In this document: positions 1 through 64,000 of the stretch, in pieces
Layout: each line of letters opens with the position of its first letter
Position numbering within the stretch: the first letter of the stretch is position 1
NCBI GenBank assembly: GCA_022865885.1
Contig: JALHSQ010000226.1
Location: 1-64,000, forward strand
From: Candidatus Bathyarchaeota archaeon
GTDB taxonomy: Archaea > Thermoproteota > Bathyarchaeia > Bathyarchaeales > Bathycorpusculaceae
Length of the DNA: 64,000 nt
Reading direction: 5' to 3'
The notes under the pieces: generated by a model
Databases searched by the model: none
Told to the model about the DNA's origin: nothing
What the model saw: the letters and a program-made list of their open reading frames with translations, nothing else
Made by a program: the position numbers and the translations under genes

Positions 1-2
1 CA

Positions 3-164
3 GACAACATGGCATCACAAAAGGTTCTGGAAAAGTCTGGTTTCCAGAGAGAAGGAATAATACGCAAAGGACTGTTTGCTTGGGGAAAATGGGAAGACGT
101 CTATATCTACAGCCTTCTTAGAGAAGAATGGAAAGAACCAAGAATACTAACAAAAACCAGATGA
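3..164 (+). CDS. GNAT acetyltransferase, C-terminal part only
   Basis: This is the last 53 codons of a gene that begins before the window; the frame opens at base 3 and stops at TGA 162-164. The tail matches RimJ/RimL-type GNAT N-acetyltransferases, with the ASQKVLEKSGFQREG segment that closes the acetyl-CoA fold. It is strikingly similar to the end of the GNAT at 28800-29351 (shared GLFAWG and REEWKEP), so the two are paralogues within about 29 kb. Members of this family transfer an acetyl group to protein N-termini or small amines. The substrate cannot be told from the fragment. Confidence 0.85.
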   Translation, partial: DNMASQKVLEKSGFQREGIIRKGLFAWGKWEDVYIYSLLREEWKEPRILTKTR

Positions 165-203
165 AGCAAAGATTAGTAAGCGTTTTTCTGTTCTACGCTT
201 TCA
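145..203 (+). repeat. Dispersed repeat, copy 1 (3' end of GNAT)
   Basis: About 59 bases spanning the end and downstream flank of the first GNAT gene read almost the same as 912-970 after the second GNAT. Both contain aatact/gacaaaaacc and then TTCTGTTCTACGCTTT. The pyrimidine-rich core could act as a transcription terminator. Flanking AAGCG/CGCTT can pair in this copy. Confidence 0.6.
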
Positions 204-260
204 CTGCAATGTGCGCACAGGAAGGTTAATTTTCGCCCTTGTGCTAGTTCGAAAGGGGCG

Positions 261-887
261 ATGTGGATGTTTGAGTTTGCAGGCCTCAGGTTCAGGCCGT
301 TGGAAAAGGAAGACTTGAAGCTGCTGCACGTTTGGGAGAACGATTCTGAGCTGATGATGTACAGCAGGAGCGAACCATTGAACATGGTTACGATGGCTCA
401 GCTGGAAGAAAGGTTTGCTGAGTGGACGAAGAATGAGAAGAACCTCCTCTTCATCGTGGAGAACATGGAATCAAACGAGCCTATAGGTTTTGCCAGTATC
501 CGCAGGGAGGTTTGGGGTAACGTTCCAGGGGCGGACGTTGGTACCTACATCGGAAAGAAGGAACTGTGGGAGAAAGGCTTCGGAAAGAGAATAACAGTCG
601 CTCTGCTCGAAATGTCCTTTATGCACCTAGGCCTCGAGCATTGTCAAGCCTGGAGCGTGGAATACAACACGCGGGCTCACAGGGCGCTCGAGTCCTGCGG
701 CTTCAAAAAAGGCGGAGTTGAGCGAAACACCGTTTACGTGGCAGGCAGGAAATGGGGATCCTTCCACTTTGACATACTCCAAGAAGAGTACATGAACATA
801 AGGATGAACCTGCTCAAGAGCGTCCTCAGAGACGAAGTAGATGGCTATTTGGAGAAGATAGGGCCAAACCTCAAACCTGCCAGATGA
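261..887 (+). CDS. GNAT family N-acetyltransferase (RimJ/RimL-like)
   Basis: A 208-residue protein with the order expected of RimJ/RimL GNAT enzymes: an N-terminal LRPLEKEDL-type strand and helix (FRPLEKEDLKLL, near residues 12-23), a central core, a WEKGFGKR acetyl-CoA loop (near 103-110) and NTRAHRALESCGFKKGG, the usual helix before the last strands. The fold uses acetyl-CoA; the acceptor is unknown. The C-terminal 35 residues extend beyond the usual GNAT core. ATG at 267 may be the true start, because AGGGGC at about 253-258 is better spaced from it. A hairpin (TCGCCC paired with GGGCGA) lies just before the start. Confidence 0.85.
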   Translation: MWMFEFAGLRFRPLEKEDLKLLHVWENDSELMMYSRSEPLNMVTMAQLEERFAEWTKNEKNLLFIVENMESNEPIGFASIRREVWGNVPGADVGTYIGKKELWEKGFGKRITVALLEMSFMHLGLEHCQAWSVEYNTRAHRALESCGFKKGGVERNTVYVAGRKWGSFHFDILQEEYMNIRMNLLKSVLRDEVDGYLEKIGPNLKPAR

Positions 888-911
888 AGGAATGATAGCG
901 CACGCATACGC

Positions 912-1060
912 AATACTGACAAAAACCGCTTGAAGCACGGATTAGCTAGAGTCTTTCTGTTCTACGCTTTCGACATATTCTTTATGAGCCAGTTTGACCA
1001 CGATGTTTATTGGAGATATCTATGTCAGTCGGGAATACGGGAGACGTCTCCAATCGTTCA
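912..1060 (+). repeat. Dispersed repeat, copy 2 (full-length)
   Basis: About 150 bases directly after the second GNAT gene. The segment 954-985 occurs again, base for base, as the inverted complement at 19533-19564. Similarity continues on both sides: GATATCTATG and the GGGAGAC(A/G)TCTCC palindrome follow in the same order in both copies. Copy 1 at 145-203 shares the first 59 bases. In all three cases the repeat lies just downstream of a stop codon and in the sense direction of that gene. Confidence 0.75.
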
Positions 1061-1151
1061 TAAGGCTTATATTTGGGATTGCCTTCTTCTTGCTTCGGTA
1101 TATCAACTGAACGAAAGCCGACTATTTGTAAGGACTTCGGGAGATATCTCC
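1012..1151. promoter_or_regulatory. Cluster of GGAGA-NN-TCTCC palindromes
   Basis: Two perfect 12-base palindromes, GGAGACGTCTCC at 1040-1051 and GGAGATATCTCC at 1140-1151, stand exactly 100 bases apart. A degenerate one (GGAGATATCTAT) is at 1012-1023. A further one (GGAGATGTCTCC) lies in the related repeat at 19457-19468. They sit in the 307-base stretch between the second GNAT and the 3' end of rdgB, which otherwise holds only the repeat. They look like binding sites for a dimeric protein; this role is inference. Confidence 0.4.
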
Positions 1152-1194
1152 TATCGATCCAACACTTTGAATTATCAACTGAAAACACATGCGA

Positions 1195-1791
1195 TTACGT
1201 TTCTTGGGGTTTCTTGTACCATTCTGCAAACGTGTTTAGAGCGTTTGCGCGGTGTGAGCGTCTGTTCTTTTCTGTGGTGCTCATTTCTGCGAATGTCTTG
1301 TTGCTATTTATTGGTTTGAAAATAGGGTCGAAACCAAAGCCGGTCGCGTTGCTTCCCTTTCGCTCTTCTCTTGTTATTTCTCCGGTGACTTGGCCTCTGA
1401 AGCAGATTGGCGTTTCCAGCTGTGCAGAGTGGTATGCTACTGCTGATTCAAATCTTGCCTTCCTATTCCTCTCGTTTTCCATCAGTTTTAGTATGCCTTT
1501 GTTTCCAATCGTTTTGTAAGCATGTGCTGCGTATGGTCCTGGAAACCCATTCAATGCTTCTATGAAAAGTCCTGCGTCCTCAACTATGAGAGGCAAGTGG
1601 CATCTTCCAAGTGCGTCGATGGCGCTTGTCTTTGCGATTTCCTCCAGACTATCACTTTGAACCTCTAAGCCTTTGGCTCTCAGCATTCCTACTGCAATCT
1701 TGTGTTCTCTGAATACCTCTTTAGCTTCGATGAACTTGCCAACGTTATTCGTCGCAAAGAAAATGACTCGACCCTCTAACTGGAACCTCAT
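1195..1791 (-). CDS. rdgB: XTP/dITP pyrophosphatase (RdgB/Ham1)
   Basis: A 198-residue Ham1-family house-cleaning enzyme that hydrolyses XTP, dITP and ITP to the monophosphate and pyrophosphate, keeping deaminated purines out of nucleic acids. Family marks are visible: FATNNVGKF near residues 12-20 (substrate loop), VEDAGLFIEAL, GFGFDPIF (near 151-158) and SHRANAL near the C-terminus. Length is normal for the family. Its ATG overlaps the stop of bud32 by four bases, so rdgB, bud32 and kae1 form one minus-strand operon, an arrangement known in archaea. Confidence 0.95.
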   Translation of the reverse strand: MRFQLEGRVIFFATNNVGKFIEAKEVFREHKIAVGMLRAKGLEVQSDSLEEIAKTSAIDALGRCHLPLIVEDAGLFIEALNGFPGPYAAHAYKTIGNKGILKLMENERNRKARFESAVAYHSAQLETPICFRGQVTGEITREERKGSNATGFGFDPIFKPINSNKTFAEMSTTEKNRRSHRANALNTFAEWYKKPQET

Positions 1792-2456
1792 CGTGTTTCA
1801 AGCTTCCTTTCAGCGACATATCGTCCTCTTCTCTCTATTTCCGCAACCTTGCCTAAGACGCACTGCGTCACGTCATTTCCCAAGACCTCAGAATATCCGC
1901 TGATCACGTTGTCGAAGCATTCTTTGGCAAACTGGAAATGTGTGCTCTGCAAGGCTCTTTTCATCAAGTGCAAGTCAACTCCCTTAGCTTCAAGCTCATC
2001 GTTTATCTCTCCTAGCCCAAAATCCACGATGAAAATCTTCCCCTCAGAGTCTTGAATCATGTTTGATGTCGTCAAATCGCCATGAACAATCCCAGCCTTA
2101 TGAAGTCTACCTATCAATTCACCGATTCGAAAGCAAATACGTGCCCTTTCTCCTTTGGAAGCTTCGGAAAGCAGCTGCTTTACCTGTTTTCCTTCTACAA
2201 ACTCCATCACTATCGTCGAGTCTTTCACATCAACGAGAAAAATCGTCGGCGTCGGTACACCAGCCTTCTTTGCTTCATGCATCAACTGCGACTCATGAAT
2301 CGTCCTATAAAACCGAATATTCTCGTCCATTTTCGAAGGACGATATTGCTTGGGAAGCCGCTTCTTCATAACCACTCTCCTATCATGCCAATCCGCAAGG
2401 TAGAGACTGGCTTCAGCCCCCTTCTTAATCAACTGAGGCCTTCGGATTTTATCCAT
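1788..2456 (-). CDS. bud32: KEOPS complex kinase/ATPase Bud32
   Basis: A 222-residue atypical RIO-like small kinase. It shows the GAEASLYL nucleotide loop near residues 13-20, the catalytic HGDLTTSN (near 124-131) and IVDFGLG (near 141-147). In the KEOPS complex Bud32 supports Kae1 in making N6-threonylcarbamoyl-adenosine at position 37 of ANN-decoding tRNAs. The gene is separate from kae1 here, although the two are fused in some euryarchaea, and its start lies 28 bases inside the kae1 3' end, implying translational coupling. Confidence 0.95.
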   Translation of the reverse strand: MDKIRRPQLIKKGAEASLYLADWHDRRVVMKKRLPKQYRPSKMDENIRFYRTIHESQLMHEAKKAGVPTPTIFLVDVKDSTIVMEFVEGKQVKQLLSEASKGERARICFRIGELIGRLHKAGIVHGDLTTSNMIQDSEGKIFIVDFGLGEINDELEAKGVDLHLMKRALQSTHFQFAKECFDNVISGYSEVLGNDVTQCVLGKVAEIERRGRYVAERKLETR

Positions 2457-3472
2457 GGAATTTCAACCTCTTCAAGCCGCCACCTCGATCTGACGTAGCT
2501 TTCACTGATTGGCGTCACCAAACCGTTAGTATAGGCTAGAACGCCAGTCCACGCGATCATGGCACCATTATCGACCGCAAATTCGGTTGGCACACTGTTG
2601 AATTCTGCGCCATGTTCATCAGCTATGACTTTAATCATCGATTGCAGTCTCCTGTTGGCCGCCACTCCACCTGTCAAGAGCACTTCTCGCTTTTCAGTGT
2701 GCGCCAAAGCTCTTTCAGTAACTTCTGTCACCATGGAGAACGCTGTCTCTTGGAGACTATAGCACAAATCCTCAAGTCTACACTCTTTCTTCTTAACTAA
2801 GGCGGTCGCCGCGGTTAACAAGCCGCTTAGGGACATGTCCATCCCCTTGACCGTGTACGGCAACGGAATCAACCTCTTGCCTTTCGCCGCAAGCTCCTCA
2901 ACGGCAGCCCCAAAAGGCACGCCCTTCTTCTGACGTAAACCTGCTTCCCTCGCAAAAACATCAAGACAATTGCCCAATGCTATGTCAAGCGTCTCACCGA
3001 AAACCCTGTAACGCCCAGAATCAAAAGCCGCAACAATCGTATTACCTCCAGAGACATACAAGGTGACAGGATCTCTCGCACCACTTCTCAGTTTTCCAAT
3101 CTCAATATGCGCCACACAATGATTAACTCCGACGAGTGGAACATCAAGATAAGCGGCCATCGCACGTGCTATTGTCGCGCCAGTACGAAGACATGGACCT
3201 AAACCCGGACCCTGCGAAAAAGCAATTATCGATACCTCTCGCGGTCTTACACTGGACTTCGCGAAAGCTTCTTCAAGAACAGTGCTGGCGACTTCTGCAT
3301 GATGCCGAGCTGCCTCTCGCGGGTGGATACCTCCTTCCATTGGCACGTATGCATCTATTACGTTCGCTAACACTTCACCTTCGAAGGTTGATACTCCAAC
3401 GCTGAAATCATCCGCTGTGGACTCAACTCCCAAACAGTAAGCTCTACTGTTTTTCACGTGTTGTTTTTTCAT
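2429..3472 (-). CDS. kae1: tRNA N6-threonylcarbamoyladenosine synthase Kae1
   Basis: A 347-residue ASKHA-fold protein that transfers the threonylcarbamoyl group from TC-AMP to A37 of tRNA. The metal-binding HxxxH is seen as H118 and H122 (VNHCVAHIEI), followed by the phosphate loops LYVSGGNT and LLTGGVAAN and the late FAVDNGAMIAW containing the conserved Asp. It is the first gene of the kae1-bud32-rdgB operon. The divergent gene at 3563 starts 90 bases away, so both promoters share this AT-rich gap. Confidence 0.97.
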   Translation of the reverse strand: MKKQHVKNSRAYCLGVESTADDFSVGVSTFEGEVLANVIDAYVPMEGGIHPREAARHHAEVASTVLEEAFAKSSVRPREVSIIAFSQGPGLGPCLRTGATIARAMAAYLDVPLVGVNHCVAHIEIGKLRSGARDPVTLYVSGGNTIVAAFDSGRYRVFGETLDIALGNCLDVFAREAGLRQKKGVPFGAAVEELAAKGKRLIPLPYTVKGMDMSLSGLLTAATALVKKKECRLEDLCYSLQETAFSMVTEVTERALAHTEKREVLLTGGVAANRRLQSMIKVIADEHGAEFNSVPTEFAVDNGAMIAWTGVLAYTNGLVTPISESYVRSRWRLEEVEIPWIKSEGLS

Positions 3473-3562
3473 CGTTTTTCACATGATTTTCATTAACTTG
3501 CGGCCTACATCTTTTTATTCAAAAAACACATATATTAATACTGAAAGACGGAACTGATTCGA

Positions 3563-3940
3563 ATGCCGAAACGCAACGACTTAGAACACAAGGCCCTACA
3601 GTTTGTAATGAACACGGGCTACACGGGCGTACTTCAGTCCGATTTATGGCGCAACCTTGGAGCAAGCAGCAGAGAAGGCTCAAGAATCTCCATAAAACTG
3701 GAGAATAGAGGTCTCATCCGCCGAGAAAAGGAACTCTGCGACGGCCGATGGACTTACAGGCTTTTCCCAAAGAGAATGCCCGCATCAATAGATTCGATAG
3801 CAGACTGCCCTTGTCTAATGTGCATAGACAACCCTCGCTGCGACCCCTCAAGCACACCTTCACCACAGCACTGCGAGAGATTGACAGAGTGGCTTCTTTT
3901 GAAATCTCAAGATGGAACCGTAACAATAGGTGACAGCTAG
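3563..3940 (+). CDS. TFE-beta-like transcription factor (RPC39/RPC34 homologue)
   Basis: A 125-residue protein with an N-terminal winged-helix region (about 5-70) and a C-terminal cysteine cluster. Cys84, 87, 93 and 104 follow C-x2-C-x5-C-x10-C, the spacing I recall for the Fe-S cluster of human RPC39, and the following LTEWL matches that protein too. Archaeal TFE-beta pairs with TFE-alpha to help open promoter DNA with RNA polymerase; the cluster normally holds 4Fe-4S. Cys82 is an extra nearby cysteine. The next gene, rlmE, starts two bases after the stop, so they are co-transcribed. The alternative is an unrelated winged-helix regulator, which the cysteine match makes less likely. Confidence 0.75.
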   Translation: MPKRNDLEHKALQFVMNTGYTGVLQSDLWRNLGASSREGSRISIKLENRGLIRREKELCDGRWTYRLFPKRMPASIDSIADCPCLMCIDNPRCDPSSTPSPQHCERLTEWLLLKSQDGTVTIGDS

Positions 3941-3942
3941 CC

Positions 3943-4557
3943 TTGCCTAAAGCATGGCTGCAAGACAGGAAAAGAGACTACTACTACAAGAAGGCAAAAG
4001 AAGAAGAATACCGTTCCAGAGCAGCCTACAAGCTGCTGCAAGCCGTGGAAAAATATCACTTCATCAAACCCGGCGACGTTGTCCTAGACTTGGGATCAGC
4101 ACCAGGCGGTTGGATTCAAGTTGCCAGAAAGATTGTTAGCAGCAAAGGCTTCGTCTTGGGAGTCGATCTGAGACCAACGGAGCCTTTTGCAGAACACAAT
4201 ATTCGGACAATAGTGGGCGACATCGGTGAGCAGGAAACACTGCAGCAGATACAAGAGTACCTGCCAAGAAAAGCTGACGCGGTAATATCTGATGTTTCCC
4301 CAAACATTTCAGGAGTATGGGAAGTGGATCATGCGCGTCAAATAGATCTGGCGCAGCAAGCATTAAGCATAGCCTTTGATACACTTAGACCATCAGGCAG
4401 CTTTTTCGTTAAGGTTTTCCAAGGCGACATGCTTCAAGACTTCACCAAGAAGGTAGAAAACCACTTTCAAACAGTGAAAGTAATAAAACCGCCAGCCAGC
4501 AGAGGAAAGAGCTCAGAGATGTTCGTCTTGGGAATGTGCCTGACAAAACCTGAGTAA
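3943..4557 (+). CDS. rlmE: 23S rRNA 2'-O-ribose methyltransferase RlmE (RrmJ/FtsJ)
   Basis: A 204-residue FtsJ-family methyltransferase that methylates the ribose of a conserved uridine in the A-loop of large-subunit rRNA. The K-D-K-E catalytic tetrad is intact: K30, D117, K157 and E192. The SAM-binding motif DLGSAPGGW is at about 49-57. The start is TTG at 3943, two bases after the preceding stop; no better start is available before the conserved N-terminus. Confidence 0.95.
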   Translation: MPKAWLQDRKRDYYYKKAKEEEYRSRAAYKLLQAVEKYHFIKPGDVVLDLGSAPGGWIQVARKIVSSKGFVLGVDLRPTEPFAEHNIRTIVGDIGEQETLQQIQEYLPRKADAVISDVSPNISGVWEVDHARQIDLAQQALSIAFDTLRPSGSFFVKVFQGDMLQDFTKKVENHFQTVKVIKPPASRGKSSEMFVLGMCLTKPE

Positions 4558-4602
4558 TGAAACAGCAAAGCTAAATCCTATTTACCGCACTAAGATAGAA
4601 CC

Positions 4603-5304
4603 GTGAAAGCCTTGAAGATCGTTGCAGCAGACTCCTCCACCGCAATACTCAACGAGAAATTTGAACCCGTATCAATCGTTGCAACAGCATCAGTCCTCGT
4701 CAATCCTCCTTACAGAGAGTCCAACGTATGCTTGGCTGAACCTGTTTTTGCAGACGCGAGAGACGGGCACGACGTTATTGTACACGAAGTAGAGCTTTGC
4801 CGAAACCTGCTTGGGAAGGTGAAGGCAGATGTTGTGCATATTGACATGTCTTTGGGCGCAATTCCGCTTGAACAGTTATCGCCGATACAGTTTACCACTA
4901 TGAGAATTTCCAGCAAGGCAAAACGCAATCTGTTGAAGATACTGCCCAAGATACGTAGAATCGCAGGTGAAATAACCCAAAAATACGGAATCGAGGTTTT
5001 GGCTATAGGAAAAGAAAGCATCCCAGTGAGGATTGCAGAATTGACATCAGGGGCTCACGCTGTACTATTTGCATGCGGCAAAGTAGTTAAGGAAAACCAG
5101 TCAGTTCTACTCGGCCTGCCTTTAAGATGCCAGCTTAGACTCAGTGAGAAAAGGGTCTGCTTGTATTCGCTTATGGCTGCGGAACATGACGTAAGAGGCT
5201 TCGCCGAAGATTCAGCAGAAGCCTTGAAAAATGTTAGAATCTTGGAGATGCTGAATCCCGTTGCAAGAGGCTTTAGAGCCTTGGAAATCCGCCCGAAAAC
5301 CTAA
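4603..5304 (+). CDS. DUF4152-like archaeal protein
   Basis: A 233-residue protein of unknown function starting at GTG. The sequence has the character of an archaeal conserved protein (IVAADSSTAILNEKFEPVSI at the N-terminus, HIDMSLGAIPLEQL near residues 84-97, with acidic residues that could bind metal). I place it in DUF4152 from memory of the family pattern, with moderate confidence. It has no membrane segment or signal peptide, so it is probably cytoplasmic. It lies 46 bases after rlmE and 15 to 21 bases before the SpoIIM-like gene, so the run may be one transcript. Confidence 0.6.
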   Translation: MKALKIVAADSSTAILNEKFEPVSIVATASVLVNPPYRESNVCLAEPVFADARDGHDVIVHEVELCRNLLGKVKADVVHIDMSLGAIPLEQLSPIQFTTMRISSKAKRNLLKILPKIRRIAGEITQKYGIEVLAIGKESIPVRIAELTSGAHAVLFACGKVVKENQSVLLGLPLRCQLRLSEKRVCLYSLMAAEHDVRGFAEDSAEALKNVRILEMLNPVARGFRALEIRPKT

Positions 5305-5325
5305 TTCACTTAGGAGACCGTGCCA

Positions 5326-5880
5326 ATGAGATTCAGTTTTTGGGAACATTCGTCATCAAGACTCAAAAGAATAATGATGATCCTAGCCTTTCTCTTTCTC
5401 TCAATCTTGGTAACGCTTGCAGGTGTCCTAACCCCACTTAGCCTTGGAGAGTCACAGCAACTGAACGAACAGCTTAAGCAACTTCAAGACTCTTTGAAGG
5501 GCAATGATGTCTGGCACAACGCACTACTCATTTTCCAAAATAACATCCTGATCTGCCTGATAATGTTCGTGCCAGTTCTCGGGCTTTTCTTCGGTTTCTA
5601 TGTTTTGTACAATACTGGCCTCGTGATTGCTGCGCAAAGCAACGTAGCGAACGTGTCTGCTACTATGTCGTTTCTTCTCTTGTTCCTCTTTCCACACACG
5701 TTGCTGGAATTCACAGCGTATTCCACCGCTCTTGCCGAAAGCGTTTGGCTGCCTTGGCGTCTAATAAGACACAAGGAAAAGAGAGAACTCGTCAAGGCAG
5801 GTCTGCTTATCTTACTTTGTGCAGCAATTCTCTTAGTAGCTGCACTAGTTGAAAGCGTGTTGATCACGCCATTCTTATAG
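5326..5880 (+). CDS. SpoIIM-like (DUF95) membrane protein
   Basis: A 184-residue integral membrane protein with about four hydrophobic segments and the LFPHTLLEFTAYS signature (near residues 121-133) of the stage II sporulation M family. Archaeal members do not act in sporulation; their role is unknown. The ATG at 5326 is chosen because TAGGAG at 5311-5316 is spaced nine bases from it; GTG at 5320 is only three bases away. The neighbour downstream (nadC) is convergent. Confidence 0.8.
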   Translation: MRFSFWEHSSSRLKRIMMILAFLFLSILVTLAGVLTPLSLGESQQLNEQLKQLQDSLKGNDVWHNALLIFQNNILICLIMFVPVLGLFFGFYVLYNTGLVIAAQSNVANVSATMSFLLLFLFPHTLLEFTAYSTALAESVWLPWRLIRHKEKRELVKAGLLILLCAAILLVAALVESVLITPFL

Positions 5881-5894
5881 AGCTAAACACATCG

Positions 5895-6767
5895 TCATTT
5901 TTTATGAGGGTTCTTGACGTCTAAGCACACGTCAAGTGCCTTCACGCTGTTCGTTATTTCGCCCAGGCTGACAATGTTCACTCCGGTTGACGCGAATTCC
6001 AGAATGTTGTCTTCAGTGATGCCGCCGCTTGCTTCAAGCAGGGTCTTCCCGTAAAGCCTCTTTTTCTTGATCAACGTACAGGCTTTCCTTATTTGTTCAG
6101 GGGAGAAGTTGTCAAACATCACTATGTCTGCTCCAGCCCTTGCCGCGCTGAGGGCATCCTCAACCGTTGAAACTTCAACTTCGATTTTCTTACTAAATGA
6201 CGCCGCACTTCTTGCTTTCCTAACCGTCTTTTCAACATCTCCAGCAAAGGCAAAGTGGTTGTCCTTGATCAAGATCATGTCATCCAAATGAAGCCTATGT
6301 GTCTCACCGCCACCAACAAGAACTGCTTTCTTGTCGAAGTACGATAGACCGGGTGCCGTCTTCCTTGTGCATGCAACCCTGACTTTCAACCTAGCCTTCT
6401 GTAGCTTCTCATCAAGCCTTCTCGTCATGGTGGCGATGCCGCTCATACGCGAAAGAAGGTTCAAGAGTGTGCGTTCTGCTGCAAGTATCGTTCTTGCATC
6501 GCCAAACGCTTTGAGCAATGTCTGCCCATTTTCCACGTTATCTCCATCCGCAACTAGAGCTTTGACTTTTACCCCTAGGCTTTCCAGAAGAATCTTGGCC
6601 TCTTCAATGCCAGCAGCAACTCCCGAGTTCTTTGCCACTATCATCGCCTCGGCGGTGCTTCCCTCAGGCACAACCAACGCCGTGGATACGTCTCCTTGCC
6701 CTACGTCCTCTGCAAGCATTTTCAGAAGCTTTTCTTCTATGATCTTATTTGGCAAGAACATGCTCAC
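5895..6767 (-). CDS. nadC: Nicotinate-nucleotide pyrophosphorylase (quinolinate phosphoribosyltransferase)
   Basis: A 290-residue enzyme joining quinolinate and PRPP to give nicotinate mononucleotide, CO2 and pyrophosphate in de novo NAD synthesis. Visible marks are LLSRMSGIAT, CTRKTAPGLS (substrate-binding Arg and Lys), GGGETHRLHLDD and VMFDNFSPEQI, then EASGGIT near the C-terminus. Length is normal. nadA and nadB are not in the window, but nadM, acting later in the same pathway, is at 10658. Confidence 0.96.
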   Translation of the reverse strand: MSMFLPNKIIEEKLLKMLAEDVGQGDVSTALVVPEGSTAEAMIVAKNSGVAAGIEEAKILLESLGVKVKALVADGDNVENGQTLLKAFGDARTILAAERTLLNLLSRMSGIATMTRRLDEKLQKARLKVRVACTRKTAPGLSYFDKKAVLVGGGETHRLHLDDMILIKDNHFAFAGDVEKTVRKARSAASFSKKIEVEVSTVEDALSAARAGADIVMFDNFSPEQIRKACTLIKKKRLYGKTLLEASGGITEDNILEFASTGVNIVSLGEITNSVKALDVCLDVKNPHKK

Positions 6768-6799
6768 ACTCTCTAACCATTTGACTTAAAAACACTTGC

Positions 6800-7975
6800 T
6801 CAGTTCCGAACCATTGCCCTTATTATCTCAACCGCGTTTCTAAGCCCACTGCATTCCCGGACTTCCTTCTGAATTGCTTTAAGTCTCTTTGGAGTTTCGC
6901 CTTCCAAGGTTTGCCGGACACATCTTAGGAGTCTTTCTCGACTCAGCTCTTTTTGGGGGATAATCTTCGCGACACCCAAATCTTGGGCTTGTTTTGCGTT
7001 ATTGATTTGCTCAGTGTGACCCGGAGTAGGAATAAGTATCACTGGTTTCCCATAACACATAGCCTGTGTTATAGTTCCATGCCCCGGGCGTCCTATCACC
7101 ACATCACATGCCTTAAGATATTCAAATCGGTTCGTGATCCATTTATAGATGGTAACGTTACCATGCCGTTCCGGCCTGTCGTCGGTGCCGGGGTAACCAA
7201 GCGACATTACGACTTCGTAATCTTCTGGAAATTCGAGCAAAATCTTCCTCAGAATCCCTGTAAAGAACGCCTTCTCCTTTATGGAACCGCTGATAGGCGC
7301 AAAAACGATAGGCTTGTCGGCTGGCAGCCTCAGTTTCCTTCGCAGCTCCTCTTCTGTTTCCAGTTCGTCTGGATGCACCGCCAATATTGGTCCTATTAGC
7401 CTGATGTTCTTCCTGTAGGATTTTGGGATGCTCAAGTTTCCGACAGATATTGTGTATGGCTGTGGAAAGTCCGGTATAATGACGGTGTTTCCGCTGGTCC
7501 ACATTTTCCCAACAAGGGTAAGCGTTACCGAATCTGCAAACCTTGCCAAACTCAGATGATGCTTTCGTCGGGGAATTATCACCTGAAACTGGTTCAATAT
7601 ACAAACCCTTGGTACACCCAACATTCGAGCCGCCAACAAAGAAGAAACTCGCGAATCCGAAACAACGACATCTGGCCCAAAGCCGCCGATAAATCGAATC
7701 TCTGCGTTCACCTGATTCAGAACCGTGAAGGAAGAAACAAATGGTCCCGGGTTAACTGCTGTTTGCCTGAAATCTATCGACCCATCTTGGTTAACCTGAA
7801 AACCTATCGGCGGAGCTTTCATGAGAGGAAGATTCTCGTTTTCAATGTAGCGTACACCATCCCGATAGGTGGAAAACGCAACCTCAGCCTTCTCTTTTAA
7901 CAATTCCTTAGCTATCGGAACTGTTCTTCCAACATGCCCTAGTCCTATTCCGCAAGGAGCAAAGTAGACCCGCAT
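6800..7975 (-). CDS. MurG-like family 28 glycosyltransferase
   Basis: A 391-residue GT-B glycosyltransferase. The N-terminal GIGLGHVGRT (about 9-18) is the glycine-rich acceptor loop of UDP-sugar transferases, and the C-terminal domain has GRPGHGTITQAM (about 293-304) and IPTPGHTEQ, the donor-binding region of MurG/UGT-like enzymes. No membrane segment is evident. In archaea such enzymes decorate lipids or glycans; the acceptor cannot be predicted. It starts four bases after the AMMECR1 stop, so the pair is likely co-transcribed. Confidence 0.85.
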   Translation of the reverse strand: MRVYFAPCGIGLGHVGRTVPIAKELLKEKAEVAFSTYRDGVRYIENENLPLMKAPPIGFQVNQDGSIDFRQTAVNPGPFVSSFTVLNQVNAEIRFIGGFGPDVVVSDSRVSSLLAARMLGVPRVCILNQFQVIIPRRKHHLSLARFADSVTLTLVGKMWTSGNTVIIPDFPQPYTISVGNLSIPKSYRKNIRLIGPILAVHPDELETEEELRRKLRLPADKPIVFAPISGSIKEKAFFTGILRKILLEFPEDYEVVMSLGYPGTDDRPERHGNVTIYKWITNRFEYLKACDVVIGRPGHGTITQAMCYGKPVILIPTPGHTEQINNAKQAQDLGVAKIIPQKELSRERLLRCVRQTLEGETPKRLKAIQKEVRECSGLRNAVEIIRAMVRN

Positions 7976-7979
7976 GAAG

Positions 7980-8609
7980 CTATTTCCCGCCGAGACCTTT
8001 TCGCTTCACTTCTCCTTTCGGCGTTTCTTCCTCAAAGATTATGGCTTGGAACTTGCACACTCTAGTTTCAGGCAGAAGCCAATTATCCGGCGGCAAGCCT
8101 GCCTTAACACAAGACTGACATAGAAACTCTTCTTCATCCCAATTCCATTCAACCGGTACCTGTGGAAGAAGTAAGCCTTTGAACATGCCTCTTTCAACGA
8201 TTAGCCCATCCTGTCCAACTTTAATCTTGGTCGGATATTCTCTTGGGTTTTTCACCTTTACTACTTGCGGCGGCGTAAGCACACTCACTTCAAAAACTAC
8301 CTTATCAAGCTCTTTGCTTGCGAGCGGGCAAAAGCGTGGATCTTGGGTCGCAGCGCTGATGGCAGAGCTAACTACTGCCTCTACCAGTGGGTCAGTAGGG
8401 TACGGGTAGCCTATGCATCCTCTCAATTCCTTCTCACCGTTTTCCACGCCGTTTATTGTTACGAATACACCGCATGGAATTCGTAGTTCTTCAGAAATAT
8501 CCTTCGGAGCATCGATTCTTTTTCTATTCTTCAAATACTCTTCCACTGCTTGGCGTGCAAGCTTGACTAGGAATTGTCCTTCTTTGTCACTGAGGTCGAA
8601 TGTCGCCAT
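7980..8609 (-). CDS. AMMECR1 domain protein
   Basis: A 209-residue protein with the family's six-residue LRGCIG motif (near residues 62-67) and the downstream VEWNWDEEEFLCQSC segment. AMMECR1 proteins occur across archaea and eukaryotes; in many genomes they neighbour MEMO and radical-SAM genes, but the reaction is unproven. It is the upstream partner of the glycosyltransferase gene. Confidence 0.92.
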   Translation of the reverse strand: MATFDLSDKEGQFLVKLARQAVEEYLKNRKRIDAPKDISEELRIPCGVFVTINGVENGEKELRGCIGYPYPTDPLVEAVVSSAISAATQDPRFCPLASKELDKVVFEVSVLTPPQVVKVKNPREYPTKIKVGQDGLIVERGMFKGLLLPQVPVEWNWDEEEFLCQSCVKAGLPPDNWLLPETRVCKFQAIIFEEETPKGEVKRKGLGGK

Positions 8610-8698
8610 TACCTCACCTGTCTGATGACCACCACTTGCTATAGAGGGACCTGTCTTTTAACCTTGAATCTGAGTAAAGGTCTTACAGGAGGCTTAAA

Positions 8699-9319
8699 TC
8701 AAAACTTTATCGTTTCTTCTTGTGTTCCCTTCTTGGTTATCAACAGGAAGTCTATTCCGTCTCCGCTCAAGATGTCCCTGCTTATTGCTGACTTCACTGA
8801 TCTCACAACCAAGTCTTTAGCTTCTTCGATCGTCATATCATCTTTGTAGCCTTCTTCAAGTACTCCTATGGCAATTTCTGTTCCTGAGCCCACGACAGCG
8901 TATTTGTCAGGTATTAGTGAGCCTAGAACATCCAACACGTATATTGACGGTCCTTCCTCGTCCGTTCCGCCCACGATTGTCTGCGTGATCAACGGTGCCA
9001 TTCTACGATTGAAAAGCAGATTTGACATGAGTTTCGCCGCGGCTCTCACAGAAATTGATCTGCCCACGTCCAAATTAAACAAGTTCACGTAGGCTTCTAC
9101 TTCTCTTGCCAGGATTTGCATGTCAGAAACAAGTCCAGCGCACGCCGCGCCAATGTTATCTGTGATCTTGAAGACTTTTTTGGCGCCTTTGCTGACAACA
9201 AGGTAACCGTAGGAGACACGTTTCTCAGAGGCCAATATGACTCCATCCTTGAATACGACACCAATGGTGGTTGCTCCGGGGATCCACATGTATCCACCTT
9301 GTTGGGCTTGTTTTTCCAT
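8699..9319 (-). CDS. psmB: Proteasome beta subunit, Thr1 replaced by Ala
   Basis: A 206-residue 20S proteasome beta-type subunit. ATG at 9319 is preferred over GTG at 9328 because AGGTGA (9330-9325) is five bases upstream of it. When aligned to Thermoplasma beta (TG|TTTVG), the maturation site reads PG|ATTIG, so position 1 of the mature chain is Ala16, not the catalytic Thr. Positions matching E17 and K33 are kept. From memory, Sulfolobus PsmB1 has the same ATxxG start and the SYGGYVLSK stretch, which here is SYGYLVVSK. This suggests a non-catalytic structural subunit, with an active beta encoded elsewhere. Confidence 0.93.
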   Translation of the reverse strand: MEKQAQQGGYMWIPGATTIGVVFKDGVILASEKRVSYGYLVVSKGAKKVFKITDNIGAACAGLVSDMQILAREVEAYVNLFNLDVGRSISVRAAAKLMSNLLFNRRMAPLITQTIVGGTDEEGPSIYVLDVLGSLIPDKYAVVGSGTEIAIGVLEEGYKDDMTIEEAKDLVVRSVKSAISRDILSGDGIDFLLITKKGTQEETIKF

Positions 9320-9909
9320 CAAATTCACCTTTCCCGATGATATAAGACAGACAAACTATTAAGCTTAATTATGTCGTTTTTCTGTTCTTCGGGGCTTTTT
9401 CTCAGGTTTTCTTGGCTTCCCCTAAGCATTTTTCACGCTGGATTCCCCATTCATACATGTTGGGTCGAAATACTGCACGTTGGTTCATTGAAGAATTCTG
9501 GGAAGAGGATTAAAAGTCGATCACGGGCCTAGAGGGAGTAGAATCCGAACGACTTGGCCGCAGAAAAAAAAAGATGTTTCTTTCTGCAGATTAATATTCA
9601 ACTTGCACCTTTCGGATACTTATTCCCCATGTTGTTTCGACCGTGTTGAGAAATACTGTAAAGACCGACGAGGCTAAACTAGGGTTGGCTCTTATTGAGA
9701 AAGCCTAGGGGGAGGGGGTAGGGTCGGGATTGGTCCGGAGAAGCCTTTCCAAAAGAGTTGATAGTCGCATTGTTTCCTTCAAACACATTCTCAGGTTTGA
9801 CAACAAGCAGATCCTCATCAAGTTGCCTTTGCACCGCTATTGACTGCGTAGGGACAAGCTAAATATCCGGCATGATGCCATCATAATTTAAGAAAGGTGA
9901 CGTAAAACG
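9320..9909. other. Gene-poor interval with G-rich tract
   Basis: About 590 bases without a gene I can support. Promoter-like ATGATATAAG for psmB (minus strand) lies near 9335-9345. A 10-A run is at about 9564-9573. GPRG..TTWPQ-like and RWFIEEFWEED-like fragments can be read near 9480-9560, but each has no supporting frame upstream. The G-rich tract at 9708-9728 and the repeated CCTAGG...GGGGGTAGG motif are listed separately. Confidence 0.4.
9703..9728 (+). repeat. CCTAGG-GGGGGTAGG motif, copy 1 (G-quadruplex pattern)
   Basis: Four runs of three or more G separated by one or two bases (GGGGG-A-GGGGG-TA-GGG-TC-GGG, 9708-9728) fit the classical quadruplex rule on the plus strand. Related tracts occur at 51580-51600 and 61494-61516, all intergenic and all on the plus strand. 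The role is unknown. Confidence 0.5.
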
Positions 9910-10497
9910 TTGAACATTCATGTGAAAAACGTTGAAGGTATCTGGTTTGGAGTCGCTTGTGATGAGAAAGAGGTCTTTGCCACCACCTTTGCTTCCAGTA
10001 AAGAAAAAGCCTTACAGGGTTTGAGAAATAGTATTCCTTTCCAGAGTGAGTTCAATCAAAGCGACGTTGCTTCTGCTCTCGTCGAACATGTTATCACAAC
10101 GCTAAAGAACATCTTTGACGGAAAGCAAGTTTCCTACAGTTTTCGCTTGGCCATGAACCATCTATCAAACCACACACAGAGAGTGCTTAAAGCAACTTCC
10201 GCGATTCCTCTAGGCTACGTGGCCTCCTATGGTTCAGTAGCCAAGGTTACCGATAGCAGCCCAAGAGGTGTCGGTCGAGTCATGGCACTGAACCCCTTTG
10301 CGCCAATAGTTCCTTGTCACCGCGTTGTCGGTTCAGACTTCACGCTGGTCGGCTATGCAGGCGGCCTTGCGATGAAAAAGGCGTTCTTGGAACGTGAACG
10401 CAAAGGCTTCACCGCTGAAAAAGAAGTGCTAGTAAATGGCAAGAAACTACAAGTACTTCCAGTTGAGCATATACTGAGAAAATTGAAAAAGGGATAA
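9910..10497 (+). CDS. ogt: Methylated-DNA-protein-cysteine methyltransferase
   Basis: A 195-residue suicide repair enzyme that moves the alkyl group from O6-alkylguanine onto its own cysteine. The acceptor is C136 in PCHRVVG; the helix-turn-helix with the arginine finger is GVGRVMALNP (R123), and SYGSVAKV is the usual segment before it. Start is TTG at 9910, supported by AAAGGTGA eight to nine bases upstream. Confidence 0.95.
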   Translation: MNIHVKNVEGIWFGVACDEKEVFATTFASSKEKALQGLRNSIPFQSEFNQSDVASALVEHVITTLKNIFDGKQVSYSFRLAMNHLSNHTQRVLKATSAIPLGYVASYGSVAKVTDSSPRGVGRVMALNPFAPIVPCHRVVGSDFTLVGYAGGLAMKKAFLERERKGFTAEKEVLVNGKKLQVLPVEHILRKLKKG

Positions 10498-10657
10498 GCA
10501 TTAACAATCTGGCAGCAGCATCTTCAGATGATTTTTCTCTTTGGCATGACGTTCGAAGAATAGTTTTTATCTATACCAGAGTCGCGTTTGAGTTCCGGCG
10601 GATTCTCTATCGTAAATGATAAAAGCGTGTGGGCTACACCTCAAGAAGGGATATTTT

Positions 10658-11182
10658 ATGGTCAAGCGAGGTCTTTTCACAGGAAGATTTCAACCCTTTC
10701 ATAATGGTCATCTTAGTGCAGTAAAGGACATTTTGAAAGAAACTGAAGAACTTGTGATAGTGATCGGTAGCGCTCAGTACAGTCACAACCTCAGCAACCC
10801 ATTTACCGCTGGGGAAAGGTTGACTATGATCCGCATGGCCCTCCAAGACGATGGAACGGACTGTTCGCGAATCTGGATTGTCCCTGTACCAGACGTGCAT
10901 CTGCACATGACATGGGTTTCCGCCTTGGAAGGCTACACCCCCAGTTTCGACACCGTCTATTCCAATGAGCCACTTACGCGACGTCTCTTCATAGAGGCCG
11001 GATACAAGGTGAAAGCTATCCGCTTCTATGAACGCGAACACTACTCCTCAACCAAGATTAGAAAGAAAATGCTCGAAGGGGCCAACTGGGAGACGCTAGT
11101 TCCGCCGAGTGTGTCTGGTTTCATAAAGAAGATAGGCGGGGTTGAAAGACTGCAAGACCTTGCTAAGAGCGATAAAGCGTAG
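10658..11182 (+). CDS. nadM: Nicotinamide-nucleotide adenylyltransferase (NadM)
   Basis: A 174-residue archaeal NMN adenylyltransferase, making NAD from NMN and ATP. The nucleotidyltransferase signature GRFQPFHNGH is near residues 8-17 and the second ATP-binding motif SSTKIRKKM is near 127-135. ATG at 10658 is chosen over the upstream in-frame ATG at 10616, since AGAAGGGA lies seven bases before it and the conserved protein begins there. The last 20 bases overlap the convergent SAM hydrolase gene. Confidence 0.95.
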   Translation: MVKRGLFTGRFQPFHNGHLSAVKDILKETEELVIVIGSAQYSHNLSNPFTAGERLTMIRMALQDDGTDCSRIWIVPVPDVHLHMTWVSALEGYTPSFDTVYSNEPLTRRLFIEAGYKVKAIRFYEREHYSSTKIRKKMLEGANWETLVPPSVSGFIKKIGGVERLQDLAKSDKA

Positions 11183-11957
11183 CTTCATCGCCAACCTTTA
11201 TTTTCAAAGTGTTAGCAGCGTTGCCCTGGTTGATAGCGATTTCGACGAATTTGTGGCTTCCAATAGTGGCTAGAGGTTCTTGCGTCTTAACCTCATCGTA
11301 AGCTTTGCAGAGCTTGAGATCAAGCTTTGTGCCTGCTAATCTGATCTTAATTCTGTCCCTAGTGCTCATTTGTTCGAGTTCCTTTTGCCCAAGATTCGTT
11401 ATTACGTTTCCAAAATCGTCTATGTGTATGACTTCACCTACAAGCACGCCCTTTCTCTTGATGGGCTTGACGGTTTTCAGAGTTGATACTTCATGGATTT
11501 CTGGGCCAAACTCGGTGGGCGGTTTTCCGTTTGCCAGATGAGCCGCTGCTGGCGCAAAGACGTCTCTTCCGTGAAACGTGTTAGAGATCTCACGCAACAT
11601 AGTCTTGCGTTCTCTTATTTCGTAGATATGCTCTATTCCTTGATTTTCTGCAGCTAGAGTCAAAACGCCGTTGTCTGGTCCGACGAAGAGGTTTTGCTTC
11701 GTCTGTATGATTAGCGGGTGACGTTCTGTTCCAACACCGGGGTCCACGACGGCCACGTGGATGGTGCCTTTTGGGAAATATGGTGCAGCTGATGCCAGAA
11801 GGAAGGCACCCATTCTCGTGTTAAACTTGTCTATTCCATGTGTGACGTCTATGATGTTCACATTGGGGCTTATGCTTAGAATTACTGCTTTCATTTCTGC
11901 GACGTAGGGCTCTTTCAGACCGAAATCTGTTGTTAGAGTGATGATTGGGCTACGCAT
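11163..11957 (-). CDS. S-adenosyl-L-methionine hydrolase (adenosine-forming), DUF62
   Basis: A 264-residue protein of the SAM hydroxide adenosyltransferase/fluorinase family, which converts SAM and water to adenosine and methionine. The motifs TTDFG (9-13), VVDPGVGTERH, VGPDNGVL, FHGRDVFAP and HIDDFGNVITN are all present. Archaeal members are hydrolases rather than halogenases. The 3' end overlaps that of nadM, and the divergent gene at 12019 shares its promoter region. Confidence 0.94.
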   Translation of the reverse strand: MRSPIITLTTDFGLKEPYVAEMKAVILSISPNVNIIDVTHGIDKFNTRMGAFLLASAAPYFPKGTIHVAVVDPGVGTERHPLIIQTKQNLFVGPDNGVLTLAAENQGIEHIYEIRERKTMLREISNTFHGRDVFAPAAAHLANGKPPTEFGPEIHEVSTLKTVKPIKRKGVLVGEVIHIDDFGNVITNLGQKELEQMSTRDRIKIRLAGTKLDLKLCKAYDEVKTQEPLATIGSHKFVEIAINQGNAANTLKIKVGDEATLYRS

Positions 11958-12018
11958 GTGGTTTCTTTTATAAACGTTTTTGGATAATTAGTTTTCCACA
12001 CCACTTGGAAGGGTTAAG

Positions 12019-12780
12019 ATGTGGTCACTCAGGAAGCTCACAACGAAAGAAGTGGCGTTGACAATCAGTTTTACAGCTTTGTATGTGGTTTTCGGTTTTC
12101 TGAAGATTTCTCCAATAATCGGTCTGCCTGGTCAGGCAATTACGGCGGCAGCTATTATGGCTCCGCTAATGGGCGTGATACTTGGTCCATACATAAGCAC
12201 TCTATCCACGTTCTTAGGTGGGTTGATGGGGTTTTCTTTCGGATCTTTTTCACTGCTGAGTATTGGTTCTGGCATGACGGCTGCTTTATGTAGTGGCTTG
12301 GTTTGCAGGGGCAAACGTGTAGTCAGTGTCCTCATCTATTCTTCTCTTTTGCTATTCTTAGCCTTCTATCCTGTTGTCGGTGTCGCTTGGCTTTATCCAG
12401 CGTCACTGTGGTTCCAAATAGTGGGGCTGATTATCTTAGTTTCGCCTTTACAAACTGTAGCCGTCAGAAGCTTTGACTCTAACAATGACTCGATGATTCT
12501 CTATGCATTTTTCGTGGTGTCTTTGTCCTCAACCTTGGCTGGTCAGATCGCTGGATCTCTCACCCTTGAAATGATTCACATACCCAACGTGGACTACTTC
12601 AAAGGAACTTGGCAAACAATCACGGTTCTATATCCAATAGAACGGATGATAATCGCGTTGGCTGCAGCTCTGATTGGGGCACCGCTGTACAAGGTTCTTA
12701 GGCACCTCAATATGCTGCCGCTTAACGTTTCAAAACAGAAAGAAATCCCGTTTGTTGAAGGCTCACAAACAAGCTCTTAA
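12019..12780 (+). CDS. Membrane protein, ECF transporter S-component-like
   Basis: A 253-residue integral membrane protein with six or more hydrophobic segments. The N-terminal TKEVALTISFTALYVVFGFLK and an early glycine-rich stretch recall the substrate-binding (S) subunits of energy-coupling-factor vitamin transporters, but it is longer than most and the match is by pattern only. A clear ribosome site, GGAAGGG, stands seven bases before ATG. It is convergent with cofE. The substrate is not predictable. Confidence 0.55.
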   Translation: MWSLRKLTTKEVALTISFTALYVVFGFLKISPIIGLPGQAITAAAIMAPLMGVILGPYISTLSTFLGGLMGFSFGSFSLLSIGSGMTAALCSGLVCRGKRVVSVLIYSSLLLFLAFYPVVGVAWLYPASLWFQIVGLIILVSPLQTVAVRSFDSNNDSMILYAFFVVSLSSTLAGQIAGSLTLEMIHIPNVDYFKGTWQTITVLYPIERMIIALAAALIGAPLYKVLRHLNMLPLNVSKQKEIPFVEGSQTSS

Positions 12781-12848
12781 ACGAATCAGCTATCTTCTTA
12801 GTGCCCTACCTCTCAATTTTCAAAAAATGCTGGCAACAACTGCTGTTT

Positions 12849-13622
12849 CTAATGTGAATCTGCGAATTTCTGGCGATTGTTCATGTAAATGCATTCTCTT
12901 TGAGGCATCATCATGGTTTCAGGTCCATATGCTCCGCCATCAAAATCCACAGGCGCATCCCTAATCAGCACCGCTGGCGTTTGCTCAATTGACTCGCCCA
13001 TTAGCAAGTGTGCCGCTGAGGCCAAATCATCGGCTATAGCATGACGCGTAATGATCACCTCTTTTCCGTAGAGGTCACTCTCTCCTCTATGATCCCTTAT
13101 CGGCTTGAACCCGGCAACAGCCAAAGCCAAGCCGATCGTGCCTATCCTGAGTGGAATCAGGCCACTATCAATTATCAAGACAGCAATGCGCTTACAGGTT
13201 CTGCGATAAATTTCTTCTCTGATACTCTTGGCCCATCTTGAGGGATTGCTGGGCCATAGTGCAACATAGTCAACGGGGGCGTTTTTGCTGTCTATCCCTG
13301 CATTGGCGACCAGCATTTCGTTTTTGAGTGTTAGGACAGCTCTTTCCACTCCTCCACAGATCTTGTCTGCTTCGCGCAGAACCAGTTCTCCAAATTCTGG
13401 TTCTAACGAGAATTCTTGAGCAAGCTTCTTTGCCTTGTCAGAGGGCTTTACCTCTTTCAGGTTAACTAGACGGTTTTCTGCGTAAGAGACAATCTTTGAG
13501 GTTAAGGCTAAAACGTCATTATCCTTAAGCTGCAAGTTCAGTTTTTTCAACGATTCAAGAACTATGTCAACTAGGTTATCGCCAGGTTTCACCTTTTTCG
13601 TCTTAATGGCGTACAGCTCCAT
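12849..13622 (-). CDS. cofE: Coenzyme F420-0:L-glutamate ligase
   Basis: A 257-residue enzyme that adds gamma-linked glutamate to F420-0 using GTP. The family features are VLALTSKIVSYAENR near residues 41-55, the DSGLIPLRIGTIGLALAVAGF region, YGKEVIITRHAIADDLASAA and the MGES motif. It implies that the organism makes the deazaflavin F420. It lies six bases after the MoaD-like gene, in an operon with glycerate kinase. Confidence 0.95.
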   Translation of the reverse strand: MELYAIKTKKVKPGDNLVDIVLESLKKLNLQLKDNDVLALTSKIVSYAENRLVNLKEVKPSDKAKKLAQEFSLEPEFGELVLREADKICGGVERAVLTLKNEMLVANAGIDSKNAPVDYVALWPSNPSRWAKSIREEIYRRTCKRIAVLIIDSGLIPLRIGTIGLALAVAGFKPIRDHRGESDLYGKEVIITRHAIADDLASAAHLLMGESIEQTPAVLIRDAPVDFDGGAYGPETMMMPQRECIYMNNRQKFADSH

Positions 13623-13628
13623 CTTTTC

Positions 13629-13913
13629 CTATCCTCCATGCACAACTGATACGAAAACCACTTCATCCCCGTCCTTAAGCTTAGTCTCCAAACCATCTAG
13701 GACACTACTGTCTCTTCCATTCACGAGCATCAACGCGTTCGTCTTCGGATCGTCAAGCTCTGGATCAATCAACGCTCGCTTAAGTCTAGGATTCTCTTCA
13801 ACAATTCTCTTTACTATCTCTCTTAACGTGATAGTTTTTTCGAGCTTTATGCTGAATTTGCTTTTTCTTGACGCGGCACGTAAGGAGCCGACAAATCGAA
13901 CAGTCACAATCAT
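13629..13913 (-). CDS. MoaD/ThiS-like ubiquitin-fold protein (SAMP-like)
   Basis: A 94-residue beta-grasp protein ending in HGG, the diglycine tail that is adenylated by E1-like enzymes. The sequence order (VRFVGSLRAASRKSKF, then MLVNGRD near the middle and DGDEVVFVSVVHGG) is that of MoaD. It may carry sulfur for molybdopterin or tRNA thiolation or serve as a small archaeal modifier. The partner E1 is not in the window. Confidence 0.9.
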   Translation of the reverse strand: MIVTVRFVGSLRAASRKSKFSIKLEKTITLREIVKRIVEENPRLKRALIDPELDDPKTNALMLVNGRDSSVLDGLETKLKDGDEVVFVSVVHGG

Positions 13914-13934
13914 TGTTTTACACTTTATCCAACA

Positions 13935-15311
13935 TTACAGGACTACGATCACGGAAACATCGTTAACGTTGGTTCCAGTTGGGCCAGTAAATATCAGATC
14001 TTCAAGCTTCGAGAAGAAATGGTATGAATCGTTTTCTGCCAAGAATCTGGTTGGCGCCAATTCCTCTCTTGCTGCCCTTATCAAGGTTTTTCCATCCCCA
14101 ATCGCGCCAGCGGCATCCGTTGGGCCGTCAACACCATCCGTAGTCATTGAGGCGACAGCCGTGCCGCTGGTTCCATCTAGTTTCAGTGCTGCTGCCAAAG
14201 GTATTTCTTGGTTTCTTCCGCCCAAACCCTTTCCAGTTACAACCACTGTTGTCTCCCCGCCGGCGACTACGCCTCCAGGTCTTGGAACAGGGTTCCCAGA
14301 GAGACGTACTTCGCGTGCTATGGACGCAAGCATGCGTCCCACTTGCCTAGCTTCTCCTTCCAGTGTTGACGTCAACAGAATTGTGTTTAAGCCGGCTGAA
14401 ATGAGATACTTTTGCGCTGCCAAGCTTGCCGATCTGTTGTTACCGACGATGACATTGCAGACTTTCTTGAACGTCTTATCGTTGGCTTTTGGGGTTTCAG
14501 GAATTACCCCCTTCTCGCCATCCGTCAAGACTTCCCTGATGGTTGATGGAGCTTTATCCCATAAACTATATCTCTTCAGGATTCTTGTAGCGTCGCTGAA
14601 GGTTGTTGAATCTGGAACGGTTGGACCTGATGCAATGACATCCAGTGGGTCACCGACAACGTCTGAGAGAACCAAGTTAAGAATCGTGGCTGGATAGGTC
14701 TTTCTTGCGAGCCAGCCGCCTTTGAATTCTGAAATGTGTTTTCTGACAGTGTTGATCTCGTTTATTGTTGCGCCACTCCTGAGCAAGGCATCTGTAATTG
14801 CTCTTTTGTCAGCAATGGAGATGTTTCCTCGAGGTAGAGGCATGAGGCTTGATCCTCCGCCTGAAATTAGACATATGACCAAGTCCTGTTTTTCAGCTTC
14901 TTCTGCAATCTCCACCATGCGACGAGTTCCTTCAACACCTGTTTGATCTGGGACTGGATGGTTTGCCCCATGAAGCTCTATTCTCTCTGTTCTCAGCCGG
15001 GTGCCATGTGGGACATTCACCAATCCTTTCGTTATTCGGTTACCCAACACTTCCTCTAGAGCTTGTGCCATTAACCCGCTTGCTTTACCTCCTCCTAAAA
15101 CATAGACGTGCCTGAACTCTTTCATGTCGAAAACATGCCCATCGACATGAAGGATTGTATCTTTCAGTAGAAGCTTAGACTTCATGATCTGTGCAGGATC
15201 AACGGCGTTCACTGCGGATTCAAGACTACACAAAGCTAGTCGCCGAGCTTTTCTGTCGAGTTGCGTTTCACCATTCTTAATGAGCTGCTCTTTGTTCCTT
15301 ATACTAATCAT
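13935..15311 (-). CDS. Glycerate 2-kinase (MOFRL family)
   Basis: A 458-residue protein with the two parts of GckA-type kinases: an N-terminal DUF4147 domain with YVLGGGKASGLMAQALEE, and LISGGGSSLMPLP, then a C-terminal MOFRL domain with GGETTVVV and GGRNQEI, and TDGVDGPTDAAGA. It phosphorylates glycerate to 2-phosphoglycerate. A reductase that could supply glycerate (15408) is divergent, so the pair points to glyoxylate, hydroxypyruvate or serine use. The gene leads the cofE-moaD operon. Confidence 0.93.
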   Translation of the reverse strand: MISIRNKEQLIKNGETQLDRKARRLALCSLESAVNAVDPAQIMKSKLLLKDTILHVDGHVFDMKEFRHVYVLGGGKASGLMAQALEEVLGNRITKGLVNVPHGTRLRTERIELHGANHPVPDQTGVEGTRRMVEIAEEAEKQDLVICLISGGGSSLMPLPRGNISIADKRAITDALLRSGATINEINTVRKHISEFKGGWLARKTYPATILNLVLSDVVGDPLDVIASGPTVPDSTTFSDATRILKRYSLWDKAPSTIREVLTDGEKGVIPETPKANDKTFKKVCNVIVGNNRSASLAAQKYLISAGLNTILLTSTLEGEARQVGRMLASIAREVRLSGNPVPRPGGVVAGGETTVVVTGKGLGGRNQEIPLAAALKLDGTSGTAVASMTTDGVDGPTDAAGAIGDGKTLIRAAREELAPTRFLAENDSYHFFSKLEDLIFTGPTGTNVNDVSVIVVL

Positions 15312-15407
15312 TTGGACAAACCATTGAATGATTTTCTAATGTGAATGCGTAAGTGTAATAAGTGAACGCTAATAAAGAATTCCGCGCATCGCTTCATGGT
15401 GAATCAT

Positions 15408-16412
15408 ATGCCAAAACCAAGGATCTACGTCACACGAGAGCTTCCTGAAAGGGGACTCAAGCTCATTAGGAAATTCTTTGACGCTGAAGTATGGTCTGAC
15501 TACGCGCCTCCACCGAAAAAAGTGATAGCTGAGAAAGTGAAAAACGTTGATGCCCTTGTCTCACTTTTATCTGACAAGATCGACAGGGAAATTCTCGATG
15601 TCGCGCCTAAGCTGAAAATCGTGTCCCAACTAGCAGTAGGCTTCGACAATATAGACGTGCAAGAGGCCACAAGAAGAGGCATTTACGTGACAAACACGCC
15701 CGAAGTGTTAACCGATACAACCGCTGATTTCGCTTGGGCTTTGCTGATGGCGTTGGCAAGGCGAATTGTTGAAGCAGACAAATACGTTCGAACTGGGCAA
15801 TGGAAAGTAGGCTGGCATCCCAACATGCTGGCGGGCAGAGACGTTTATGGTGCAACAATCGGTGTCGTTGGCGCTGGAAGAATCGGTTACGCTGTTGCTA
15901 AAAGGGCAAAAGGCTTTGACATGAAAATTCTGTACTACGACGTGATTCCGCGCCCTGAGATGGAAAAAGACCTTGGTGCAAAGAAAGTTGACATAGATAT
16001 CCTCTTGAAAAACTCGGATTTTGTAAGCATCCATGTTCCACTGATGAAAGAAACTCATCATCTGATAAACGCGGAGAAGCTTAAACTGATGAAAAGCACG
16101 GCTTACTTGATAAACAACTCGCGTGGACCAGTGATTGACGAGAAGGCTCTTTATGACGCCTTGAAGGCAGGTCAAATAGCTGGTGCTGGACTTGACGTCT
16201 TTGAACAGGAGCCGACGCCGATTGACAATCCTCTACTTAAACTTGACAACGTGGTCGTTGCGCCGCACACATCAAGTGCCAGCCTTGAAACTCGATCAAG
16301 GATGTCTGAAATGGTCGCGGAAAACTTGCTGTCTTTCTTTGAAGGGAAGAGACCACCAAACTTGGTTAACCCTGACGTGTTGAAAGTGAAACCGTTGTCA
16401 AGACAATTCTAA
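15408..16412 (+). CDS. D-2-hydroxyacid dehydrogenase (glyoxylate/hydroxypyruvate reductase-like)
   Basis: A 334-residue NAD(P)-dependent dehydrogenase. The Rossmann loop is VGAGRIGYAVAKRA; the catalytic Arg, Glu and His sit in NNSRGPVID, FEQEP and APHTSS. It best resembles archaeal glyoxylate reductase, with 3-phosphoglycerate dehydrogenase as a less likely choice because there is no ACT domain. ATG at 15408 is chosen because GGTGA (15398-15402) lies five bases before it; ATG 15396 contains that motif. Confidence 0.9.
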   Translation: MPKPRIYVTRELPERGLKLIRKFFDAEVWSDYAPPPKKVIAEKVKNVDALVSLLSDKIDREILDVAPKLKIVSQLAVGFDNIDVQEATRRGIYVTNTPEVLTDTTADFAWALLMALARRIVEADKYVRTGQWKVGWHPNMLAGRDVYGATIGVVGAGRIGYAVAKRAKGFDMKILYYDVIPRPEMEKDLGAKKVDIDILLKNSDFVSIHVPLMKETHHLINAEKLKLMKSTAYLINNSRGPVIDEKALYDALKAGQIAGAGLDVFEQEPTPIDNPLLKLDNVVVAPHTSSASLETRSRMSEMVAENLLSFFEGKRPPNLVNPDVLKVKPLSRQF

Positions 16413-16498
16413 ACATGGGTTTACGTAAGGCCAGACTGAAATAGTTAAATACTATCCTTCTTTAACGTTCATTTTCCTTTCAAACTAAGGTGATTCAA

Positions 16499-17671
16499 GT
16501 GAGCACTATCTTTGCGAAAAGGATGGGAGCTTTAGGAACTGAGACAGCCTTCGAAGTACTTGCAAAAGCAAAAGCTCTTGAAAAACAAGGAAGAGACATA
16601 GTTCACCTGGAAATTGGTGAACCTGATTTTGACACTCCTAAGAACATTAAAGACGCAGCAGTGAAAGCACTAGCGGCTGGCTACACCCATTATGGTCCAT
16701 CCGCAGGGATTCCTGAATTCAGAGAAGCCATAGCACAGTACGTCTCAAGAACAAGAGGAATAGAGGCTGAACCTGACGAAGTTGTTGTCACGCCAGGTGG
16801 CAAGCCAATAATGTTTTACAGCATTTTTGCATTGGTGAACCCGGGTGACGAAGTCCTTTATCCGAACCCAGGTTTCCCGATATATGAGTCTTTGATCAAC
16901 TTCGTTGAAGCCAAGCCTGTACCCATACTGCTTAAAGAAGAGAACGATTTCCGACTCGAACCAGAAGATGTTACGAAAAAGATAACAAAAAAGACCAAAC
17001 TGATAATACTGAACTACCCGGAGAATCCTACTGGCGGCATAGTGACAAAAGAGGATTTGAAAGTCATTGCTGATTGCATCGCTGACAGAGATGACATATT
17101 CGTTCTTGCAGACGAGATCTACAGCAGGATAATTTACGAAGGAAAACATGAAAGCATCGCTTCGCTTCCAGGAATGAAAGACAAGACAATATTGCTAGAT
17201 GGATTTTCGAAAACCTACGCAATGACTGGCTGGAGACTCGGCTATGGGGTGATGCGGAAGGATATAGCTCAAAAAGTTGCACAACTAATGACTAACTCAA
17301 ACTCTTGTACAGCAACCTTCACGCAGATTGCTGGAATTGAAGCTCTAAAGGGACCACAAACTGAGCCGGAAAAAATGGTCTCTGAATTCAGAAAACGCAG
17401 GGAAGTCATCGTCTCAGGCTTGAACGCAATCAAGGGCATAACGTGTAAGATGCCTCGAGGCGCTTTCTACGTGTTTCCAAACATAACTGGAACCGGGATG
17501 GATTGTCGGAAGCTTGGTGATCATTTGCTCTACGATGCAGGCGTAGCTGTTCTGCCAGGGACATCGTTCGGGGAATATGGTGAAGGCCACTTACGCTTGT
17601 CTTTTGCCAACTCGGTTGAGAACATCAAGAAGGCTTTGGATCGTATATCTAGGGCTATCGAAAAAAGATAG
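16499..17671 (+). CDS. Class I/II PLP aminotransferase (AspC-like)
   Basis: A 390-residue fold-type I aminotransferase of the aspartate family, subgroup Ib. The PLP lysine is in DGFSKTYAMTGWRLGY; other marks are GEPDFDTP, NYPENPTGG and LADEIYSRI. The amino acid pair cannot be fixed by sequence alone; aspartate/2-oxoglutarate or alanine/glyoxylate are plausible given the neighbour. GTG at 16499 is preferred because AAGGTGA (16487-16493) is five bases upstream; GTG at 16490 overlaps that motif. Confidence 0.92.
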   Translation: MSTIFAKRMGALGTETAFEVLAKAKALEKQGRDIVHLEIGEPDFDTPKNIKDAAVKALAAGYTHYGPSAGIPEFREAIAQYVSRTRGIEAEPDEVVVTPGGKPIMFYSIFALVNPGDEVLYPNPGFPIYESLINFVEAKPVPILLKEENDFRLEPEDVTKKITKKTKLIILNYPENPTGGIVTKEDLKVIADCIADRDDIFVLADEIYSRIIYEGKHESIASLPGMKDKTILLDGFSKTYAMTGWRLGYGVMRKDIAQKVAQLMTNSNSCTATFTQIAGIEALKGPQTEPEKMVSEFRKRREVIVSGLNAIKGITCKMPRGAFYVFPNITGTGMDCRKLGDHLLYDAGVAVLPGTSFGEYGEGHLRLSFANSVENIKKALDRISRAIEKR

Positions 17672-17675
17672 TTTC

Positions 17676-18053
17676 CTACTCTTCTATTTTTTCTTCTGTT
17701 AATATTTCAATGATGTCTGACGCTATTTGTACTAGGTTGTCTGCTTGCTTCATGGCTTTTTCGCCATCTACTTCTTCTAACTGCGCTAGCTGTTGTACTG
17801 TCTCTTCGATTTCCACAAGGCATTTCAGAATGGGATCCTTAATCGTTTGTGTTTGAGCTTTTTCAGCTGTCTCTCTAACCACAGTCTCTATAAAAGCTGG
17901 TTCTCCTAAGCTGTAGTAGATTGCATTTCGAGCTTTTCTGATTGACTCCAAAACTAGACTCGGTGCCATGTAAGGCATTTTTCTTGCGGCCTCAAGCTCT
18001 GCTTTTGCTTCGCGCAAGTAGCGGAGTGCCCATCCTCTTCGGTATCCATCCAT
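17676..18053 (-). CDS. Small helical protein (HEPN-like), unknown function
   Basis: A 125-residue, nearly all-helical and charged protein. The N-terminal ALRYLREAKAELEAARKM followed by SIRKARNAIYYSLGE resembles small HEPN domains, but the usual R-x4-6-H catalytic motif is not evident, so a nuclease role is not supported. Its ATG overlaps the eS17 stop by one base (TGATG), so it is translated with eS17. It may be a ribosome-associated or assembly factor; that is inference from context. Confidence 0.75.
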   Translation of the reverse strand: MDGYRRGWALRYLREAKAELEAARKMPYMAPSLVLESIRKARNAIYYSLGEPAFIETVVRETAEKAQTQTIKDPILKCLVEIEETVQQLAQLEEVDGEKAMKQADNLVQIASDIIEILTEEKIEE

Positions 18054-18283
18054 CAAGTTTCTTCGCCTTCTTCGGTTGCATCCTCTGAGACTTCTGTTTC
18101 TTCACTGGCAAGATAGCGAGCTATGTATCCTGCAATCTGGTTTCTTATCTTTAAGGTCGTTCCTTGTGTGAGCTTGGCGACAAGCTGTTTGTTGTTTTCG
18201 AAATCGTTGGAGAATTTATCAGGGAAACGCCTAACAAGCTCTTTGGCTGTCCGTTTGACTTGGTCTGTCCTTACACATCCCAA
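18053..18283 (-). CDS. rps17e: 30S ribosomal protein eS17
   Basis: A 76-residue protein starting at TTG. VKRTAKELVRRFPDKFSNDF (residues 9-28) and the KIRNQIAGYIARY stretch are the core of archaeal/eukaryotic eS17, which sits in the small-subunit head. The C-terminal acidic tail (SEDATEEGEE) is longer than in many archaea. A weak GGAGA lies about eleven bases before the start. Confidence 0.92.
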   Translation of the reverse strand: MGCVRTDQVKRTAKELVRRFPDKFSNDFENNKQLVAKLTQGTTLKIRNQIAGYIARYLASEETEVSEDATEEGEET

Positions 18284-18366
18284 ATTCTAGTCTCCATCAG
18301 GTATGTAGTCTTTCGCGCTCCATATATCAGGAAACACTAGGGCCGGCTTTCATAAGAGCAACGAGC

Positions 18367-19146
18367 CTAATTTAACTTTACTGAGAAAAAGCCTTCAAAG
18401 TTTCTTATTATCTGGTCAGCAACTTCCACGACATTCAGCTTCTTCATTTCTGCTATTGCCTCAACTATCGTCGGCATGAAGGCCGGCGTAGTCATTTTCC
18501 CTTTAAAGGGTGGTCTGGAAAAGCGTACTGGGCCGTCTGTCTCCGTCAGCAAGTTGGTCAGCGGGACTCTTCTAACAACGTCGCGTATGCCATTAGAATA
18601 AGCAGTTGGTGCTCCTTCGGTAATGAAGTATCCATTTTCCACAGCTTTGTCTAATGCGCTTATCGGGTTGCTGAACCAGTGCAGCAGCACTTTTCTTAGT
18701 TTGTAAGAGGGTAGCATATCGACGATCTGCGCTGTAGTTCCTCTTGAATGGATTATTACTGGTAAATCATGTTTCTCAGCCAAGTGCAGCAACTCGGTGA
18801 AAACCACTATTTGTTTGTCCCATATTTCCATGTACTTATTATCCAAGCCGATCTCGCCGATGGCAACTAGTGCCTTGTTATTCTTCTGTTCACTGATCAA
18901 CTCCATCATTCGCTGTAGTTCATCGTCTGGCAACGTCTGCACGTTCCATGGGTGTATTCCTAAGGCAGCGTAAACTAGGCCGGGGTATCGATCTGCTAGA
19001 TCAAGACTTGCACGACTTGTTCTAAGATCCATAGAGTTTGAAACTAGAGCAACAACATTCGTATTCCGTGCATCTGTTATGACTTCGTCTACGTGTTCCG
19101 AGTATCCTTCATCTGAAAGATGGATGTGTGAGTCAACGAATTTCAT
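18367..19146 (-). CDS. TatD family metal-dependent hydrolase/DNase
   Basis: A 259-residue amidohydrolase-fold protein. Metal ligands are visible as DSHIHL (His7, His9), IGEIGLD, IIHSRG, LLHWFS and TETDGP. TatD enzymes act as 3'-5' exonucleases in DNA repair and turnover; some archaeal relatives may have other substrates. It stands alone on the minus strand. Confidence 0.9.
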   Translation of the reverse strand: MKFVDSHIHLSDEGYSEHVDEVITDARNTNVVALVSNSMDLRTSRASLDLADRYPGLVYAALGIHPWNVQTLPDDELQRMMELISEQKNNKALVAIGEIGLDNKYMEIWDKQIVVFTELLHLAEKHDLPVIIHSRGTTAQIVDMLPSYKLRKVLLHWFSNPISALDKAVENGYFITEGAPTAYSNGIRDVVRRVPLTNLLTETDGPVRFSRPPFKGKMTTPAFMPTIVEAIAEMKKLNVVEVADQIIRNFEGFFSVKLN

Positions 19147-19432
19147 GTCTTTCCGCAGCTTTCACTAGACTACATTGAATGGGTTTTTATGATTTCGCTT
19201 TCCTGTCGAATGGTTTAGGCATTAGCGGTAGCTTTCGGCAAGTAAGAAACAATAAACGTTAGATAGGGCTTTAGAAGGATTTTGTGAAGGTTTTGGTTTT
19301 TGTTTAAGCGTTTTCGGCATTCTTCTTCACTTCCTTATTTAACGTAGGGGAAATCGTGCGTTCTGAAGGTAATAGAGGCTATGTTTAGACTGTTCGACGT
19401 AAAACCATATAGAAAAGACGAGTAAACACGCT
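19147..19432. other. Intergenic stretch, no gene seen
   Basis: Roughly 290 bases upstream of TatD, AT-rich with T-runs; the dispersed repeat copy 3 follows from about 19430. No open frame, tRNA-like arm pair or clear promoter other than that expected for TatD was found. Confidence 0.4.
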
Positions 19433-19576
19433 TTGGGTCTCTATATCAAGACTATTGGAGATGTCTCCCGAAGTCCCGAACTTTTTACGTTGTTCCATAG
19501 ATATCCCATTAACACCATACCGAAACTAGCTTATAAAGAATATGTCGAAAGCGTAGAACAGAAAAACTAAAGCTAA
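19430..19576 (-). repeat. Dispersed repeat, copy 3 (inverted)
   Basis: Read on the minus strand, this segment follows the stop of the gene at 19577 and matches 945-1060. The 32 bases at 19533-19564 are the exact complement of 954-985; the TCTGTTCTACGCTTTCGACA core is followed by GATATCTATG and a GGAGATGTCTCC palindrome (19457-19468) in the same order as copy 2. Overall similarity falls off on both sides. Confidence 0.75.
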
Positions 19577-20122
19577 TTATTGTCTTTTGCTATGTTTCTT
19601 GAAATTCTCAAGTTCTTTCCGTTTTCTCTCCATTTCTTCTTGCACTTTCTTCAACTGTTCAAATTCTTCCTTCATTAATTCTTGAACGTCTTCAGTAGCA
19701 CTCCCTACCACAACGAAGAATCCAAGAATGGAGAAGCAGAATAGGAGTATTAAGAGGGCTTCTGCTCCTTGATTCTCCACGGCATTTGTTAGCCAAAACA
19801 GAGAAAAAAAGGCAGTTATGAAAAAGCCTGCGAGAACGAACTTAACCCGAGAAGTAAGATATGTTGGTAATGCTTTCATCGAGGCGATTTCAGACCCTAT
19901 TGCTTTCAACTGTTCAGCCCCTTTATATGATTCTTCTGGAGTAATGTTCTCCTTAGCGTTGTCAAATTCCGTCCTTTTTTCTTGTGCTGTGACTAACCTT
20001 CTTTCGAATATTCTGTTTCGCAATTGAGCAACCAAAGATAAGATTGCTATTATAAGACCTGCACTTGCAATACTTGCTGTGAATATGGTTGAAAGCAGGG
20101 TTTCACTTATCGTATCAAACAC
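19577..20122 (-). CDS. Membrane protein with C-terminal coiled coil
   Basis: A 181-residue protein of unknown family if begun at GTG 20122 (FDTISETLLS). The open frame runs further upstream to 20383, but that part is cysteine/arginine-rich, overlaps the next gene and does not look coding. There are three hydrophobic segments: near residues 8-30, 90-110 and 118-140. Charged helical stretches follow, ending in a lysine/glutamate coiled coil (VQEEMERKRKELENF). It probably sits in the cytoplasmic membrane with a cytoplasmic tail. The start is uncertain. Confidence 0.6.
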   Translation of the reverse strand: MFDTISETLLSTIFTASIASAGLIIAILSLVAQLRNRIFERRLVTAQEKRTEFDNAKENITPEESYKGAEQLKAIGSEIASMKALPTYLTSRVKFVLAGFFITAFFSLFWLTNAVENQGAEALLILLFCFSILGFFVVVGSATEDVQELMKEEFEQLKKVQEEMERKRKELENFKKHSKRQ

Positions 20123-20312
20123 ACCTAAAACAAAAGGGTATCTCGTCCACGATAAAAGGATTGTCCTAGTAGAATATCTTCTGACAAATCTTAAATCTGC
20201 ACAGCAACAGAAGACTCTAGCGCGACTCAGAAAGGAAAATGAACGGCAAGGGAAAACTTGGGGAGAGAAGACCACCCTTCCATAAATACCACCATTTTTC
20301 ACTCTTTTATGA

Positions 20313-20912
20313 CTACTTGAAAAGATAGGGCAGATAGTCAACCATGAAATTGGCAATGAACCAAGCCAATAGGAATGCCACACCCATTATCCCACCAGCT
20401 ATACATGCTCGGGCATAGGCAATGTACCATTTCCCTTCTGGAAATACTCTTCTGAAAAAGGCGTACAACTTGAATCTTCTATCTAGTAGAATAAAAACTC
20501 CTGCAAACAGCAAGAAGACAACCACAACAACTAACCCTTTGAAATATAGTGGATACGTCATATAAAGGTAAACAGCTACTAGAAAAAGAAATCCTTGCGA
20601 TAGCCACTCGAAAATCGCCAAAGTGAAGGACGCTTCTTCACTCTTAGGAAATGTTCTCCAAAGTTCAAAATCTAATAGAATCAACATTATGAAAGTGATG
20701 AAGGATAGAAGTTCTGCATGTTCGAGTCTTGTGAAAAGGGCGGCAAGTCCACCTGTCACACCAATTGCCGTGAATAACTTGTCGTTCTGGTTGATGAAGG
20801 CTTTCAATGTGACCCTCTTTTTTGCTTCAGGAATTTGAGTCTGCATTTCTTCGGGCAACGCAATTCTCCTATAACTTCTATCACCTTCGCTAAATAAAAG
20901 AGTAACATCCAC
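20313..20912 (-). CDS. Polytopic membrane protein, unknown function
   Basis: A 199-residue protein with about five hydrophobic segments (roughly residues 48-66, 68-86, 104-122, 125-145 and 168-190). A charged N-terminal 40 residues precede them. I do not recognise the family. It lies upstream of the other membrane gene in the same direction and borders the mobile element on its left, so it may be either host or element cargo. Confidence 0.65.
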   Translation of the reverse strand: MDVTLLFSEGDRSYRRIALPEEMQTQIPEAKKRVTLKAFINQNDKLFTAIGVTGGLAALFTRLEHAELLSFITFIMLILLDFELWRTFPKSEEASFTLAIFEWLSQGFLFLVAVYLYMTYPLYFKGLVVVVVFLLFAGVFILLDRRFKLYAFFRRVFPEGKWYIAYARACIAGGIMGVAFLLAWFIANFMVDYLPYLFK

Positions 20913-20986
20913 ATTCTAAACCAACACTCTAAGATTCAAAAACTATATGCCCACTCTTTAACCGTGGAGCGTAGTCATTTTGGTTG

Positions 20987-21160
20987 ATGGTGTCTGGTAA
21001 TGGTGGGGGAGTGGTGTATACTGTCAGTTTGATTGGAACCGTTGAGTAGCTAGGTGTTTCAGTTGATATCCCGAAAGTTGTGATGGTATGTCAACGGTGA
21101 ATTTGGACTGTATCGTTTTGGTCAATTGATGACTGTTCATCATCTAGGCAGTCAGTTGAC
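20987..21160 (+). pseudogene. Broken plus-strand reading frame in element left arm
   Basis: From ATG 20987 the frame reads VSGNGGGVVYTVSLIGTVE, meets TAG at 21047-21049, and continues open as LGVSVDIPKVVMV to TGA at 21098. A shifted frame then gives a further short coding-like piece (STVNLDCIVLVN). The composition (Val, Gly, Thr) suggests a secreted or pilin-like strand-rich protein now broken. This is tentative, since the pieces are short. Confidence 0.3.
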
Positions 21161-21223
21161 TAACCACTAGGGCTAGTGGGTTTCTAATAGTGGACACTAG
21201 GACTCCATGGACAAAACCGTAAC

Positions 21224-21233
21224 GTTTATAAGG
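21224..21233 (+). promoter_or_regulatory. TATA box for the 40-residue gene
   Basis: GTTTATAAGG matches the archaeal TATA consensus. A start site about 25 bases downstream (near 21255) would give a short leader before GTG 21280. Confidence 0.45.
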
Positions 21234-21279
21234 AAGCACGACTACGGACTGTGGACAAACTCAAATCAAGGCGATAACG

Positions 21280-21402
21280 GTGAACACGGATAGAATCAAG
21301 CTCAGATTAGTTAAGCAGGTGCTTAAATCGAAGACCAGAGACCAGACCAACAGCAAGTTGAACCAACAGAAGAAGAGAGAGTTGTCACCAACTACTACAT
21401 AG
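21280..21402 (+). CDS. Small basic protein of the element (40 aa)
   Basis: GTG 21280 to TAG 21402 encodes 40 residues rich in Lys, Gln and Thr (NTDRIKLRLVKQVLKSKTR at the start). AAGGCGA stands five bases before the start and a TATA box about 50 bases upstream. The basic helix could bind nucleic acid. I recognise no family; shortness keeps confidence low. Confidence 0.4.
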   Translation: MNTDRIKLRLVKQVLKSKTRDQTNSKLNQQKKRELSPTTT

Positions 21403-21846
21403 GGCCACTTTTTTCGAGTTTCTTGAACCCCACATTATCGAGTTGCATTCAACCTTTTTTCAGAGGTTATTGAATGATTATCGCTAAACATTTCCACACT
21501 CTTTCAATTGACTAACAGAATGACTCACATATGGACTCCCAGAAACCAGTATAGATGTTGCTTAAACCGAACCATAGAAATAGCTCAAAAATTGGGCTAG
21601 TCAATCAAATGATAATTACTTGGACTAGGGGGGAGTTCATGAGGAATACAGAAAGTGTAACCCTTAAAAGAAAACCAACGATACATCTATGATTCAACAA
21701 CAATACTCAGACTCTATGAACCCTCAGTATGTAGTGTATTGTAAAGGTTTAGAGTAAAGGTCTGTTGGGTCCGTTAGCTAGTATCTACACATGATTAAGC
21801 CAGTCGTCATGAAAAAAGAAGGAAAATTGCCAGTGAAATGAAGCTC
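21403..21846. other. Element left arm, no supported gene
   Basis: About 440 AT-rich bases. Two tiny overlapping frames starting at ATG 21639 (17 codons, after GGGGGGAG) and about 21690 (21 codons) have a Shine-Dalgarno and an ATGA overlap, but are too short to claim. Nothing else is seen. Confidence 0.3.
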
Positions 21847-22096
21847 TCAAGACGATGTTTTCTTTACTGTGGTTGTCTCTGTAATTGTGACTTCTATTCC
21901 AACGGACTGACCAGCCAGCCAGTTTATCGCCTTCTCCATTGCGTCACTCAATTGGTCGTGTTCCTTGGAGTAGCCATTTCCTCTAGCTATGATTTTGCTT
22001 TTCTCGCTTATCTGAAAGGTCATGTGAACACTCTCAAAGTCATCTATGAGAATTCCCAGTCTTTAATGTTTGCGGTCAACTCTACGTCAAACCCAT
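21847..22096 (-). pseudogene. Frameshifted small gene in element left arm
   Basis: From ATG 22023 a 58-residue minus-strand frame reads TFQISEKSKIIARGNGYSK and on to TTTVKKTSS, ending at TGA 21849-21847. The coding look continues upstream in another frame (FDVELTANIKDW). One missing G near 22055-22057 would join the two as KDW-GILIDDFESVHMTFQ, and one missing T near 22087-22091 would connect to ATG 22096. The restored protein would be about 80 residues, acidic and helical in its second half. Two single-base losses in short homopolymers suggest decay or sequencing error. Confidence 0.45.
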
Positions 22097-22345
22097 GCCA
22101 AAACTGAAAAAACCCTCTCTCTCACCCTAGTTGCTGTGCTCAATTCAAAAGTGCTGTGTGGAATTCGTTTCTGGGCTACTAGACTTGAATAATATACTTT
22201 CTTACTTTCTCACTTGATAACAATACTGTCTGCTACTAGACTTCTCGGTTATCAATGTGAGCAAAGGCGAGCTGAAGTTTTGGGCGGTTTTTGGTGTTGC
22301 CCTCAGTTGATTGCTGTTGTTGCCGTTGTCTTGCTTCAAGACAGC

Positions 22346-22640
22346 CTAATGGAGAATCTCTCTGTTCAAGATTTCCACGCACGGGTCTCCAGCCACTTGA
22401 CGCTTTTCTATTATGAGCATCTCTTCAAGGATGCTGGACGTTTTACGGCGTTTCAGTATCCAACTCCACTACAGGGAGGTATTCAACTGGTAGGCGAATG
22501 CTTTGCGTTTCACGGTGAGCCAGCCAGTTCCGTCAAGTTCAAGAGGCTTTCAATTGTGTCAGTAGCATCGACCACAAGTGAAACCGTGTTAGGGTTCAAG
22601 TGTCAAGTCGTTGCTTTTGGAAATCGTAATCGTTGTTTCT
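22346..22640 (-). pseudogene. Multiply frameshifted minus-strand coding remnant
   Basis: Four coding-like pieces follow one another, each joined to the next by a +1 shift at a proline codon followed by a stop: CCC-TAA (22594-22589), CCG-TGA (22515-22510) and CCG-TAA (22448-22443). Read with the shifts, the product has TITISKSNDLTLEP, NTVSLVVDATDTIESLL, QSIRLPVEYLPVVELDTE and SSILEEMLIIEKRQVAGD in order, ending at TAG 22348-22346. No start codon is visible upstream. A 149-codon open frame on the plus strand covers the same bases but has poor composition (few charged residues). Confidence 0.35.
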
Positions 22641-22675
22641 TTTTGATTCTCTGGTTAAACTAATACTGCAACGAA

Positions 22676-22684
22676 GTATTTAAG
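22676..22684. promoter_or_regulatory. TATA-like box, possibly bidirectional
   Basis: TATTTAAGA on the plus strand precedes ATG 22712 and the 29-residue frame at 22762 by suitable distances. The complement (CTTAAATA) lies about 25 bases before the minus-strand remnant. Either direction is possible. Confidence 0.35.
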
Positions 22685-22761
22685 ACTTATGGGAGCACTT
22701 TCTTTTACACTCAATGGAGTCTGTGTCAAGCAAATCTTTACGTTTGTAAAGGAGAACATTG

Positions 22762-22851
22762 ATGAATGACAAGATAAAGGTAGAGGGTTGTGTGATGAGA
22801 AAGCGGAGTCAAAAAACTGAGATTGAAACGACCCCGCCAGAGAATCAATAG
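22762..22851 (+). CDS. Possible small element protein (29 aa)
   Basis: ATG 22762 to TAG 22851 encodes 29 charged residues (NDKIKVEGCVMRKRSQKTEI at the N-terminal end). AAAGGAGA lies six to eight bases before the start. It follows an 11-codon frame starting at 22712. It is too short for a family assignment. Confidence 0.35.
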   Translation: MNDKIKVEGCVMRKRSQKTEIETTPPENQ

Positions 22852-23096
22852 TATAATACACTGTCAAACTATTTAAGGTTTACGGTTGATACGGTCATGA
22901 TTAACCATCTGTTTAGCTGACGGGTCTTTCTCTGTGTCTCATTTAAGTAACTGCTTAATAATTGTGGACTTCGACAGTGATGGTCTTTTCCATTACGGCC
23001 AGCTTCGGCCAAATAACTGTCTAGATTGAGCTTTGTTTCAGAATTTCAGTCCAGAATTTAACCTAAATAACATTTTCGATACAATCGCACCATAAA

Positions 23097-23105
23097 ACTT
23101 AAATA
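23097..23105 (+). promoter_or_regulatory. TATA box of the element's main gene run
   Basis: ACTTAAATA lies about 50 bases before ATG 23155. GGGGAGAT (about 23139-23146) is the ribosome site of the first gene. Confidence 0.45.
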
Positions 23106-23154
23106 CTAGAAATGCATTATATAGTGATAATTAAACTTGGGGAGATATTAAGAT

Positions 23155-23454
23155 ATGAAAGAACAGAAAGAATTCACTACCCTCTCAATCGACTTGACTA
23201 CATCAGACTATTTGGACTACCTTTCGGCAATCACGGGTAAGCCCAAAGCAACTGTGCTCAAGATGATACTGGAACAACTGGTCTCAATCGGAGCAAGCAT
23301 GAAGAAAGGAACCATCTTGAGGTTCGAGTCAAGTGTGCTCACGAAGAGCGTCACAATAACGTTTGATGGAGCGTCAAGGTTGATGATGGGAAGTTTCGAA
23401 GCAGAATCCGATGAAATCGGAGATAAAAAACTAAAGGAGAAGTTGAAAGAATGA
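23155..23454 (+). CDS. Element protein, ribbon-helix-helix-like N-terminus
   Basis: A 99-residue protein. TTLSIDLTTSDYLDYLSAIT followed by KPKATVLKMILEQLVSIG has the strand-helix-helix plan of MetJ/Arc-type DNA-binding domains, but no family was recognised for certain. The C-terminal 45 residues are different and end in a lysine-rich tail. It is the first gene of the plus-strand run and overlaps the next by four bases (ATGA). It may regulate the element or belong to its replication module; this is inference. Confidence 0.65.
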   Translation: MKEQKEFTTLSIDLTTSDYLDYLSAITGKPKATVLKMILEQLVSIGASMKKGTILRFESSVLTKSVTITFDGASRLMMGSFEAESDEIGDKKLKEKLKE

Positions 23455-24086
23455 GTAACCCAGATTTAAGTGAAGAACAGAAAGAAGTTGTTGAGAGAGA
23501 ACGCAAAAAGTTCAAAGAAGAGTCTGGCAGAGAAGTTGTGGTTCGTGTAGAATCAGAAACAGCTTTTGAACAGCAAAAAGTCTGGGATTCCATGAGGCAG
23601 ACTCTCAAAGACGAATACGAGAAAAGGAGTTTGGTTTTTGATGCAGATTCAATCAAAACAAAAGAACAGTTAGAATCAGAGTTCGCAAAGCTTCAAAAGA
23701 TGAAACACGATGAGGACCAAATAGATGCTCTCTCGAAAAATCAGAGAGATGACATCGGAGAAAGAGGTCTAGAGGGCAATTATGCTAGTCAAGAGAAACA
23801 GAAACCCACTAGAGAGCGTTCTACTGAATACCTCAAAAGACTAGCTTCAGACTTAGGAGATATCAGCTTAGTAGAATTCACAAGCGAGAAAGAGATGCTC
23901 AAATTTTTGGAAGATGCGTCTCACGATTCAAACTTTGAAAACCAGAAACAAGCTGAAAAGCTGTATGCTCAAGTTTTAGCGCACACTCTAGAGCGAAACC
24001 AGTCTATTGAATATACTGGTCTCGGAAAAGATTTCGGAAAGAAAGAGGGGAAATGGAAGAAAAAGCATTCTGGAGAGATTGATTGA
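23451..24086 (+). CDS. Charged coiled-coil protein of the element
   Basis: A 211-residue protein rich in Glu, Lys and Gln with long predicted helices and no hydrophobic core segment (SEEQKEVVERERKKFKEES at the start). No family recognised. It overlaps the preceding gene by four bases, and the next start lies two bases after its stop, so all three are translated from one message. It could be structural or a scaffold. Confidence 0.65.
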   Translation: MSNPDLSEEQKEVVERERKKFKEESGREVVVRVESETAFEQQKVWDSMRQTLKDEYEKRSLVFDADSIKTKEQLESEFAKLQKMKHDEDQIDALSKNQRDDIGERGLEGNYASQEKQKPTRERSTEYLKRLASDLGDISLVEFTSEKEMLKFLEDASHDSNFENQKQAEKLYAQVLAHTLERNQSIEYTGLGKDFGKKEGKWKKKHSGEID

Positions 24087-24087
24087 A

Positions 24088-24606
24088 ATGAGAAGATACA
24101 TCGAAAGAATAGTGTTTAAAGACGATAATTTCATGATAGAACGGTCTTTCCCAGACAAGCAAAAGCCACATGAGTTTTTGCCAGTTTCAGAATGGCATTT
24201 CGTTAAGAATTGCTGTGCGATTGCTCTAGTGAAAAGGCAAACTGAAAATCTCGAAAGTTTAGATGAACCTTCAAACGTCACATTCTACGAGATTGCTGTT
24301 TCTTTTGACGTTGCTGATTTGCCGATTTCGAGGTCAATTTATCTGAAGACCGAGCAGACAAAGAAGATTATTTCGGAAAATCTCAGAGTTAGCGAAACGT
24401 ACACTAGAGTCTATGTGAAGAATTTGGAAAACGGAATTCTGCAAGAAGCACAATTTGAGGATAGCGAAAGTTTCCCCTTCAACGTTGTGAAAGTTTCGAA
24501 ATCGAGACCTAAACGTGTTACTTATGAACGTGCGAAAGAGCTTCTGAAAAGCGGTCAATTGCTTGGAATTTTCAACGATAAAGAACTCAGCGAGGTCTTG
24601 GTCTAA
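24088..24606 (+). CDS. Element protein of unknown function (172 aa)
   Basis: ATG 24088 is chosen because GGAGAGA (24072-24078) stands nine bases before it; the open frame extends upstream inside the previous gene, but that part is not supported. The protein mixes strands and helices (RYIERIVFKDDNFMIERSF, later VTFYEIAVSFDVADLPISR). It has one Cys-Cys pair (NCCAIAL) and no recognised domain. It lies mid-run in the element. Confidence 0.6.
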   Translation: MRRYIERIVFKDDNFMIERSFPDKQKPHEFLPVSEWHFVKNCCAIALVKRQTENLESLDEPSNVTFYEIAVSFDVADLPISRSIYLKTEQTKKIISENLRVSETYTRVYVKNLENGILQEAQFEDSESFPFNVVKVSKSRPKRVTYERAKELLKSGQLLGIFNDKELSEVLV

Positions 24607-24607
24607 A

Positions 24608-25303
24608 TTGCCATATTCTATAAAACTCACGAAGAATCAAAAGGTGCAATTTAGGAAAGAAATAACTGAGAGACTGGAAACGTTCGAACCTGAAAAACTG
24701 CTAATAGCCACAAAGTTCATAAACGAAATGAACGAGCGAAAGAAAAACAAAAGCATCACTCATGACGAAATGCTCACGATTGTTAAAGCTGTAGTCTGTG
24801 AAGACGAATATTGCAGAAAGGTGATTCAAGAGGTTCAACAGAAAAACGCTCTTGAATTCGATTTGGAAAAGGCGATCTCGGAATTTCTCAATTCAAAACA
24901 ATTGCCAAAAACTAACCCTTCAGAACGATTGCAGACCCTAAAAATCGGTCAAGAGACAATCTTGGATAGAAAGAGAATGTTGATAACACAAGCTGAAGGA
25001 CTCGACCCTGACCCGGTTTTTCTGGGAAAAAGTGAAGACGGGAGAGAAAGTATTTACGAAACTTATGTGAAATGCCGAAACAAGCAATGCGGAAAAGTGT
25101 TCAAGTCGTTCAAAAATGAGATGTTCGACTCACCTAACTGTAGGGAGCAATGGGTCAAGGAAAACCAGAACGATAGACCTCTTGTTCAAGAGGAATTTTC
25201 AGAATTAAATTCAGAATCATGGGAATGGGAAAGGATAGGGTCAAAATCAGATAGCGAACTTGGTGTTTACGGAGTTTTCAGGAGAGTGTTCAAAAATGAC
25301 TGA
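24608..25303 (+). CDS. Element protein with Cys cluster (231 aa)
   Basis: The start is taken as TTG 24608, just after the previous TAA, since the longer frame lies within the preceding gene. A helical N-terminal half (ERLETFEPEKLLIATKFINE) is followed by a region with CRNKQCGKVF and PNCREQW (about residues 155-185), which may bind zinc with three or four cysteines. No family recognised. The following gene overlaps its end. Confidence 0.6.
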   Translation: MPYSIKLTKNQKVQFRKEITERLETFEPEKLLIATKFINEMNERKKNKSITHDEMLTIVKAVVCEDEYCRKVIQEVQQKNALEFDLEKAISEFLNSKQLPKTNPSERLQTLKIGQETILDRKRMLITQAEGLDPDPVFLGKSEDGRESIYETYVKCRNKQCGKVFKSFKNEMFDSPNCREQWVKENQNDRPLVQEEFSELNSESWEWERIGSKSDSELGVYGVFRRVFKND

Positions 25304-25505
25304 AGACGAAATTCAAGGTTGTGACAGTTACAGACAATGCCCAAGTTGCGGTCACATTCAATTCTTCAATAATCGACCCAGACTTGACTCTTTGAATTTG
25401 CTAGAAAGAAATTATCAGAGTGACCCTAGAAGCTTAAGAGAGCATGAGACAGACGAAAAAACCATGATTTGCGAGAAGTGTGGAGCTAGAATTAGTTTAT
25501 GTTGA
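25296..25505 (+). CDS. Small zinc-ribbon protein of the element (69 aa)
   Basis: ATG 25296 overlaps the preceding stop; GGAGA lies about ten bases upstream. Two knuckles, CPSCGH (near residue 15) and CEKCGA (near 60), make a zinc ribbon around a helical insert. Such small ribbons are frequent in archaeal viruses and plasmids and often bind DNA. The 72-base inverted repeat follows 33 bases later. Confidence 0.65.
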   Translation: MTEDEIQGCDSYRQCPSCGHIQFFNNRPRLDSLNLLERNYQSDPRSLREHETDEKTMICEKCGARISLC

Positions 25506-25538
25506 CAAAAAACACAAGAAACCACGAAAAAGGCAATC

Positions 25539-25610
25539 TGACTGGAGAGACGAATTTCCCAGAACACGTTTCGGACACTGGTTCTGACGGTTCCTCAGTC
25601 TCTCCAGTCA
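25539..25610. repeat. 72-base nested inverted repeat
   Basis: TGACTGGAGAGAC (25539-25551) and its exact complement GTCTCTCCAGTCA (25598-25610) enclose a 46-base loop. The loop contains a second pair, CAGAAC (25560-25565) and GTTCTG (25581-25586). It lies in the only sizeable gap in the element's intact gene run. It could be a replication origin, recombination site or RNA structure in the message. Confidence 0.75.
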
Positions 25611-25629
25611 CAAATTGAAGTGTGATTTA

Positions 25630-25911
25630 ATGCGAAGGCCACGGAAATGTCAATTTGACGGATGCAACGAGACTTACACGCCTAAAAGTGGCCTTGCGAA
25701 GTTTTGCCCTAGACACCAAACCCGCAATAGGTCGCACAGTCGGTTCTGTCTGCAATGTGGCAAAGAGATAATTTTCGACCCAAAATTCTATAGAAATCGC
25801 CAACAATTCTGTAACCAAGACTGTTTGCTGAAATTCAGAATAGCGCAATACGCACAAAGGCAAAAACAGAACGTTGAAAGACAAAAGGAGTGTGGCAAAG
25901 TTTCTGTGTGA
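25630..25911 (+). CDS. Zinc-finger protein of the element (93 aa)
   Basis: The start ATG 25630 gives RRPRKCQFDGCNETY. Two possible sites are seen: C-x4-C with FCPRH (near residues 7-30) and FCLQCGK...FCNQDC (near 39-64). The basic and glutamine-rich C-terminus (QYAQRQKQNVERQK) could bind nucleic acid. An in-frame TTG 25615 is an alternative start. It overlaps the next gene by about 38 bases. Confidence 0.6.
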   Translation: MRRPRKCQFDGCNETYTPKSGLAKFCPRHQTRNRSHSRFCLQCGKEIIFDPKFYRNRQQFCNQDCLLKFRIAQYAQRQKQNVERQKECGKVSV

Positions 25912-26074
25912 CGAAGCTCGTTTTCAACTTGAAAGTTATCTGTTAAGTTCAGACCTAAACAAGAAATTTCCAGTAGGATTAGACGACCATCTAGCTGTTT
26001 GTGTTGGTTGTAGAAAATACAAAAAACTGATAATTAGACAGATTGAGTGCAGTAGAAAGGGACTTTTGGCATGA
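25874..26074 (+). CDS. Small element protein with CVGC motif (66 aa)
   Basis: The open frame begins at TTG 25874; GTG 25892 is possible. It contains a C-x2-C pair (CVGCRKYK) preceded by HLAVC, reminiscent of zinc-binding anti-sigma-like motifs (H-x3-C-x2-C), but no family can be claimed. It overlaps the next gene by four bases (ATGA). Confidence 0.5.
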   Translation: MKDKRSVAKFLCDEARFQLESYLLSSDLNKKFPVGLDDHLAVCVGCRKYKKLIIRQIECSRKGLLA

Positions 26075-26304
26075 GTCAAACCAGATGTGACGAAGATGGT
26101 TACGTTCACGTCAAGTGCGCCTATTGCCATAAGAGTTTCAAGTTTCTTTGTGCTAGTCCAGAATTCGTTGAGTCAATCAGTTTTTGCTCGGAAAAGTGTC
26201 GAAACCTCTATTACTGGTTCAAGGGAAAAGCGGAATTCGAAAACATGTATGACGGAGAATTCAAAGAAGGGAAAAAGGTGTTAGAACATACCGACAAACG
26301 ATAA
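26071..26304 (+). CDS. Zinc-binding element protein (77 aa)
   Basis: Two cysteine pairs, CAYCHKSF (near residue 16) and FCSEKCRN (near 38), form a treble-clef or FLYWCH/MYM-like knuckle. The order C-x2-C...FCSxxCR is common in archaeal and phage zinc-knuckle proteins. The C-terminal 25 residues are charged. Confidence 0.6.
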   Translation: MSQTRCDEDGYVHVKCAYCHKSFKFLCASPEFVESISFCSEKCRNLYYWFKGKAEFENMYDGEFKEGKKVLEHTDKR

Positions 26305-26311
26305 GAATTAC

Positions 26312-26617
26312 ATGCGGGATTATCAACGGAAAAGACGGGAAAAATTGAAAGAACAGCGTGAAGCTGAAAATCCTAAGCCTTTGCGAGAGAAATATATGTC
26401 GTGGGAAGAATTTCACGAGAAACAGCCGTTGCTAAGTTACCGTGAATTTTTGGAGTTGAAAACCGAACATGAACGTCCGTGTCCACCATGCTCAGAAACT
26501 TTCGCTGTTCCGAAAGAAATCAAGGGTGCTGGGATTTGGAGTGAACCAGATGACGAAGATGACGAGACCGAATGGGAAAAACGTGCTCGGCGAAAGCGAG
26601 AAGCTGAAGAACCATAG
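26312..26617 (+). CDS. Basic/acidic element protein (101 aa)
   Basis: Begins RDYQRKRREKLKEQ, an arginine/lysine helix like that of small phage 'YMREY-RRR' proteins. It has one CPPC near residue 56 and ends in an acidic stretch (EPDDEDDETEWEKR). It closes the plus-strand gene run and converges on the zinc-ribbon gene at 26650. No function can be assigned. Confidence 0.55.
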   Translation: MRDYQRKRREKLKEQREAENPKPLREKYMSWEEFHEKQPLLSYREFLELKTEHERPCPPCSETFAVPKEIKGAGIWSEPDDEDDETEWEKRARRKREAEEP

Positions 26618-26649
26618 TCTAAGGTGATTGAACGTCAAAAAAGAAGGGT

Positions 26650-26805
26650 TTAGAGGAAGAATAGTTCTTCTAGTTCTGAGTCTTCGTTAAAACAGTCGTC
26701 GCAAACTTCTTGAAGGTCACTTTCAGCTAAATTGTGTTCATCGTCTCGTAATTCTCTACTGCAATGTGCACAGTAACGTTTCTTCTTTGTTTCATTGCTT
26801 GACAT
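26650..26805 (-). CDS. Small zinc-ribbon protein coupled to integrase (51 aa)
   Basis: ATG 26805 to TAA 26652-26650 encodes 51 residues with CAHC (residues 12-15) and CDDC (35-38), a two-knuckle zinc ribbon, and an acidic tail ending ELEELFFL. Its start lies 14 bases inside the integrase 3' end, so it is probably translated after the integrase from the same message. It may be an excisionase-like or regulatory accessory factor; this is inferred from position only. Confidence 0.65.
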   Translation of the reverse strand: MSSNETKKKRYCAHCSRELRDDEHNLAESDLQEVCDDCFNEDSELEELFFL

Positions 26806-27991
26806 GGTTATCACCATTGCCGTTTTCAAGCATTTTTTCGTATGCTTTTTGTTCTTCTTTTTCTCTGAGTTTTGCCATGAGTCTCAAAGCTTCGAATGGA
26901 CTCAGTTTGGTTTCACCTTTTTCTCCAGAAACATGCAGTTCAGCTTTTGCTTTTTCAAGTATTTCTTTGCCATAAATTTCAGACATGGTTTTCATCATGG
27001 TTCTGAGTTCTTTCACTTCTGCTTGCAATTCCTCAATTCGCTTGTCCTTGCTTTCCATTTCGCTCTTGATTGTTCCGTTGCTGAGACTGAGAGCCTCTTC
27101 ACGAACCTTGACGAATGCCTCTTTCAACTTCACGTCTCCCAGATACGTTTCTGTAGCTTGACCGATTGACTTTCCAACTAATAGCTTACTGATTTCGTGG
27201 TCTATGCCGATTGAATAAGCCGTGCTCAGAAATCTTTTGCGTAGCGAGTGGAAAGTGAACCTCTTGTTTTTGGGAATAATGACCTTCGCTTTTTCCGTGA
27301 CTCTGTGCAGTTCATAGTTAATCGAATCGTTGTCCAAGTGTCCCTCGTGGTTTGTTTGGAAAAGGTATTCATTCTTAGGGTTCAACGTGGGCAAATAGGC
27401 TCGAAGCAATTCCGCACTTTCTTTTGAGATAAAAGTCGAACTGAGCACTTTTTCCTTTTCTGTGATTTTCTCAATTGGAATAGGCGTTTCTTGGTCGAGG
27501 GTAGGCAAATCTGAAACCTTCAGAACCATGAAGTCAGAAATTCTCCAAGAAAGGTCTAATCCAAGACTTATGATGGTTTTCATTCTCAAATCAGAGACGT
27601 TGAAGATTCTTCGCAATTCCTCAATTTTCGGTATGTAACTGTGTGTCGTGGGTGGTGGTGTTGCTATGTTAGGAGAGATTGATAGACCGAAATACTTGAA
27701 GAATTGAATTACCCCTAAAGTGTTCGACCTTGCACTTGTCAGGGCATAAGGTTCTCGTGTGTCTGTCTTTGTGATTTGCCATTTATAGTAAGCCTCAACC
27801 TCTCTGTCAAAATGCTTGACCTTCTCAAAGTTTTCGCTCTGAATATCCGCACGTCTTTCCGCTAAGACCGTATCAGCGTCTTTTCCGTAGTATTCTAAGA
27901 AAAGTTCTAATCCACGTTTGTAGCTTTTGAGCGTGTTCTTCGCTTTGGCTTTCTGATAGTATTCGTAGAATCTTTCTTTCGCATTCTTCAT
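26792..27991 (-). CDS. Tyrosine recombinase (integrase) with coiled-coil tail
   Basis: A 399-residue site-specific recombinase. A SAM-like core-binding domain spans roughly 1-105; the catalytic domain has R150 (LSWRISD), H248-x2-R251 (FHSLRKRF) and the nucleophile Y283 (TETYLGD). The position usually His/Trp after the second Arg is Lys274 (LLVGKSI), a known kind of variation in archaeal enzymes. Residues 310-390 form a long charged coiled coil, unusual in length. TATA-like CATATAAGG lies upstream. The gene is continuous, not split as in SSV-type integration. Confidence 0.92.
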   Translation of the reverse strand: MKNAKERFYEYYQKAKAKNTLKSYKRGLELFLEYYGKDADTVLAERRADIQSENFEKVKHFDREVEAYYKWQITKTDTREPYALTSARSNTLGVIQFFKYFGLSISPNIATPPPTTHSYIPKIEELRRIFNVSDLRMKTIISLGLDLSWRISDFMVLKVSDLPTLDQETPIPIEKITEKEKVLSSTFISKESAELLRAYLPTLNPKNEYLFQTNHEGHLDNDSINYELHRVTEKAKVIIPKNKRFTFHSLRKRFLSTAYSIGIDHEISKLLVGKSIGQATETYLGDVKLKEAFVKVREEALSLSNGTIKSEMESKDKRIEELQAEVKELRTMMKTMSEIYGKEILEKAKAELHVSGEKGETKLSPFEALRLMAKLREKEEQKAYEKMLENGNGDNHVKQ

Positions 27992-28230
27992 TTCGTTTTC
28001 TGTTTCTGTTTGTCTCTCCTTATATGGTATTGCTTTGGAAAGACTGAATTTCTTCGGGTTTTCTCCCGAAATCCGTCATCACATGACCGTTTTCTTCTAA
28101 TGGAAAGAAGGGTCAAACTGGCTTAAAAAGACTGATAGAAGTTGCTTCTAAGGCTTGTATACGATTGGTCTTGGAACGAAAAGCTAGCTATAATGTAAAG
28201 CTTTTAGATAAAGCCGACATAAAGAGAATC
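27992..28230. other. Right border region of the element
   Basis: Contains the integrase promoter, a hairpin TTCGGG/CCCGAA (about 28056-28073) and, on the plus strand, a TATA-like GCTATAATG (28186-28194) for the next gene. No direct repeat with the left border longer than chance was found. Confidence 0.4.
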
Positions 28231-28803
28231 ATGTCGCTTGTTCCAGCTTTTGAGTTAGGCTTATGGAACGCTTGGATTTTCACTCTCCCTATCATAATCA
28301 TTTCCATTCTTGGTCCCAAGATATTGGGTAAAAGGGCGTCAGAAGAGGTCTCAAGCTTTACTAAGAAGGTGAAAACAGTAAGCAATCTATCTTCTTTGAT
28401 TATACTCTTACCATTTGCTTATAGTATATTCTTGCCATTGAAACTAGACACTATTTGGTTCGTTATTGGTTTACTCATTTATTTGGTAGCCATGTTCTTT
28501 GTAGTCACAGGGTTATTGAATTTTGCCACTACACCAGTAAATGAGCTAGTCACTAGAGGTGTTTATAGTATTTCAAGAAATCCTGGGTATCTTGGCATGT
28601 TTTTGGTGAACGTAGGCATCGGTGTAGCCTGTCTTTCCTGGGTTTTTCTATTAGTGGCAATTGTAAATTTCCTTTTGCTACGCTGGTATGTAGTGATTGT
28701 TGAGGAACCCTTCCTTATAGAGAAGTATGGAGTTACATATCGTGAATACATGAATAGAACTCCAAGATGGATAGGAATACCGAAATCAGGGAAAAAAGAC
28801 TAA
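28231..28803 (+). CDS. PEMT/ICMT-like membrane methyltransferase
   Basis: A 190-residue integral membrane protein with about five hydrophobic helices. The C-terminal half has GVYSISRNPGYLGMF and EEPFLIEKYG..YREYMNRTPRW, the SAM-binding signature of isoprenylcysteine carboxyl methyltransferases and phospholipid methyltransferases. The archaeal substrate is unknown. ATG 28231 is chosen because a TATA box lies at about 28188; TTG 28165 and 28171 would place the TATA inside the gene. It overlaps the convergent GNAT stop by four bases. Confidence 0.8.
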   Translation: MSLVPAFELGLWNAWIFTLPIIIISILGPKILGKRASEEVSSFTKKVKTVSNLSSLIILLPFAYSIFLPLKLDTIWFVIGLLIYLVAMFFVVTGLLNFATTPVNELVTRGVYSISRNPGYLGMFLVNVGIGVACLSWVFLLVAIVNFLLLRWYVVIVEEPFLIEKYGVTYREYMNRTPRWIGIPKSGKKD

Positions 28804-29351
28804 TACCCTACTCTGTGGTTTATCTCAAGAACTTTCAGTATTTTTGGTTCTTTCCATTCTTCTCTGAGAATGCCGTAAAGATACAGGTCAGCCCAATTCC
28901 CCCAAGCAAATAGCCCTTTTCGTATTCTTCCTTCTCTCTGGAAACCAGCCTTTCCCAGAACCTTCTGTGACGCTATGTTCTCTATGTGAGTTGTCGCCTG
29001 AATTCTGACTATGTCTTTAGACATGAAAAGGTAGTCTACGGCAAGTTGGGCAGCTTCAGTGCAGTAGCCCTTACCTCTCTCGCTAGAGACCAATACGTAG
29101 CCAATCTCCCAATATGGTCCAACAAGACCCATTCCCAAATAGCCAATCCTGCTTCCATCTTTTTTCAGTATCAGAAACCACACTTTTTCAGAGCCCAGTT
29201 TTTCATACCTTTTCTCAATATCTGTCTTGGACTCTTGCGCGTCTAATGGGTTGTATCTTCCTGCGAATTCAGGGTTGTTGAACCACTCAGAAAGTAGAGG
29301 CAAATCCTCTTTCTCGGCGACCCTCAGATTCACATTTTTTCCTTCAAGCAA
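28800..29351 (-). CDS. GNAT family N-acetyltransferase (RimJ/RimL-like)
   Basis: A 183-residue GNAT. NLRVAEKEDLPLLSEWF at the start, SERGKGYCTEAAQLAVDY (acetyl-CoA loop, about 88-105) and ASQKVLGKAGFQREG near the end are the family marks. Its C-terminus closely matches the partial GNAT at 3-164. Such enzymes acetylate ribosomal protein N-termini, amino sugars or antibiotics; the acceptor is unknown here. Confidence 0.92.
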   Translation of the reverse strand: MLEGKNVNLRVAEKEDLPLLSEWFNNPEFAGRYNPLDAQESKTDIEKRYEKLGSEKVWFLILKKDGSRIGYLGMGLVGPYWEIGYVLVSSERGKGYCTEAAQLAVDYLFMSKDIVRIQATTHIENIASQKVLGKAGFQREGRIRKGLFAWGNWADLYLYGILREEWKEPKILKVLEINHRVGY

Positions 29352-29581
29352 CTCAATTCACCACTCAAGCCAAAAGAACTGATTCAGCTATAACTTTTCC
29401 GCACCAGTTTTTTGTCCGTCAGGGATACCTAAGGTGGGCTTATTTTTTGCAAGATAGGGCAGAATTGGGCTTGGTGTGGTCGTTGGGACTTGAGCCAGGA
29501 TAAATGGCGATGTCTCCCGAAAGGGGGCTTCTAAGGTCTGTTTTCCCCACTTTCTCATGATGCTTCGTGGCTAACAAGGAT

Positions 29582-30070
29582 CTACATTGTAGACGCTTTG
29601 AGGTTAGTCAACCATTGGCGGTCACTAGCCGTTTGCATAGCGCGCTCGCGCTCGGCCGGTTGATCGGCTATCCTTCTGAAGATCTCTTTGAGCTCGTGTT
29701 TGGATTGGCCATTGACTCTGGTGAACAGTTCCAAGAACTCCTTGGCAGAGAGGTTGGCTCCGTAACGTTTGGATAAGAGCGAGCCGACCAAACCCAGAAC
29801 CACGTCTGCGCCATCTCCTGAAACCTCGCTTAAACCGTTGTAGAAGGTTTCGGGATCGTCTATTAGAACCTCGTATGGGTCTTTTCCGAATTTCTGTTTC
29901 AACTGAAAGGATATTACTATCGCTTGAAAGTTCGAACCCATAGTCTCGGTCGTTACCTCTTCAAAGACTCTTTGTGCTATTTTGTGCAGTAAGTCTTTAT
30001 CCTCGCGCGCGCTGTTGTCTTCGAAAATCTCTTGCGCCGTCTTCTTGGCTAATGTCTTCTCTTTACTCAT
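29582..30070 (-). CDS. NitrOD5-like output domain protein
   Basis: A 162-residue soluble helical protein. The central FEEVTTETMGSNFQAIVISF through KFGKDPYEVLIDDPETFYNGL and SLLSKRYG is the pattern of the archaeal NitrOD5 output domain as I recall it. Such domains are found next to or fused to KaiC-like ATPases and sensor proteins. Here the gene starts 15 bases after the KaiC stop, so it is likely its signalling partner. Confidence 0.65.
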   Translation of the reverse strand: MSKEKTLAKKTAQEIFEDNSAREDKDLLHKIAQRVFEEVTTETMGSNFQAIVISFQLKQKFGKDPYEVLIDDPETFYNGLSEVSGDGADVVLGLVGSLLSKRYGANLSAKEFLELFTRVNGQSKHELKEIFRRIADQPAERERAMQTASDRQWLTNLKASTM

Positions 30071-30084
30071 AAAAACCAGCCAAG

Positions 30085-31566
30085 TCAGGTTTGAACATTC
30101 AACCCGCTTCCAGTGATTTCGAAGGATACTGTTTTCGTCTCGTGTTCAGAGCCTCGAGTCTTCAGTACTAGCATTTCCCTTCCCATCCTGTCTCTGATTT
30201 CAAAATAGCGCAGAAGGACGATGTTGTCTGCCAGGGTCGAAATTTCGGATGATCTGGCTGCTTCGATGGTTCCGTGGGTTGATGTTAGGAGCACTGTTAT
30301 GCATTTCCGCTTGGACAAGAGCTGAAGATAGCGTGCAAAGGTGACAAAGTCCTCCATTGACATCAGATGCCGCATTGCTGTGACGGGATCAAAGGCAAGG
30401 ACGGTAGGCGCGTGACGGTCCAGCATGTCCTTGAGAATCTTGTAGTAGTGAAGAGGGGTAAGCGCCTCAGGCACATAAGAGTCAATGACGAAGTGGTCAC
30501 CCAGCTTCTGCGGGTTCAAACCTACACTTGCCATAGTCCTAATGATCTGACCGATCGGTTCTTCTAATGAGATGTACAAGGCTTTCTCTCCTTTCAGGGC
30601 ATTTGCAGCCAAGAAGTGCAGGCACGTTATCGTTTTGCCAACGCCGCTTGGGCCCTCAATCAAAGTTACTGACCCTCTGAAGACACCGCCATGCGTCATT
30701 GTGTCCAATCCCTCCACGCCAGTGGGGAGTTTCTCCGTCGGGGAACTAAGAGTATCCGCTCTCTTTGGCAGCACGATTGGTTCGATTCCGCCGTACTCTT
30801 TGTCGATGAGATACTCGAAGGAGAAGCGGTCTAAAGGAGTTCCTCTCATCTTGGCGATTGTGAGTCTTCTATTTACTGAGTTTGTTTTGTCCATGTGAGT
30901 CAGAAGAATAACGCCGTCTGCGACGAATTCTTCCACGCCCAATCCTGTCTTGCCTTCACCATATGGAATTTCACCCAGAGCCATCGTTGTAACACCAAGG
31001 CTTTTTGTCACCTTGCCCAAGACAGTGTGAAGGAACATGCGTGTCTCAGCGGCGCCCATAGTCTGCAGAAGGGCGCTCAATGAGTCGATTACAAGTCTCT
31101 TCGCCTTCAACTCGCTGGTTGTTTTCAGGACCTTTTCCGTAATATTTTTCAGAGCATCCTCGCCGCGCATCGTCACCATATCCATGAACTTGAAGAGTCC
31201 TTTTCTCTCCAAACTCCTCATGTCCATCCCAAGCGAAAGCATATTCCTGTAGAAGTCTTCCCTGTTCTCGGCAAACGAAACATAGACACCCTTCTCACCG
31301 TACTTCACAACGCCGTTAAAAAGAAACTGCGTCGAAAAAACAGTCTTGCCACTTCCGGCGTTCCCCGTCAACAGGATAAGGCTACGAGCTGGGAAGCCTC
31401 CTCCCAGAATCTCGTCAAGTTCAACGATTCCCACAGGAGACCTCTTCGATTCAGTCGGCTTCTCTGACAACGGCGATTGCTTGGAAACGACGTCAGCTTT
31501 TTCTCTCGGCTTACTTTCTGGCCATTTCACCGAAATCGGGGGAGGGTTCTCAAGCTTAAGACTCAT
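30085..31566 (-). CDS. KaiC-family double RecA-domain ATPase
   Basis: A 493-residue protein with two RecA-like domains. Walker A motifs are GNAGSGKT (68-75) and GPSGVGKT (305-312); the matching Walker B strands are RLVIDSLSAL and TVLAFDPVTAM. Each domain is introduced by the KaiC phrase 'GI/GVxxLDxxxxGG'. This is the KaiC layout, but archaeal relatives act in signalling, motility or DNA-related roles rather than a proven clock; KaiA and KaiB are absent. It forms an operon with the NitrOD5-like gene. Confidence 0.9.
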   Translation of the reverse strand: MSLKLENPPPISVKWPESKPREKADVVSKQSPLSEKPTESKRSPVGIVELDEILGGGFPARSLILLTGNAGSGKTVFSTQFLFNGVVKYGEKGVYVSFAENREDFYRNMLSLGMDMRSLERKGLFKFMDMVTMRGEDALKNITEKVLKTTSELKAKRLVIDSLSALLQTMGAAETRMFLHTVLGKVTKSLGVTTMALGEIPYGEGKTGLGVEEFVADGVILLTHMDKTNSVNRRLTIAKMRGTPLDRFSFEYLIDKEYGGIEPIVLPKRADTLSSPTEKLPTGVEGLDTMTHGGVFRGSVTLIEGPSGVGKTITCLHFLAANALKGEKALYISLEEPIGQIIRTMASVGLNPQKLGDHFVIDSYVPEALTPLHYYKILKDMLDRHAPTVLAFDPVTAMRHLMSMEDFVTFARYLQLLSKRKCITVLLTSTHGTIEAARSSEISTLADNIVLLRYFEIRDRMGREMLVLKTRGSEHETKTVSFEITGSGLNVQT

Positions 31567-31933
31567 AACAGATCCCTACATTTCTCAACTTTGACCAAAT
31601 GGTTCAACGCCCGAATATAAGCCATTTATGAAAACTAGATACAGATTACTGAGATTGAAATTCAGGTTCCGAATACGAAAAGCTCGCGTATTCCTTTCGC
31701 TCTTTTTCTGAGCTTCTGAGAAATCACTTATGATTCTGTCCTCAGAAAAGTCTATGATGACTCCTTGTATGTGTTTAATCTTCTGCACAGAACAGTCTCG
31801 GTTTTCCTCTTGTTTAGGCTTTATGAACCCTAAATCCGCATTATTGCTATGTTTAAACCGATTCTGCGCAAACTCTGAATCGCAAAGGCTAAATACGGCT
31901 TTAAATACAAAAAAGGGCTACGGAGAAGTCTTT
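31567..31933. other. Intergenic promoter region between KaiC and histone
   Basis: About 370 bases between divergent genes. It holds the histone TATA (31899-31907) and, on the minus strand, an open frame (31585-31788, Lys/Ile-rich, GTG start) that I cannot confirm as a gene. No RNA gene seen. Confidence 0.4.
31899..31907 (+). promoter_or_regulatory. TATA box of histone gene
   Basis: CTTTAAATA lies 27 to 35 bases before ATG 31934, a distance that gives an almost leaderless transcript. GGAGA at 31922-31926 may also serve as a ribosome site. Confidence 0.6.
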
Positions 31934-32155
31934 ATGGTTGATCTAAATTTGGCTGTAGCCCCCATGCATAGACTGTGCAAAAAAGCCGGAGCTGACAGAG
32001 TTAGCGAAGCAGCAGCGAAAGAACTGGCGAAGGCACTAGAGGAAATCGGCGTGAAAATCGCAAAAGAAGCACTGGATTTTGCAATGCACGCAGGAAGAAA
32101 AACCATAAAATCCGAAGACATCGAAATAGCGGCTAAGAAAGTCATGGGTCGATAG
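31934..32155 (+). CDS. Archaeal histone
   Basis: A 73-residue histone-fold protein. [19 protein letters not shown] (residues 21-39), then [20 protein letters not shown] and ending AAKKVMGR, reproduces helices 1-3 of HMf-type histones, including the R-T pair of the L2 loop (GRKTIK). It has no tail. Dimers wrap DNA into small or extended nucleosome-like fibres. Cys16 is an unusual residue near helix 1. The start ATG is placed 27 bases after the TATA box; the longer open frame upstream is not coding. Confidence 0.95.
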
Positions 32156-32272
32156 TTCCACAATTTTCTCCTTTCTTTTTGTTGGGGCACGAAATCAAAA
32201 CAATCCAACTGCTAAAGCGTAGAAAGCCTAAAAAACCACGAGACATTTCCATCTAAGAGAAGCTGATTGGCA

Positions 32273-32596
32273 ATGGGTGGGAAAAAGAAGCTAAATCTTA
32301 AACAGATGGAGCGAGCCCAAGACAAGAAGGACGAAGAGGAGAAGGAAAAGAAGAAAAAAGAGAAATCCGGGCCGCCAAAAGAGAAAAGACCTCTTGGAAT
32401 AATTCCGCCTGACATGAAGAATGAGAAGATCATGGGCGAACTGAAGAAAATGAACGTTCTAACACCGTACGCTGTGGCCACACGTTTCAACGTGCGGATA
32501 AGTGCGGCAAAAGACTTTCTGGAGCAACTAGAAGAAAAAGGAACGATTCATCTGGTCTCGGGAAACCACAGCATAAAGATCTACAAGGCTGACTGA
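32273..32596 (+). CDS. rps25e: 30S ribosomal protein eS25
   Basis: A 107-residue protein with a lysine/glutamate-rich N-terminal 40 residues and a winged-helix C-terminal part (LTPYAVATRFNVRISAAKDF, then EEKGTIHLVSGNH), typical of eS25 on the small-subunit head. eS25 is missing from euryarchaea, so it supports a TACK lineage. ATG 32273 (GGKKK) is chosen over TTG 32267. The histone gene lies just upstream. Confidence 0.92.
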   Translation: MGGKKKLNLKQMERAQDKKDEEEKEKKKKEKSGPPKEKRPLGIIPPDMKNEKIMGELKKMNVLTPYAVATRFNVRISAAKDFLEQLEEKGTIHLVSGNHSIKIYKAD

Positions 32597-32652
32597 GTTC
32601 ACAAACCCGTTTCCCCTCTTTCAACGTTTTCCATTCACTGTTAGGAGTAATT

Positions 32653-33138
32653 GTGCACACGGCTTTTCCAACAAGAGTCTACACGGAGGAAGAAGTAAAG
32701 AGAGCTAACGATTTGATCAACAACGGCTACAGACATCATTTGAGAGTTGAAGGCAGCCAACATTTTCAGCAAAAAGTGAAGAGGGCCACAGAGCTTATCA
32801 AAGCCGCGGGCTACTGGAACTTCTTTACAGCATACATTCGCACAATAAAAGAAACCGACGGTCTGACCATGCTTCACAACGCAAGCGCAGCAATATGGGC
32901 GAATAGCTATGCTGTTGCGAATCCTGTTGATGCAGCAAGCATCTTCATACAAAAAGCTGCCCGTATGCAGAAGTACCTTCAACTTCAGCACTACTATAGT
33001 GGTGAAGCTGAGAAGCGTTCGGTTCAGAAACGCATAGACTTCCTTGAAACTCTGAGGAGCAAGAGTCAAGAAAAGGAAGTAGTAGAAGAATGTGAAAGAC
33101 TCTTGAGGTTTTGGCGGGAAAGCTCCCTAGTTTACTAA
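32653..33138 (+). CDS. Conserved helical protein, unknown function
   Basis: A 161-residue protein starting at GTG, with TAGGAG six bases upstream. It is all helix and rich in aromatic residues and histidine (YWNFFTAYIRTIKETDG near the middle). No known domain or catalytic motif is visible and no membrane segment. Its 3' end overlaps that of the convergent gene at 33127 by 12 bases. Confidence 0.7.
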   Translation: MHTAFPTRVYTEEEVKRANDLINNGYRHHLRVEGSQHFQQKVKRATELIKAAGYWNFFTAYIRTIKETDGLTMLHNASAAIWANSYAVANPVDAASIFIQKAARMQKYLQLQHYYSGEAEKRSVQKRIDFLETLRSKSQEKEVVEECERLLRFWRESSLVY

Positions 33139-33516
33139 TAGTTCAACTCTAATCTTTGTGCCACTCTTGACTTGCTTGAACAATTCCAAGTTCTTGGTGA
33201 TTTTGCCAAGTATATTCACAGGACTATACGGTTGCGACTCCCCATAGAATATGCAGATTGCGCTTCCCATCGGCCAAAATGCCAAAGTCCCACCTTCAAC
33301 GGTTCCCTTAGCCTTTTCCTCTCCCATCTTGATCGGTGTCTCGAAATACACTTCCTCTTTCCAAAGGGCTGCTCTGCCTTCGACAGGAAGCTTCCTAACT
33401 ATCATGTCTATTGTCCTAGGCGATAGGAAGCGTACAAGCTCCCCTTCAGCTTCTCCCAGTCCTTCAACTATGAACCGTATTTTGATTCGCGAGATGTCTG
33501 CTTCTTCACTAGTCAT
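33127..33516 (-). CDS. Cyclophilin-like fold protein (DUF369)
   Basis: A 129-residue small beta-barrel protein. AEGELVRFLSPRTIDMIVRK, ALWKEEVYFETP and GTLAFWPMGSAICIFYG match the archaeal/bacterial 'Cyclophil_like' family. Despite the fold, the active-site residues of prolyl isomerases are not conserved in this family and its function is unknown. ATG overlaps the stop of the cDPG synthetase-like gene (ATGA), so the two are co-translated. Confidence 0.8.
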   Translation of the reverse strand: MTSEEADISRIKIRFIVEGLGEAEGELVRFLSPRTIDMIVRKLPVEGRAALWKEEVYFETPIKMGEEKAKGTVEGGTLAFWPMGSAICIFYGESQPYSPVNILGKITKNLELFKQVKSGTKIRVELLVN

Positions 33517-34844
33517 TGTACTCCACACCTCTTGAGGAATTCATCAAGGATCTGTTCAAGGGAGACTGGCCCCAACACTTTAAGCTCATAATTCACTCTT
33601 ACGGTCGGCTTGCTGATCGTCATGACTCGTCTCAAGTCTATAGGCGTTCCGATAACGATGACATCGCAAGGTACTCGATCAATGGTTTCTTTCAGCTCTG
33701 CAACTTGCTTTTCACCGTATCCTAGGGCTGGCAGTAATGCGCCTAGGTGCGTGTATTTCCTGTAAGCTTCTTTGATTGAGCCTACAGCGTATGGTCTAGG
33801 ATCAACGATCTCTTTTGCTCCAGCGTTTTTCGCCATGATGGTTCCAGCTCCATAGGGCATGCTGCCATGAGTCAACGTGGGGCCATCCTCAATCACCAAT
33901 ACGCGTTTTCCTTTGATCAGATCGGGTTTGTCAGCCGTCACAGGAGAAGCCGCATCCAAAACTGTTGCCTTGGGGTTAACCATTCTTATGTTCTCTTTGA
34001 CTTGCTTCACTTTTTGCGGGTCAGCCGTATCCACTTTGTTTATGACGATGACATCCGCCATTCGTAGATTGGTTTCGCCTGGGTGATATGCCAGTTCATG
34101 TCCAGCTCTATGTGGGTCAGCTACGACAATGTTCAAGTCTGGCTTGTAGAAAGGTAAGTCGTTGTTGCCTCCGTCCCATACTATCACGTCTGACTCTTTC
34201 TCTGCTTCTCTCAGAATCTTTTCATAATCAACTCCTGCGTACACGATGATGCCGTTGTCTATGTGAGGCTCGTATTCTTCTCTTTCTTCAATTGTGCACT
34301 GGTGCTTGTTCAAATCCTCGTATGAGGCAAAACGTTGCCAAATCTGCTTCCTCAAATCACCATAAGGCATGGGGTGTCTGATTGCAGCAACCCTCAAGCC
34401 TTTTCCTTTCAGGGTCCTTGCGATATGTCTCGAAGTCTGGCTCTTCCCCGAGCCCGTTCTAACGGCACACACAGAGACGACTGGAACCTTCGATTTCAGC
34501 ATGGTTGTCTTGGGGCCCATCAGACGAAAATCTGCTCCATTGGCTAGTGCCACGGAAGCTTTGTGCATCACGTATTCGTGCGAAACGTCGCTGTACGCGA
34601 AAACAACTTGGTCAATGTCATGTTCTGCTATAAGTTTAGGCAATTCTTCCTCTGGGCGAATGGGTATTCCCCTCGGGTAATTTGGGCCTGCAAGTTCGGT
34701 TGGATAGTTTCTGTCTTCTATTCCCGGAATCTGTGTTGCCGTGAAGGCCACAACTTCGTAAGCATCGTTGTTTCTGAAGTAGACGTTGAAGTTGTGGAAA
34801 TCTCTTCCTGCTGCTCCCATTATAATTACTTTGATTTTCTGCAC
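33513..34844 (-). CDS. Cyclic 2,3-diphosphoglycerate synthetase-like P-loop protein
   Basis: A 443-residue protein of the archaeal cDPGS family. It begins with KIKVIIMGAAGRDFHNF, carries a P-loop GSGKSQTSRH (about residues 131-140) and VWDGGNNDLPF, and has ADVIVINKVDTA, a G3E-like nucleotide site. In some methanogens the enzyme makes the thermoprotectant cyclic 2,3-DPG; many archaea with this protein lack the compound, so the role may be that of a different ATP/GTP-dependent enzyme. It is the first gene of a two-gene operon. Confidence 0.85.
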   Translation of the reverse strand: MQKIKVIIMGAAGRDFHNFNVYFRNNDAYEVVAFTATQIPGIEDRNYPTELAGPNYPRGIPIRPEEELPKLIAEHDIDQVVFAYSDVSHEYVMHKASVALANGADFRLMGPKTTMLKSKVPVVSVCAVRTGSGKSQTSRHIARTLKGKGLRVAAIRHPMPYGDLRKQIWQRFASYEDLNKHQCTIEEREEYEPHIDNGIIVYAGVDYEKILREAEKESDVIVWDGGNNDLPFYKPDLNIVVADPHRAGHELAYHPGETNLRMADVIVINKVDTADPQKVKQVKENIRMVNPKATVLDAASPVTADKPDLIKGKRVLVIEDGPTLTHGSMPYGAGTIMAKNAGAKEIVDPRPYAVGSIKEAYRKYTHLGALLPALGYGEKQVAELKETIDRVPCDVIVIGTPIDLRRVMTISKPTVRVNYELKVLGPVSLEQILDEFLKRCGVQ

Positions 34845-34921
34845 AACGGATCCCTCACAAAACCTTAGACTAGGGTTTTCAATACTACCTGAAGATTCTA
34901 TTTAAACGTAGCGCGGGTAGA

Positions 34922-36025
34922 TTACCGTGTGAGGCGTTGAACAGTTTTCCCTATGAAGTCTACTTGTTCATCTGTGACGCCTGGGTGAACTGGTAACGAG
35001 AAGACTTGCTCTGATGCTTTTTCAGTTATCGGGAGCTTGTGCTTTCCGAATTTGCGGTAGTATGGCATAAGATGTATCGGGTTTACGTAGCAGACAAACG
35101 CACCTATTCCTTCTCGCTTCAGTTTCTCAACGAGTGCATCCCTTTTCTCTCTGTTTGCATTCTTGTATCTGACGGTGTACAGGTAGTAGCTGCTTTTGGA
35201 TCCTTTTGGCTCCATCGGCGGCTTTAGATTTTTTGTCTTTTCGACGTGTTGTGTTAATCTTCTTGCGTTCTCACGTCTCCTGGCCACGAATCCGGGTAGT
35301 TTTTTCAGTTGCACACAACCTATTGCTGCTTCTATTTCTGGCATGTGGTAGTTGTGCCCTAGCATTAGGGATTGGTACTTGGTTTTTTCTCCGTGACTCC
35401 TGATGGAGCGCGCTGTGTCTGCAATCTCTTTATCATTAGTAGTGATCATTCCACCTTCGCCCGTTGTCATGTTTTTGCTTCCGTAGAAGCTCCAGCATGC
35501 AGCGTCAGCAAAGGCTCCTACAGGCTTTCCGTCATACATCGCTCCGTGAGCTTGAGCAGCGTCTTCAACTATCTTTAGCCCGTGCTTGTCCGCAATCTCC
35601 CTTATTGGTTGCATGTCAGCTGGCAGACCGTAGAGGTCTACCGGCATCAATGCTTTTGTCTTCTTTGTTATGGCTTTTTCTATCGACTTCGTTGACATCG
35701 TGTACGTGTCTGCGTCTATGTCGACAAAAACTGGTTTAGCTCCGGCGATAACGACAACTTCGGCTGTCGCGACAAACGTGAAGCTCGGCAATATTACCTC
35801 GTCGCCCGCCCCTATTCCTAGCGCTGCGAGGGTCGAGTGCAAGGCTGCTGTTCCCGTGTTCATCGCCACTGAGTGTTTTGCCTTTACGGATTTCGCAAAT
35901 GCGTTTTCAAATTCTGTGACCATCGGGCCTGCGCCAAGTCCATGTGTGAGTACGCCGCTCTTCATGACTTTGACTACAGCATTAATCTCTTCTTGGTCGA
36001 TTTGCGGCGCATTGATTGAGATCAT
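34922..36025 (-). CDS. DegT/DnrJ/EryC1 family aminotransferase
   Basis: A 367-residue PLP enzyme acting on nucleotide-sugar ketones in surface-glycan synthesis. NTGTAALHSTLAALG, PSFTFVATAEVV, VEDAAQAHGA and the PLP-lysine segment FYGSKNMTTGEGG are clear. ATG 36025 gives the family's usual ISINAPQIDQEE start; GTG 36040 is five codons longer. No other glycan genes adjoin it. Confidence 0.92.
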   Translation of the reverse strand: MISINAPQIDQEEINAVVKVMKSGVLTHGLGAGPMVTEFENAFAKSVKAKHSVAMNTGTAALHSTLAALGIGAGDEVILPSFTFVATAEVVVIAGAKPVFVDIDADTYTMSTKSIEKAITKKTKALMPVDLYGLPADMQPIREIADKHGLKIVEDAAQAHGAMYDGKPVGAFADAACWSFYGSKNMTTGEGGMITTNDKEIADTARSIRSHGEKTKYQSLMLGHNYHMPEIEAAIGCVQLKKLPGFVARRRENARRLTQHVEKTKNLKPPMEPKGSKSSYYLYTVRYKNANREKRDALVEKLKREGIGAFVCYVNPIHLMPYYRKFGKHKLPITEKASEQVFSLPVHPGVTDEQVDFIGKTVQRLTR

Positions 36026-36284
36026 CTTGTTCACGTACACGGTCTTATGATTCTTGCGATAATTAGTTTTGTGGTTCTCTCATGAAATGGAAGTTGTCGA
36101 AGCATGCTATTGTTCATCGTTTTCGCCCTCACGTCTTGATCCTATTGCTTTGTGCCTGATGCGATCAAGGATGTGCTCAAATTCAACTTCGTATGGTGAG
36201 CTGCGAACATTGCAATGGCTTTTTCTTAGACATAAAGAATAATAGAAGCATTCAACCCACGAATTGTTTCAGACAAGGTTGTGG

Positions 36285-38297
36285 ATGGCTGCTTCGATGA
36301 CGAAGATAGGGGTCTACGTTTGTCATTGTGGCCTAAACATTGCCGGCACGGTTGACGTTGAAAGCGTCGCCGAATATGCCAAAGGCTTGCCGAACGTTGT
36401 AGTCTCGAAACATTATGCTTACATGTGCTCTGATCCGGGGCAGCGAATGATCCAAGATGACATCAAGACTCGTAAACTTGACAGAATAGTAGTCGCTACT
36501 TGTTCACCTCGAATGCATGAGGAAACATTTCGCAAGGCAGTCGCGGAAGCTGGATTAAACCCCTATTTGATCGAGATTGTTAATCTGCGGGAACATGTCT
36601 CTTGGCCTCATTCTCATGAACCCAAAAGAGCGACAGAGAAAGCCAAGGCACTTGTTAAAATGGGTGTAGCTCGAGTAAGACTGCTTGAGCCCCTGGAAAA
36701 ACGCAGAGTAAGCGTTGAGAAAAACGTTCTAGTTGTTGGAGGCGGCATTGCCGGAATTCAAGCTTCGCTTGATTTGGCAAATGCGGGCTTCAAGGTCTAC
36801 CTAGTGGAAAAAGCGCCGAGCATTGGTGGCCGGATGGCGCAATTGGACAAGACCTTTCCGACTCTTGATTGCAGCGCTTGTATTCTGACGCCAAGAATGG
36901 TTGACGTCGCTAAACATGTGAACATAACTCTTCTAACAAACAGCGAAGTAACAGGCGTGAAAGGATTCGTCGGGAACTATGAAGTCTCTATAACCAAGAA
37001 TCCTAGATACGTGGATGAAGACAAATGTGTAGGTTGCGAGTTATGCGCCAAAGTATGCCCAGTCAAGGTTCCTGACAAGTTCAACGAAAACTTGAGTCAA
37101 ACTAGGGCAATTTCCATTTTCTCCTCCCACGCTGTGCCCAAAGTCGCTAACATCGACCCTAACTATTGTCTGAGACTAAAGCTCAAAAAGGATGTTTGCG
37201 GCAAATGCTTAACAGCATGTGAAGCCAAGGCCATAGATTTCGAGCAACAACCACAAATCATCAAACTCAAAATAGGCGGCATAATCCTCGCAGCTGGCTC
37301 AGCTGTCTTTGATGCCTCACAGATGACCGAGTTCGGCTATGGACGCTTCCAAAACGTCGTATCAAACATCGAGTTCGAAAGGATCTCAGACGCTTCAGGC
37401 CCTACAGGGGGAAAGATTCTCTCACCGAAAAGCGGCAAGCCACCTCAAACTATAGTCTTCGTCCAGTGCGTCGGTTCCAGAGACAAACGTTTTCACGAAT
37501 ACTGTTGCCGCGTTGGATGTATGATAAGCCTAAAACAGGCAATCCTCGCTCGTGAGAAACTGGGCGAAAACGTGAACATTTACATCTGCTTTAACGATCT
37601 CAGATCATTCGGTAAGGGCTACGAAGAGTTTTACAGTCGAGCCCGGGACATGGACATCAATTTCGTCGCCGGAATTCCCTCCGACATTCGCAGCGACGCC
37701 AACGGCTTACTGTATTTCGACGTTTTTGAGAGGGGAACAAATAGGCTGCTTGAAACGCATGCTGACATGGTTGTGCTTGCGAACGGACTTGTGCCTAATG
37801 ACGATATTGGCACGATCAATGAGCTTTTTCATGCCTCAAGAAGTGCAGACGGCTTCTTACTGGAAGCACACCCGAAATTGCGCCCCTTGGAATGCTCTAC
37901 GGCAGGGATATTTCTTGCAGGTGCATGTCAAGGACCAAAAGACATCCCTGACACTGTAGCTCAAGCAAGTGGGGCCGCAGCCAAAGTCATAGATCTCTTG
38001 TCAAGCGGGGAAATTGAGCTTGAGCCCTTGAAGGCAGTTGCAGATAAGGATCTTTGTAGTGGGTGTCGAGTTTGTGAATCGCTCTGTCCGTTCATGGCAA
38101 TTGAGATGAAGAAGGAAGACAAAGCGAACGTTGAAGAATTCAGGGCTGAAATCATTGAAGCCATGTGCCAAGGTTGCGGCTTATGCAGCGCAGCATGCCC
38201 AACAGGTGCCATCAAGATACAGCAGTATAGCAACAAGCAAGTCTTGACGCAGGTGGAAGCGGCTCTCATCGAGACAAACGCAAGAGGAGGAAACTGA
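36285..38297 (+). CDS. hdrA: Heterodisulfide reductase subunit A (HdrA)
   Basis: A 670-residue flavin iron-sulfur protein. Order: N-terminal domain with IGVYVCHCG; FAD-binding VVGGGIAGIQASLDLAN; TLDCSACILTP (iron-sulfur, Cys rather than selenocysteine); ferredoxin clusters CVGCELCAKVCP, then CSGCRVCESLCP and CQGCGLCSAACP near the C-terminus. In methanogens HdrA bifurcates electrons with HdrBC reducing CoM-S-S-CoB; in other archaea it may serve other disulfides. ATG 36285 has AAGGT five bases upstream; TTG 36264 and ATG 36297 are alternatives. Confidence 0.95.
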   Translation: MAASMTKIGVYVCHCGLNIAGTVDVESVAEYAKGLPNVVVSKHYAYMCSDPGQRMIQDDIKTRKLDRIVVATCSPRMHEETFRKAVAEAGLNPYLIEIVNLREHVSWPHSHEPKRATEKAKALVKMGVARVRLLEPLEKRRVSVEKNVLVVGGGIAGIQASLDLANAGFKVYLVEKAPSIGGRMAQLDKTFPTLDCSACILTPRMVDVAKHVNITLLTNSEVTGVKGFVGNYEVSITKNPRYVDEDKCVGCELCAKVCPVKVPDKFNENLSQTRAISIFSSHAVPKVANIDPNYCLRLKLKKDVCGKCLTACEAKAIDFEQQPQIIKLKIGGIILAAGSAVFDASQMTEFGYGRFQNVVSNIEFERISDASGPTGGKILSPKSGKPPQTIVFVQCVGSRDKRFHEYCCRVGCMISLKQAILAREKLGENVNIYICFNDLRSFGKGYEEFYSRARDMDINFVAGIPSDIRSDANGLLYFDVFERGTNRLLETHADMVVLANGLVPNDDIGTINELFHASRSADGFLLEAHPKLRPLECSTAGIFLAGACQGPKDIPDTVAQASGAAAKVIDLLSSGEIELEPLKAVADKDLCSGCRVCESLCPFMAIEMKKEDKANVEEFRAEIIEAMCQGCGLCSAACPTGAIKIQQYSNKQVLTQVEAALIETNARGGN

Positions 38298-38299
38298 TT

Positions 38300-38809
38300 T
38301 TGAGCTTGATAGATCTCATGTCCATGGCCAAACCAAATCTTGAATCGCGTGACAAAATTCTGGTAATGCTACGGGATAGAACTCTTGTAAACTGTTTTCA
38401 ATGCATGAAATGCACGAGTGGATGCACGGCACTAAAGCTGCTAGAGTTGAAGCCCCATGAAATAGAGAAACTTGTGAATCTGGGTTTCGTAGACGAGTTG
38501 GTTTCCTCAGACATTATCTGGACGTGTGTGACCTGTCTGAAGTGCATACAGAGATGCCCTCAGAAAGCGTCGCCATATCACGTAATAATGGCCCTTAGAA
38601 ACTTGGCGGTGGAAAGAGAAGCGAAAGTGCCTGAAGCATACATGAAAATTGTTTCCCAGATTTTAGAAAGCGGATTAATTGAAGGCATTCAGAAAGTCAC
38701 TACACGAAAAATGGAAACGTTCGACCGCGAGAGCTTGGAACTGCCGAAGATTGTCCATCCCAAAGAGAGTTTCCAAACGGCGTTTCTGAAGGCTCTGGAG
38801 GAAAGATGA
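38300..38809 (+). CDS. hdrC: Heterodisulfide reductase subunit C (HdrC)
   Basis: A 169-residue ferredoxin-like subunit with two 4Fe-4S sites of the form C-x2-C-x2-C-x3-C: CFQCMKCTSGC (about 32-42) and CVTCLKCIQRC (about 76-86). It passes electrons from HdrA to HdrB. Start is TTG 38300 with AGGAGG nine bases upstream. It overlaps hdrB by four bases. Confidence 0.95.
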   Translation: MSLIDLMSMAKPNLESRDKILVMLRDRTLVNCFQCMKCTSGCTALKLLELKPHEIEKLVNLGFVDELVSSDIIWTCVTCLKCIQRCPQKASPYHVIMALRNLAVEREAKVPEAYMKIVSQILESGLIEGIQKVTTRKMETFDRESLELPKIVHPKESFQTAFLKALEER

Positions 38810-39693
38810 ACGTGAAGATTCCTGTCTTTTGGGGTTGCAGAATACTGACCAGTCAATATGCATACGAGATATCCGTCAGAGAAGTCTTTCCAAAGCTGGA
38901 TGTTGAACTTGTCGATTTGCGTGAGGCTCTGTGTTGCGGAGACCCCGTCAAAAGCGTTAATGATTTCGCTACTAACTACTTGGCAGCACGGGTTTTGGCA
39001 TTATCTAATCTGACGGGGTTGAGTGATCTGCTGGTTCCTTGTAACCGTTGTCATTTCGTGATTTCCGAAGCGAAAAACCTTCTGCAGAAGAATGAGAAGA
39101 TCGCCCAGAAAATCACTGGTTTGCTGAAGGAAGAGGGTTTAGAATACGACCTGAACACTAAGATCTGGCATACGATTAATTTTCTGCATGATCGCGTTGG
39201 TTTGGATAACGTTAAGAAAGCCGTGCTGAGGCCACTTAAAGGTCTGAAGCTAGCCAGCCATGTCGGATGTCAGATACTTCGCTATAGTGACCTTGGAAGA
39301 GTTGATGATGCTGAGAATCCTCGCAAACTTGACGAACTCGTCAGTGCGCTTGGCCCTGAAAACGTGGATTACGCTGAGAAGTTGGACTGTTGTGGTTCTG
39401 CTCTGATGTACAGTCATGCTGACTCTTCACTCTCTCTTGCGGGCACAAAAATGAAGTCTCTTCAGAACTTGACTGTGGATGGACTGGTCGTTTCATGTCC
39501 CGACTGTGGAATGATGTTCGATTCTAAACAGAAAGAAGCAGCAGCCGTTGTTGGGGCAAAGCTCAATCTTCCAGTGATTTACTGCACGCAGTTACTTGGT
39601 TTGGCTTTGGACATTGAACCCGGTAAACTCGGCTTGAATCTTAATCAAAGCCCAATCGATCAACTTTTGACAAAAATCGTGCCTCAGCCTTGA
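38806..39693 (+). CDS. hdrB: Heterodisulfide reductase subunit B (HdrB)
   Basis: A 295-residue catalytic subunit with two CCG domains: CCGDPVKS...PCNRC (about 43-82) and GCQILRY...DCCGSALMYS...SCPDCG (about 154-225). These bind the noncubane iron-sulfur clusters that cleave a disulfide. The order hdrA-hdrC-hdrB with 2-base gap and 4-base overlap shows a single operon. No mvhD, frhB or methanogenesis gene adjoins it. Confidence 0.95.
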   Translation: MNVKIPVFWGCRILTSQYAYEISVREVFPKLDVELVDLREALCCGDPVKSVNDFATNYLAARVLALSNLTGLSDLLVPCNRCHFVISEAKNLLQKNEKIAQKITGLLKEEGLEYDLNTKIWHTINFLHDRVGLDNVKKAVLRPLKGLKLASHVGCQILRYSDLGRVDDAENPRKLDELVSALGPENVDYAEKLDCCGSALMYSHADSSLSLAGTKMKSLQNLTVDGLVVSCPDCGMMFDSKQKEAAAVVGAKLNLPVIYCTQLLGLALDIEPGKLGLNLNQSPIDQLLTKIVPQP

Positions 39694-39748
39694 ACAAAAC
39701 TCATTGCCACTCATCATTCTAGAGTGCAGATCTCCATTCTCTTCCGTT

Positions 39749-40288
39749 CTAATATCTCCTTGGATTACTGTTCTTGGTCGACTTTGTGGTTTTCAGAACG
39801 TCAAGACATAGATGAAGGAAATCCTCTAGTCGTAGTCCTATTTCTTCAACCTGCATTAGATTGCTCTTGTACCACGATTGACCGAGAGAAGCGTTTTCAA
39901 GCTTCACTCTGAGTGCATCAACTTCCAGTTTCTCAATTTGTGTCTCAGTCTTTTCGATCAAGCTAGCCACTGTGTCAGCTGCAATCAGAGCCTTATCCAG
40001 TCTACTCTTTGGAGTGAGACCAGTTCTATGATCATGGACCATTATCGCGTGGATGCAGTGCTCAGGAAGTTTCCCTTTCAGTCTCTCAGCGGAGACGATA
40101 CCATGCCTCTTCATCTCGTTAACGACTTCGTCATAGTCTAAATCATGCAGCAAACCGACAAGCTTCCATTCTTGTTCGTTCTCGTTAAGCGTCGCTGCAA
40201 GCTTTTCCATCAACGTTGCAACCACCAACGCGTGATCATATTTGCTGGTTTTTCTGACGAGTTGAAGAGCCTCATCTTCCGCGATCAT
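39749..40288 (-). CDS. HD-domain phosphohydrolase
   Basis: A 179-residue metal-dependent hydrolase. H19 in KYDHALVV, the HD pair in LLHDLDYD (about 46-53) and MVHDHRTG (about 83-90), and the late Asp in IAADTVAS form the HD metal site. Substrates may be nucleotides or phosphate esters. Stand-alone gene convergent with hdrB. Confidence 0.9.
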   Translation of the reverse strand: MIAEDEALQLVRKTSKYDHALVVATLMEKLAATLNENEQEWKLVGLLHDLDYDEVVNEMKRHGIVSAERLKGKLPEHCIHAIMVHDHRTGLTPKSRLDKALIAADTVASLIEKTETQIEKLEVDALRVKLENASLGQSWYKSNLMQVEEIGLRLEDFLHLCLDVLKTTKSTKNSNPRRY

Positions 40289-40405
40289 AACCTATACTTG
40301 ATTTTTTCACCTATAATCCTCAAACAGCGAGGATCTCTTGCCTTCGAAAAGTCTGTTGCATGAGTCAAAAGGTGATCAGCGGCTTTTTATTGAAGTTTCG
40401 AACAC

Positions 40406-41524
40406 ATGTCACTTATGGGCTTCGAGATCAAATGCTTGAAATGCGGTCACTCATCTTCTAATTCGCTATTACCCATGTGTCCTTTATGTGGTGGACCACT
40501 TGATGTCACGATTAATGTCGATTTTGAGACCGAGAAGATTCGGACGAAGGAAATGACTGTCTGGCGCTATGCCTGTTTCTTTCCTTATGTGAGAGACTCG
40601 GAAATCTTGACTCTAGGCGAAGGTTGCACACCACTCGTCAAATCCTCAAACAGTGTTTACTTCAAGCTCGATAATCTGAATCCTACCGGTTCCTTCAAAG
40701 ACAGGGGTTCTGCAGTCTTGCTCTCCGCTCTGCAGAGCTCTCTGAAAGAAGTGGGTGGCTGCATTTCTGAGGACTCGTCTGGGAATGCGGGAGCTTCTAT
40801 GGCTGCTTATGCGGCTCGTGCAGGATTAAGCGCAAGAATTTATGTTCCAGAAGATGCTTCTGGGCCAAAGCTTAACCAAATCCGGTTCTACGGCGCAGAA
40901 GTGGTCAAGGTCTCAGGCAGCCGAAGCAAAGTTGCAGAAGAGGCACAGAAAGCTGAGGAGGGGAAATCATACGTTGGACACATACTTCATCCAATGTTCA
41001 GAGATGGGATTAGAAGTCTTGCCTACGAAATAGCAGAAAGATTTGATTGGAATGTCCCAGAGCATCTATTCTTGCCAGTTTCGGCAGGAACTTCGCTGTT
41101 AGGCGTGTTAAGTGGATTCAAACATTTGGTTGATTCCAACATAATAGATGATATGCCAAGAGTCGTCGCCTGCCAAACGCATCAAGTTTCTCCTCTTTAT
41201 CATCGTTTTAAGAACCTGAGTTATTATTCACCTGAAAAAGTCACTTCTATTGCTGACGCTCTAGTAAGCGTGAATCCCCCGCTCCTAGATCTTATGGTCA
41301 GTCGTCTGAAAGAAGCTAAAGGCGACACTGCAATCGTAGAGGAAAATGAAGTGTATGACGCTTTCATTGAGCTTGCGCGCAAAGGCTTCTTCGTCGAACC
41401 AAGCTCGGCTGTAGCATACGCTGCCTACAACAAGCAACTTGAAAACAAAGAGGTATCAAGAAACGATCAGACGGTGATCGTTTTGACTGGAGCAGGTTTG
41501 AAAACGACGCTTACGTCTTGTTAG
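40406..41524 (+). CDS. thrC: Threonine synthase-like PLP enzyme
   Basis: A 372-residue fold-type II PLP enzyme. An N-terminal zinc ribbon (CLKCGH...CPLCGG, residues 10-30) precedes the core with PLP lysine in NPTGSFKDRG, SSGNAGASMAAYAA and LFLPVSAGTSLLG. This is the archaeal threonine synthase plan (O-phosphohomoserine to threonine), though paralogues act on other beta-substituted amino acids. A T-rich TATA-like CTTTTTAT lies about 20 bases before the ATG. Confidence 0.85.
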   Translation: MSLMGFEIKCLKCGHSSSNSLLPMCPLCGGPLDVTINVDFETEKIRTKEMTVWRYACFFPYVRDSEILTLGEGCTPLVKSSNSVYFKLDNLNPTGSFKDRGSAVLLSALQSSLKEVGGCISEDSSGNAGASMAAYAARAGLSARIYVPEDASGPKLNQIRFYGAEVVKVSGSRSKVAEEAQKAEEGKSYVGHILHPMFRDGIRSLAYEIAERFDWNVPEHLFLPVSAGTSLLGVLSGFKHLVDSNIIDDMPRVVACQTHQVSPLYHRFKNLSYYSPEKVTSIADALVSVNPPLLDLMVSRLKEAKGDTAIVEENEVYDAFIELARKGFFVEPSSAVAYAAYNKQLENKEVSRNDQTVIVLTGAGLKTTLTSC

Positions 41525-41579
41525 CGTCGAACCATTCGAGACGAGTTGGAAATCTGATTTTTACGGTATCCTTTTAGAA

Positions 41580-41590
41580 AAACTTATATT
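41580..41590 (+). promoter_or_regulatory. TATA box of thermosome-rpoK transcript
   Basis: AAACTTATATT, followed by the strongest ribosome site seen in the window, AAGGAGGT (41620-41627), one base before ATG 41629. Both suit a highly expressed chaperonin. Confidence 0.55.
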
Positions 41591-41628
41591 CCAATGCTGG
41601 TTGTCTTGTTGACGCATTAAAGGAGGTT

Positions 41629-43290
41629 ATGAAGAGTTTGTCATCAACTGGCGGTGTACCAGTTCTAGTATTAAAAGAAGGTTCAAATCGCTCGAGAGGA
41701 AAAGAGGCGCTGCACACCAACATAATGGCTGCAAAAGTAGTTGCTGAGACAGTGAAAAGCTCCCTCGGACCCAAAGGCATGGATAAGATGCTTGTCGACA
41801 GCTTCGGCGACGTGACAGTAACAAGTGACGGACGCACAATCTTGGATGAGATGGACATCCAGCACCCAGCTGCCAAGATGATGGTGGAAGTTGCAAAGAC
41901 ACAAGACAACGAAGCGGGCGATGGAACGACAACAGCGGTTATAGTTTGTGGCGAAATGCTGAACAAAGCAGAGGAATTAATTGAGAAAAACGTTCACCCG
42001 ACCATTATAATTGACGGGTACAAGAAGGCTTCAGAAAAAGCATTAGAGATTTTAGAGAAGATAGCAATTCCGGCTGACCAGAACCTGCAGGACTATGGTA
42101 AGAAAGTGGCCATGACATCCATGGCAAGTAAGCTTGTTGCAGAACACCGAGAATACTTAGCTGACTTAGCAGTCAAAGCAATTCTTGCAGTTGCCGAGAA
42201 AGAAGGTGACAAAAGCAAAGCAGATGTTGAAGACGTCAAAGTTGAAAAGAAGGCTGGCGAATCAATCAAAGAGACAAGACTCATCCAAGGCATAGTTTTG
42301 GACAAAGACGTCTCACACTCAGGAATGCCAAAACGTGTAGAGAAAGCCAAGATTGCACTATTAGATTGCCCATTAGAGATCGAGAAAACCGAATTCGACG
42401 CCAAAATAAATATTGAAAGCCCGGAGCAAATGGAAGCATTTCTTAAGCAAGAGGAAGAAATGTTGAGAGAAATGGTTGAAAAAATAGCCAAGACCGGTGC
42501 AAACGTTGTGCTGTGTGAAAAGGGCGTTGATGACATGGTGCAACATTTCCTCGCTAGAAAAGAAATGCTCACAGTCAGAAGAATCAAGAAGTCCGACATG
42601 GAGAAACTCGCAAAAGCTACAGATGGGAAGATAGTTACCAAATTGGACACGATAACATCTGCAGACTTGGGGCATGCGAACTTGGTAGAAGAGCGCAAAG
42701 TCGGCGAGGACAAGATGACTTTCATAGAAGGATGCAAACACCCACGAGCAGTCACGATACTGATAAGAGGCGGAACTCAGCGCATAATTGACGAAGCAGA
42801 AAGATCGTTACACGACGCTTTATGCGTAGTCAGAGACGTTGTTCAAGAACCGAAGGTAGTCGCTGGAGGCGGTGCACCTGAACTTGAAGTTTCTCGCATG
42901 CTCAGAAAATATGCCGAGTCGCTCCCGGGACGAGAGCAACTGGCTGTGAAAGGCTTTGCCGAAGCCCTTGAATCCATTCCAATGACGTTGACTGAGAATG
43001 CTGGGCTAGACCCAATTGACGTGTTGTCTGAACTCAGGTCAAGACACGAAAAAGGCGAGACGTGGGCCGGAATAGAAGTAAACACAGGAAAAGTCCAAGA
43101 CATGTCTAAAGCAGGCGTTTTCGAACCGTTAGCTGTCAAGAAACAAATAATCAAATCTGGAACTGAAGCTGCTTCTATGCTCTTGAAAATCGATGATGTA
43201 ATTGCTGCTGGAAAGATGAAAGCTCCTCCAATGCCGCCAGGAGGCGGCATGCCCCCAGGTGGCGGGTATCCAGGGATGGGGGAGTACTAG
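41629..43290 (+). CDS. Thermosome (group II chaperonin) subunit
   Basis: A 553-residue chaperonin subunit. The ATP site shows [25 protein letters not shown] and the late [13 protein letters not shown]; the C-terminus has the GGM-type tail ([18 protein letters not shown]). Eight or nine subunits form each ring, folding proteins inside a chamber closed by built-in lids. The stop TAG is in the same frame as the following rpoK, which starts four bases later. Confidence 0.97.
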
Positions 43291-43293
43291 AAC

Positions 43294-43551
43294 ACGTCCG
43301 AGGAAAAGAAAGTCACAATAGGTCCACCAAAGATTACCCGTTTTGAGAAGGCAAGGATCGTGGGGGCTAGGGCCCTCCAGATTTCTATGGGCGCCCCCAT
43401 ACTTGTCGAAGTATCTGCGGGGTTTTCGGGTACAATAGACATAGCGTTGAAGGAGCTTAGTGCAGGCGTTTTGCCTATGACTATTAGAAGAAACTTGCCA
43501 GACGGTGCCTATCAGGACATTCCTCTGAAATGGCTTGTGGATCCAGCTTAG
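43294..43551 (+). CDS. rpoK: RNA polymerase subunit K (Rpo6), apparently ACG start
   Basis: [20 protein letters not shown], then [23 protein letters not shown], is the core of RpoK/omega/RPB6, which clamps the polymerase. The frame is open from the thermosome TAG (43288-43290), but the 23 codons up to GTG 43360 include no ATG, GTG or TTG, and GTG 43360 would remove the essential [11 protein letters not shown] at 43294 begins [11 protein letters not shown], and GGGGGAG (43278-43284) lies nine bases before it, so ACG start is the best reading (85 residues). A sequence error of ATG to ACG, or readthrough from the thermosome, are alternatives. Confidence 0.85.
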
Positions 43552-43611
43552 GCGATTTGAAAAGAAGCTTTTGTTTCTGTGTTCTCGCGGCGTGTTTCGA
43601 AAAGCTAGAGC

Positions 43612-44103
43612 CTAGGTTGTGGCGTTTTGAGTTGCCTTTATGATTCGGTTAGCTTTCTCAAGGTTTTCTCTGATTCCCTTCCAATGTGCTCCTTGCCAGT
43701 AAATCTGGCCGCACTTCTTGCATTCCCAAAAACTGTCATAGTGGACGCGTGTGTTTCTCTGAACTTTGTCCGTCACCTTGTCTTTCAGTATTGGTTTTAC
43801 TCTGGAATTGCATTTTGGACACCTAGATCTCGCCATATTTATGTCCAAGGCAAATCCGAATCTTTTTGCAAGTTCAGCGAGTTTCTCGTCTCCTGTACGT
43901 CCTTTCAAGTAAAATGCGCAAACTCTTCTGGTGGTTGCATGTTTGTAAAGCTCTAAGTCTCTTGTGAGCAGAATTCTGTTTTCACTCTTTGAAATGGTGA
44001 TCAGTTGGGCGTCATCTAGTTGGCTTGAGTATTTCACGTCATGTCCTAAGATGCGAAGCCAACGTGTCAGTTTGCCGAGCATTCCGTCGGCGATAAACTT
44101 CAA
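43612..44103 (-). CDS. Mut7-C RNase domain protein
   Basis: A 163-residue PIN-like nuclease followed by a zinc ribbon. FIADGMLGKLTRWLRILGHD at the start, LLTRDLEL, and CPKC...CKKCGQIYWQGAHW (about 95-143) are characteristic. It is expected to bind RNA and cut it with metal help. It lies four bases after the dihydroorotase stop, at the end of the minus-strand CBS-pyrC run. Confidence 0.92.
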   Translation of the reverse strand: MKFIADGMLGKLTRWLRILGHDVKYSSQLDDAQLITISKSENRILLTRDLELYKHATTRRVCAFYLKGRTGDEKLAELAKRFGFALDINMARSRCPKCNSRVKPILKDKVTDKVQRNTRVHYDSFWECKKCGQIYWQGAHWKGIRENLEKANRIIKATQNATT

Positions 44104-44106
44104 TGG

Positions 44107-45483
44107 TTACTCTCTCCGAATCAGCTTGCCGCTTCCTGCTTTGGCAACTATTTCTCCATCATCCATGATCAGTTGACCGTTGACAAAAGTCTTAACAGGT
44201 TTCCCTTGAACCTGTTTCCCATCAAAGGGCGAGTACTTCGCTTTCGATTTGAATCTTGAGGCGTCGATTTTGTGTTTTATGCCTAAGCCTACGATTGTCA
44301 GGTCTGCGGCCTTCTTTTCCTCTATGCATCCCTTGTCTTTCAGCTTGAAGATTTCAGCAGGTTTTTCAGCCATCAGTCTGACGATGTCAGCTATGGATAG
44401 TCTTCCTTGGTTTGCTTCTGTAAGCAGTAGCGGTAGCGTGGTTTCCAAACCTGGAATTCCAACCTTTGCGTCCCAAACGCTTCTTGGTTTTTTCTCTTCC
44501 AGAGTATGTGGCGCGTGGTCGGAGGCTATGATGTCAATCAAACCGTTCTTGATACCGTTCCACAGTGCGGTAACATGGCGTTTTTCTCTTACAGGCGGCA
44601 TAGTTACAGCTAGCATGCCGATTTTCCTCAGGTCATCTGCAGTTAGAAAGAGGTTATGAGGTGTTGTCTCACATGTTACCGGCATTTTCTGTTTCTTTCC
44701 ATAGACTATTGCCTTCAAACCGTTTTCCGTGCTAACGTGACAAAAATGCAGTTGAGCATCAGCTTTCCTATCAATGTCTAGCAAGTGTTCAATGGCTCTT
44801 AATTCGACGCTTTCGGAGTGGGCTTCAAGAAACGCTTCAACATCGTTGCGGTCGGCATTTTTCAGCTCTGTTTCAGCTTTTCTTGATGTTTGCTTGTCTT
44901 CAGCATGGACGGCCACTGGAACCTCTAATCTGCTGAGTGTCTTGAAAGCTTCAAGTATGACGTTGTCGTCATCGATGTTGAGGCCGCCGACTTGCTCAGT
45001 CATAAAGAGTTTGAATGCCACTGCGCCTTCTTTGACTATTCTTGGGATCTCTTGCATGTTTTGCGGGAATTCCGAGTAGAAAGCGACGTTTACTAGAGCC
45101 TCTGTTTCAGCCGTCTTCATTCGATTCCTTAGAGTTTCTGCGCTCATGGTTACTGGTGCATTGTTTGGCATATCGAGAATTGTTGTGAACCCGCCTGCTG
45201 CGGCGGCAGCTGTTCCAGTGTAAAAGGTTTCTTTGTAGGCTTTTCCTTCATCTCTGAGGTGTACGTGGGCGTCTATTAGGCCAGGCAGAACCAGGTTGCC
45301 TTCCAAGTTTATCGTGGTTGAAGCGTTGGGCATCGTTGTTTTCTTGCCTATTTTGAAGATTCTGCCTTGGTCTATGGCGATGTTGCAGTCCACTATCTGT
45401 TTTCTTAGATAGGCTTTAGCGTTACTTAGTATGAGGTCAACTGTCACGCTGTCAGCTCTCTTTACACTTGAGGAACACTGCAT
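44107..45483 (-). CDS. pyrC: Dihydroorotase
   Basis: A 458-residue cyclic amidohydrolase closing carbamoyl-aspartate to dihydroorotate. Metal ligands: DAHVHLRD, AVHAED, FCHVST and SDHAPHT. FKLFMTEQ carries the Lys position that can be carbamylated. The N-terminal beta domain is complete. Allantoinase is a close alternative, but the pyrimidine role is favoured by pyrF elsewhere in the window. Confidence 0.9.
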   Translation of the reverse strand: MQCSSSVKRADSVTVDLILSNAKAYLRKQIVDCNIAIDQGRIFKIGKKTTMPNASTTINLEGNLVLPGLIDAHVHLRDEGKAYKETFYTGTAAAAAGGFTTILDMPNNAPVTMSAETLRNRMKTAETEALVNVAFYSEFPQNMQEIPRIVKEGAVAFKLFMTEQVGGLNIDDDNVILEAFKTLSRLEVPVAVHAEDKQTSRKAETELKNADRNDVEAFLEAHSESVELRAIEHLLDIDRKADAQLHFCHVSTENGLKAIVYGKKQKMPVTCETTPHNLFLTADDLRKIGMLAVTMPPVREKRHVTALWNGIKNGLIDIIASDHAPHTLEEKKPRSVWDAKVGIPGLETTLPLLLTEANQGRLSIADIVRLMAEKPAEIFKLKDKGCIEEKKAADLTIVGLGIKHKIDASRFKSKAKYSPFDGKQVQGKPVKTFVNGQLIMDDGEIVAKAGSGKLIRRE

Positions 45484-45497
45484 AAAGTGATAAAAAG

Positions 45498-46406
45498 CTA
45501 TTCTATTATCTTGAAGAAGTCTCTCTCTGTTATTATGCCTACAAGTTTGTCGTTTTTGACGACGGGTACGGCGCCTATGTCTTTGTCTTTCATTATTCCT
45601 GCTGCTTTGCCGACGTCTGCGCTAGGTTCGATTGTTGAAACCTTCCTTGTTGCTATCTCTAGTGCTGGAGTGTTTAAGACTTGTATTATTGTTCCTGATC
45701 GTAGGTGTTTGAACACTTCTCCTGAGCCGAAGAATCGTATGATGTCCATTGTTGTGAGTATGCCTGTCACTTTGCCTTCTGAGATTATGGGCAATCTTCT
45801 GAATCCCTGTGTTGCCATTGATTGTTCAGCTTCGAATATTGTTGTCTTGGATAGTGCAGTGACTACTTTCTCTGACATCAGTTGGGCGACAGTTACACCG
45901 CTTATTCTTTCAGCAAACAGTATTGCAATGTCTCTCTCTGTGATTATCGCTTTTATGTGGTTGCCTTCATCAACCACAGGCATGCCACCTAGGTTCTCTT
46001 TTGTCATTAATTCTATTGCGTCGCTTATCCTCGCGGAAGTCTTGATCGAAACGACCTTTTGGGTCATGATCAGTTTTAACGGTTCATTTATGGCTTTGAA
46101 AACGTTGCCGCCGAATTTCTGGCTGATTATTTCAAACTTTTTTCCGCCGCCCAGATAGTCAATTATGTCCGTTGCTGTGACGATTCCCTCTAACGCTTTC
46201 GTTGCCGGATTGGCTATTGGTATGCGGCGAAATCCTTCTTTGGCCATTATTTGGATTGCGTCGTATATGGGTGTGGTTGGAGCCATCGTGATGACTGTGC
46301 TTTTTGCTACATTCAGAATTTCGCTTTCATGTTTCTTTGATGTGTGACCTCTCAGAGAAATGGAGCCTTTTCCTCGTAATGCTCTTCTGTAGCCTTCTCT
46401 CCTCAA
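45498..46406 (-). CDS. Four-CBS-domain protein (302 aa)
   Basis: After a basic 35-residue start, four CBS units follow in tandem, each recognisable by a 'GxxxPxV/I...GxxTxxD' strand-helix pattern (GFRRIPIANPATKALEGIVT, GGMPVVDEGNHIKAIITERD, GFRRLPIISEGKVTGILTTMD, GAVPVVKNDKLVGIITERD). CBS pairs bind adenosyl ligands such as AMP, ATP or SAM and act as sensors. No effector domain is attached. It is the last of three CBS genes in a row. Confidence 0.95.
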   Translation of the reverse strand: MRREGYRRALRGKGSISLRGHTSKKHESEILNVAKSTVITMAPTTPIYDAIQIMAKEGFRRIPIANPATKALEGIVTATDIIDYLGGGKKFEIISQKFGGNVFKAINEPLKLIMTQKVVSIKTSARISDAIELMTKENLGGMPVVDEGNHIKAIITERDIAILFAERISGVTVAQLMSEKVVTALSKTTIFEAEQSMATQGFRRLPIISEGKVTGILTTMDIIRFFGSGEVFKHLRSGTIIQVLNTPALEIATRKVSTIEPSADVGKAAGIMKDKDIGAVPVVKNDKLVGIITERDFFKIIE

Positions 46407-46417
46407 TCATTTCACCC

Positions 46418-47203
46418 TCATTTGAAGAGAATCCTTGCGACGTCTTCGCGGTCCACTATTCCGATGAGTCTGCCCTCTTTGTCCTTTACAGGAACCCTTC
46501 CTATGTCCTTTGAGACCATGACTTTGGCGATCCTGATCATTTTTGTCGTAGGTTCTGCCGCTGTTACTTCCGTTTTCATTATTGAAGTGATCTTTGGCGA
46601 TGTTCGAAAACGTCCTTTTGGCGACTCGAAGGTCGGGAGCATTGCTCCGCTTGAGAGCAGGTCTTTCATCGTGACAATTCCCACCAGTTTGCCATTCTCT
46701 ACAACCGGAAGACCTGCAAAGCGTTTTTCTTGCATTAGCCGCCAAATGTTATCTATCTCATCTTCTGGGGAACAGATAACGACGTCTTTTGTCATTATGT
46801 CAGCAGCGTCTCTCAAGAATTTTTCGGGATTTGTTCTGATTAATGGTTCAATGAAGCTTTCTAGGCCTATTACTCCCTTGTAGGTCTGGTCTTGGGCTGA
46901 CGTTACGACTGGTGCGACCCAAACGTCTGCTCGAAGCATAGCTTTGACGGTTGAATTTGTCTCCTCCTCCATCGTTGCAACATGTTTCGCTGGGGTCATT
47001 ATTCCCTTGACCTTGATCGGGGAGACAGAAGATGAAATTGTCATCACATTTCGTCGAGAGGCTTTCCCTAAGAGTTTCTTGTCCTTATCTGTTACCGGAA
47101 GAATTCTTAACCCGAAATCTCGTATGATTGCGCGGGCTTTTGTTGCAAGTTCATCTTCATATATGAATGGGTGTCTGTCGTTCATGGCATCCTTAACAAG
47201 CAA
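46418..47203 (-). CDS. Four-CBS-domain protein (261 aa)
   Basis: Four CBS units without any other domain (FGLRILPVTDKDKKLLGKAS, VWVAPVVTSAQDQTYKGVIG, FAGLPVVENGKLVGIVTMKD, IGRVPVKDKEGRLIGIVDRED). Gaps to the neighbours are 11 and 8 bases. It could pair with the adjacent CBS proteins as a heteromer sensing adenylate energy charge; that is inference. Confidence 0.95.
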   Translation of the reverse strand: MLVKDAMNDRHPFIYEDELATKARAIIRDFGLRILPVTDKDKKLLGKASRRNVMTISSSVSPIKVKGIMTPAKHVATMEEETNSTVKAMLRADVWVAPVVTSAQDQTYKGVIGLESFIEPLIRTNPEKFLRDAADIMTKDVVICSPEDEIDNIWRLMQEKRFAGLPVVENGKLVGIVTMKDLLSSGAMLPTFESPKGRFRTSPKITSIMKTEVTAAEPTTKMIRIAKVMVSKDIGRVPVKDKEGRLIGIVDREDVARILFK

Positions 47204-47211
47204 ACGTTTTT

Positions 47212-47823
47212 TTACTCCTCGCCTTCTTCTTCAGGCTCAGCTCTGCAGTCTTCACAGAGGAATTGGCCGTTGTCGTCTTTCAAATCGTCAGACCAGACTC
47301 CGCAACGGTCGCAATAGCCGGCGAGGGGTGCTGCTTTCTCTTCTGATTCCTCTTCAGCTCTGTCACTTTCGATACGCGCGCGTTCTTGTATGATTTCTAT
47401 TAGTTCAGGCATGACTGCTAGAACGTCTTTGCTCGATAGTAATCCTGTGATTTGCCCCTTGTATATTACTCCTAGTCTTCTTACGTTCAGTTTACTCATT
47501 CTTCTGGCTGCTTCGGTGATCGTTGCGCCAGGTTCTATTGTGATTAAAGGTGAAGTCATGATTTCATTGGCCTTAAGAGAGTCTGGTTTCACGTTCTTGG
47601 ATAAAACCCTCACAACAAGGTCTCTCTCGGTTATAATGCCTAAAGGTTTTCCTTCTTGATTTGTCACTATTATGCAGCCCAAGTCCTGCTTATCCATCAA
47701 TTCCGCAACGCGGTTTGCTGGTACATTTTCCTCGATAGTTATCACTGGGCTACTCATAACGTCCCTGACCAGCATTTTGGATCTTAAACCCATTTCAGCC
47801 ATTGTCTCAGCCACGTTTGCCAT
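47212..47823 (-). CDS. Two-CBS-domain protein with C-terminal zinc ribbon
   Basis: A 203-residue protein with a CBS pair (about 20-135; LGCIIVTNQEGKPLGIITERD, VRRLGVIYKGQITGLLSSKD), an acidic linker and a rubredoxin-like ribbon CDRCG...CEDCR near the end. The ribbon may bind zinc and contact nucleic acid or a partner. First gene of the CBS-pyrC-Mut7C run. Confidence 0.93.
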   Translation of the reverse strand: MANVAETMAEMGLRSKMLVRDVMSSPVITIEENVPANRVAELMDKQDLGCIIVTNQEGKPLGIITERDLVVRVLSKNVKPDSLKANEIMTSPLITIEPGATITEAARRMSKLNVRRLGVIYKGQITGLLSSKDVLAVMPELIEIIQERARIESDRAEEESEEKAAPLAGYCDRCGVWSDDLKDDNGQFLCEDCRAEPEEEGEE

Positions 47824-48274
47824 TGTATTATGCTACGTTCGGATTCACTCATCTCAGAGTAATCATCCCAAATTTAAGACTTGCTAACGCTCGATAAGGA
47901 TACTTCACCCGCACACCCTCCATTTTTTTCTTTCTTACCTGTTAGGCGAATAGCGCTAGCGATTGATGATGGTAAATGGTCTGAATCAGACAGGGCATTT
48001 CTGAGTGTTTAGGCAAGTGGGTTCTTGTGTTAGAAATGGTCAAGCTCACGGAGACAGAGACACGTGACTAATCCAAACGCGAATTACAGGGACCGTTCTG
48101 TTCTCAGCGACAGCGGAATAATGGACATGCTGAAGAAAGCGGATCAGATCAAACTTCCTTATTTCCGTCTCCGAGTCAAGGCTCTTGCCGGGCTGCTTCA
48201 GTGCGCGCTCAATCGAAGACTCTTCCACAAACCATATAAAAAGAATCTAGTCAACGTGAAGGTAGTGACACGGA
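47824..48274. other. Intergenic interval upstream of surface protein gene
   Basis: About 450 bases between divergent genes. It contains a C/D-box-like string (47964-48004) and the TATA box at 48233-48242. A plus-strand open frame at 48064-48381 overlaps the promoter and signal-peptide gene and is not accepted. Confidence 0.4.
48233..48242 (+). promoter_or_regulatory. TATA box of surface protein gene
   Basis: CATATAAAAA lies 33 to 42 bases before ATG 48275, placing transcription start a few bases ahead of the gene. Confidence 0.55.
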
Positions 48275-49948
48275 ATGAGCAAGCTACCAGTGATAGCAGC
48301 ATTGATAGTGATTGTAACGCTAGGGTTGATGAGCACAGACAAAGCTTTTGCCCAAAGAAGCGTAGGAGTCAAAACTGGTGATTGGACGAGCTACGACTAT
48401 GTTTTCTCTGGAAACGCAACGATGCCGCCGCGAAACGTTACGCCCTTGTGGGCAAAAGTCTCCGTTTATGGAGTTAACGGAACAAGCATACAAATTGATG
48501 AGTATTATCAAGAAGCAGACGGTGGTAATCAGGGTAGCGCGGGCGCGTTCGACGTCGAAAAAGGAGACAGCCGCGCTGCCACGAATCCTTGGTTCATTGC
48601 GGCCAATCTTACACAGGGCGACGCAGTCTATACTTCTCCGCCTGTCGGAACGCTTCTCTACGGTGCCACGATAAACAACACCTTCACGATCTCAGTCTGG
48701 AATTCTTCCAAACGGCAATATGACGTATTAGAATCAAACCACTGGAACGCTACGAACAGCTGGACTGACAGTAATGGAACGACAACGGTCTCTCATGAAT
48801 TCTTCTGGCTTAAAGAGAGCGGAATTCTATTCAACTCGACAGAGTACACGCTTGTCCAACCATTTGTCGGTAACACTACCTGGATAGAGAAGACTATCAG
48901 ACCAGCTGAAGAAGTGCCAACTATATACATAAGGGCAAATGGGAGCGTAGACCCGCCGACAGCACCGATAAGTCATAACGGAAACGTCTACACTCTGACT
49001 GCGAACATCTCGAGCGACGCGGATGGAATCGTTATAGAAAGAGACAACACAATCCTTGACGGAGCAGGCTACACTGTGACGGGAATCATACGCGGGAACG
49101 GAACAACGCTTGCGAACAAGAGCAACGTGACAGTAAGAAACATGACGATAAAGAAGTTCTCCATTGGTATTGGGCTCAGCTCTTCTTCTAATGACACTCT
49201 GTCTGGCAACAACGTCACCCCAAACAACAGCTTTGGTATTGTGCTCGACTCTTCTTCTAGTAACGTTTTGTCTGGTAACAACGTCACAAACAACTATTAT
49301 GGTATTGGGCTTTACAATTCGTCTAATAATGTCTTTTATCATAATAACTTCGTCAACGGCAATGGTCAGGTTAGTTCCTACTATGGTTCAGTGAACGTCT
49401 GGGATAACGGGGTCGAAGGAAACTACTGGAGCGACTACAAAGGGACAGACTTGCATAGTGGCTCTCATCAGAATGAGACGGGTAGTGACGGAATAGGAGA
49501 TACGCCATACATAATAGATGGGAACAACACGGACCACTATCCCTTGATGGGTAGGCTCTCGGAGTCTGATTGGATAAGCCTTGTTGCTCCAGAACATCGA
49601 ATTCAAACAATATGCAACTCAACCATATCCAATCTGGTCTATAATGGCACTGCAATAAGCTTCAATGTGACTGGCGACAAAGGCACAAGCGGTTTCTGCC
49701 GAATCAACATTCCAAAAGTGTTCATGAACAGCACGTTCCAAGTGTTTGTCAATGGCACAGAAATCGCCTTTACAATATTGCCATGCTCAAACGAGAACAT
49801 CACCTACCTATACTTCAACTACACTCACTCAACAGAGCAAGTAATCATAATCCCAGAGTTCTCATCAATCCTAATTCTACCATTATTCATGCTTACAACG
49901 CTGACAGCAGTCATAGCGTGGAAAAAGAAACGGCTCAAGTCCCCGTGA
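48275..49948 (+). CDS. Secreted beta-helix (NosD-like) surface protein with PEF-CTERM-like anchor
   Basis: A 557-residue exported protein. A signal peptide (SKLPVIAALIVIVTLGLM...AFAQ) leads a beta-rich, asparagine/serine/threonine-rich domain with many N-glycosylation sequons. Parallel beta-helix turns follow at about 250-375 (SGNNVT repeats, NVFYHNNF) of the NosD/periplasmic copper-binding type. The C-terminus has PEFSS, a hydrophobic segment and KKKR, the plan of PEF-CTERM archaeosortase sorting signals. It is probably cleaved and attached to lipid at the cell surface. Confidence 0.88.
   Translation: MSKLPVIAALIVIVTLGLMSTDKAFAQRSVGVKTGDWTSYDYVFSGNATMPPRNVTPLWAKVSVYGVNGTSIQIDEYYQEADGGNQGSAGAFDVEKGDSRAATNPWFIAANLTQGDAVYTSPPVGTLLYGATINNTFTISVWNSSKRQYDVLESNHWNATNSWTDSNGTTTVSHEFFWLKESGILFNSTEYTLVQPFVGNTTWIEKTIRPAEEVPTIYIRANGSVDPPTAPISHNGNVYTLTANISSDADGIVIERDNTILDGAGYTVTGIIRGNGTTLANKSNVTVRNMTIKKFSIGIGLSSSSNDTLSGNNVTPNNSFGIVLDSSSSNVLSGNNVTNNYYGIGLYNSSNNVFYHNNFVNGNGQVSSYYGSVNVWDNGVEGNYWSDYKGTDLHSGSHQNETGSDGIGDTPYIIDGNNTDHYPLMGRLSESDWISLVAPEHRIQTICNSTISNLVYNGTAISFNVTGDKGTSGFCRINIPKVFMNSTFQVFVNGTEIAFTILPCSNENITYLYFNYTHSTEQVIIIPEFSSILILPLFMLTTLTAVIAWKKKRLKSP
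49166..49366 (+). repeat. Tandem repeat in beta-helix coding region
   Basis: Units beginning GGTATTG(G/T)GCT start at 49166, 49235 and 49301 (69 and 66 bases). Each encodes one or two beta-helix turns with SGNNVT or a related end. The DNA similarity is higher than needed for the fold, suggesting recent duplication. Confidence 0.7.
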
Positions 49949-50120
49949 AGATGGAAAAAGCTACAGAACGGCATCTTGTAGCTGACCCTTATGGTTCGTT
50001 AACTGTGTACTGCTGATCAAAACCTTGCGTCCTAGGATTTCTTGTCGTCATCTGATAAGGCTGTCATCATTAGATTCTCGGGTAATGCTAACGCTGTTTC
50101 GATTTTGAAGTCGAGGGCAG

Positions 50121-50130
50121 ATATATAAGG
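50121..50130 (+). promoter_or_regulatory. TATA box of eS26 gene
   Basis: ATATATAAGG, 48 to 57 bases before the TTG start at 50178; GGAGTAAGAG follows near 50164. Confidence 0.5.
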
Positions 50131-50177
50131 CAGATTACACAATTGATTGCTAAATAGAGTGATGGAGTAAGAGAATA

Positions 50178-50465
50178 TTGCCTTTTAAACGAAAAAGCCG
50201 TGGAAGATCAAAAGGCAGTAAAGGCAGTGGTGGCACCGTTCAGTGTGGTGGCTGTGGACAACTAGTGCCTCGTGACAAAGCCAAGAAGTCCACGCGAAGG
50301 GTTACTCTAGTTGATTCGCAATTGGCAAAGGAGCTTCGCCAGAAGGGCACATATATCGCTTCTTCATTTGACACGACATACTACTGTATTTCCTGTGCCG
50401 TCCATCGTGGCATCGTAAAGGTTAGAGCTGAGAAAGAACGGCATATGCGACCGAGAAGGTTCTAG
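50178..50465 (+). CDS. rps26e: 30S ribosomal protein eS26
   Basis: A 95-residue protein starting at TTG. Arg/Lys/Ser-rich N-terminus, then the zinc site CGGCGQLVPRDKAKKSTRR and YYCISCAVHRGIVKVR, ending RHMRPRRF, as in eS26 at the mRNA exit. eS26 is not found in euryarchaea, adding to the TACK assignment. Confidence 0.95.
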   Translation: MPFKRKSRGRSKGSKGSGGTVQCGGCGQLVPRDKAKKSTRRVTLVDSQLAKELRQKGTYIASSFDTTYYCISCAVHRGIVKVRAEKERHMRPRRF

Positions 50466-50469
50466 TCTC

Positions 50470-51096
50470 CTAATAGTTTTCTTTTTTCTTTAGCTTGCTA
50501 TAAGCATAGAGGCTTCTCTGCAAAACGGTCAAGTTCGAAAGCAATGCAAGCAAGACAATGCCCGCATTCATCGATTCGAAAGGGTTCCAGAAGAACGCCA
50601 CTATGCTTGCGATGACCAGGATGATCATGCGCTCTGCTCTTTCTGCCAGACCTACAGACTCCATTCTTATCCCCGTGGCTTCTGCGCGTGCGCGGCTATA
50701 ACTCACAAGCAAAGAGCCTACCAGCGCCACAAACCCCCATGAGGCTTCACATAATCCTCCCAAGATTATGCCCATATAGACGGCAGCGTCGGCATATCTG
50801 TCTAACAGAGAATCCAAGAACCCTCCAAAAGGTGTTGCTTCTTGAAATAACCTAGCTACAATTCCATCTAGAGCGTCACAGAACCCAGAGAACAATAGTA
50901 GAATCGTGGCAAGTATGAGGTAAACTGATTTGCCTTGCCATTCGGCATATGTGAATGCTGAAAGAAAGGCCAGTATTATGCCTATGCCGCTTATCCGGTT
51001 TGGCGTCAATCCTATTCTGTGAGCTGCTATTGCTTCTACTGTTAGTGCCGTTTGTATTTTTTTCTTGAGTTTCGTTAGCATTGGTGCTTCTTTCAT
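50470..51096 (-). CDS. CDP-alcohol phosphatidyltransferase
   Basis: A 208-residue membrane enzyme of ether-lipid synthesis. The complete signature D-x2-D-G-x2-A-R-x8-G-x3-D-x3-D is read from DALDGIVAR to FGGFLDSLLD (about residues 74-100). About six hydrophobic helices are present. The likely product is archaetidylinositol phosphate or a related head-group lipid; the exact alcohol cannot be fixed. An alternative start is ATG 51081. Confidence 0.9.
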   Translation of the reverse strand: MKEAPMLTKLKKKIQTALTVEAIAAHRIGLTPNRISGIGIILAFLSAFTYAEWQGKSVYLILATILLLFSGFCDALDGIVARLFQEATPFGGFLDSLLDRYADAAVYMGIILGGLCEASWGFVALVGSLLVSYSRARAEATGIRMESVGLAERAERMIILVIASIVAFFWNPFESMNAGIVLLALLSNLTVLQRSLYAYSKLKKKENY

Positions 51097-51148
51097 TTTT
51101 ATGTTAGCGATTCTTATTTAAACTGGTTGCAGAGCCTACTATTGAAAG

Positions 51149-51451
51149 GTGTCAGCAACGATTAGTGTCATGTCAGTTAAGGTTGGGGACAAAACTGGTC
51201 TGGGCGTGAAAGTTGATCTGCCTGACTCGCCTCCGTTACTCCTGATCACAGCTGAAAAGGGCTTCGTTATGTGCGGGTTTCTGAACACCGAGGCGGCTGA
51301 AAAACTGGGCGTAGCTGCTGCGGTTGTGAGTGGGGTCAAGAGCTTTGAAGACGTGCTTAACGCTCAAGTAAAGACTGCAACTTCCAAAGCAAAGAGTCTT
51401 GGCGTTGAAGTAGGAATGAAAGGCGCCGACGCTCTAAAGCACATGTTCTGA
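51149..51451 (+). CDS. DUF1805 family protein
   Basis: A 100-residue small protein. LLLITAEKGFVMCGFLNTEAAEK and AAAVVSGVKSFEDVLNAQV are the core of DUF1805, of unknown role. TTATTTAAAC (51111-51120) places transcription start close to GTG 51149, suggesting a leaderless start; ATG 51170 is an alternative. Confidence 0.85.
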   Translation: MSATISVMSVKVGDKTGLGVKVDLPDSPPLLLITAEKGFVMCGFLNTEAAEKLGVAAAVVSGVKSFEDVLNAQVKTATSKAKSLGVEVGMKGADALKHMF

Positions 51452-51764
51452 GCTAGGATCTTTCCGGTTCTTTGCGTAACAATGGTAGAGTACAGACTTC
51501 GAGGGTCAGAAAAACAAGTGTCTGATCGAACAACGAGCTAAATCCGTAGAAAATTCTTGGACAAAGTTTTTCTGAGGTATCTAGGCGGGTAGGGGGTAGG
51601 TCTGTATGGCTGTTATAACGCCATCCCGCAAAATCGTCGGTCGAGTTCTTGCAGAACTGGTCTTTGCAGCGTTTCAGCGTCGTGCGTAACACAACTGTTC
51701 TCAAAGAATCCAGTCGCTCATGCGTGATGGCTCTGTGGGTCAAGAATGCTTTTTCAAGTCTTTC
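51452..51764. other. Intergenic stretch with G-rich motif
   Basis: About 310 bases between convergent genes. It contains copy 2 of the CTAGG/GGGGGTAGG motif (51580-51600) followed by a near-palindrome ATGGC-T-GTTATAAC-GCCAT (about 51606-51624). No gene seen. Confidence 0.4.
51580..51600 (+). repeat. CTAGG-GGGGGTAGG motif, copy 2
   Basis: TCTAGGCGGGTAGGGGGTAG matches copies at 9703 and 61494 in the CTAGG start and GGGGGTAGG end, with a different middle. Confidence 0.45.
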
Positions 51765-52532
51765 TCATGCACTTATCTTGGGCGGAGGGCGAACTGGCTT
51801 GCCAAGCTTTTTCCTAAGAGCAATGCGATAAAGCTTTCTCAAAGATTTCACTAGCTGCTCAATGCTAGCCAAGTTGGAGTAAATGAGTGGGATGTGGTCA
51901 TATTCCGCCAGTTTTGTTGAGTATTCATCTGGGAGTGAACCATGAAAAACCACAACCCGCGGTTTCAAGTTGCTCATACGCACGCTAAGCATCGGCGAAA
52001 TTCCGTTCTCGATATGCGTAAAAACTAGAGCCCGTTCGGTTGTCACTCCGAAGAGTTGAGAGAATTCCAGCCCAGAAAGCGTTTCCACAGCCTTCTTGCT
52101 GTCAACAACAGTGTATCCATTAACTTCCCTGACGTTTTGACTTACGCAAGCTATTATCTCGCCCTGTATGGCTTTGCATAGGTACTCTACTCTGACTGGA
52201 ATCGGAAATTCGCGGAGATCTATTATGGCGTTGCTTGGTGAACTCGTGAGTTTGGCGAATTCTTGGATGAATCGGCTTCCACGTTCTTCATCAATGGTCA
52301 AGAGGGCCCACACAAGCCTCCTAACAAACTTTGTACCCGGGCTTTTGCGTCTGCCGCTTTCGTAATCGCTAATGACCGATGACGAGACCATCATTTTGTC
52401 AGAGAGCCCAATTTGGGAAACTGCGAAGAGTTCGCGCCACTTTCGCATGGTTGCTCCTGGCTTGCTAGATAAGATTATCTCACCGGCTATTCTTCTTGCG
52501 AGAACTTCGCGTAGACTGGGAGAGATGGACAT
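51765..52532 (-). CDS. XRE-type HTH transcriptional regulator
   Basis: A 255-residue archaeal regulator. The helix-turn-helix is at about residues 28-68 (FAVSQIGLSDKMMVSSSVISD then YESGRRKSPG). A long C-terminal domain of alternating strands and helices (VVVFHGSLPDEYSTKLAEYD) may bind a ligand or partner. It fits the COG1709-type archaeal proteins as I recall. It probably autoregulates, but no operator is obvious. Confidence 0.8.
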   Translation of the reverse strand: MSISPSLREVLARRIAGEIILSSKPGATMRKWRELFAVSQIGLSDKMMVSSSVISDYESGRRKSPGTKFVRRLVWALLTIDEERGSRFIQEFAKLTSSPSNAIIDLREFPIPVRVEYLCKAIQGEIIACVSQNVREVNGYTVVDSKKAVETLSGLEFSQLFGVTTERALVFTHIENGISPMLSVRMSNLKPRVVVFHGSLPDEYSTKLAEYDHIPLIYSNLASIEQLVKSLRKLYRIALRKKLGKPVRPPPKISA

Positions 52533-52600
52533 ATAAACGCCGAGTTCCCCTTAGAACATGATGGCCTATAAAAACCTTATAGAAGCTCTAGTGGTGAATC

Positions 52601-53506
52601 CTATCTGACGAGAAAGATGAGAAAAATGCCGATAACGATTACTACGGAACCAATCACATTCTTGACTGTGATCTTTTCATGAAGTAGAGCGATGCCTGCA
52701 AAAGTTGAAAAGAGCGGTGTTGTTGAAGATATTGGAACAGCCCGCGATTCTAGGGTCTCTATGAAACTGAAGGTCAGAAAGAACCATCCAAGCCCTAACG
52801 CGGCGATTCCACCTGCAATGAGTGTGGCAACTGTTCTCTTGTTCGCCTTCAGAAATCCAAGGCTTTTGTCGATGATTGGCGTCGACGCGAGCATGGAAAG
52901 TGCAATCGCAATGACTCTTACAGTATTGATGGCTAACGCGTGATCCAAATCAGGTTTTGTCCTTACAGCCATGTTAATCATTGTTATGCTCACGGACCAT
53001 ACGACAGCTGTTGCCAGAGCAAACGTTAAGCCTTGAAGCAAATCATTCTTTCGCGTTTCTGTCTTGTTTTCTTTGTTTTCTTGGCTTAGTAAGCATATTC
53101 CAAAGACAATAGTGATGGCTCCTAGGACGGTGGGCAAAGTGATAGGCTCTCCGACCAAGAAGACTGCCTACAAAAGGTTGAACAATGGATACGTACAGGT
53201 TACTGGAACTGCCCGCGCCACACCGATGCTCTTCAAGCTTACCATGTATAAGGTGTCTCCAACCCCCAAACCGATCAAGCCGCTAATCGCTGCAAGAACG
53301 AGAACACTCCATGGTAGACTCATCAACGCTTCAAACTTACCCAGCATGATCAGGAATACCAACAAGACTACAGCAGTACACGTGAGGCGAATAATGTTCG
53401 CTGAAACGGGTTTGATCTCTCGCAAGGCTTTTCTGTAAAGCAAAGCTGAGATTGTCCAGCTTGCGGCTGCGCCGAGAGCTGCGAGTTCCCCAAGCATCGT
53501 CTTCAT
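52601..53506 (-). pseudogene. EamA/DMT permease interrupted by in-frame TAG
   Basis: Two frames, 53506-53168 and 53158-52601, lie in the same phase and are separated only by TAG (53170-53168) and three codons. Together they make a normal ten-helix drug/metabolite transporter of about 301 residues: the first half ends TCTYPLFNLL, the second begins AVFLVGEPITLPT, and both belong to the paired EamA repeat. The stop takes a place where Tyr, Trp or Phe is usual, so TAT/TAC to TAG is a one-base change. It may be a recent loss, an error, or suppressed. Confidence 0.85.
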
Positions 53507-53598
53507 TCTTCCCGAATCGTCTGTTTTCGTTTGAATCTATTAAATACGTAGCTTGGATAGGGTGTAACGTGTTAGAATAATCTGCGAGGGATACGCAG

Positions 53599-54285
53599 TT
53601 GGATGTCCACTACGATTCAAGAGTCAAGAACGAGCTTTCCAAACTGTCTGTATGTCTCGGCATAATCAACAATGTCCATGTGGAAAAGGAGAACGACAAG
53701 CTCCAGAGACTCAAAGAAGCCATTTACGAAGAGGTCAGGACAAGATACAGTACTGAAGAATTAAAAACCAATCCCACCGTCAGGGCATACAGAGACTTCT
53801 ACTGGAGACTCGGCGTGGACCCCACGAAAACAAGACCATCAGGCGAAGCATTGCTGCGAAGAATCTTGCACGGAGACGAACTCCCATGTATATCCACTGC
53901 AGTCGACGCCTACAACTTAGCCTCGATCAAGACGATAATTCCCATAAGCGGCTTGGACGCCGATCGCCTAAATCCACCGCTGCAAATCAGATTTGCAGAA
54001 AGTGGCGAAGCTTTCCAAGGAATTGGAATGGCAAAACCGGTTAGTCTAACACAAGGAACATTGATCTTGGCTGACAGGACGCAAGTTCTGTGCATCTATC
54101 CTTATCGTGATTCTGACCAGACCAAAATAGGTATGCAAACGCGCAACGTGATACTCATAGCGTATGGTGTGCCAGGAATCTTGGAAGAGCAGCTGAAAGA
54201 AGCGGTTGAAATTGCGCTTTCGTATATCAAGCAGGTTTCAGGAGGAGAAGGTGAAGTGGTAAGAGTTTTTAGCTCTGCATCCTAA
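53599..54285 (+). CDS. B3/B4 tRNA-synthetase-like domain protein
   Basis: A 228-residue protein with the B3/B4 fold of phenylalanyl-tRNA synthetase beta. RDFYWRLGVDPTKTRPSGEA, LASIKTIIPISGLDADRL and a late segment VILIAYGVPG are seen. Free-standing members may edit or hydrolyse mischarged products, but this is not proven. Start is TTG with GAGGG eight bases upstream; the next gene follows closely. Confidence 0.88.
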   Translation: MDVHYDSRVKNELSKLSVCLGIINNVHVEKENDKLQRLKEAIYEEVRTRYSTEELKTNPTVRAYRDFYWRLGVDPTKTRPSGEALLRRILHGDELPCISTAVDAYNLASIKTIIPISGLDADRLNPPLQIRFAESGEAFQGIGMAKPVSLTQGTLILADRTQVLCIYPYRDSDQTKIGMQTRNVILIAYGVPGILEEQLKEAVEIALSYIKQVSGGEGEVVRVFSSAS

Positions 54286-54304
54286 TAGGGTGTGGTGTTC
54301 ATTT

Positions 54305-55069
54305 GTGGCTTTCCGAACGAAGATTGAGCAAATCGCGAGGAAGAACGAATCTCGTATCGTTTTGGCTTTAGACTTTCCTTTTGAGAAACCAGAAAACCGC
54401 GATAGCCTTCTCTCTAAGGCTGAAAGCGTCTTGAATGCAGTTCATCCGTACCTTTGTGCAGTGAAGTTTAACCACCACCTCGTTCTTCCTCTTGGAGCAT
54501 TTGGCGGCGTTGAGAAACTTGTGGAAAGAGTTCACGATTATGGCCTTGTGGCAATAATGGACTGCAAAGTGAATGATATTGGCGCAACAAACCAAGTGAT
54601 TGCAGAGTATTATTACGCTACAGGGTTTGATGCTTTGATTGCTAACCCGTTCATAGGATGGGAAGAAGGACTGCAACCCATTTTTGAAGTTGCCACTAGG
54701 CTGCAAAGAGGCATAATTCTCCTCACTTACATGAGCCACAAAGGAGCAGGTGAAGGCTACGGACAAACAATCATCGACTCTGAAACTGGCGAGAAAACAC
54801 ATCAATACATTGCTTTTGCAAAAAAGGCCTTAGCATTGAAGGCTGACGGCGTCATCGTCGGCGCAACATATCCGAGAAAAATAGAAGAAGTGTACCAGGT
54901 ACTTGGTGAAAAAGTGCCAATATTCTCGCCTGGCATAGGTGCGCAAGGCGGCGAAATCAGGTCTGCCTTGAAAGCTGGTGCACGTTATCTGATCGTGGGC
55001 AGGTCGATAGTAGGCGCAGAGAATCCGGCTGAATCCGCACGACAAATCCAGAAGTTCACTAGACAATAG
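54305..55069 (+). CDS. pyrF: Orotidine 5'-phosphate decarboxylase
   Basis: A 254-residue enzyme that makes UMP from OMP. LALDFPFE, CAVKFNHHLVLP and the catalytic MDCKVNDIG (Asp-x-Lys-x-x-Asp) are present, with a late PGIGAQGG and VGRSIVGAENP phosphate site. It is of the longer archaeal type. GTG 54305 is favoured; GTG 54290 would add five residues. pyrC is about 9 kb away. Confidence 0.92.
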   Translation: MAFRTKIEQIARKNESRIVLALDFPFEKPENRDSLLSKAESVLNAVHPYLCAVKFNHHLVLPLGAFGGVEKLVERVHDYGLVAIMDCKVNDIGATNQVIAEYYYATGFDALIANPFIGWEEGLQPIFEVATRLQRGIILLTYMSHKGAGEGYGQTIIDSETGEKTHQYIAFAKKALALKADGVIVGATYPRKIEEVYQVLGEKVPIFSPGIGAQGGEIRSALKAGARYLIVGRSIVGAENPAESARQIQKFTRQ

Positions 55070-55115
55070 CGAATGTGCTGTTAACCGCTACTATGGGCGT
55101 TGGAAGCAAAAGCTT

Positions 55116-55268
55116 CTATCGATTGCGTCTTTCCCAAAGCTCTTTCTTCAACAGGTCTCTTACAGACGATCTTATTGCCGAGCTCCTGCTCGGATACATG
55201 TTCGCTCTCACCAACTCGTCCAATCCTTCCAGATAAGCTTCAGGAAGTAACACTGTCACAAGTTTCAT
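55116..55268 (-). CDS. Short ribbon-helix-helix (CopG-like) regulator
   Basis: ATG 55268 to TAG 55118-55116 encodes 50 residues: KLVTVLLPEAYLEGLDELVR gives the strand and first helix, YPSRSSAIRSSVRDLLKKEL the turn and second helix. This is a complete CopG/MetJ-type DNA-binding domain, a dimer binding operators through its strands. A TATA-like CTTATATTTG lies upstream. It may control the gene at 55412, which is divergent, or itself. Confidence 0.8.
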   Translation of the reverse strand: MKLVTVLLPEAYLEGLDELVRANMYPSRSSAIRSSVRDLLKKELWERRNR

Positions 55269-55371
55269 GTTGATGCCTCAACATGTCATGCTTATGCATA
55301 CGCTACAAATATAAGGCTTAGGCGCATGCGTACCCTTCAGTCTTGGCCAAAACGGGCTAGCTTTGAAGAAA

Positions 55372-55380
55372 GGTATAAAG
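55372..55380 (+). promoter_or_regulatory. TATA box of gene at 55412
   Basis: GGTATAAAG, 32 to 40 bases before ATG 55412; transcription would begin a few bases before the start. Confidence 0.5.
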
Positions 55381-55411
55381 CCTCTCTTGACGCTTAGCTT
55401 CTGGGATACGT

Positions 55412-55738
55412 ATGTTCCGTGTTAGAGTGAACAAGATTGAATCCATTCGTGACGTGGATGGCAACCTTGGAAAACGCATAGAGTTGCTTGAGGATCGCGA
55501 GATTCCTCGTTTTGCTGTAAGACCACAATCAGAAGAAGCACAAGTCGTGCAAGATGTTCTTCAGGCTCTGCAGCAGCAAATTCCAATGTTTCCAACGAGA
55601 GGGCAAATCACGATTCCCAAAATCATATTGTTCCTGACGGAACAGGAATATGAGAGCTTGGGCATAGGGTTCGACGTGAACCAAGTTTATGACATAACAC
55701 TTCAGAACCAATCCATCAGATTTATGAAAACCGCTTAA
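55412..55738 (+). CDS. Arcadin-1-like small protein (uncertain)
   Basis: A 108-residue protein. FRVRVNKIESIRDVDGNLGK, a helical middle (EEAQVVQDVLQALQQQI) and ILFLTEQEYESLGIGFDVNQ recall arcadin-1 of the crenactin cluster, but the match is by pattern and no crenactin gene is nearby. No membrane segment. The 3' end overlaps the convergent gene by 17 bases. Confidence 0.55.
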   Translation: MFRVRVNKIESIRDVDGNLGKRIELLEDREIPRFAVRPQSEEAQVVQDVLQALQQQIPMFPTRGQITIPKIILFLTEQEYESLGIGFDVNQVYDITLQNQSIRFMKTA

Positions 55739-56057
55739 TCCTTTCTCTGACATGCCTGAGGGCAACTTGCTTCGGGTGGAATGAAAGCACGAACATCATG
55801 TTTTTCAAGGCGGAATAAACCTCATCTGAGTTGGATGTCTCTCCTTTGCTGCAGTAAATTGGGATAGGTTCGTCACCGTCTCCCTTGTAGTAGACGTAGA
55901 TCTGTGTGAATCTCTTCCTGAAGGTTTTTATCTCAAGGTTCATCCTTAACTGCTTGGCCATTTTTTCAGCCGCTGAACTCACAGGTTCCAATCTGCTTCT
56001 CTTAGGTGCAGAACTTGAAGCATAGACCAGCAATTTTCCGTTGTTAGCGTCAAACAT
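55722..56057 (-). CDS. Conserved small protein, unknown function
   Basis: A 111-residue alpha/beta protein (NGKLLVYASSSAPKRSRL, later IPIYCSKGETSNSDEVYSA). GGTGA lies six bases before ATG 56057. It shares a short promoter region with the acylphosphatase gene. I recognise no family. Confidence 0.65.
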   Translation of the reverse strand: MFDANNGKLLVYASSSAPKRSRLEPVSSAAEKMAKQLRMNLEIKTFRKRFTQIYVYYKGDGDEPIPIYCSKGETSNSDEVYSALKNMMFVLSFHPKQVALRHVRERIKRFS

Positions 56058-56090
56058 ATCAATTCACCAGAAAAACGACTGCGAAAAATG

Positions 56091-56099
56091 CTTTTAAAG
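56091..56099. promoter_or_regulatory. Palindromic TATA, probably bidirectional
   Basis: CTTTTAAAG is its own complement apart from the centre and is placed so that it can serve the minus gene at 56057 (34 bases away) and the plus gene at 56147/56195. Confidence 0.4.
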
Positions 56100-56194
56100 T
56101 GGACGCTGAACCGACATGCCGAAGTGGTGGAGAGAGATAGGTTAAAGTGAACACTCATAAACCAGATTTTCCATTTGCTCCCACTACAGAAGTG

Positions 56195-56479
56195 ATGACT
56201 ATTAAGGCGAGAGCGCACCTCTTCGTAAGCGGTCAGGTGCAAGGTGTGTTTTTCAGGTCAAAAACAAGACTCAACGCCAAGAAGTATGGCGTCAAGGGTT
56301 GGGTTCGCAATCTGCCTGATGGTAGGGTTGAAGTTCTCTTCGAGGGTGAAAAGGCTGACGTAGAAAAGCTAATTGAGTTCTGTAGAAACGGTCCACTTGG
56401 GGCAAGAGTCGCTAACGTGGACGTTATGTGGGAGACTTATCGGGGCGAATACCGAGACTTTGAAATAGGGTTCAGCTAG
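56195..56479 (+). CDS. acyP: Acylphosphatase
   Basis: A 94-residue enzyme hydrolysing acyl phosphates. The catalytic Arg is in GQVQGVFFRSKT and the Asn in VRNLPDGRVEV. ATG 56195 starts the normal protein; the frame also allows GTG 56147, preceded by GGTGGAG, which would add 16 residues. The substrate in the cell may be carbamoyl or acetyl phosphate. Confidence 0.93.
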   Translation: MTIKARAHLFVSGQVQGVFFRSKTRLNAKKYGVKGWVRNLPDGRVEVLFEGEKADVEKLIEFCRNGPLGARVANVDVMWETYRGEYRDFEIGFS

Positions 56480-56493
56480 GATTCTTTCAAGTC

Positions 56494-56910
56494 TTATGCT
56501 CTGTTCTTGGGTACCCTGAAGTGTGATGCTTTTCCAGCGCTCACGTAGTCTCCACCCATTCCTCGCACTGCTGAGGCTATCTTGGCGAAGTTTTCTGAAC
56601 CCAGAAATTGGCGAGGTTTTATCACCACGTAATCATCCTTTTCCTCAAAGCTCAGCAAGTCTTCCAGATCATCTGGGAACATCATTTTGATGTCTTCTAC
56701 TGCCTTCGACTTTTCAGGGCTCTGCGTAAACGGAGGCAAAGATGATGGGGGTGGAGCAGCTAGCGGTTGAGTGATGTGTGAAACCGCCAAGGATTTTAGT
56801 GAGGCAGACACTTGGTGCAGGTCTTCCATGATTCCGTTCAGAATCACTACGAGTTCATCAACTTTTCTTGTCAGATTCTCAACTTTCTCTTTTTCTCCGC
56901 TCATGAACAT
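56494..56910 (-). CDS. Coiled-coil protein with conserved C-terminal region
   Basis: A 138-residue protein with a coiled-coil start (KEKVENLTRKVDELVVILNG), a proline-rich linker (PPPSSLPPFTQSPEK) and a compact C-terminal part (FPDDLEDLLSFEEKDDYVVI, then FAKIASAVRGMGGDYV). No family was recognised. The coil suggests an oligomer with a small ligand- or DNA-binding head. The start may instead be ATG 56904. Confidence 0.6.
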   Translation of the reverse strand: MFMSGEKEKVENLTRKVDELVVILNGIMEDLHQVSASLKSLAVSHITQPLAAPPPSSLPPFTQSPEKSKAVEDIKMMFPDDLEDLLSFEEKDDYVVIKPRQFLGSENFAKIASAVRGMGGDYVSAGKASHFRVPKNRA

Positions 56911-56997
56911 TCTTCCTTCCAAATCTCTAGTACTTAACGCATTTATTAATTGTTTTGACTCTTTTGAACTTGATGGAAAACGGAGAATAGGCTACTA

Positions 56998-58035
56998 ATG
57001 TTTGAGATTGACGGAAGTCAGAAAAGTGGAAGCGGCACGATTCTTAGGCTATCTGTGGCCCTTGCAACCATTCGAGGGTTGCCTTTACACATTTACAATA
57101 TCCGAATGAACCGTCCGCAACCTGGCTTGAAACCTCAGCATCTTGAAGCAGTTCTAACCGCTGCCAAGCTTTGCGACGCAGAAGTAATAGGCGCCGAGAT
57201 CAACTCGCGTGAGCTATGGTTCAAGCCAAAGAAGGTTAAGGGTGGGGCGTTTGAAGCTGAGATTGGCACGGCTGGCAGCATTACCATGCTTCTGACTGCG
57301 GTGCTGCCGATCTGTCTTTTTGCCGATCAACCTGTGCAACTGCACGTGTCCAAAGGTGGAACCGACGTTTCGCATTCGCCTACTATCAACTATTTGCGTT
57401 TCGTGTTCTTGCCCATGCTGAATCGCATGGGGCTAGAAACAGACTTGATGATTCATCGCTATGGCTATTACCCGAAAGGCTTGGGAGAAGTGACGCTGAC
57501 AGTGAAGCCAAGCCAGTCTCTAACATCCCTATGTTTGGAAGATTCAGGCAAAGTGTCAGTCATAAAAGGCATCTCAGTCTGTACGTTCTTGGCTGAAAGA
57601 AAGGTTGCCCAACGCCAAGCTAACGCCGCAAGCAACTATCTGAGCGAAAAGGGCTACAAAACAGACATCCAAATAGTGAATGACAGTTCGAACCCAGCCC
57701 AGAAAGGCAGTTCACTCGTCTTATGGACTGAGACAGACTCTAATGCTTTATTGGGAGCTGACGCAATTGGTGAACTAGGGAAAGCAAGCGAAACGGTTGG
57801 TAATGAAGCTGCCCAAGCAATCTACAGTGAGATTAGTGCTAAGCCGACCGTTGATCTGCATTTAGCTGATCTGCTTATTCCCTACGTGGCCTTAACCCAA
57901 GGCAAGTCAACATACCTTGCAGCAGCGCTTTCTGAGCACCTCCAAGCGAACATTTGGCTTGCCGAGAAAATGCTAGGCGTGAAGATTGAAGCTGAGAAGG
58001 TGGATGGGCTCTACAGGATTGAGAAAACAGGCTAA
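56998..58035 (+). CDS. rtcA: RNA 3'-terminal phosphate cyclase
   Basis: A 345-residue enzyme that turns an RNA 3'-phosphate into a 2',3'-cyclic phosphate with ATP. IDGSQKSGSGTILRLSVALA, NIRMNRPQPGLKPQHLEAV and GTAGSITMLLTAVLP are typical; the adenylated His is in VDLHLADLLIPYVAL (near residue 290-300). It is followed by two methyltransferase genes in the same direction. Confidence 0.95.
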   Translation: MFEIDGSQKSGSGTILRLSVALATIRGLPLHIYNIRMNRPQPGLKPQHLEAVLTAAKLCDAEVIGAEINSRELWFKPKKVKGGAFEAEIGTAGSITMLLTAVLPICLFADQPVQLHVSKGGTDVSHSPTINYLRFVFLPMLNRMGLETDLMIHRYGYYPKGLGEVTLTVKPSQSLTSLCLEDSGKVSVIKGISVCTFLAERKVAQRQANAASNYLSEKGYKTDIQIVNDSSNPAQKGSSLVLWTETDSNALLGADAIGELGKASETVGNEAAQAIYSEISAKPTVDLHLADLLIPYVALTQGKSTYLAAALSEHLQANIWLAEKMLGVKIEAEKVDGLYRIEKTG

Positions 58036-58060
58036 ACCACAGGGCGGGTGTGAATCCAAG

Positions 58061-58849
58061 GTGAGCAGTGCGAATCGCAAGAAGCTGATTCAAGAATACT
58101 ATTCGGCTAGAGCTAAAGATTATGATAGGCAGAAGAGCAGGACTTGGGGATCGACGAAAGGTTTTGGAGACGAGGTTAGCGATGTTCTGCTTGCTACCTT
58201 TGTAGGCTTCAAAGACAAACTTGTGTTGGAGATTGGCGTCGGAAGCGGTAGGAATGCCTTACCATTGTTAGAAGAAGCCAAGCTGAGACTGGTAGGTCTT
58301 GATTTGTCAAGAGAGATGCTGGAGCAGGCAAGAGCGAAAGCGTCTTCTTTCAAGCAGCGTTTCGACTTGGTTTTGGGAGATGCTGACCATCTGCCTTTTG
58401 TGGACTGCGTTTTTGATGCGACTGTTTGCATGAGTACAATGCACTACTTCGAATCCAAAGAAGAGATCCTTGGGAAACTCTCAAAGACACTAGTGGGGGG
58501 AGGCATTTTGGCGTATGGCGATTTGACAGTGGCTGAACTAGATGATGAAGAGTTTTTCGAGGGATTGGAGCGAACAGTTTCCAAAGCGCATTCAAGATAC
58601 TGCAAACCTTCAGAAATGCGGAGGTCACTTGAAGCTCATGGATTTCGAATCTCCAAAATGAAAATCGTTGCTTACAGAAAGACCTACGATTCACTGATGG
58701 AAGATAAAGGCGTGTACTTTAGCGTTCCACTAGATACGCTTCACAAATACATACAGCGAGCTACGGCCAAAGCCAAAGCGCAATATGATCTGACCGATAC
58801 TGGGCTCACCTTGTTCTACACAATGATTATTGCTCAGAATGAACGTTAG
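58061..58849 (+). CDS. Class I SAM-dependent methyltransferase
   Basis: A 262-residue Rossmann methyltransferase. LVLEIGVGSGRNALPLL is motif I, LVGLDLSREML motif II and LGDADHLPF motif III. The substrate is not predictable; archaeal relatives act on small molecules or proteins. GTG 58061 begins just after rtcA; ATG 57986 lies inside rtcA and is unlikely. Its last 11 to 20 bases may overlap the next gene's longer frame. Confidence 0.9.
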   Translation: MSSANRKKLIQEYYSARAKDYDRQKSRTWGSTKGFGDEVSDVLLATFVGFKDKLVLEIGVGSGRNALPLLEEAKLRLVGLDLSREMLEQARAKASSFKQRFDLVLGDADHLPFVDCVFDATVCMSTMHYFESKEEILGKLSKTLVGGGILAYGDLTVAELDDEEFFEGLERTVSKAHSRYCKPSEMRRSLEAHGFRISKMKIVAYRKTYDSLMEDKGVYFSVPLDTLHKYIQRATAKAKAQYDLTDTGLTLFYTMIIAQNER

Positions 58850-58865
58850 CCTTCTGCGTGGCTCT

Positions 58866-59933
58866 ATGCCGAACTCTGTGGGCATCCGAACTCCAAAGCG
58901 ATACGGCGAGAAAATGCTGATTCTAGTGAACAAGCTTGAAATCGTCAACCACAGCCTCGAAATTCAAAGAGATGCAGACTTCATTTACGTTCCATTAATC
59001 AGCGAGCCATCAGCAAGTGCCTTGAAGACGCTTAAGAAACAGGTGAGGGACTTTGAAGTTCTACGCTATGTCTTTCCAGAAAGAAAGAAGCGAGAAGTAT
59101 CATATGTTGAACTGCTCAAAGGTCATTTGCCCACCCATTTGGAGGATAGTCTGCCTCATGCCATAGATTTCGTTGGCGATATAGCGATAATTGAGATACC
59201 AGCGAATCTTGAAGCGTATAGAGCCATCATTGGTGAAGCAATTCTGAAAGCTAACAAGAACGTGCGAACCGTGGTAGCAAAGGCAGGTGTCGTCAGTGGA
59301 ACCTATCGCCTAAGAGAATTCCAAGTAATTGCCGGAGCCAATAAGACAGAAACGATCCACAAAGAACATGGAAGCCAATATTATGTTGACATAGCCAAAG
59401 CCTACTTTTCTCCAAGGCTGTCGCATGAGCACAACAGAGTTGCTTCCCTCGTCAAGGAAGGCGAAGTAGTCGTGGACTTGTTCGCTGGCGTGGGGCCTTT
59501 TCCGATGCAAATCGCGAAAAAGCGGAAGAACGTAAAGGTCTATGCTATTGACATCAATCCGCTTGCGATCGAGTATCTCAAGAAAAACATCCGACTTAAC
59601 AGAGTCGAAGGCAAGGTTGCCCCAATATTGGGCGATGCCATGCAGATCGTTGCGACCAAACTCGCAGGCACAGCTAACCGCGTGATTATGAATCTACCTG
59701 AAAAGGCCAACGAGTTCATAGACACAGCCTGCAGGGCACTTAAATCAAGCGGCGGCATAATCCATTTCTACAGTTTCATAAATGCTTCAGATTCATTAGA
59801 GGATGCACAGCTGCGCTTCATTGAAACTATAAAACAATGCGGAAGAAACGTAGAACGAATTCCTTGTTCAAGATTCGTCCGTGCAACAGCTCCATATGAG
59901 TGGCAGATTGTTCTTGACGCTGAAATCAGCTAG
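58866..59933 (+). CDS. trm5: tRNA (guanine37-N1)-methyltransferase Trm5
   Basis: A 355-residue archaeal Trm5, methylating G37 of tRNAs to prevent frameshifting, or its wyosine-route relative. The D1 domain is followed by GTYRLREFQVIAG and HKEHGSQYYVDIAKAYFSPR, and the SAM site DLFAGVGPFPMQIAKK, AIDINPLAIEYLKKNI and catalytic MNLPEKA. The start ATG 58866 aligns with the methanogen protein. It sits in a run with rtcA. Confidence 0.95.
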   Translation: MPNSVGIRTPKRYGEKMLILVNKLEIVNHSLEIQRDADFIYVPLISEPSASALKTLKKQVRDFEVLRYVFPERKKREVSYVELLKGHLPTHLEDSLPHAIDFVGDIAIIEIPANLEAYRAIIGEAILKANKNVRTVVAKAGVVSGTYRLREFQVIAGANKTETIHKEHGSQYYVDIAKAYFSPRLSHEHNRVASLVKEGEVVVDLFAGVGPFPMQIAKKRKNVKVYAIDINPLAIEYLKKNIRLNRVEGKVAPILGDAMQIVATKLAGTANRVIMNLPEKANEFIDTACRALKSSGGIIHFYSFINASDSLEDAQLRFIETIKQCGRNVERIPCSRFVRATAPYEWQIVLDAEIS

Positions 59934-60355
59934 ACCTTGACTGTAAATGCGAATCTCACCATCTGCTTGCCGTCTCTTAGCTTATTCACAAGTTCCTTCT
60001 GCAGATCACATGCAGCCTTGTCTGCACGTATTGCTATTGTTCTGCTGCAAACGTAATGGCTCTTTCTCACAACTATGTCTGCCGGATGGGTCAAAATCAG
60101 TTGTGAGCTTCCAAAAGCATTGATGATTTCAGTGATCTCTCCAGCCTCGATCGAAACGGTCAGTTTCGCATTGTCCTTGCACAAGTTTTCCTTGAATTCA
60201 GATCCCAGTTCTGTCAGTGCTCTATTCGCGGACACTGAGACGATGCAGTCGCCCTTGTCTGAGAGGTGTCTTTCCTTTGTGACCTCAAGGGTTGTCTTGT
60301 GTGTGGCTTGAACTTTCTTGTGTCCGTATGCCAAGATGGTTTCTTCTATTTCCAT
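59930..60355 (-). CDS. DUF371 family protein
   Basis: A 141-residue archaeal protein. ILAYGHKKVQATHKTTLEVT at the N-terminus, CIVSVSANRALTEL and the late CSRTIAIRADKAACDLQKEL are the family's pattern. No function is known. Its stop overlaps the trm5 stop by four bases from the other strand. Confidence 0.85.
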   Translation of the reverse strand: MEIEETILAYGHKKVQATHKTTLEVTKERHLSDKGDCIVSVSANRALTELGSEFKENLCKDNAKLTVSIEAGEITEIINAFGSSQLILTHPADIVVRKSHYVCSRTIAIRADKAACDLQKELVNKLRDGKQMVRFAFTVKV

Positions 60356-60405
60356 TTCTCTCGCCTCAGATGTTGCGCTGCAAGCTCTAGCATTGTAATG
60401 CCTGA

Positions 60406-61371
60406 TTATTCCAGAACCTCTATTGAATCCACCTTGCCGTCACCGTCCAGATCAAAACCTTGTATTACCACCGCAAACGTTTCTTCCTCATGGTAATTCT
60501 GCAAGGACTTCTTCCAGAAGTTCGTCAAGGCTAACACACATGCCTTTGTACCTACAGCTTTGTTTCCAGCCAACACTATGATTCGCTTAGTTCTATCCCA
60601 GGGATTCGCGATTTTAGCAACCAAGCCTGCCGTGTCAGCCGTGTAGACCTGCGTGGTCTTTTTTGAAACCAAGCCGCCTAGTAAGAAGCCTTGTTCAGAA
60701 GGCTGCATGTTGAATCTTATCGGAAGATTCTCATTGACTTCTTGTGTGATGACGTTTGTTCCGGGTCCGCCTACGAGTACGAGGTTGTTCTTTTCCTCTT
60801 TCTCTGCTTTCACGTCAACGTCAAGCTTTATCGCGAATTCTTTAGGTATCTTGGAGAACTGTCCGAGAAAGAAGGTCAAGTAAGAAGCGTAGTGGCCATC
60901 TCTTGCGCTTGTCTTGAATGGTCCGTGTGGAGTTGGGCTGCCGACCACGATTTTTCCTTCAAATGAACCATCTGCCTTGATGAATTCTTTGAAGAACCTT
61001 CGAGTTTTCTCGTCAATGCTTAGGGGTGAAAGCCCTCCTATTTCCTTGTATTCTTGTGAAAGCTCTATTCCAAAGGCAGAAGAGACTGGTTTATAGTATT
61101 TTGCTATGGCTCCCTTTTTCTTCTCTTCTTTGGCGACTGTTATTGCTCCTGCCTTCACCAGTTTTCCTATGTGATAGTACACTTTCTGCTCGGGTATCCC
61201 CTTTTCTCTAGCTAGTTCCAGCGGGTACATTTCCTTCTCAGAAAGCATAACTAGAATTTTCCAGCTTAGCTTATCCAGAATCATCCTTAGTTTCTGTGGG
61301 TCCTTGACTATTGCGATCTCCTTGACTTTCCGTGTTCCTTCTTCTTCCTGCAACAACATTTTCTTGTTCAT
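60406..61371 (-). CDS. HTH regulator fused to S-layer-like domain with EF-hand loop
   Basis: A 321-residue protein. Residues 25-95 form an ArsR-type winged helix (SWKILVMLSEKEMYPLELAR, then KVYYHIGKLVKAGAI). The rest has VVGSPTPHGPFKTSARDGHY, LVLVGGPGTNVITQEVNENL and IIVLAGNKAVGTKACVLALT, like C-terminal domains of archaeal S-layer proteins. It ends with DLDGDGKVDSIE, a canonical calcium-binding EF-hand loop. No signal peptide or membrane helix is visible, so it stays in the cytoplasm and may sense surface-layer parts or calcium. Confidence 0.8.
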   Translation of the reverse strand: MNKKMLLQEEEGTRKVKEIAIVKDPQKLRMILDKLSWKILVMLSEKEMYPLELAREKGIPEQKVYYHIGKLVKAGAITVAKEEKKKGAIAKYYKPVSSAFGIELSQEYKEIGGLSPLSIDEKTRRFFKEFIKADGSFEGKIVVGSPTPHGPFKTSARDGHYASYLTFFLGQFSKIPKEFAIKLDVDVKAEKEEKNNLVLVGGPGTNVITQEVNENLPIRFNMQPSEQGFLLGGLVSKKTTQVYTADTAGLVAKIANPWDRTKRIIVLAGNKAVGTKACVLALTNFWKKSLQNYHEEETFAVVIQGFDLDGDGKVDSIEVLE

Positions 61372-61493
61372 TAGCGTTCATGGCAAGCATATGGCCTACA
61401 CCGTTATTAAAATCTTCATTATGGTAGGTGATCAAACGAACAATTCTGCCACTTGATCTGCTGACGGATCCGCTGAATGAACGAGTTGAAAAT

Positions 61494-61546
61494 GCCTAGG
61501 GCAAAGAGGGGGTAGGTGCTATTGGCCAAACCCCCCCAGCCAATAG
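61494..61546 (+). ncRNA. G-rich motif copy 3 with possible pseudoknot
   Basis: CCTAGGGCAAAGAGGGGGTAGG is followed by an 8-base perfect stem CTATTGGC (61519-61526) and GCCAATAG (61539-61546). The loop carries seven C, able to pair with the upstream G-run, giving an H-type pseudoknot in RNA. No known RNA family fits. Confidence 0.35.
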
Positions 61547-61615
61547 GATAGCGCTAGACCGCATTTTTCGCTATAGGCGGGTATTAAACGTTGACATGCA
61601 GTAGCTCTGCACAAG

Positions 61616-61999
61616 TTGTTCAGTAGTCTTGAGGAGCTTTTCGATTTAGCTAGCAAATCAGTCAAAGATGAGAATGCGGGGGATTGGTTAGGCGGAAGTG
61701 GGCTGCAGTCGAAACATGGTGGTTCATCGAAAGATACGAGTGGAAGGAATCAAAGGTGCCCTGCTGAAAGCCTACACCGCAAGACCAAGTTTTATGCCAT
61801 TCTCAGAGTGGCACTCAACGTGGCTGTCTCTCTAGTGACGGAATTCGCGATTCGCATGGTAGACGATTTGCGAAACACTTTTCTGAAACTGAACCAGTCC
61901 GCAGAAGCAGTCACCTCTTCGAGATTTTTGCTAGTGCTTCGAAAGAACGGAAATCGATTCTCAATCAAACTACATGGAATGGTAGGAGACCTTTCATAA
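61616..61999 (+). pseudogene. Possible decayed gene remnant
   Basis: The 127-codon frame starts at TTG. Its first half is Ser/Gly/Lys-rich and the second has a hydrophobic stretch (ILRVALNVAVSLVTEFAIRM). A second frame over the same bases gives KGALLKAYTARPSFMPFSEW, also coding-like, so a broken gene with a shift is as likely as either intact frame. No family recognised. Confidence 0.25.
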
Positions 62000-62100
62000 T
62001 TTTCTCTTAAGATTAGGATTTTTGTCATAAAGAATGCTTATTAGCGCCAAAGAAGCTTGACTAGGGTTTGCAGCAAGAATAGAGAAACGAGGACATAGAG

Positions 62101-63930
62101 ATGTGTGGCATATTCGGTTGTATTCTGAAGAATGGAAACGCAGCTCCAGTGATACATGCTGCTTTGAAGCGACTCGAATATCGCGGTTACGATTCTGTTG
62201 GAGAAGCAACAATATCTAACGGCAAGCTATTCATCAAGAAGGATCAGGGGAAAATTGACGACGTCCATAAGGCTCGGAATCTGGATGATTTGCCTGGGAG
62301 CATTGGCATCGGCCATACGCGTTGGGCTACTCATGGCGCCCCCCTAGAAATCAACGCGCACCCTCACGTTGACTGCCACGGACAAATAGCCGTTATCCAT
62401 AATGGCATCATTGAGAACTACGCTGACTTAAAGCAAGAGCTGGAGAACCGTGGTCACGTTTTCAAATCCAAAACTGATACAGAAGTCATTGCGCATCTCA
62501 TAGAGAGAGCCCTGGAAGCATTTCCGCCCCCGAGTCTTGCTGACGCCGTCCTAGAAACCGTGAAGAAGCTCGACGGCTCGTACTCAATCGCAGTAATATC
62601 AACGAAAGAACCTGACAAAATCATATGCGCCCGACATGAAAGCCCGCTGGTTATCGGAGTGAACGAAAACGCAATCTACTTCGCGTCTGACATCCCCGCT
62701 TTTCTGCCACTCACGAATAAAGCGGTGATAGTTGATGACGGGGAAATCGTCACACTTTCGTTGAAAGGTTTTGAAATCAGGAAAATTGCAGACTCAAGCA
62801 TGGTTTCCCGAGAGCCAAAACTCATTGATTGGGCGCCTGAGATGGCTGTCAAACAAGGTTATCCGTATTTTATGTTGAAGGAGATTCATGAACAGCCTGC
62901 GTGTCTACGAAACACGCTGAGACTTCAAGAGCACTACCTTGATCTAATGGCCACCTTCCTTGATCGTGCGCGAGAAGTCTATCTTGTAGCCTGTGGCACT
63001 TCCTATCACGCCTGTCTAGCATCATCTTACATGTTTTCCAAGCTTGCCTTTTTGGCAACATACCCTGTCATTGCTTCAGAATTCGTTGAACAACACGGAA
63101 AATCAGTGAATATTGACAGTACGATACTTGCAGTAAGCCAGTCCGGCGAGACTGCGGACACTCTTGCATCTGTCAACGTTGCACGTCAAAGAGCAGCAAC
63201 AGTATTGGGACTAACGAACACTATCGGCTCAACCCTGACTCGTGTCTCACGTGTCTACATCGGTCAACAGTCTGGCCCAGAAATAGGTGTAGCCGCAACC
63301 AAAACATTCACATCCCAATTGTCTGTCATGTCCCAACTAGCTCTGAGACTCGCAAAGAAAAGAGGCAAAGTCTCACAGGACGAAATGGACTACCTCGCTG
63401 AGAAACTGAACAAGCTACCAGAAACCGTTGAAACAATACTTCGCACGCAAGAGGAAAAAGCGAAGCAAATCGCGAAGAAATACAAAGACGCTAAGGTCTT
63501 CTTCTTTCTCGGTCGAGGGATAAGTACAGCTACAGCCTATGAAGGAAGACTCAAGCTCATGGAGATAGCCTACGTGCCAGCCATAGCTTTTCCAGCTGGC
63601 GAAAGTAAGCATGGCCCGATAAGCCTCGTTGAACCAGGCTTTCCAGTAGTTTTCATCTGTCCAAAGGACGATACCCACAAGACGCTAATCGGCAACATAA
63701 TGGAAATGAAAGCAAGAGGAGCCTCAATAATCGCGGTCGTAGAGGAAGGCGATGAAGAAATCAAGAACCTTGCTGAAGACTTCTTTGAGGTGCCAAAGGG
63801 TGTTCCAGAAGTCTTGTCGCCTGTTCCGTTCATCACCCCACTGCAGCTCTTGGCTTACTATATGGCGATAGAAAAAGGCTTCAACCCAGATACCCCGAGG
63901 AACTTGGCGAAATCCGTCACTGTGAAGTAG
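62101..63930 (+). CDS. glmS: Glutamine-fructose-6-phosphate aminotransferase (isomerizing)
   Basis: A 609-residue enzyme making glucosamine-6-phosphate, entry point to amino sugars. Cys2 (CGIFGCI) is the glutaminase nucleophile, with LEYRGYDSVG and HTRWATHG; two SIS domains follow (VACGTSYHACLASSYMF, VSQSGETADTLA; LGRGISTATAYEGRLKLMEI). The C-terminus DTPRNLAKSVTVK is intact. No glmS ribozyme is seen or expected. Confidence 0.97.
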   Translation: MCGIFGCILKNGNAAPVIHAALKRLEYRGYDSVGEATISNGKLFIKKDQGKIDDVHKARNLDDLPGSIGIGHTRWATHGAPLEINAHPHVDCHGQIAVIHNGIIENYADLKQELENRGHVFKSKTDTEVIAHLIERALEAFPPPSLADAVLETVKKLDGSYSIAVISTKEPDKIICARHESPLVIGVNENAIYFASDIPAFLPLTNKAVIVDDGEIVTLSLKGFEIRKIADSSMVSREPKLIDWAPEMAVKQGYPYFMLKEIHEQPACLRNTLRLQEHYLDLMATFLDRAREVYLVACGTSYHACLASSYMFSKLAFLATYPVIASEFVEQHGKSVNIDSTILAVSQSGETADTLASVNVARQRAATVLGLTNTIGSTLTRVSRVYIGQQSGPEIGVAATKTFTSQLSVMSQLALRLAKKRGKVSQDEMDYLAEKLNKLPETVETILRTQEEKAKQIAKKYKDAKVFFFLGRGISTATAYEGRLKLMEIAYVPAIAFPAGESKHGPISLVEPGFPVVFICPKDDTHKTLIGNIMEMKARGASIIAVVEEGDEEIKNLAEDFFEVPKGVPEVLSPVPFITPLQLLAYYMAIEKGFNPDTPRNLAKSVTVK

Positions 63931-64000
63931 CCTTACTTCTTATTCCACATACTTCTTCAAAATACAAATATGTTAAAAGTCAATTCGACGATTACTCACT
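63931..64000. other. Right edge, no gene
   Basis: Seventy AT-rich bases after glmS with a TTACTTCTTATTCC pyrimidine stretch that may end transcription. Nothing else is seen. Confidence 0.4.

Follow-up and report, generated by a model that had tools for sequence, protein, structure and literature searches.

A probable 12.6-kb integrated element upstream of a histone gene in a Bathyarchaeia chromosome, and the apparently undescribed family to which it would belong

A run of small genes beside a tyrosine recombinase on contig JALHSQ010000226.1 of a Candidatus Bathyarchaeota archaeon (assembly GCA_022865885.1) raises the question of whether these genes belong to a mobile element, where such an element begins and ends, and which family it could be assigned to. 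The window, that is the whole stretch of 64,000 nucleotides that was analysed, had received a first-pass annotation made from the sequence alone, in which positions 20913–28160 (7.2 kb) were described as an integrated archaeal element of small zinc-binding proteins. We compared the locus with 25 Bathyarchaeia relatives that carry an ortholog of its TatD gene (53–74% identity). In 24 of these 25, a histone gene adjoins the TatD gene in divergent orientation, whereby the gap between both measures 128–276 bp or, in two relatives with an extra gene in between, about 1.1 kb. Compared with all 25 relatives, only the window genome has a TatD–histone distance of 12.8 kb, and the intervening segment is missing at this place in 24 of the 25, which thus present empty-site alleles. 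Empty-site alignments (loci L097, L099, and L102) reach position 19273 and restart at 31884, with an overlap of 20 bp. The GC content is 0.38–0.42 across 19–29 kb compared to about 0.46 outside. About 12.6 kb of foreign DNA, from about 19254 to 31906, is located inside this Bathyarchaeia chromosome; the notion of an integrated element therefore withstood the empty-site comparison, but the bounds given for it were too narrow and are replaced by the present ones. The genome is a metagenome-assembled genome of 240 contigs with an estimated contamination of 7.6%, which could suggest that the segment is an assembly chimera or consists of lineage-specific host genes and not of a mobile element. We regard this as very improbable, as the segment is missing from the empty-site relatives and as a misassembly would not be expected to leave the target duplicated at both junctions.

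Two other ways of placing the insertion were rejected. A tRNA gene as integration target does not come into question, as there is no tRNA gene inside the window, and internal direct repeats that might mark alternative ends (e.g., 19447/29496) are roughly as frequent as 13-bp matches would be by chance in 13 kb. The two junctions constitute a 23-bp imperfect duplication (Table 1) with 17 of 23 identical positions, and both copies contain the exact 7-bp core GGCTTTA (19267–19273 and 31897–31903). The six differing positions count against reading the segment as an integrated element. Upstream of the histone start codon, 24 relatives share the promoter consensus AAAcG-TTAAATA-tTGCtTTAAAtA. Scored against the 17-mer of the relatives, the two junction copies reach 13/17 and 14/17, and scores elsewhere in the element do not exceed 12 across about 25,000 positions. 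The right end of the element keeps the promoter-to-ATG stretch of the histone gene. Since the junction overlap coincides with the histone core promoter, a BRE/TATA is retained in front of the histone gene at the right junction, where it would presumably function as the histone promoter. A PF00808 search of the genome detected one histone gene, and the interrupted gene appears to be the sole histone gene of this archaeon. No report of a histone promoter as an integration target was found in the literature searched.

Table 1. Features of the integrated element and its host flanks, with positions in the window.
Feature	Position	Strand	Evidence or remark
TatD-family hydrolase gene, left host flank	18367..19146	-	orthologs in 25 relatives
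Left junction copy, histone BRE/TATA promoter, AAACGTTAGATAGGGCTTTAGAA	19254..19276	+	empty-site and promoter alignments
A0, membrane protein, coiled-coil end, no known family	19577..20383	-	
A, multi-pass membrane protein	20313..20912	-	unmatched across the class (257 genomes)
Gene-poor stretch	20913..23154	.	neither protein relic nor RNA family detectable
B, small protein, ribbon-helix-helix-like pattern (by inspection); module gene 1	23155..23454	+	profile without window, E 4e-11
C, coiled-coil protein; module gene 2	23451..24086	+	equal position in six other loci; window sequence match E 0.12
D, beta-rich protein; module gene 3	24088..24606	+	BLAST E 5e-12 to L124; profile without window, E 8e-7
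E, orphan protein, cysteine pairs (C-x4-C)	24563..25303	+	
F, zinc-ribbon protein	25260..25505	+	
G, protein with three cysteine pairs	25615..25911	+	
H, small protein, weak anti-sigma zinc-finger resemblance	25874..26074	+	E 0.0015
I, MYM/FCS-like zinc-finger protein	26071..26304	+	below cut-off
J, charged protein, one CPPC pair	26312..26617	+	
K, zinc-ribbon protein	26650..26829	-	overlaps 3' end of INT
INT, XerA-like tyrosine recombinase, C-terminal tail	26792..27991	-	Pfam Phage_integrase E 9e-11
Isoprenylcysteine-methyltransferase-like membrane protein, passenger-like	28165..28803	+	NCBIfam E 1e-10, below cut-off
GNAT acetyltransferase, passenger-like	28800..29351	-	
U, accompanies KaiC genes in several genomes	29582..30070	-	
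KaiC-family double ATPase	30085..31566	-	34 of 494 third codon positions differ from the G024 copy
Right junction copy, histone BRE/TATA promoter, AAAGGCTAAATACGGCTTTAAAT	31884..31906	+	empty-site and promoter alignments
Histone gene, right host flank	31934..32155	+	sole PF00808 match in genome

Within the element, the previously described run of small overlapping plus-strand genes was confirmed as nine ORFs (B–J) lying head to tail between 23155 and 26617. Most of them overlap or abut, with overlaps of 4 bp at B/C and H/I, longer ones at D/E, E/F, and G/H, and a single gap of 109 bp at F/G. For F, the ATG at 25296 is the more likely start and is favoured over the TTG at 25260. At least four proteins with paired cysteines had been noted; we found such pairs in E, F, G, and I as well as in K, which is encoded on the minus strand, and H and J have one pair each. 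Thus, zinc proteins are indeed present, but the genes that define the element, B, C, and D, do not encode zinc proteins, and the zinc proteins are mostly specific to the window copy, so that “element of small zinc-binding proteins” is only in part an apt description. Neither E nor A has a relative among the 257 genomes of the class. Immediately upstream of B there is an 18-nt inverted repeat (22675–22692/23090–23107). The 2.2-kb gene-poor stretch in front of the run yielded no RNA families, and a hidden ATPase or other protein relic was not detected there either. Replication, packaging, and capsid genes, which had already been reported as missing, were likewise not found by profile search; no helicase was recognised in the window copy, and capsid genes gave no profile match in Pfam or PHROGs, whereby the fold search covered D, which was unmatched.

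The minus-strand gene INT was rightly called a tyrosine recombinase, since besides its Pfam match the catalytic motifs R (SWRISDF), HxxR (HSLR), and Y (ETYLG) are intact by inspection, and the coupling to a zinc ribbon is borne out by the overlap with K. Its tail is charged and probably forms a coiled coil, as proposed, but it is not unusual, because the recombinases of related elements carry comparable tails. K is a possible recombination helper that would assist or direct INT, and a K homolog likewise overlaps a recombinase gene in locus L128 (G116:C69). Another small zinc protein follows an INT relative in G041:C23. Beside close INT relatives, neither homologs of the gene run nor a B-C-D module were found, and neither INT nor D was found in viral contigs. 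The pairing of INT with the gene run is not accidental, because B, C, and D occur together with recombinases in other elements, as described below.

For the family assignment, the concatenated gene run was searched against 163 genomes of the order, which revealed D in two loci of genome G095 and B in genome G126. Direct reading of these loci showed B, C, and D as neighbours, with genes for a recombinase and a P-loop ATPase close by, and a search with the ATPase led to the further B-C-D members L135 (IMG/VR contig), L150 (G116), and L151 (G106). Six further loci thus share the B-C-D order; one of them is on the IMG/VR contig, and the remaining five belong to genomes of the same taxonomic order. 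All six have a HerA/B204-like ATPase beside the module, and a tyrosine recombinase is visible in four of them (L124, weak with E 0.003; L125; L126; and L150). Profiles built without the window recovered B and D (Table 1); with the C profile, the C protein of the window ranks first at E 0.12, which is not significant alone. The family is rare: among 257 genomes of the class, 3 contain D according to the first profile, and 9 contain the ATPase. The contigs of G095 match records of the Candidatus Bathyarchaeota metagenome-assembled genome PLYI01. That the proteins are unlike known ones, as the first-pass annotation had stated, agrees with our searches, as the family was not identified by Pfam, PHROGs, or phage or plasmid records; the B-C-D family of integrating elements is apparently small and undescribed. 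A zinc protein following D in L125, L135, and L151 was rejected as a shared fourth module gene, as the window has no significant match to it, and weak C-profile matches near histone genes (L036/L097 and L040/L101) are likely chance coiled-coil matches.

INT belongs to a subgroup different from that of the sister recombinases, and the L150 recombinase represents the archaeal phage integrase type (PF16795); thus, recombinase and module are exchangeable. A second member could also be delimited by comparison with empty sites. The element of G126 spans about 9.66 kb (L126, 4976–14632), is missing at the equivalent place in G123 and G124, and occupies the intergenic space between divergent genes, immediately upstream of a NUDIX gene, whereby about 130 bp separate its recombinase from one end and its ATPase is located at the opposite end. 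There is no convincing repeat at its ends, and direct repeats marking the ends of the L124, L125, and L150 elements were not found. L135 ends next to a tRNA-Gln gene. Family members use different recombinases and different sites. In the window genome, the family ATPase has no match, and the element contains no relic of it; therefore, the window element is probably reduced or non-autonomous. Altogether, we consider it probable that a mobile genetic element of about 12.6 kb has integrated here into the Bathyarchaeia chromosome and that it represents a divergent, probably non-autonomous member of an apparently undescribed family that is defined by the B-C-D module. Points against this reading include the different subgroup of INT, the close relatives of which lack the module, the non-significant match of C, and the low confidence of the ATPase model.

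What kind of element this family represents was assessed from the ATPase and D. The sister ATPase gives a weak DUF87/HerA match in Pfam, and its model, which is of low confidence (pLDDT 62), is similar in fold to HerA (E 5e-4) and to B204, the packaging NTPase of STIV2 (E 7e-4). The model of D is of moderate confidence (pLDDT 79, pTM 0.73) and beta-rich, and has no significant fold match in PDB and BFVD. It might be that the elements are proviruses, with D or C as a capsid component and the ATPase as genome-packaging motor, as the similarity to B204 and the beta-rich D would suggest. However, HerA scores as well as B204, D lacks a fold match, and the ATPase is present in no virus record apart from one IMG/VR contig, the capsid genes of which come from a separate head-tailed provirus; we therefore rate the provirus reading as rather unlikely. 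The IMG/VR record G257 was rejected as evidence of a virus, since its capsid-type genes form such a separate head-tailed provirus; a tRNA-Gln gene lies between that provirus and the B-C-D module. The predicted ATPase fold links the sister elements to the STIV group of tailless archaeal viruses, which have FtsK/HerA-type packaging ATPases, but no double-jelly-roll or other capsid gene was recognised, and the window copy has no ATPase. It could also be that the family consists of integrative plasmids, in which the ATPase drives DNA transfer or segregation. This would be in line with the HerA-like fold, with a D5-like primase-helicase in L124 (PHROG E 5e-63), and with the small membrane proteins encoded next to the module in both L126 and the window. 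The pT26-2-type integrative plasmids of archaea combine an integrase, an ATPase, and small genes of unknown function, and the B-C-D elements would resemble them in this general layout. Yet the ATPase matches neither phage nor plasmid records, and the family hits did not include any recognisable conjugation gene, so that we give the plasmid reading somewhat less than an even chance. Described Bathyarchaeia viruses infect the same host class, and some of them encode a tyrosine integrase (PMC10848311). In contrast to these viruses, terminase, portal, VP1-3, and filamentous capsid genes were not recognised in the window element or its B-C-D relatives; for the main proteins of the gene run, hallmark genes of head-tailed, filamentous, or spindle-shaped Bathyarchaeia viruses gave no match in Pfam or PHROGs.

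The right third of the element (28.1–31.7 kb) differs from the rest by passenger-like or host-like genes and a higher GC content. Between the KaiC genes of the window and of genome G024, 34 of 494 third codon positions differ, compared to 220 of 411 and 207 of 393 for two host genes of the same genome pair; therefore, KaiC was exchanged between the two genera well after their split. In G024, KaiC and U stand alone at a different place, between other genes. The start of INT is separated from the right junction by 3.9 kb and thus not near an end, in contrast to the recombinase of the G126 element, which is the main weakness of a single-element origin and because of which a composite island has to be considered. 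According to this explanation, a smaller INT element (about 19.3–28.1 kb) and a separately mobilised segment with KaiC, U, GNAT, and methyltransferase genes would have accumulated upstream of the histone gene. The internal position of INT, the return of the GC content to host level over 29.5–31.7 kb, and the recently exchanged KaiC-U pair that occurs alone elsewhere in G024 are consistent with it; on the other hand, the two promoter copies enclose all of the 12.6 kb, and there is no third copy near 28.1 or 29.4 kb. We consider a composite origin possible, but on balance not likely.

For the integrated B-C-D element as a whole, the following mechanism is the most likely. INT, perhaps helped by K, would have recombined a circularised element with the histone promoter at the GGCTTTA core. 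The site carried by the element would have supplied a BRE/TATA in exchange, and the histone gene would thereby have kept a promoter. The same logic is known from tRNA-targeting integrases, which leave the tRNA gene intact or restored (PMC8371274). B would probably regulate the gene run, and C and D may be structural or DNA-handling proteins. Full family members would move DNA with their ATPase, either for packaging or for transfer, whereas the window copy without an ATPase would either rely on a helper or remain stranded. The genes for KaiC, GNAT, and the methyltransferase, which lie towards the right end, would be passengers. XerA-like archaeal tyrosine-recombinase integrative elements have been reviewed with tRNA, coding, and intergenic targets, and histone genes are not mentioned as targets in that review (PMC8371274). 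The window element shares with them a tyrosine recombinase, an att-like duplication with a 7-bp core, and a target gene sequence that is left intact, but unlike them it has a histone core promoter as its target.

In the literature found, most of what has been published on mobile elements of Bathyarchaeia concerns a few virus families. To these, the present analysis adds an element family that is defined by a conserved module, the D protein of which matches no known fold, and of which two members could be located by comparison with empty sites, as well as an integration into the promoter of the seemingly only host histone gene with retention of the promoter sequence, for which no precedent was found. 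According to a more far-reaching reading, which we rate as rather unlikely, the attachment site of one family member is the core promoter of the sole histone gene of its host. As this member would carry a BRE/TATA of its own, its integration would exchange one histone promoter for another, and the element might in this way tune the main chromatin protein of the host. The integration into the histone promoter opens the testable question of whether a mobile element may alter the histone supply of its host.

The KaiC gene and its neighbour U, both in the right part of the element, are present as a pair in G024, a genome of another genus, with about 90% DNA identity to the window copy. There the pair is flanked by a ZIP transporter gene and a gene for a matrixin-like protease. 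Between the window and G024, third-position divergence is 7% for KaiC, compared with about 53% for host genes. In G024 as well as in G006, a metalloprotease-like gene (HExxH) lies between TatD and histone, and a remnant of this gene seems to be kept in G002.

The closest relatives of the XerA-like recombinase INT were found at 33–38% identity in five loci (L022, L023, L024, L025, and L026), where they seem to be lone integrases that the gene run does not accompany. The most similar recombinase relative (43%) is split over two reading frames and is a decayed copy. A small conserved protein region (MHNSNRxLxQVTLSGE...) is common to three loci with INT relatives. Furthermore, G041 and G000 share an adjacent gene pair of about 75% identity and related integrases (about 52%) at the same loci, which possibly belong to another mobile element common to both genomes.

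Within the element, an 18-nt inverted repeat (89%) encloses a portion of the gene-poor DNA that precedes B, a possible regulatory or origin region. At a contig end of G128, the motif FQFPLLGFLLCI recurs in translation, which points to a CRISPR array. A single 28-kb IMG/VR contig (G257) holds both the B-C-D module and a head-tailed provirus with terminase, portal, and tail-type genes, whereby a tRNA-Gln gene separates the two.

Positions of the features in the window and in the compared loci
Feature	Locus	Positions
KaiC-U pair	window	29505-31719
KaiC-U pair	L094 (G024)	1985-4232
HExxH gene	L095	2900-3900
HExxH gene	L096	10980-12000
HExxH gene or remnant	L101	
Split recombinase	L021 (G015:C66)	4817-6021
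MHNSNRxLxQVTLSGE... region	L021	4373-4612
MHNSNRxLxQVTLSGE... region	L025	9156-9341
MHNSNRxLxQVTLSGE... region	L024	7747-8703
Adjacent gene pair	L029 (G041)	3958-6553
Adjacent gene pair	L032 (G000)	2116-4771
Inverted repeat	window	22675-23107
Recurring motif	L129 (G128:C56)	85-1400
Region with head-tailed provirus genes	L156 (G257)	1-14435
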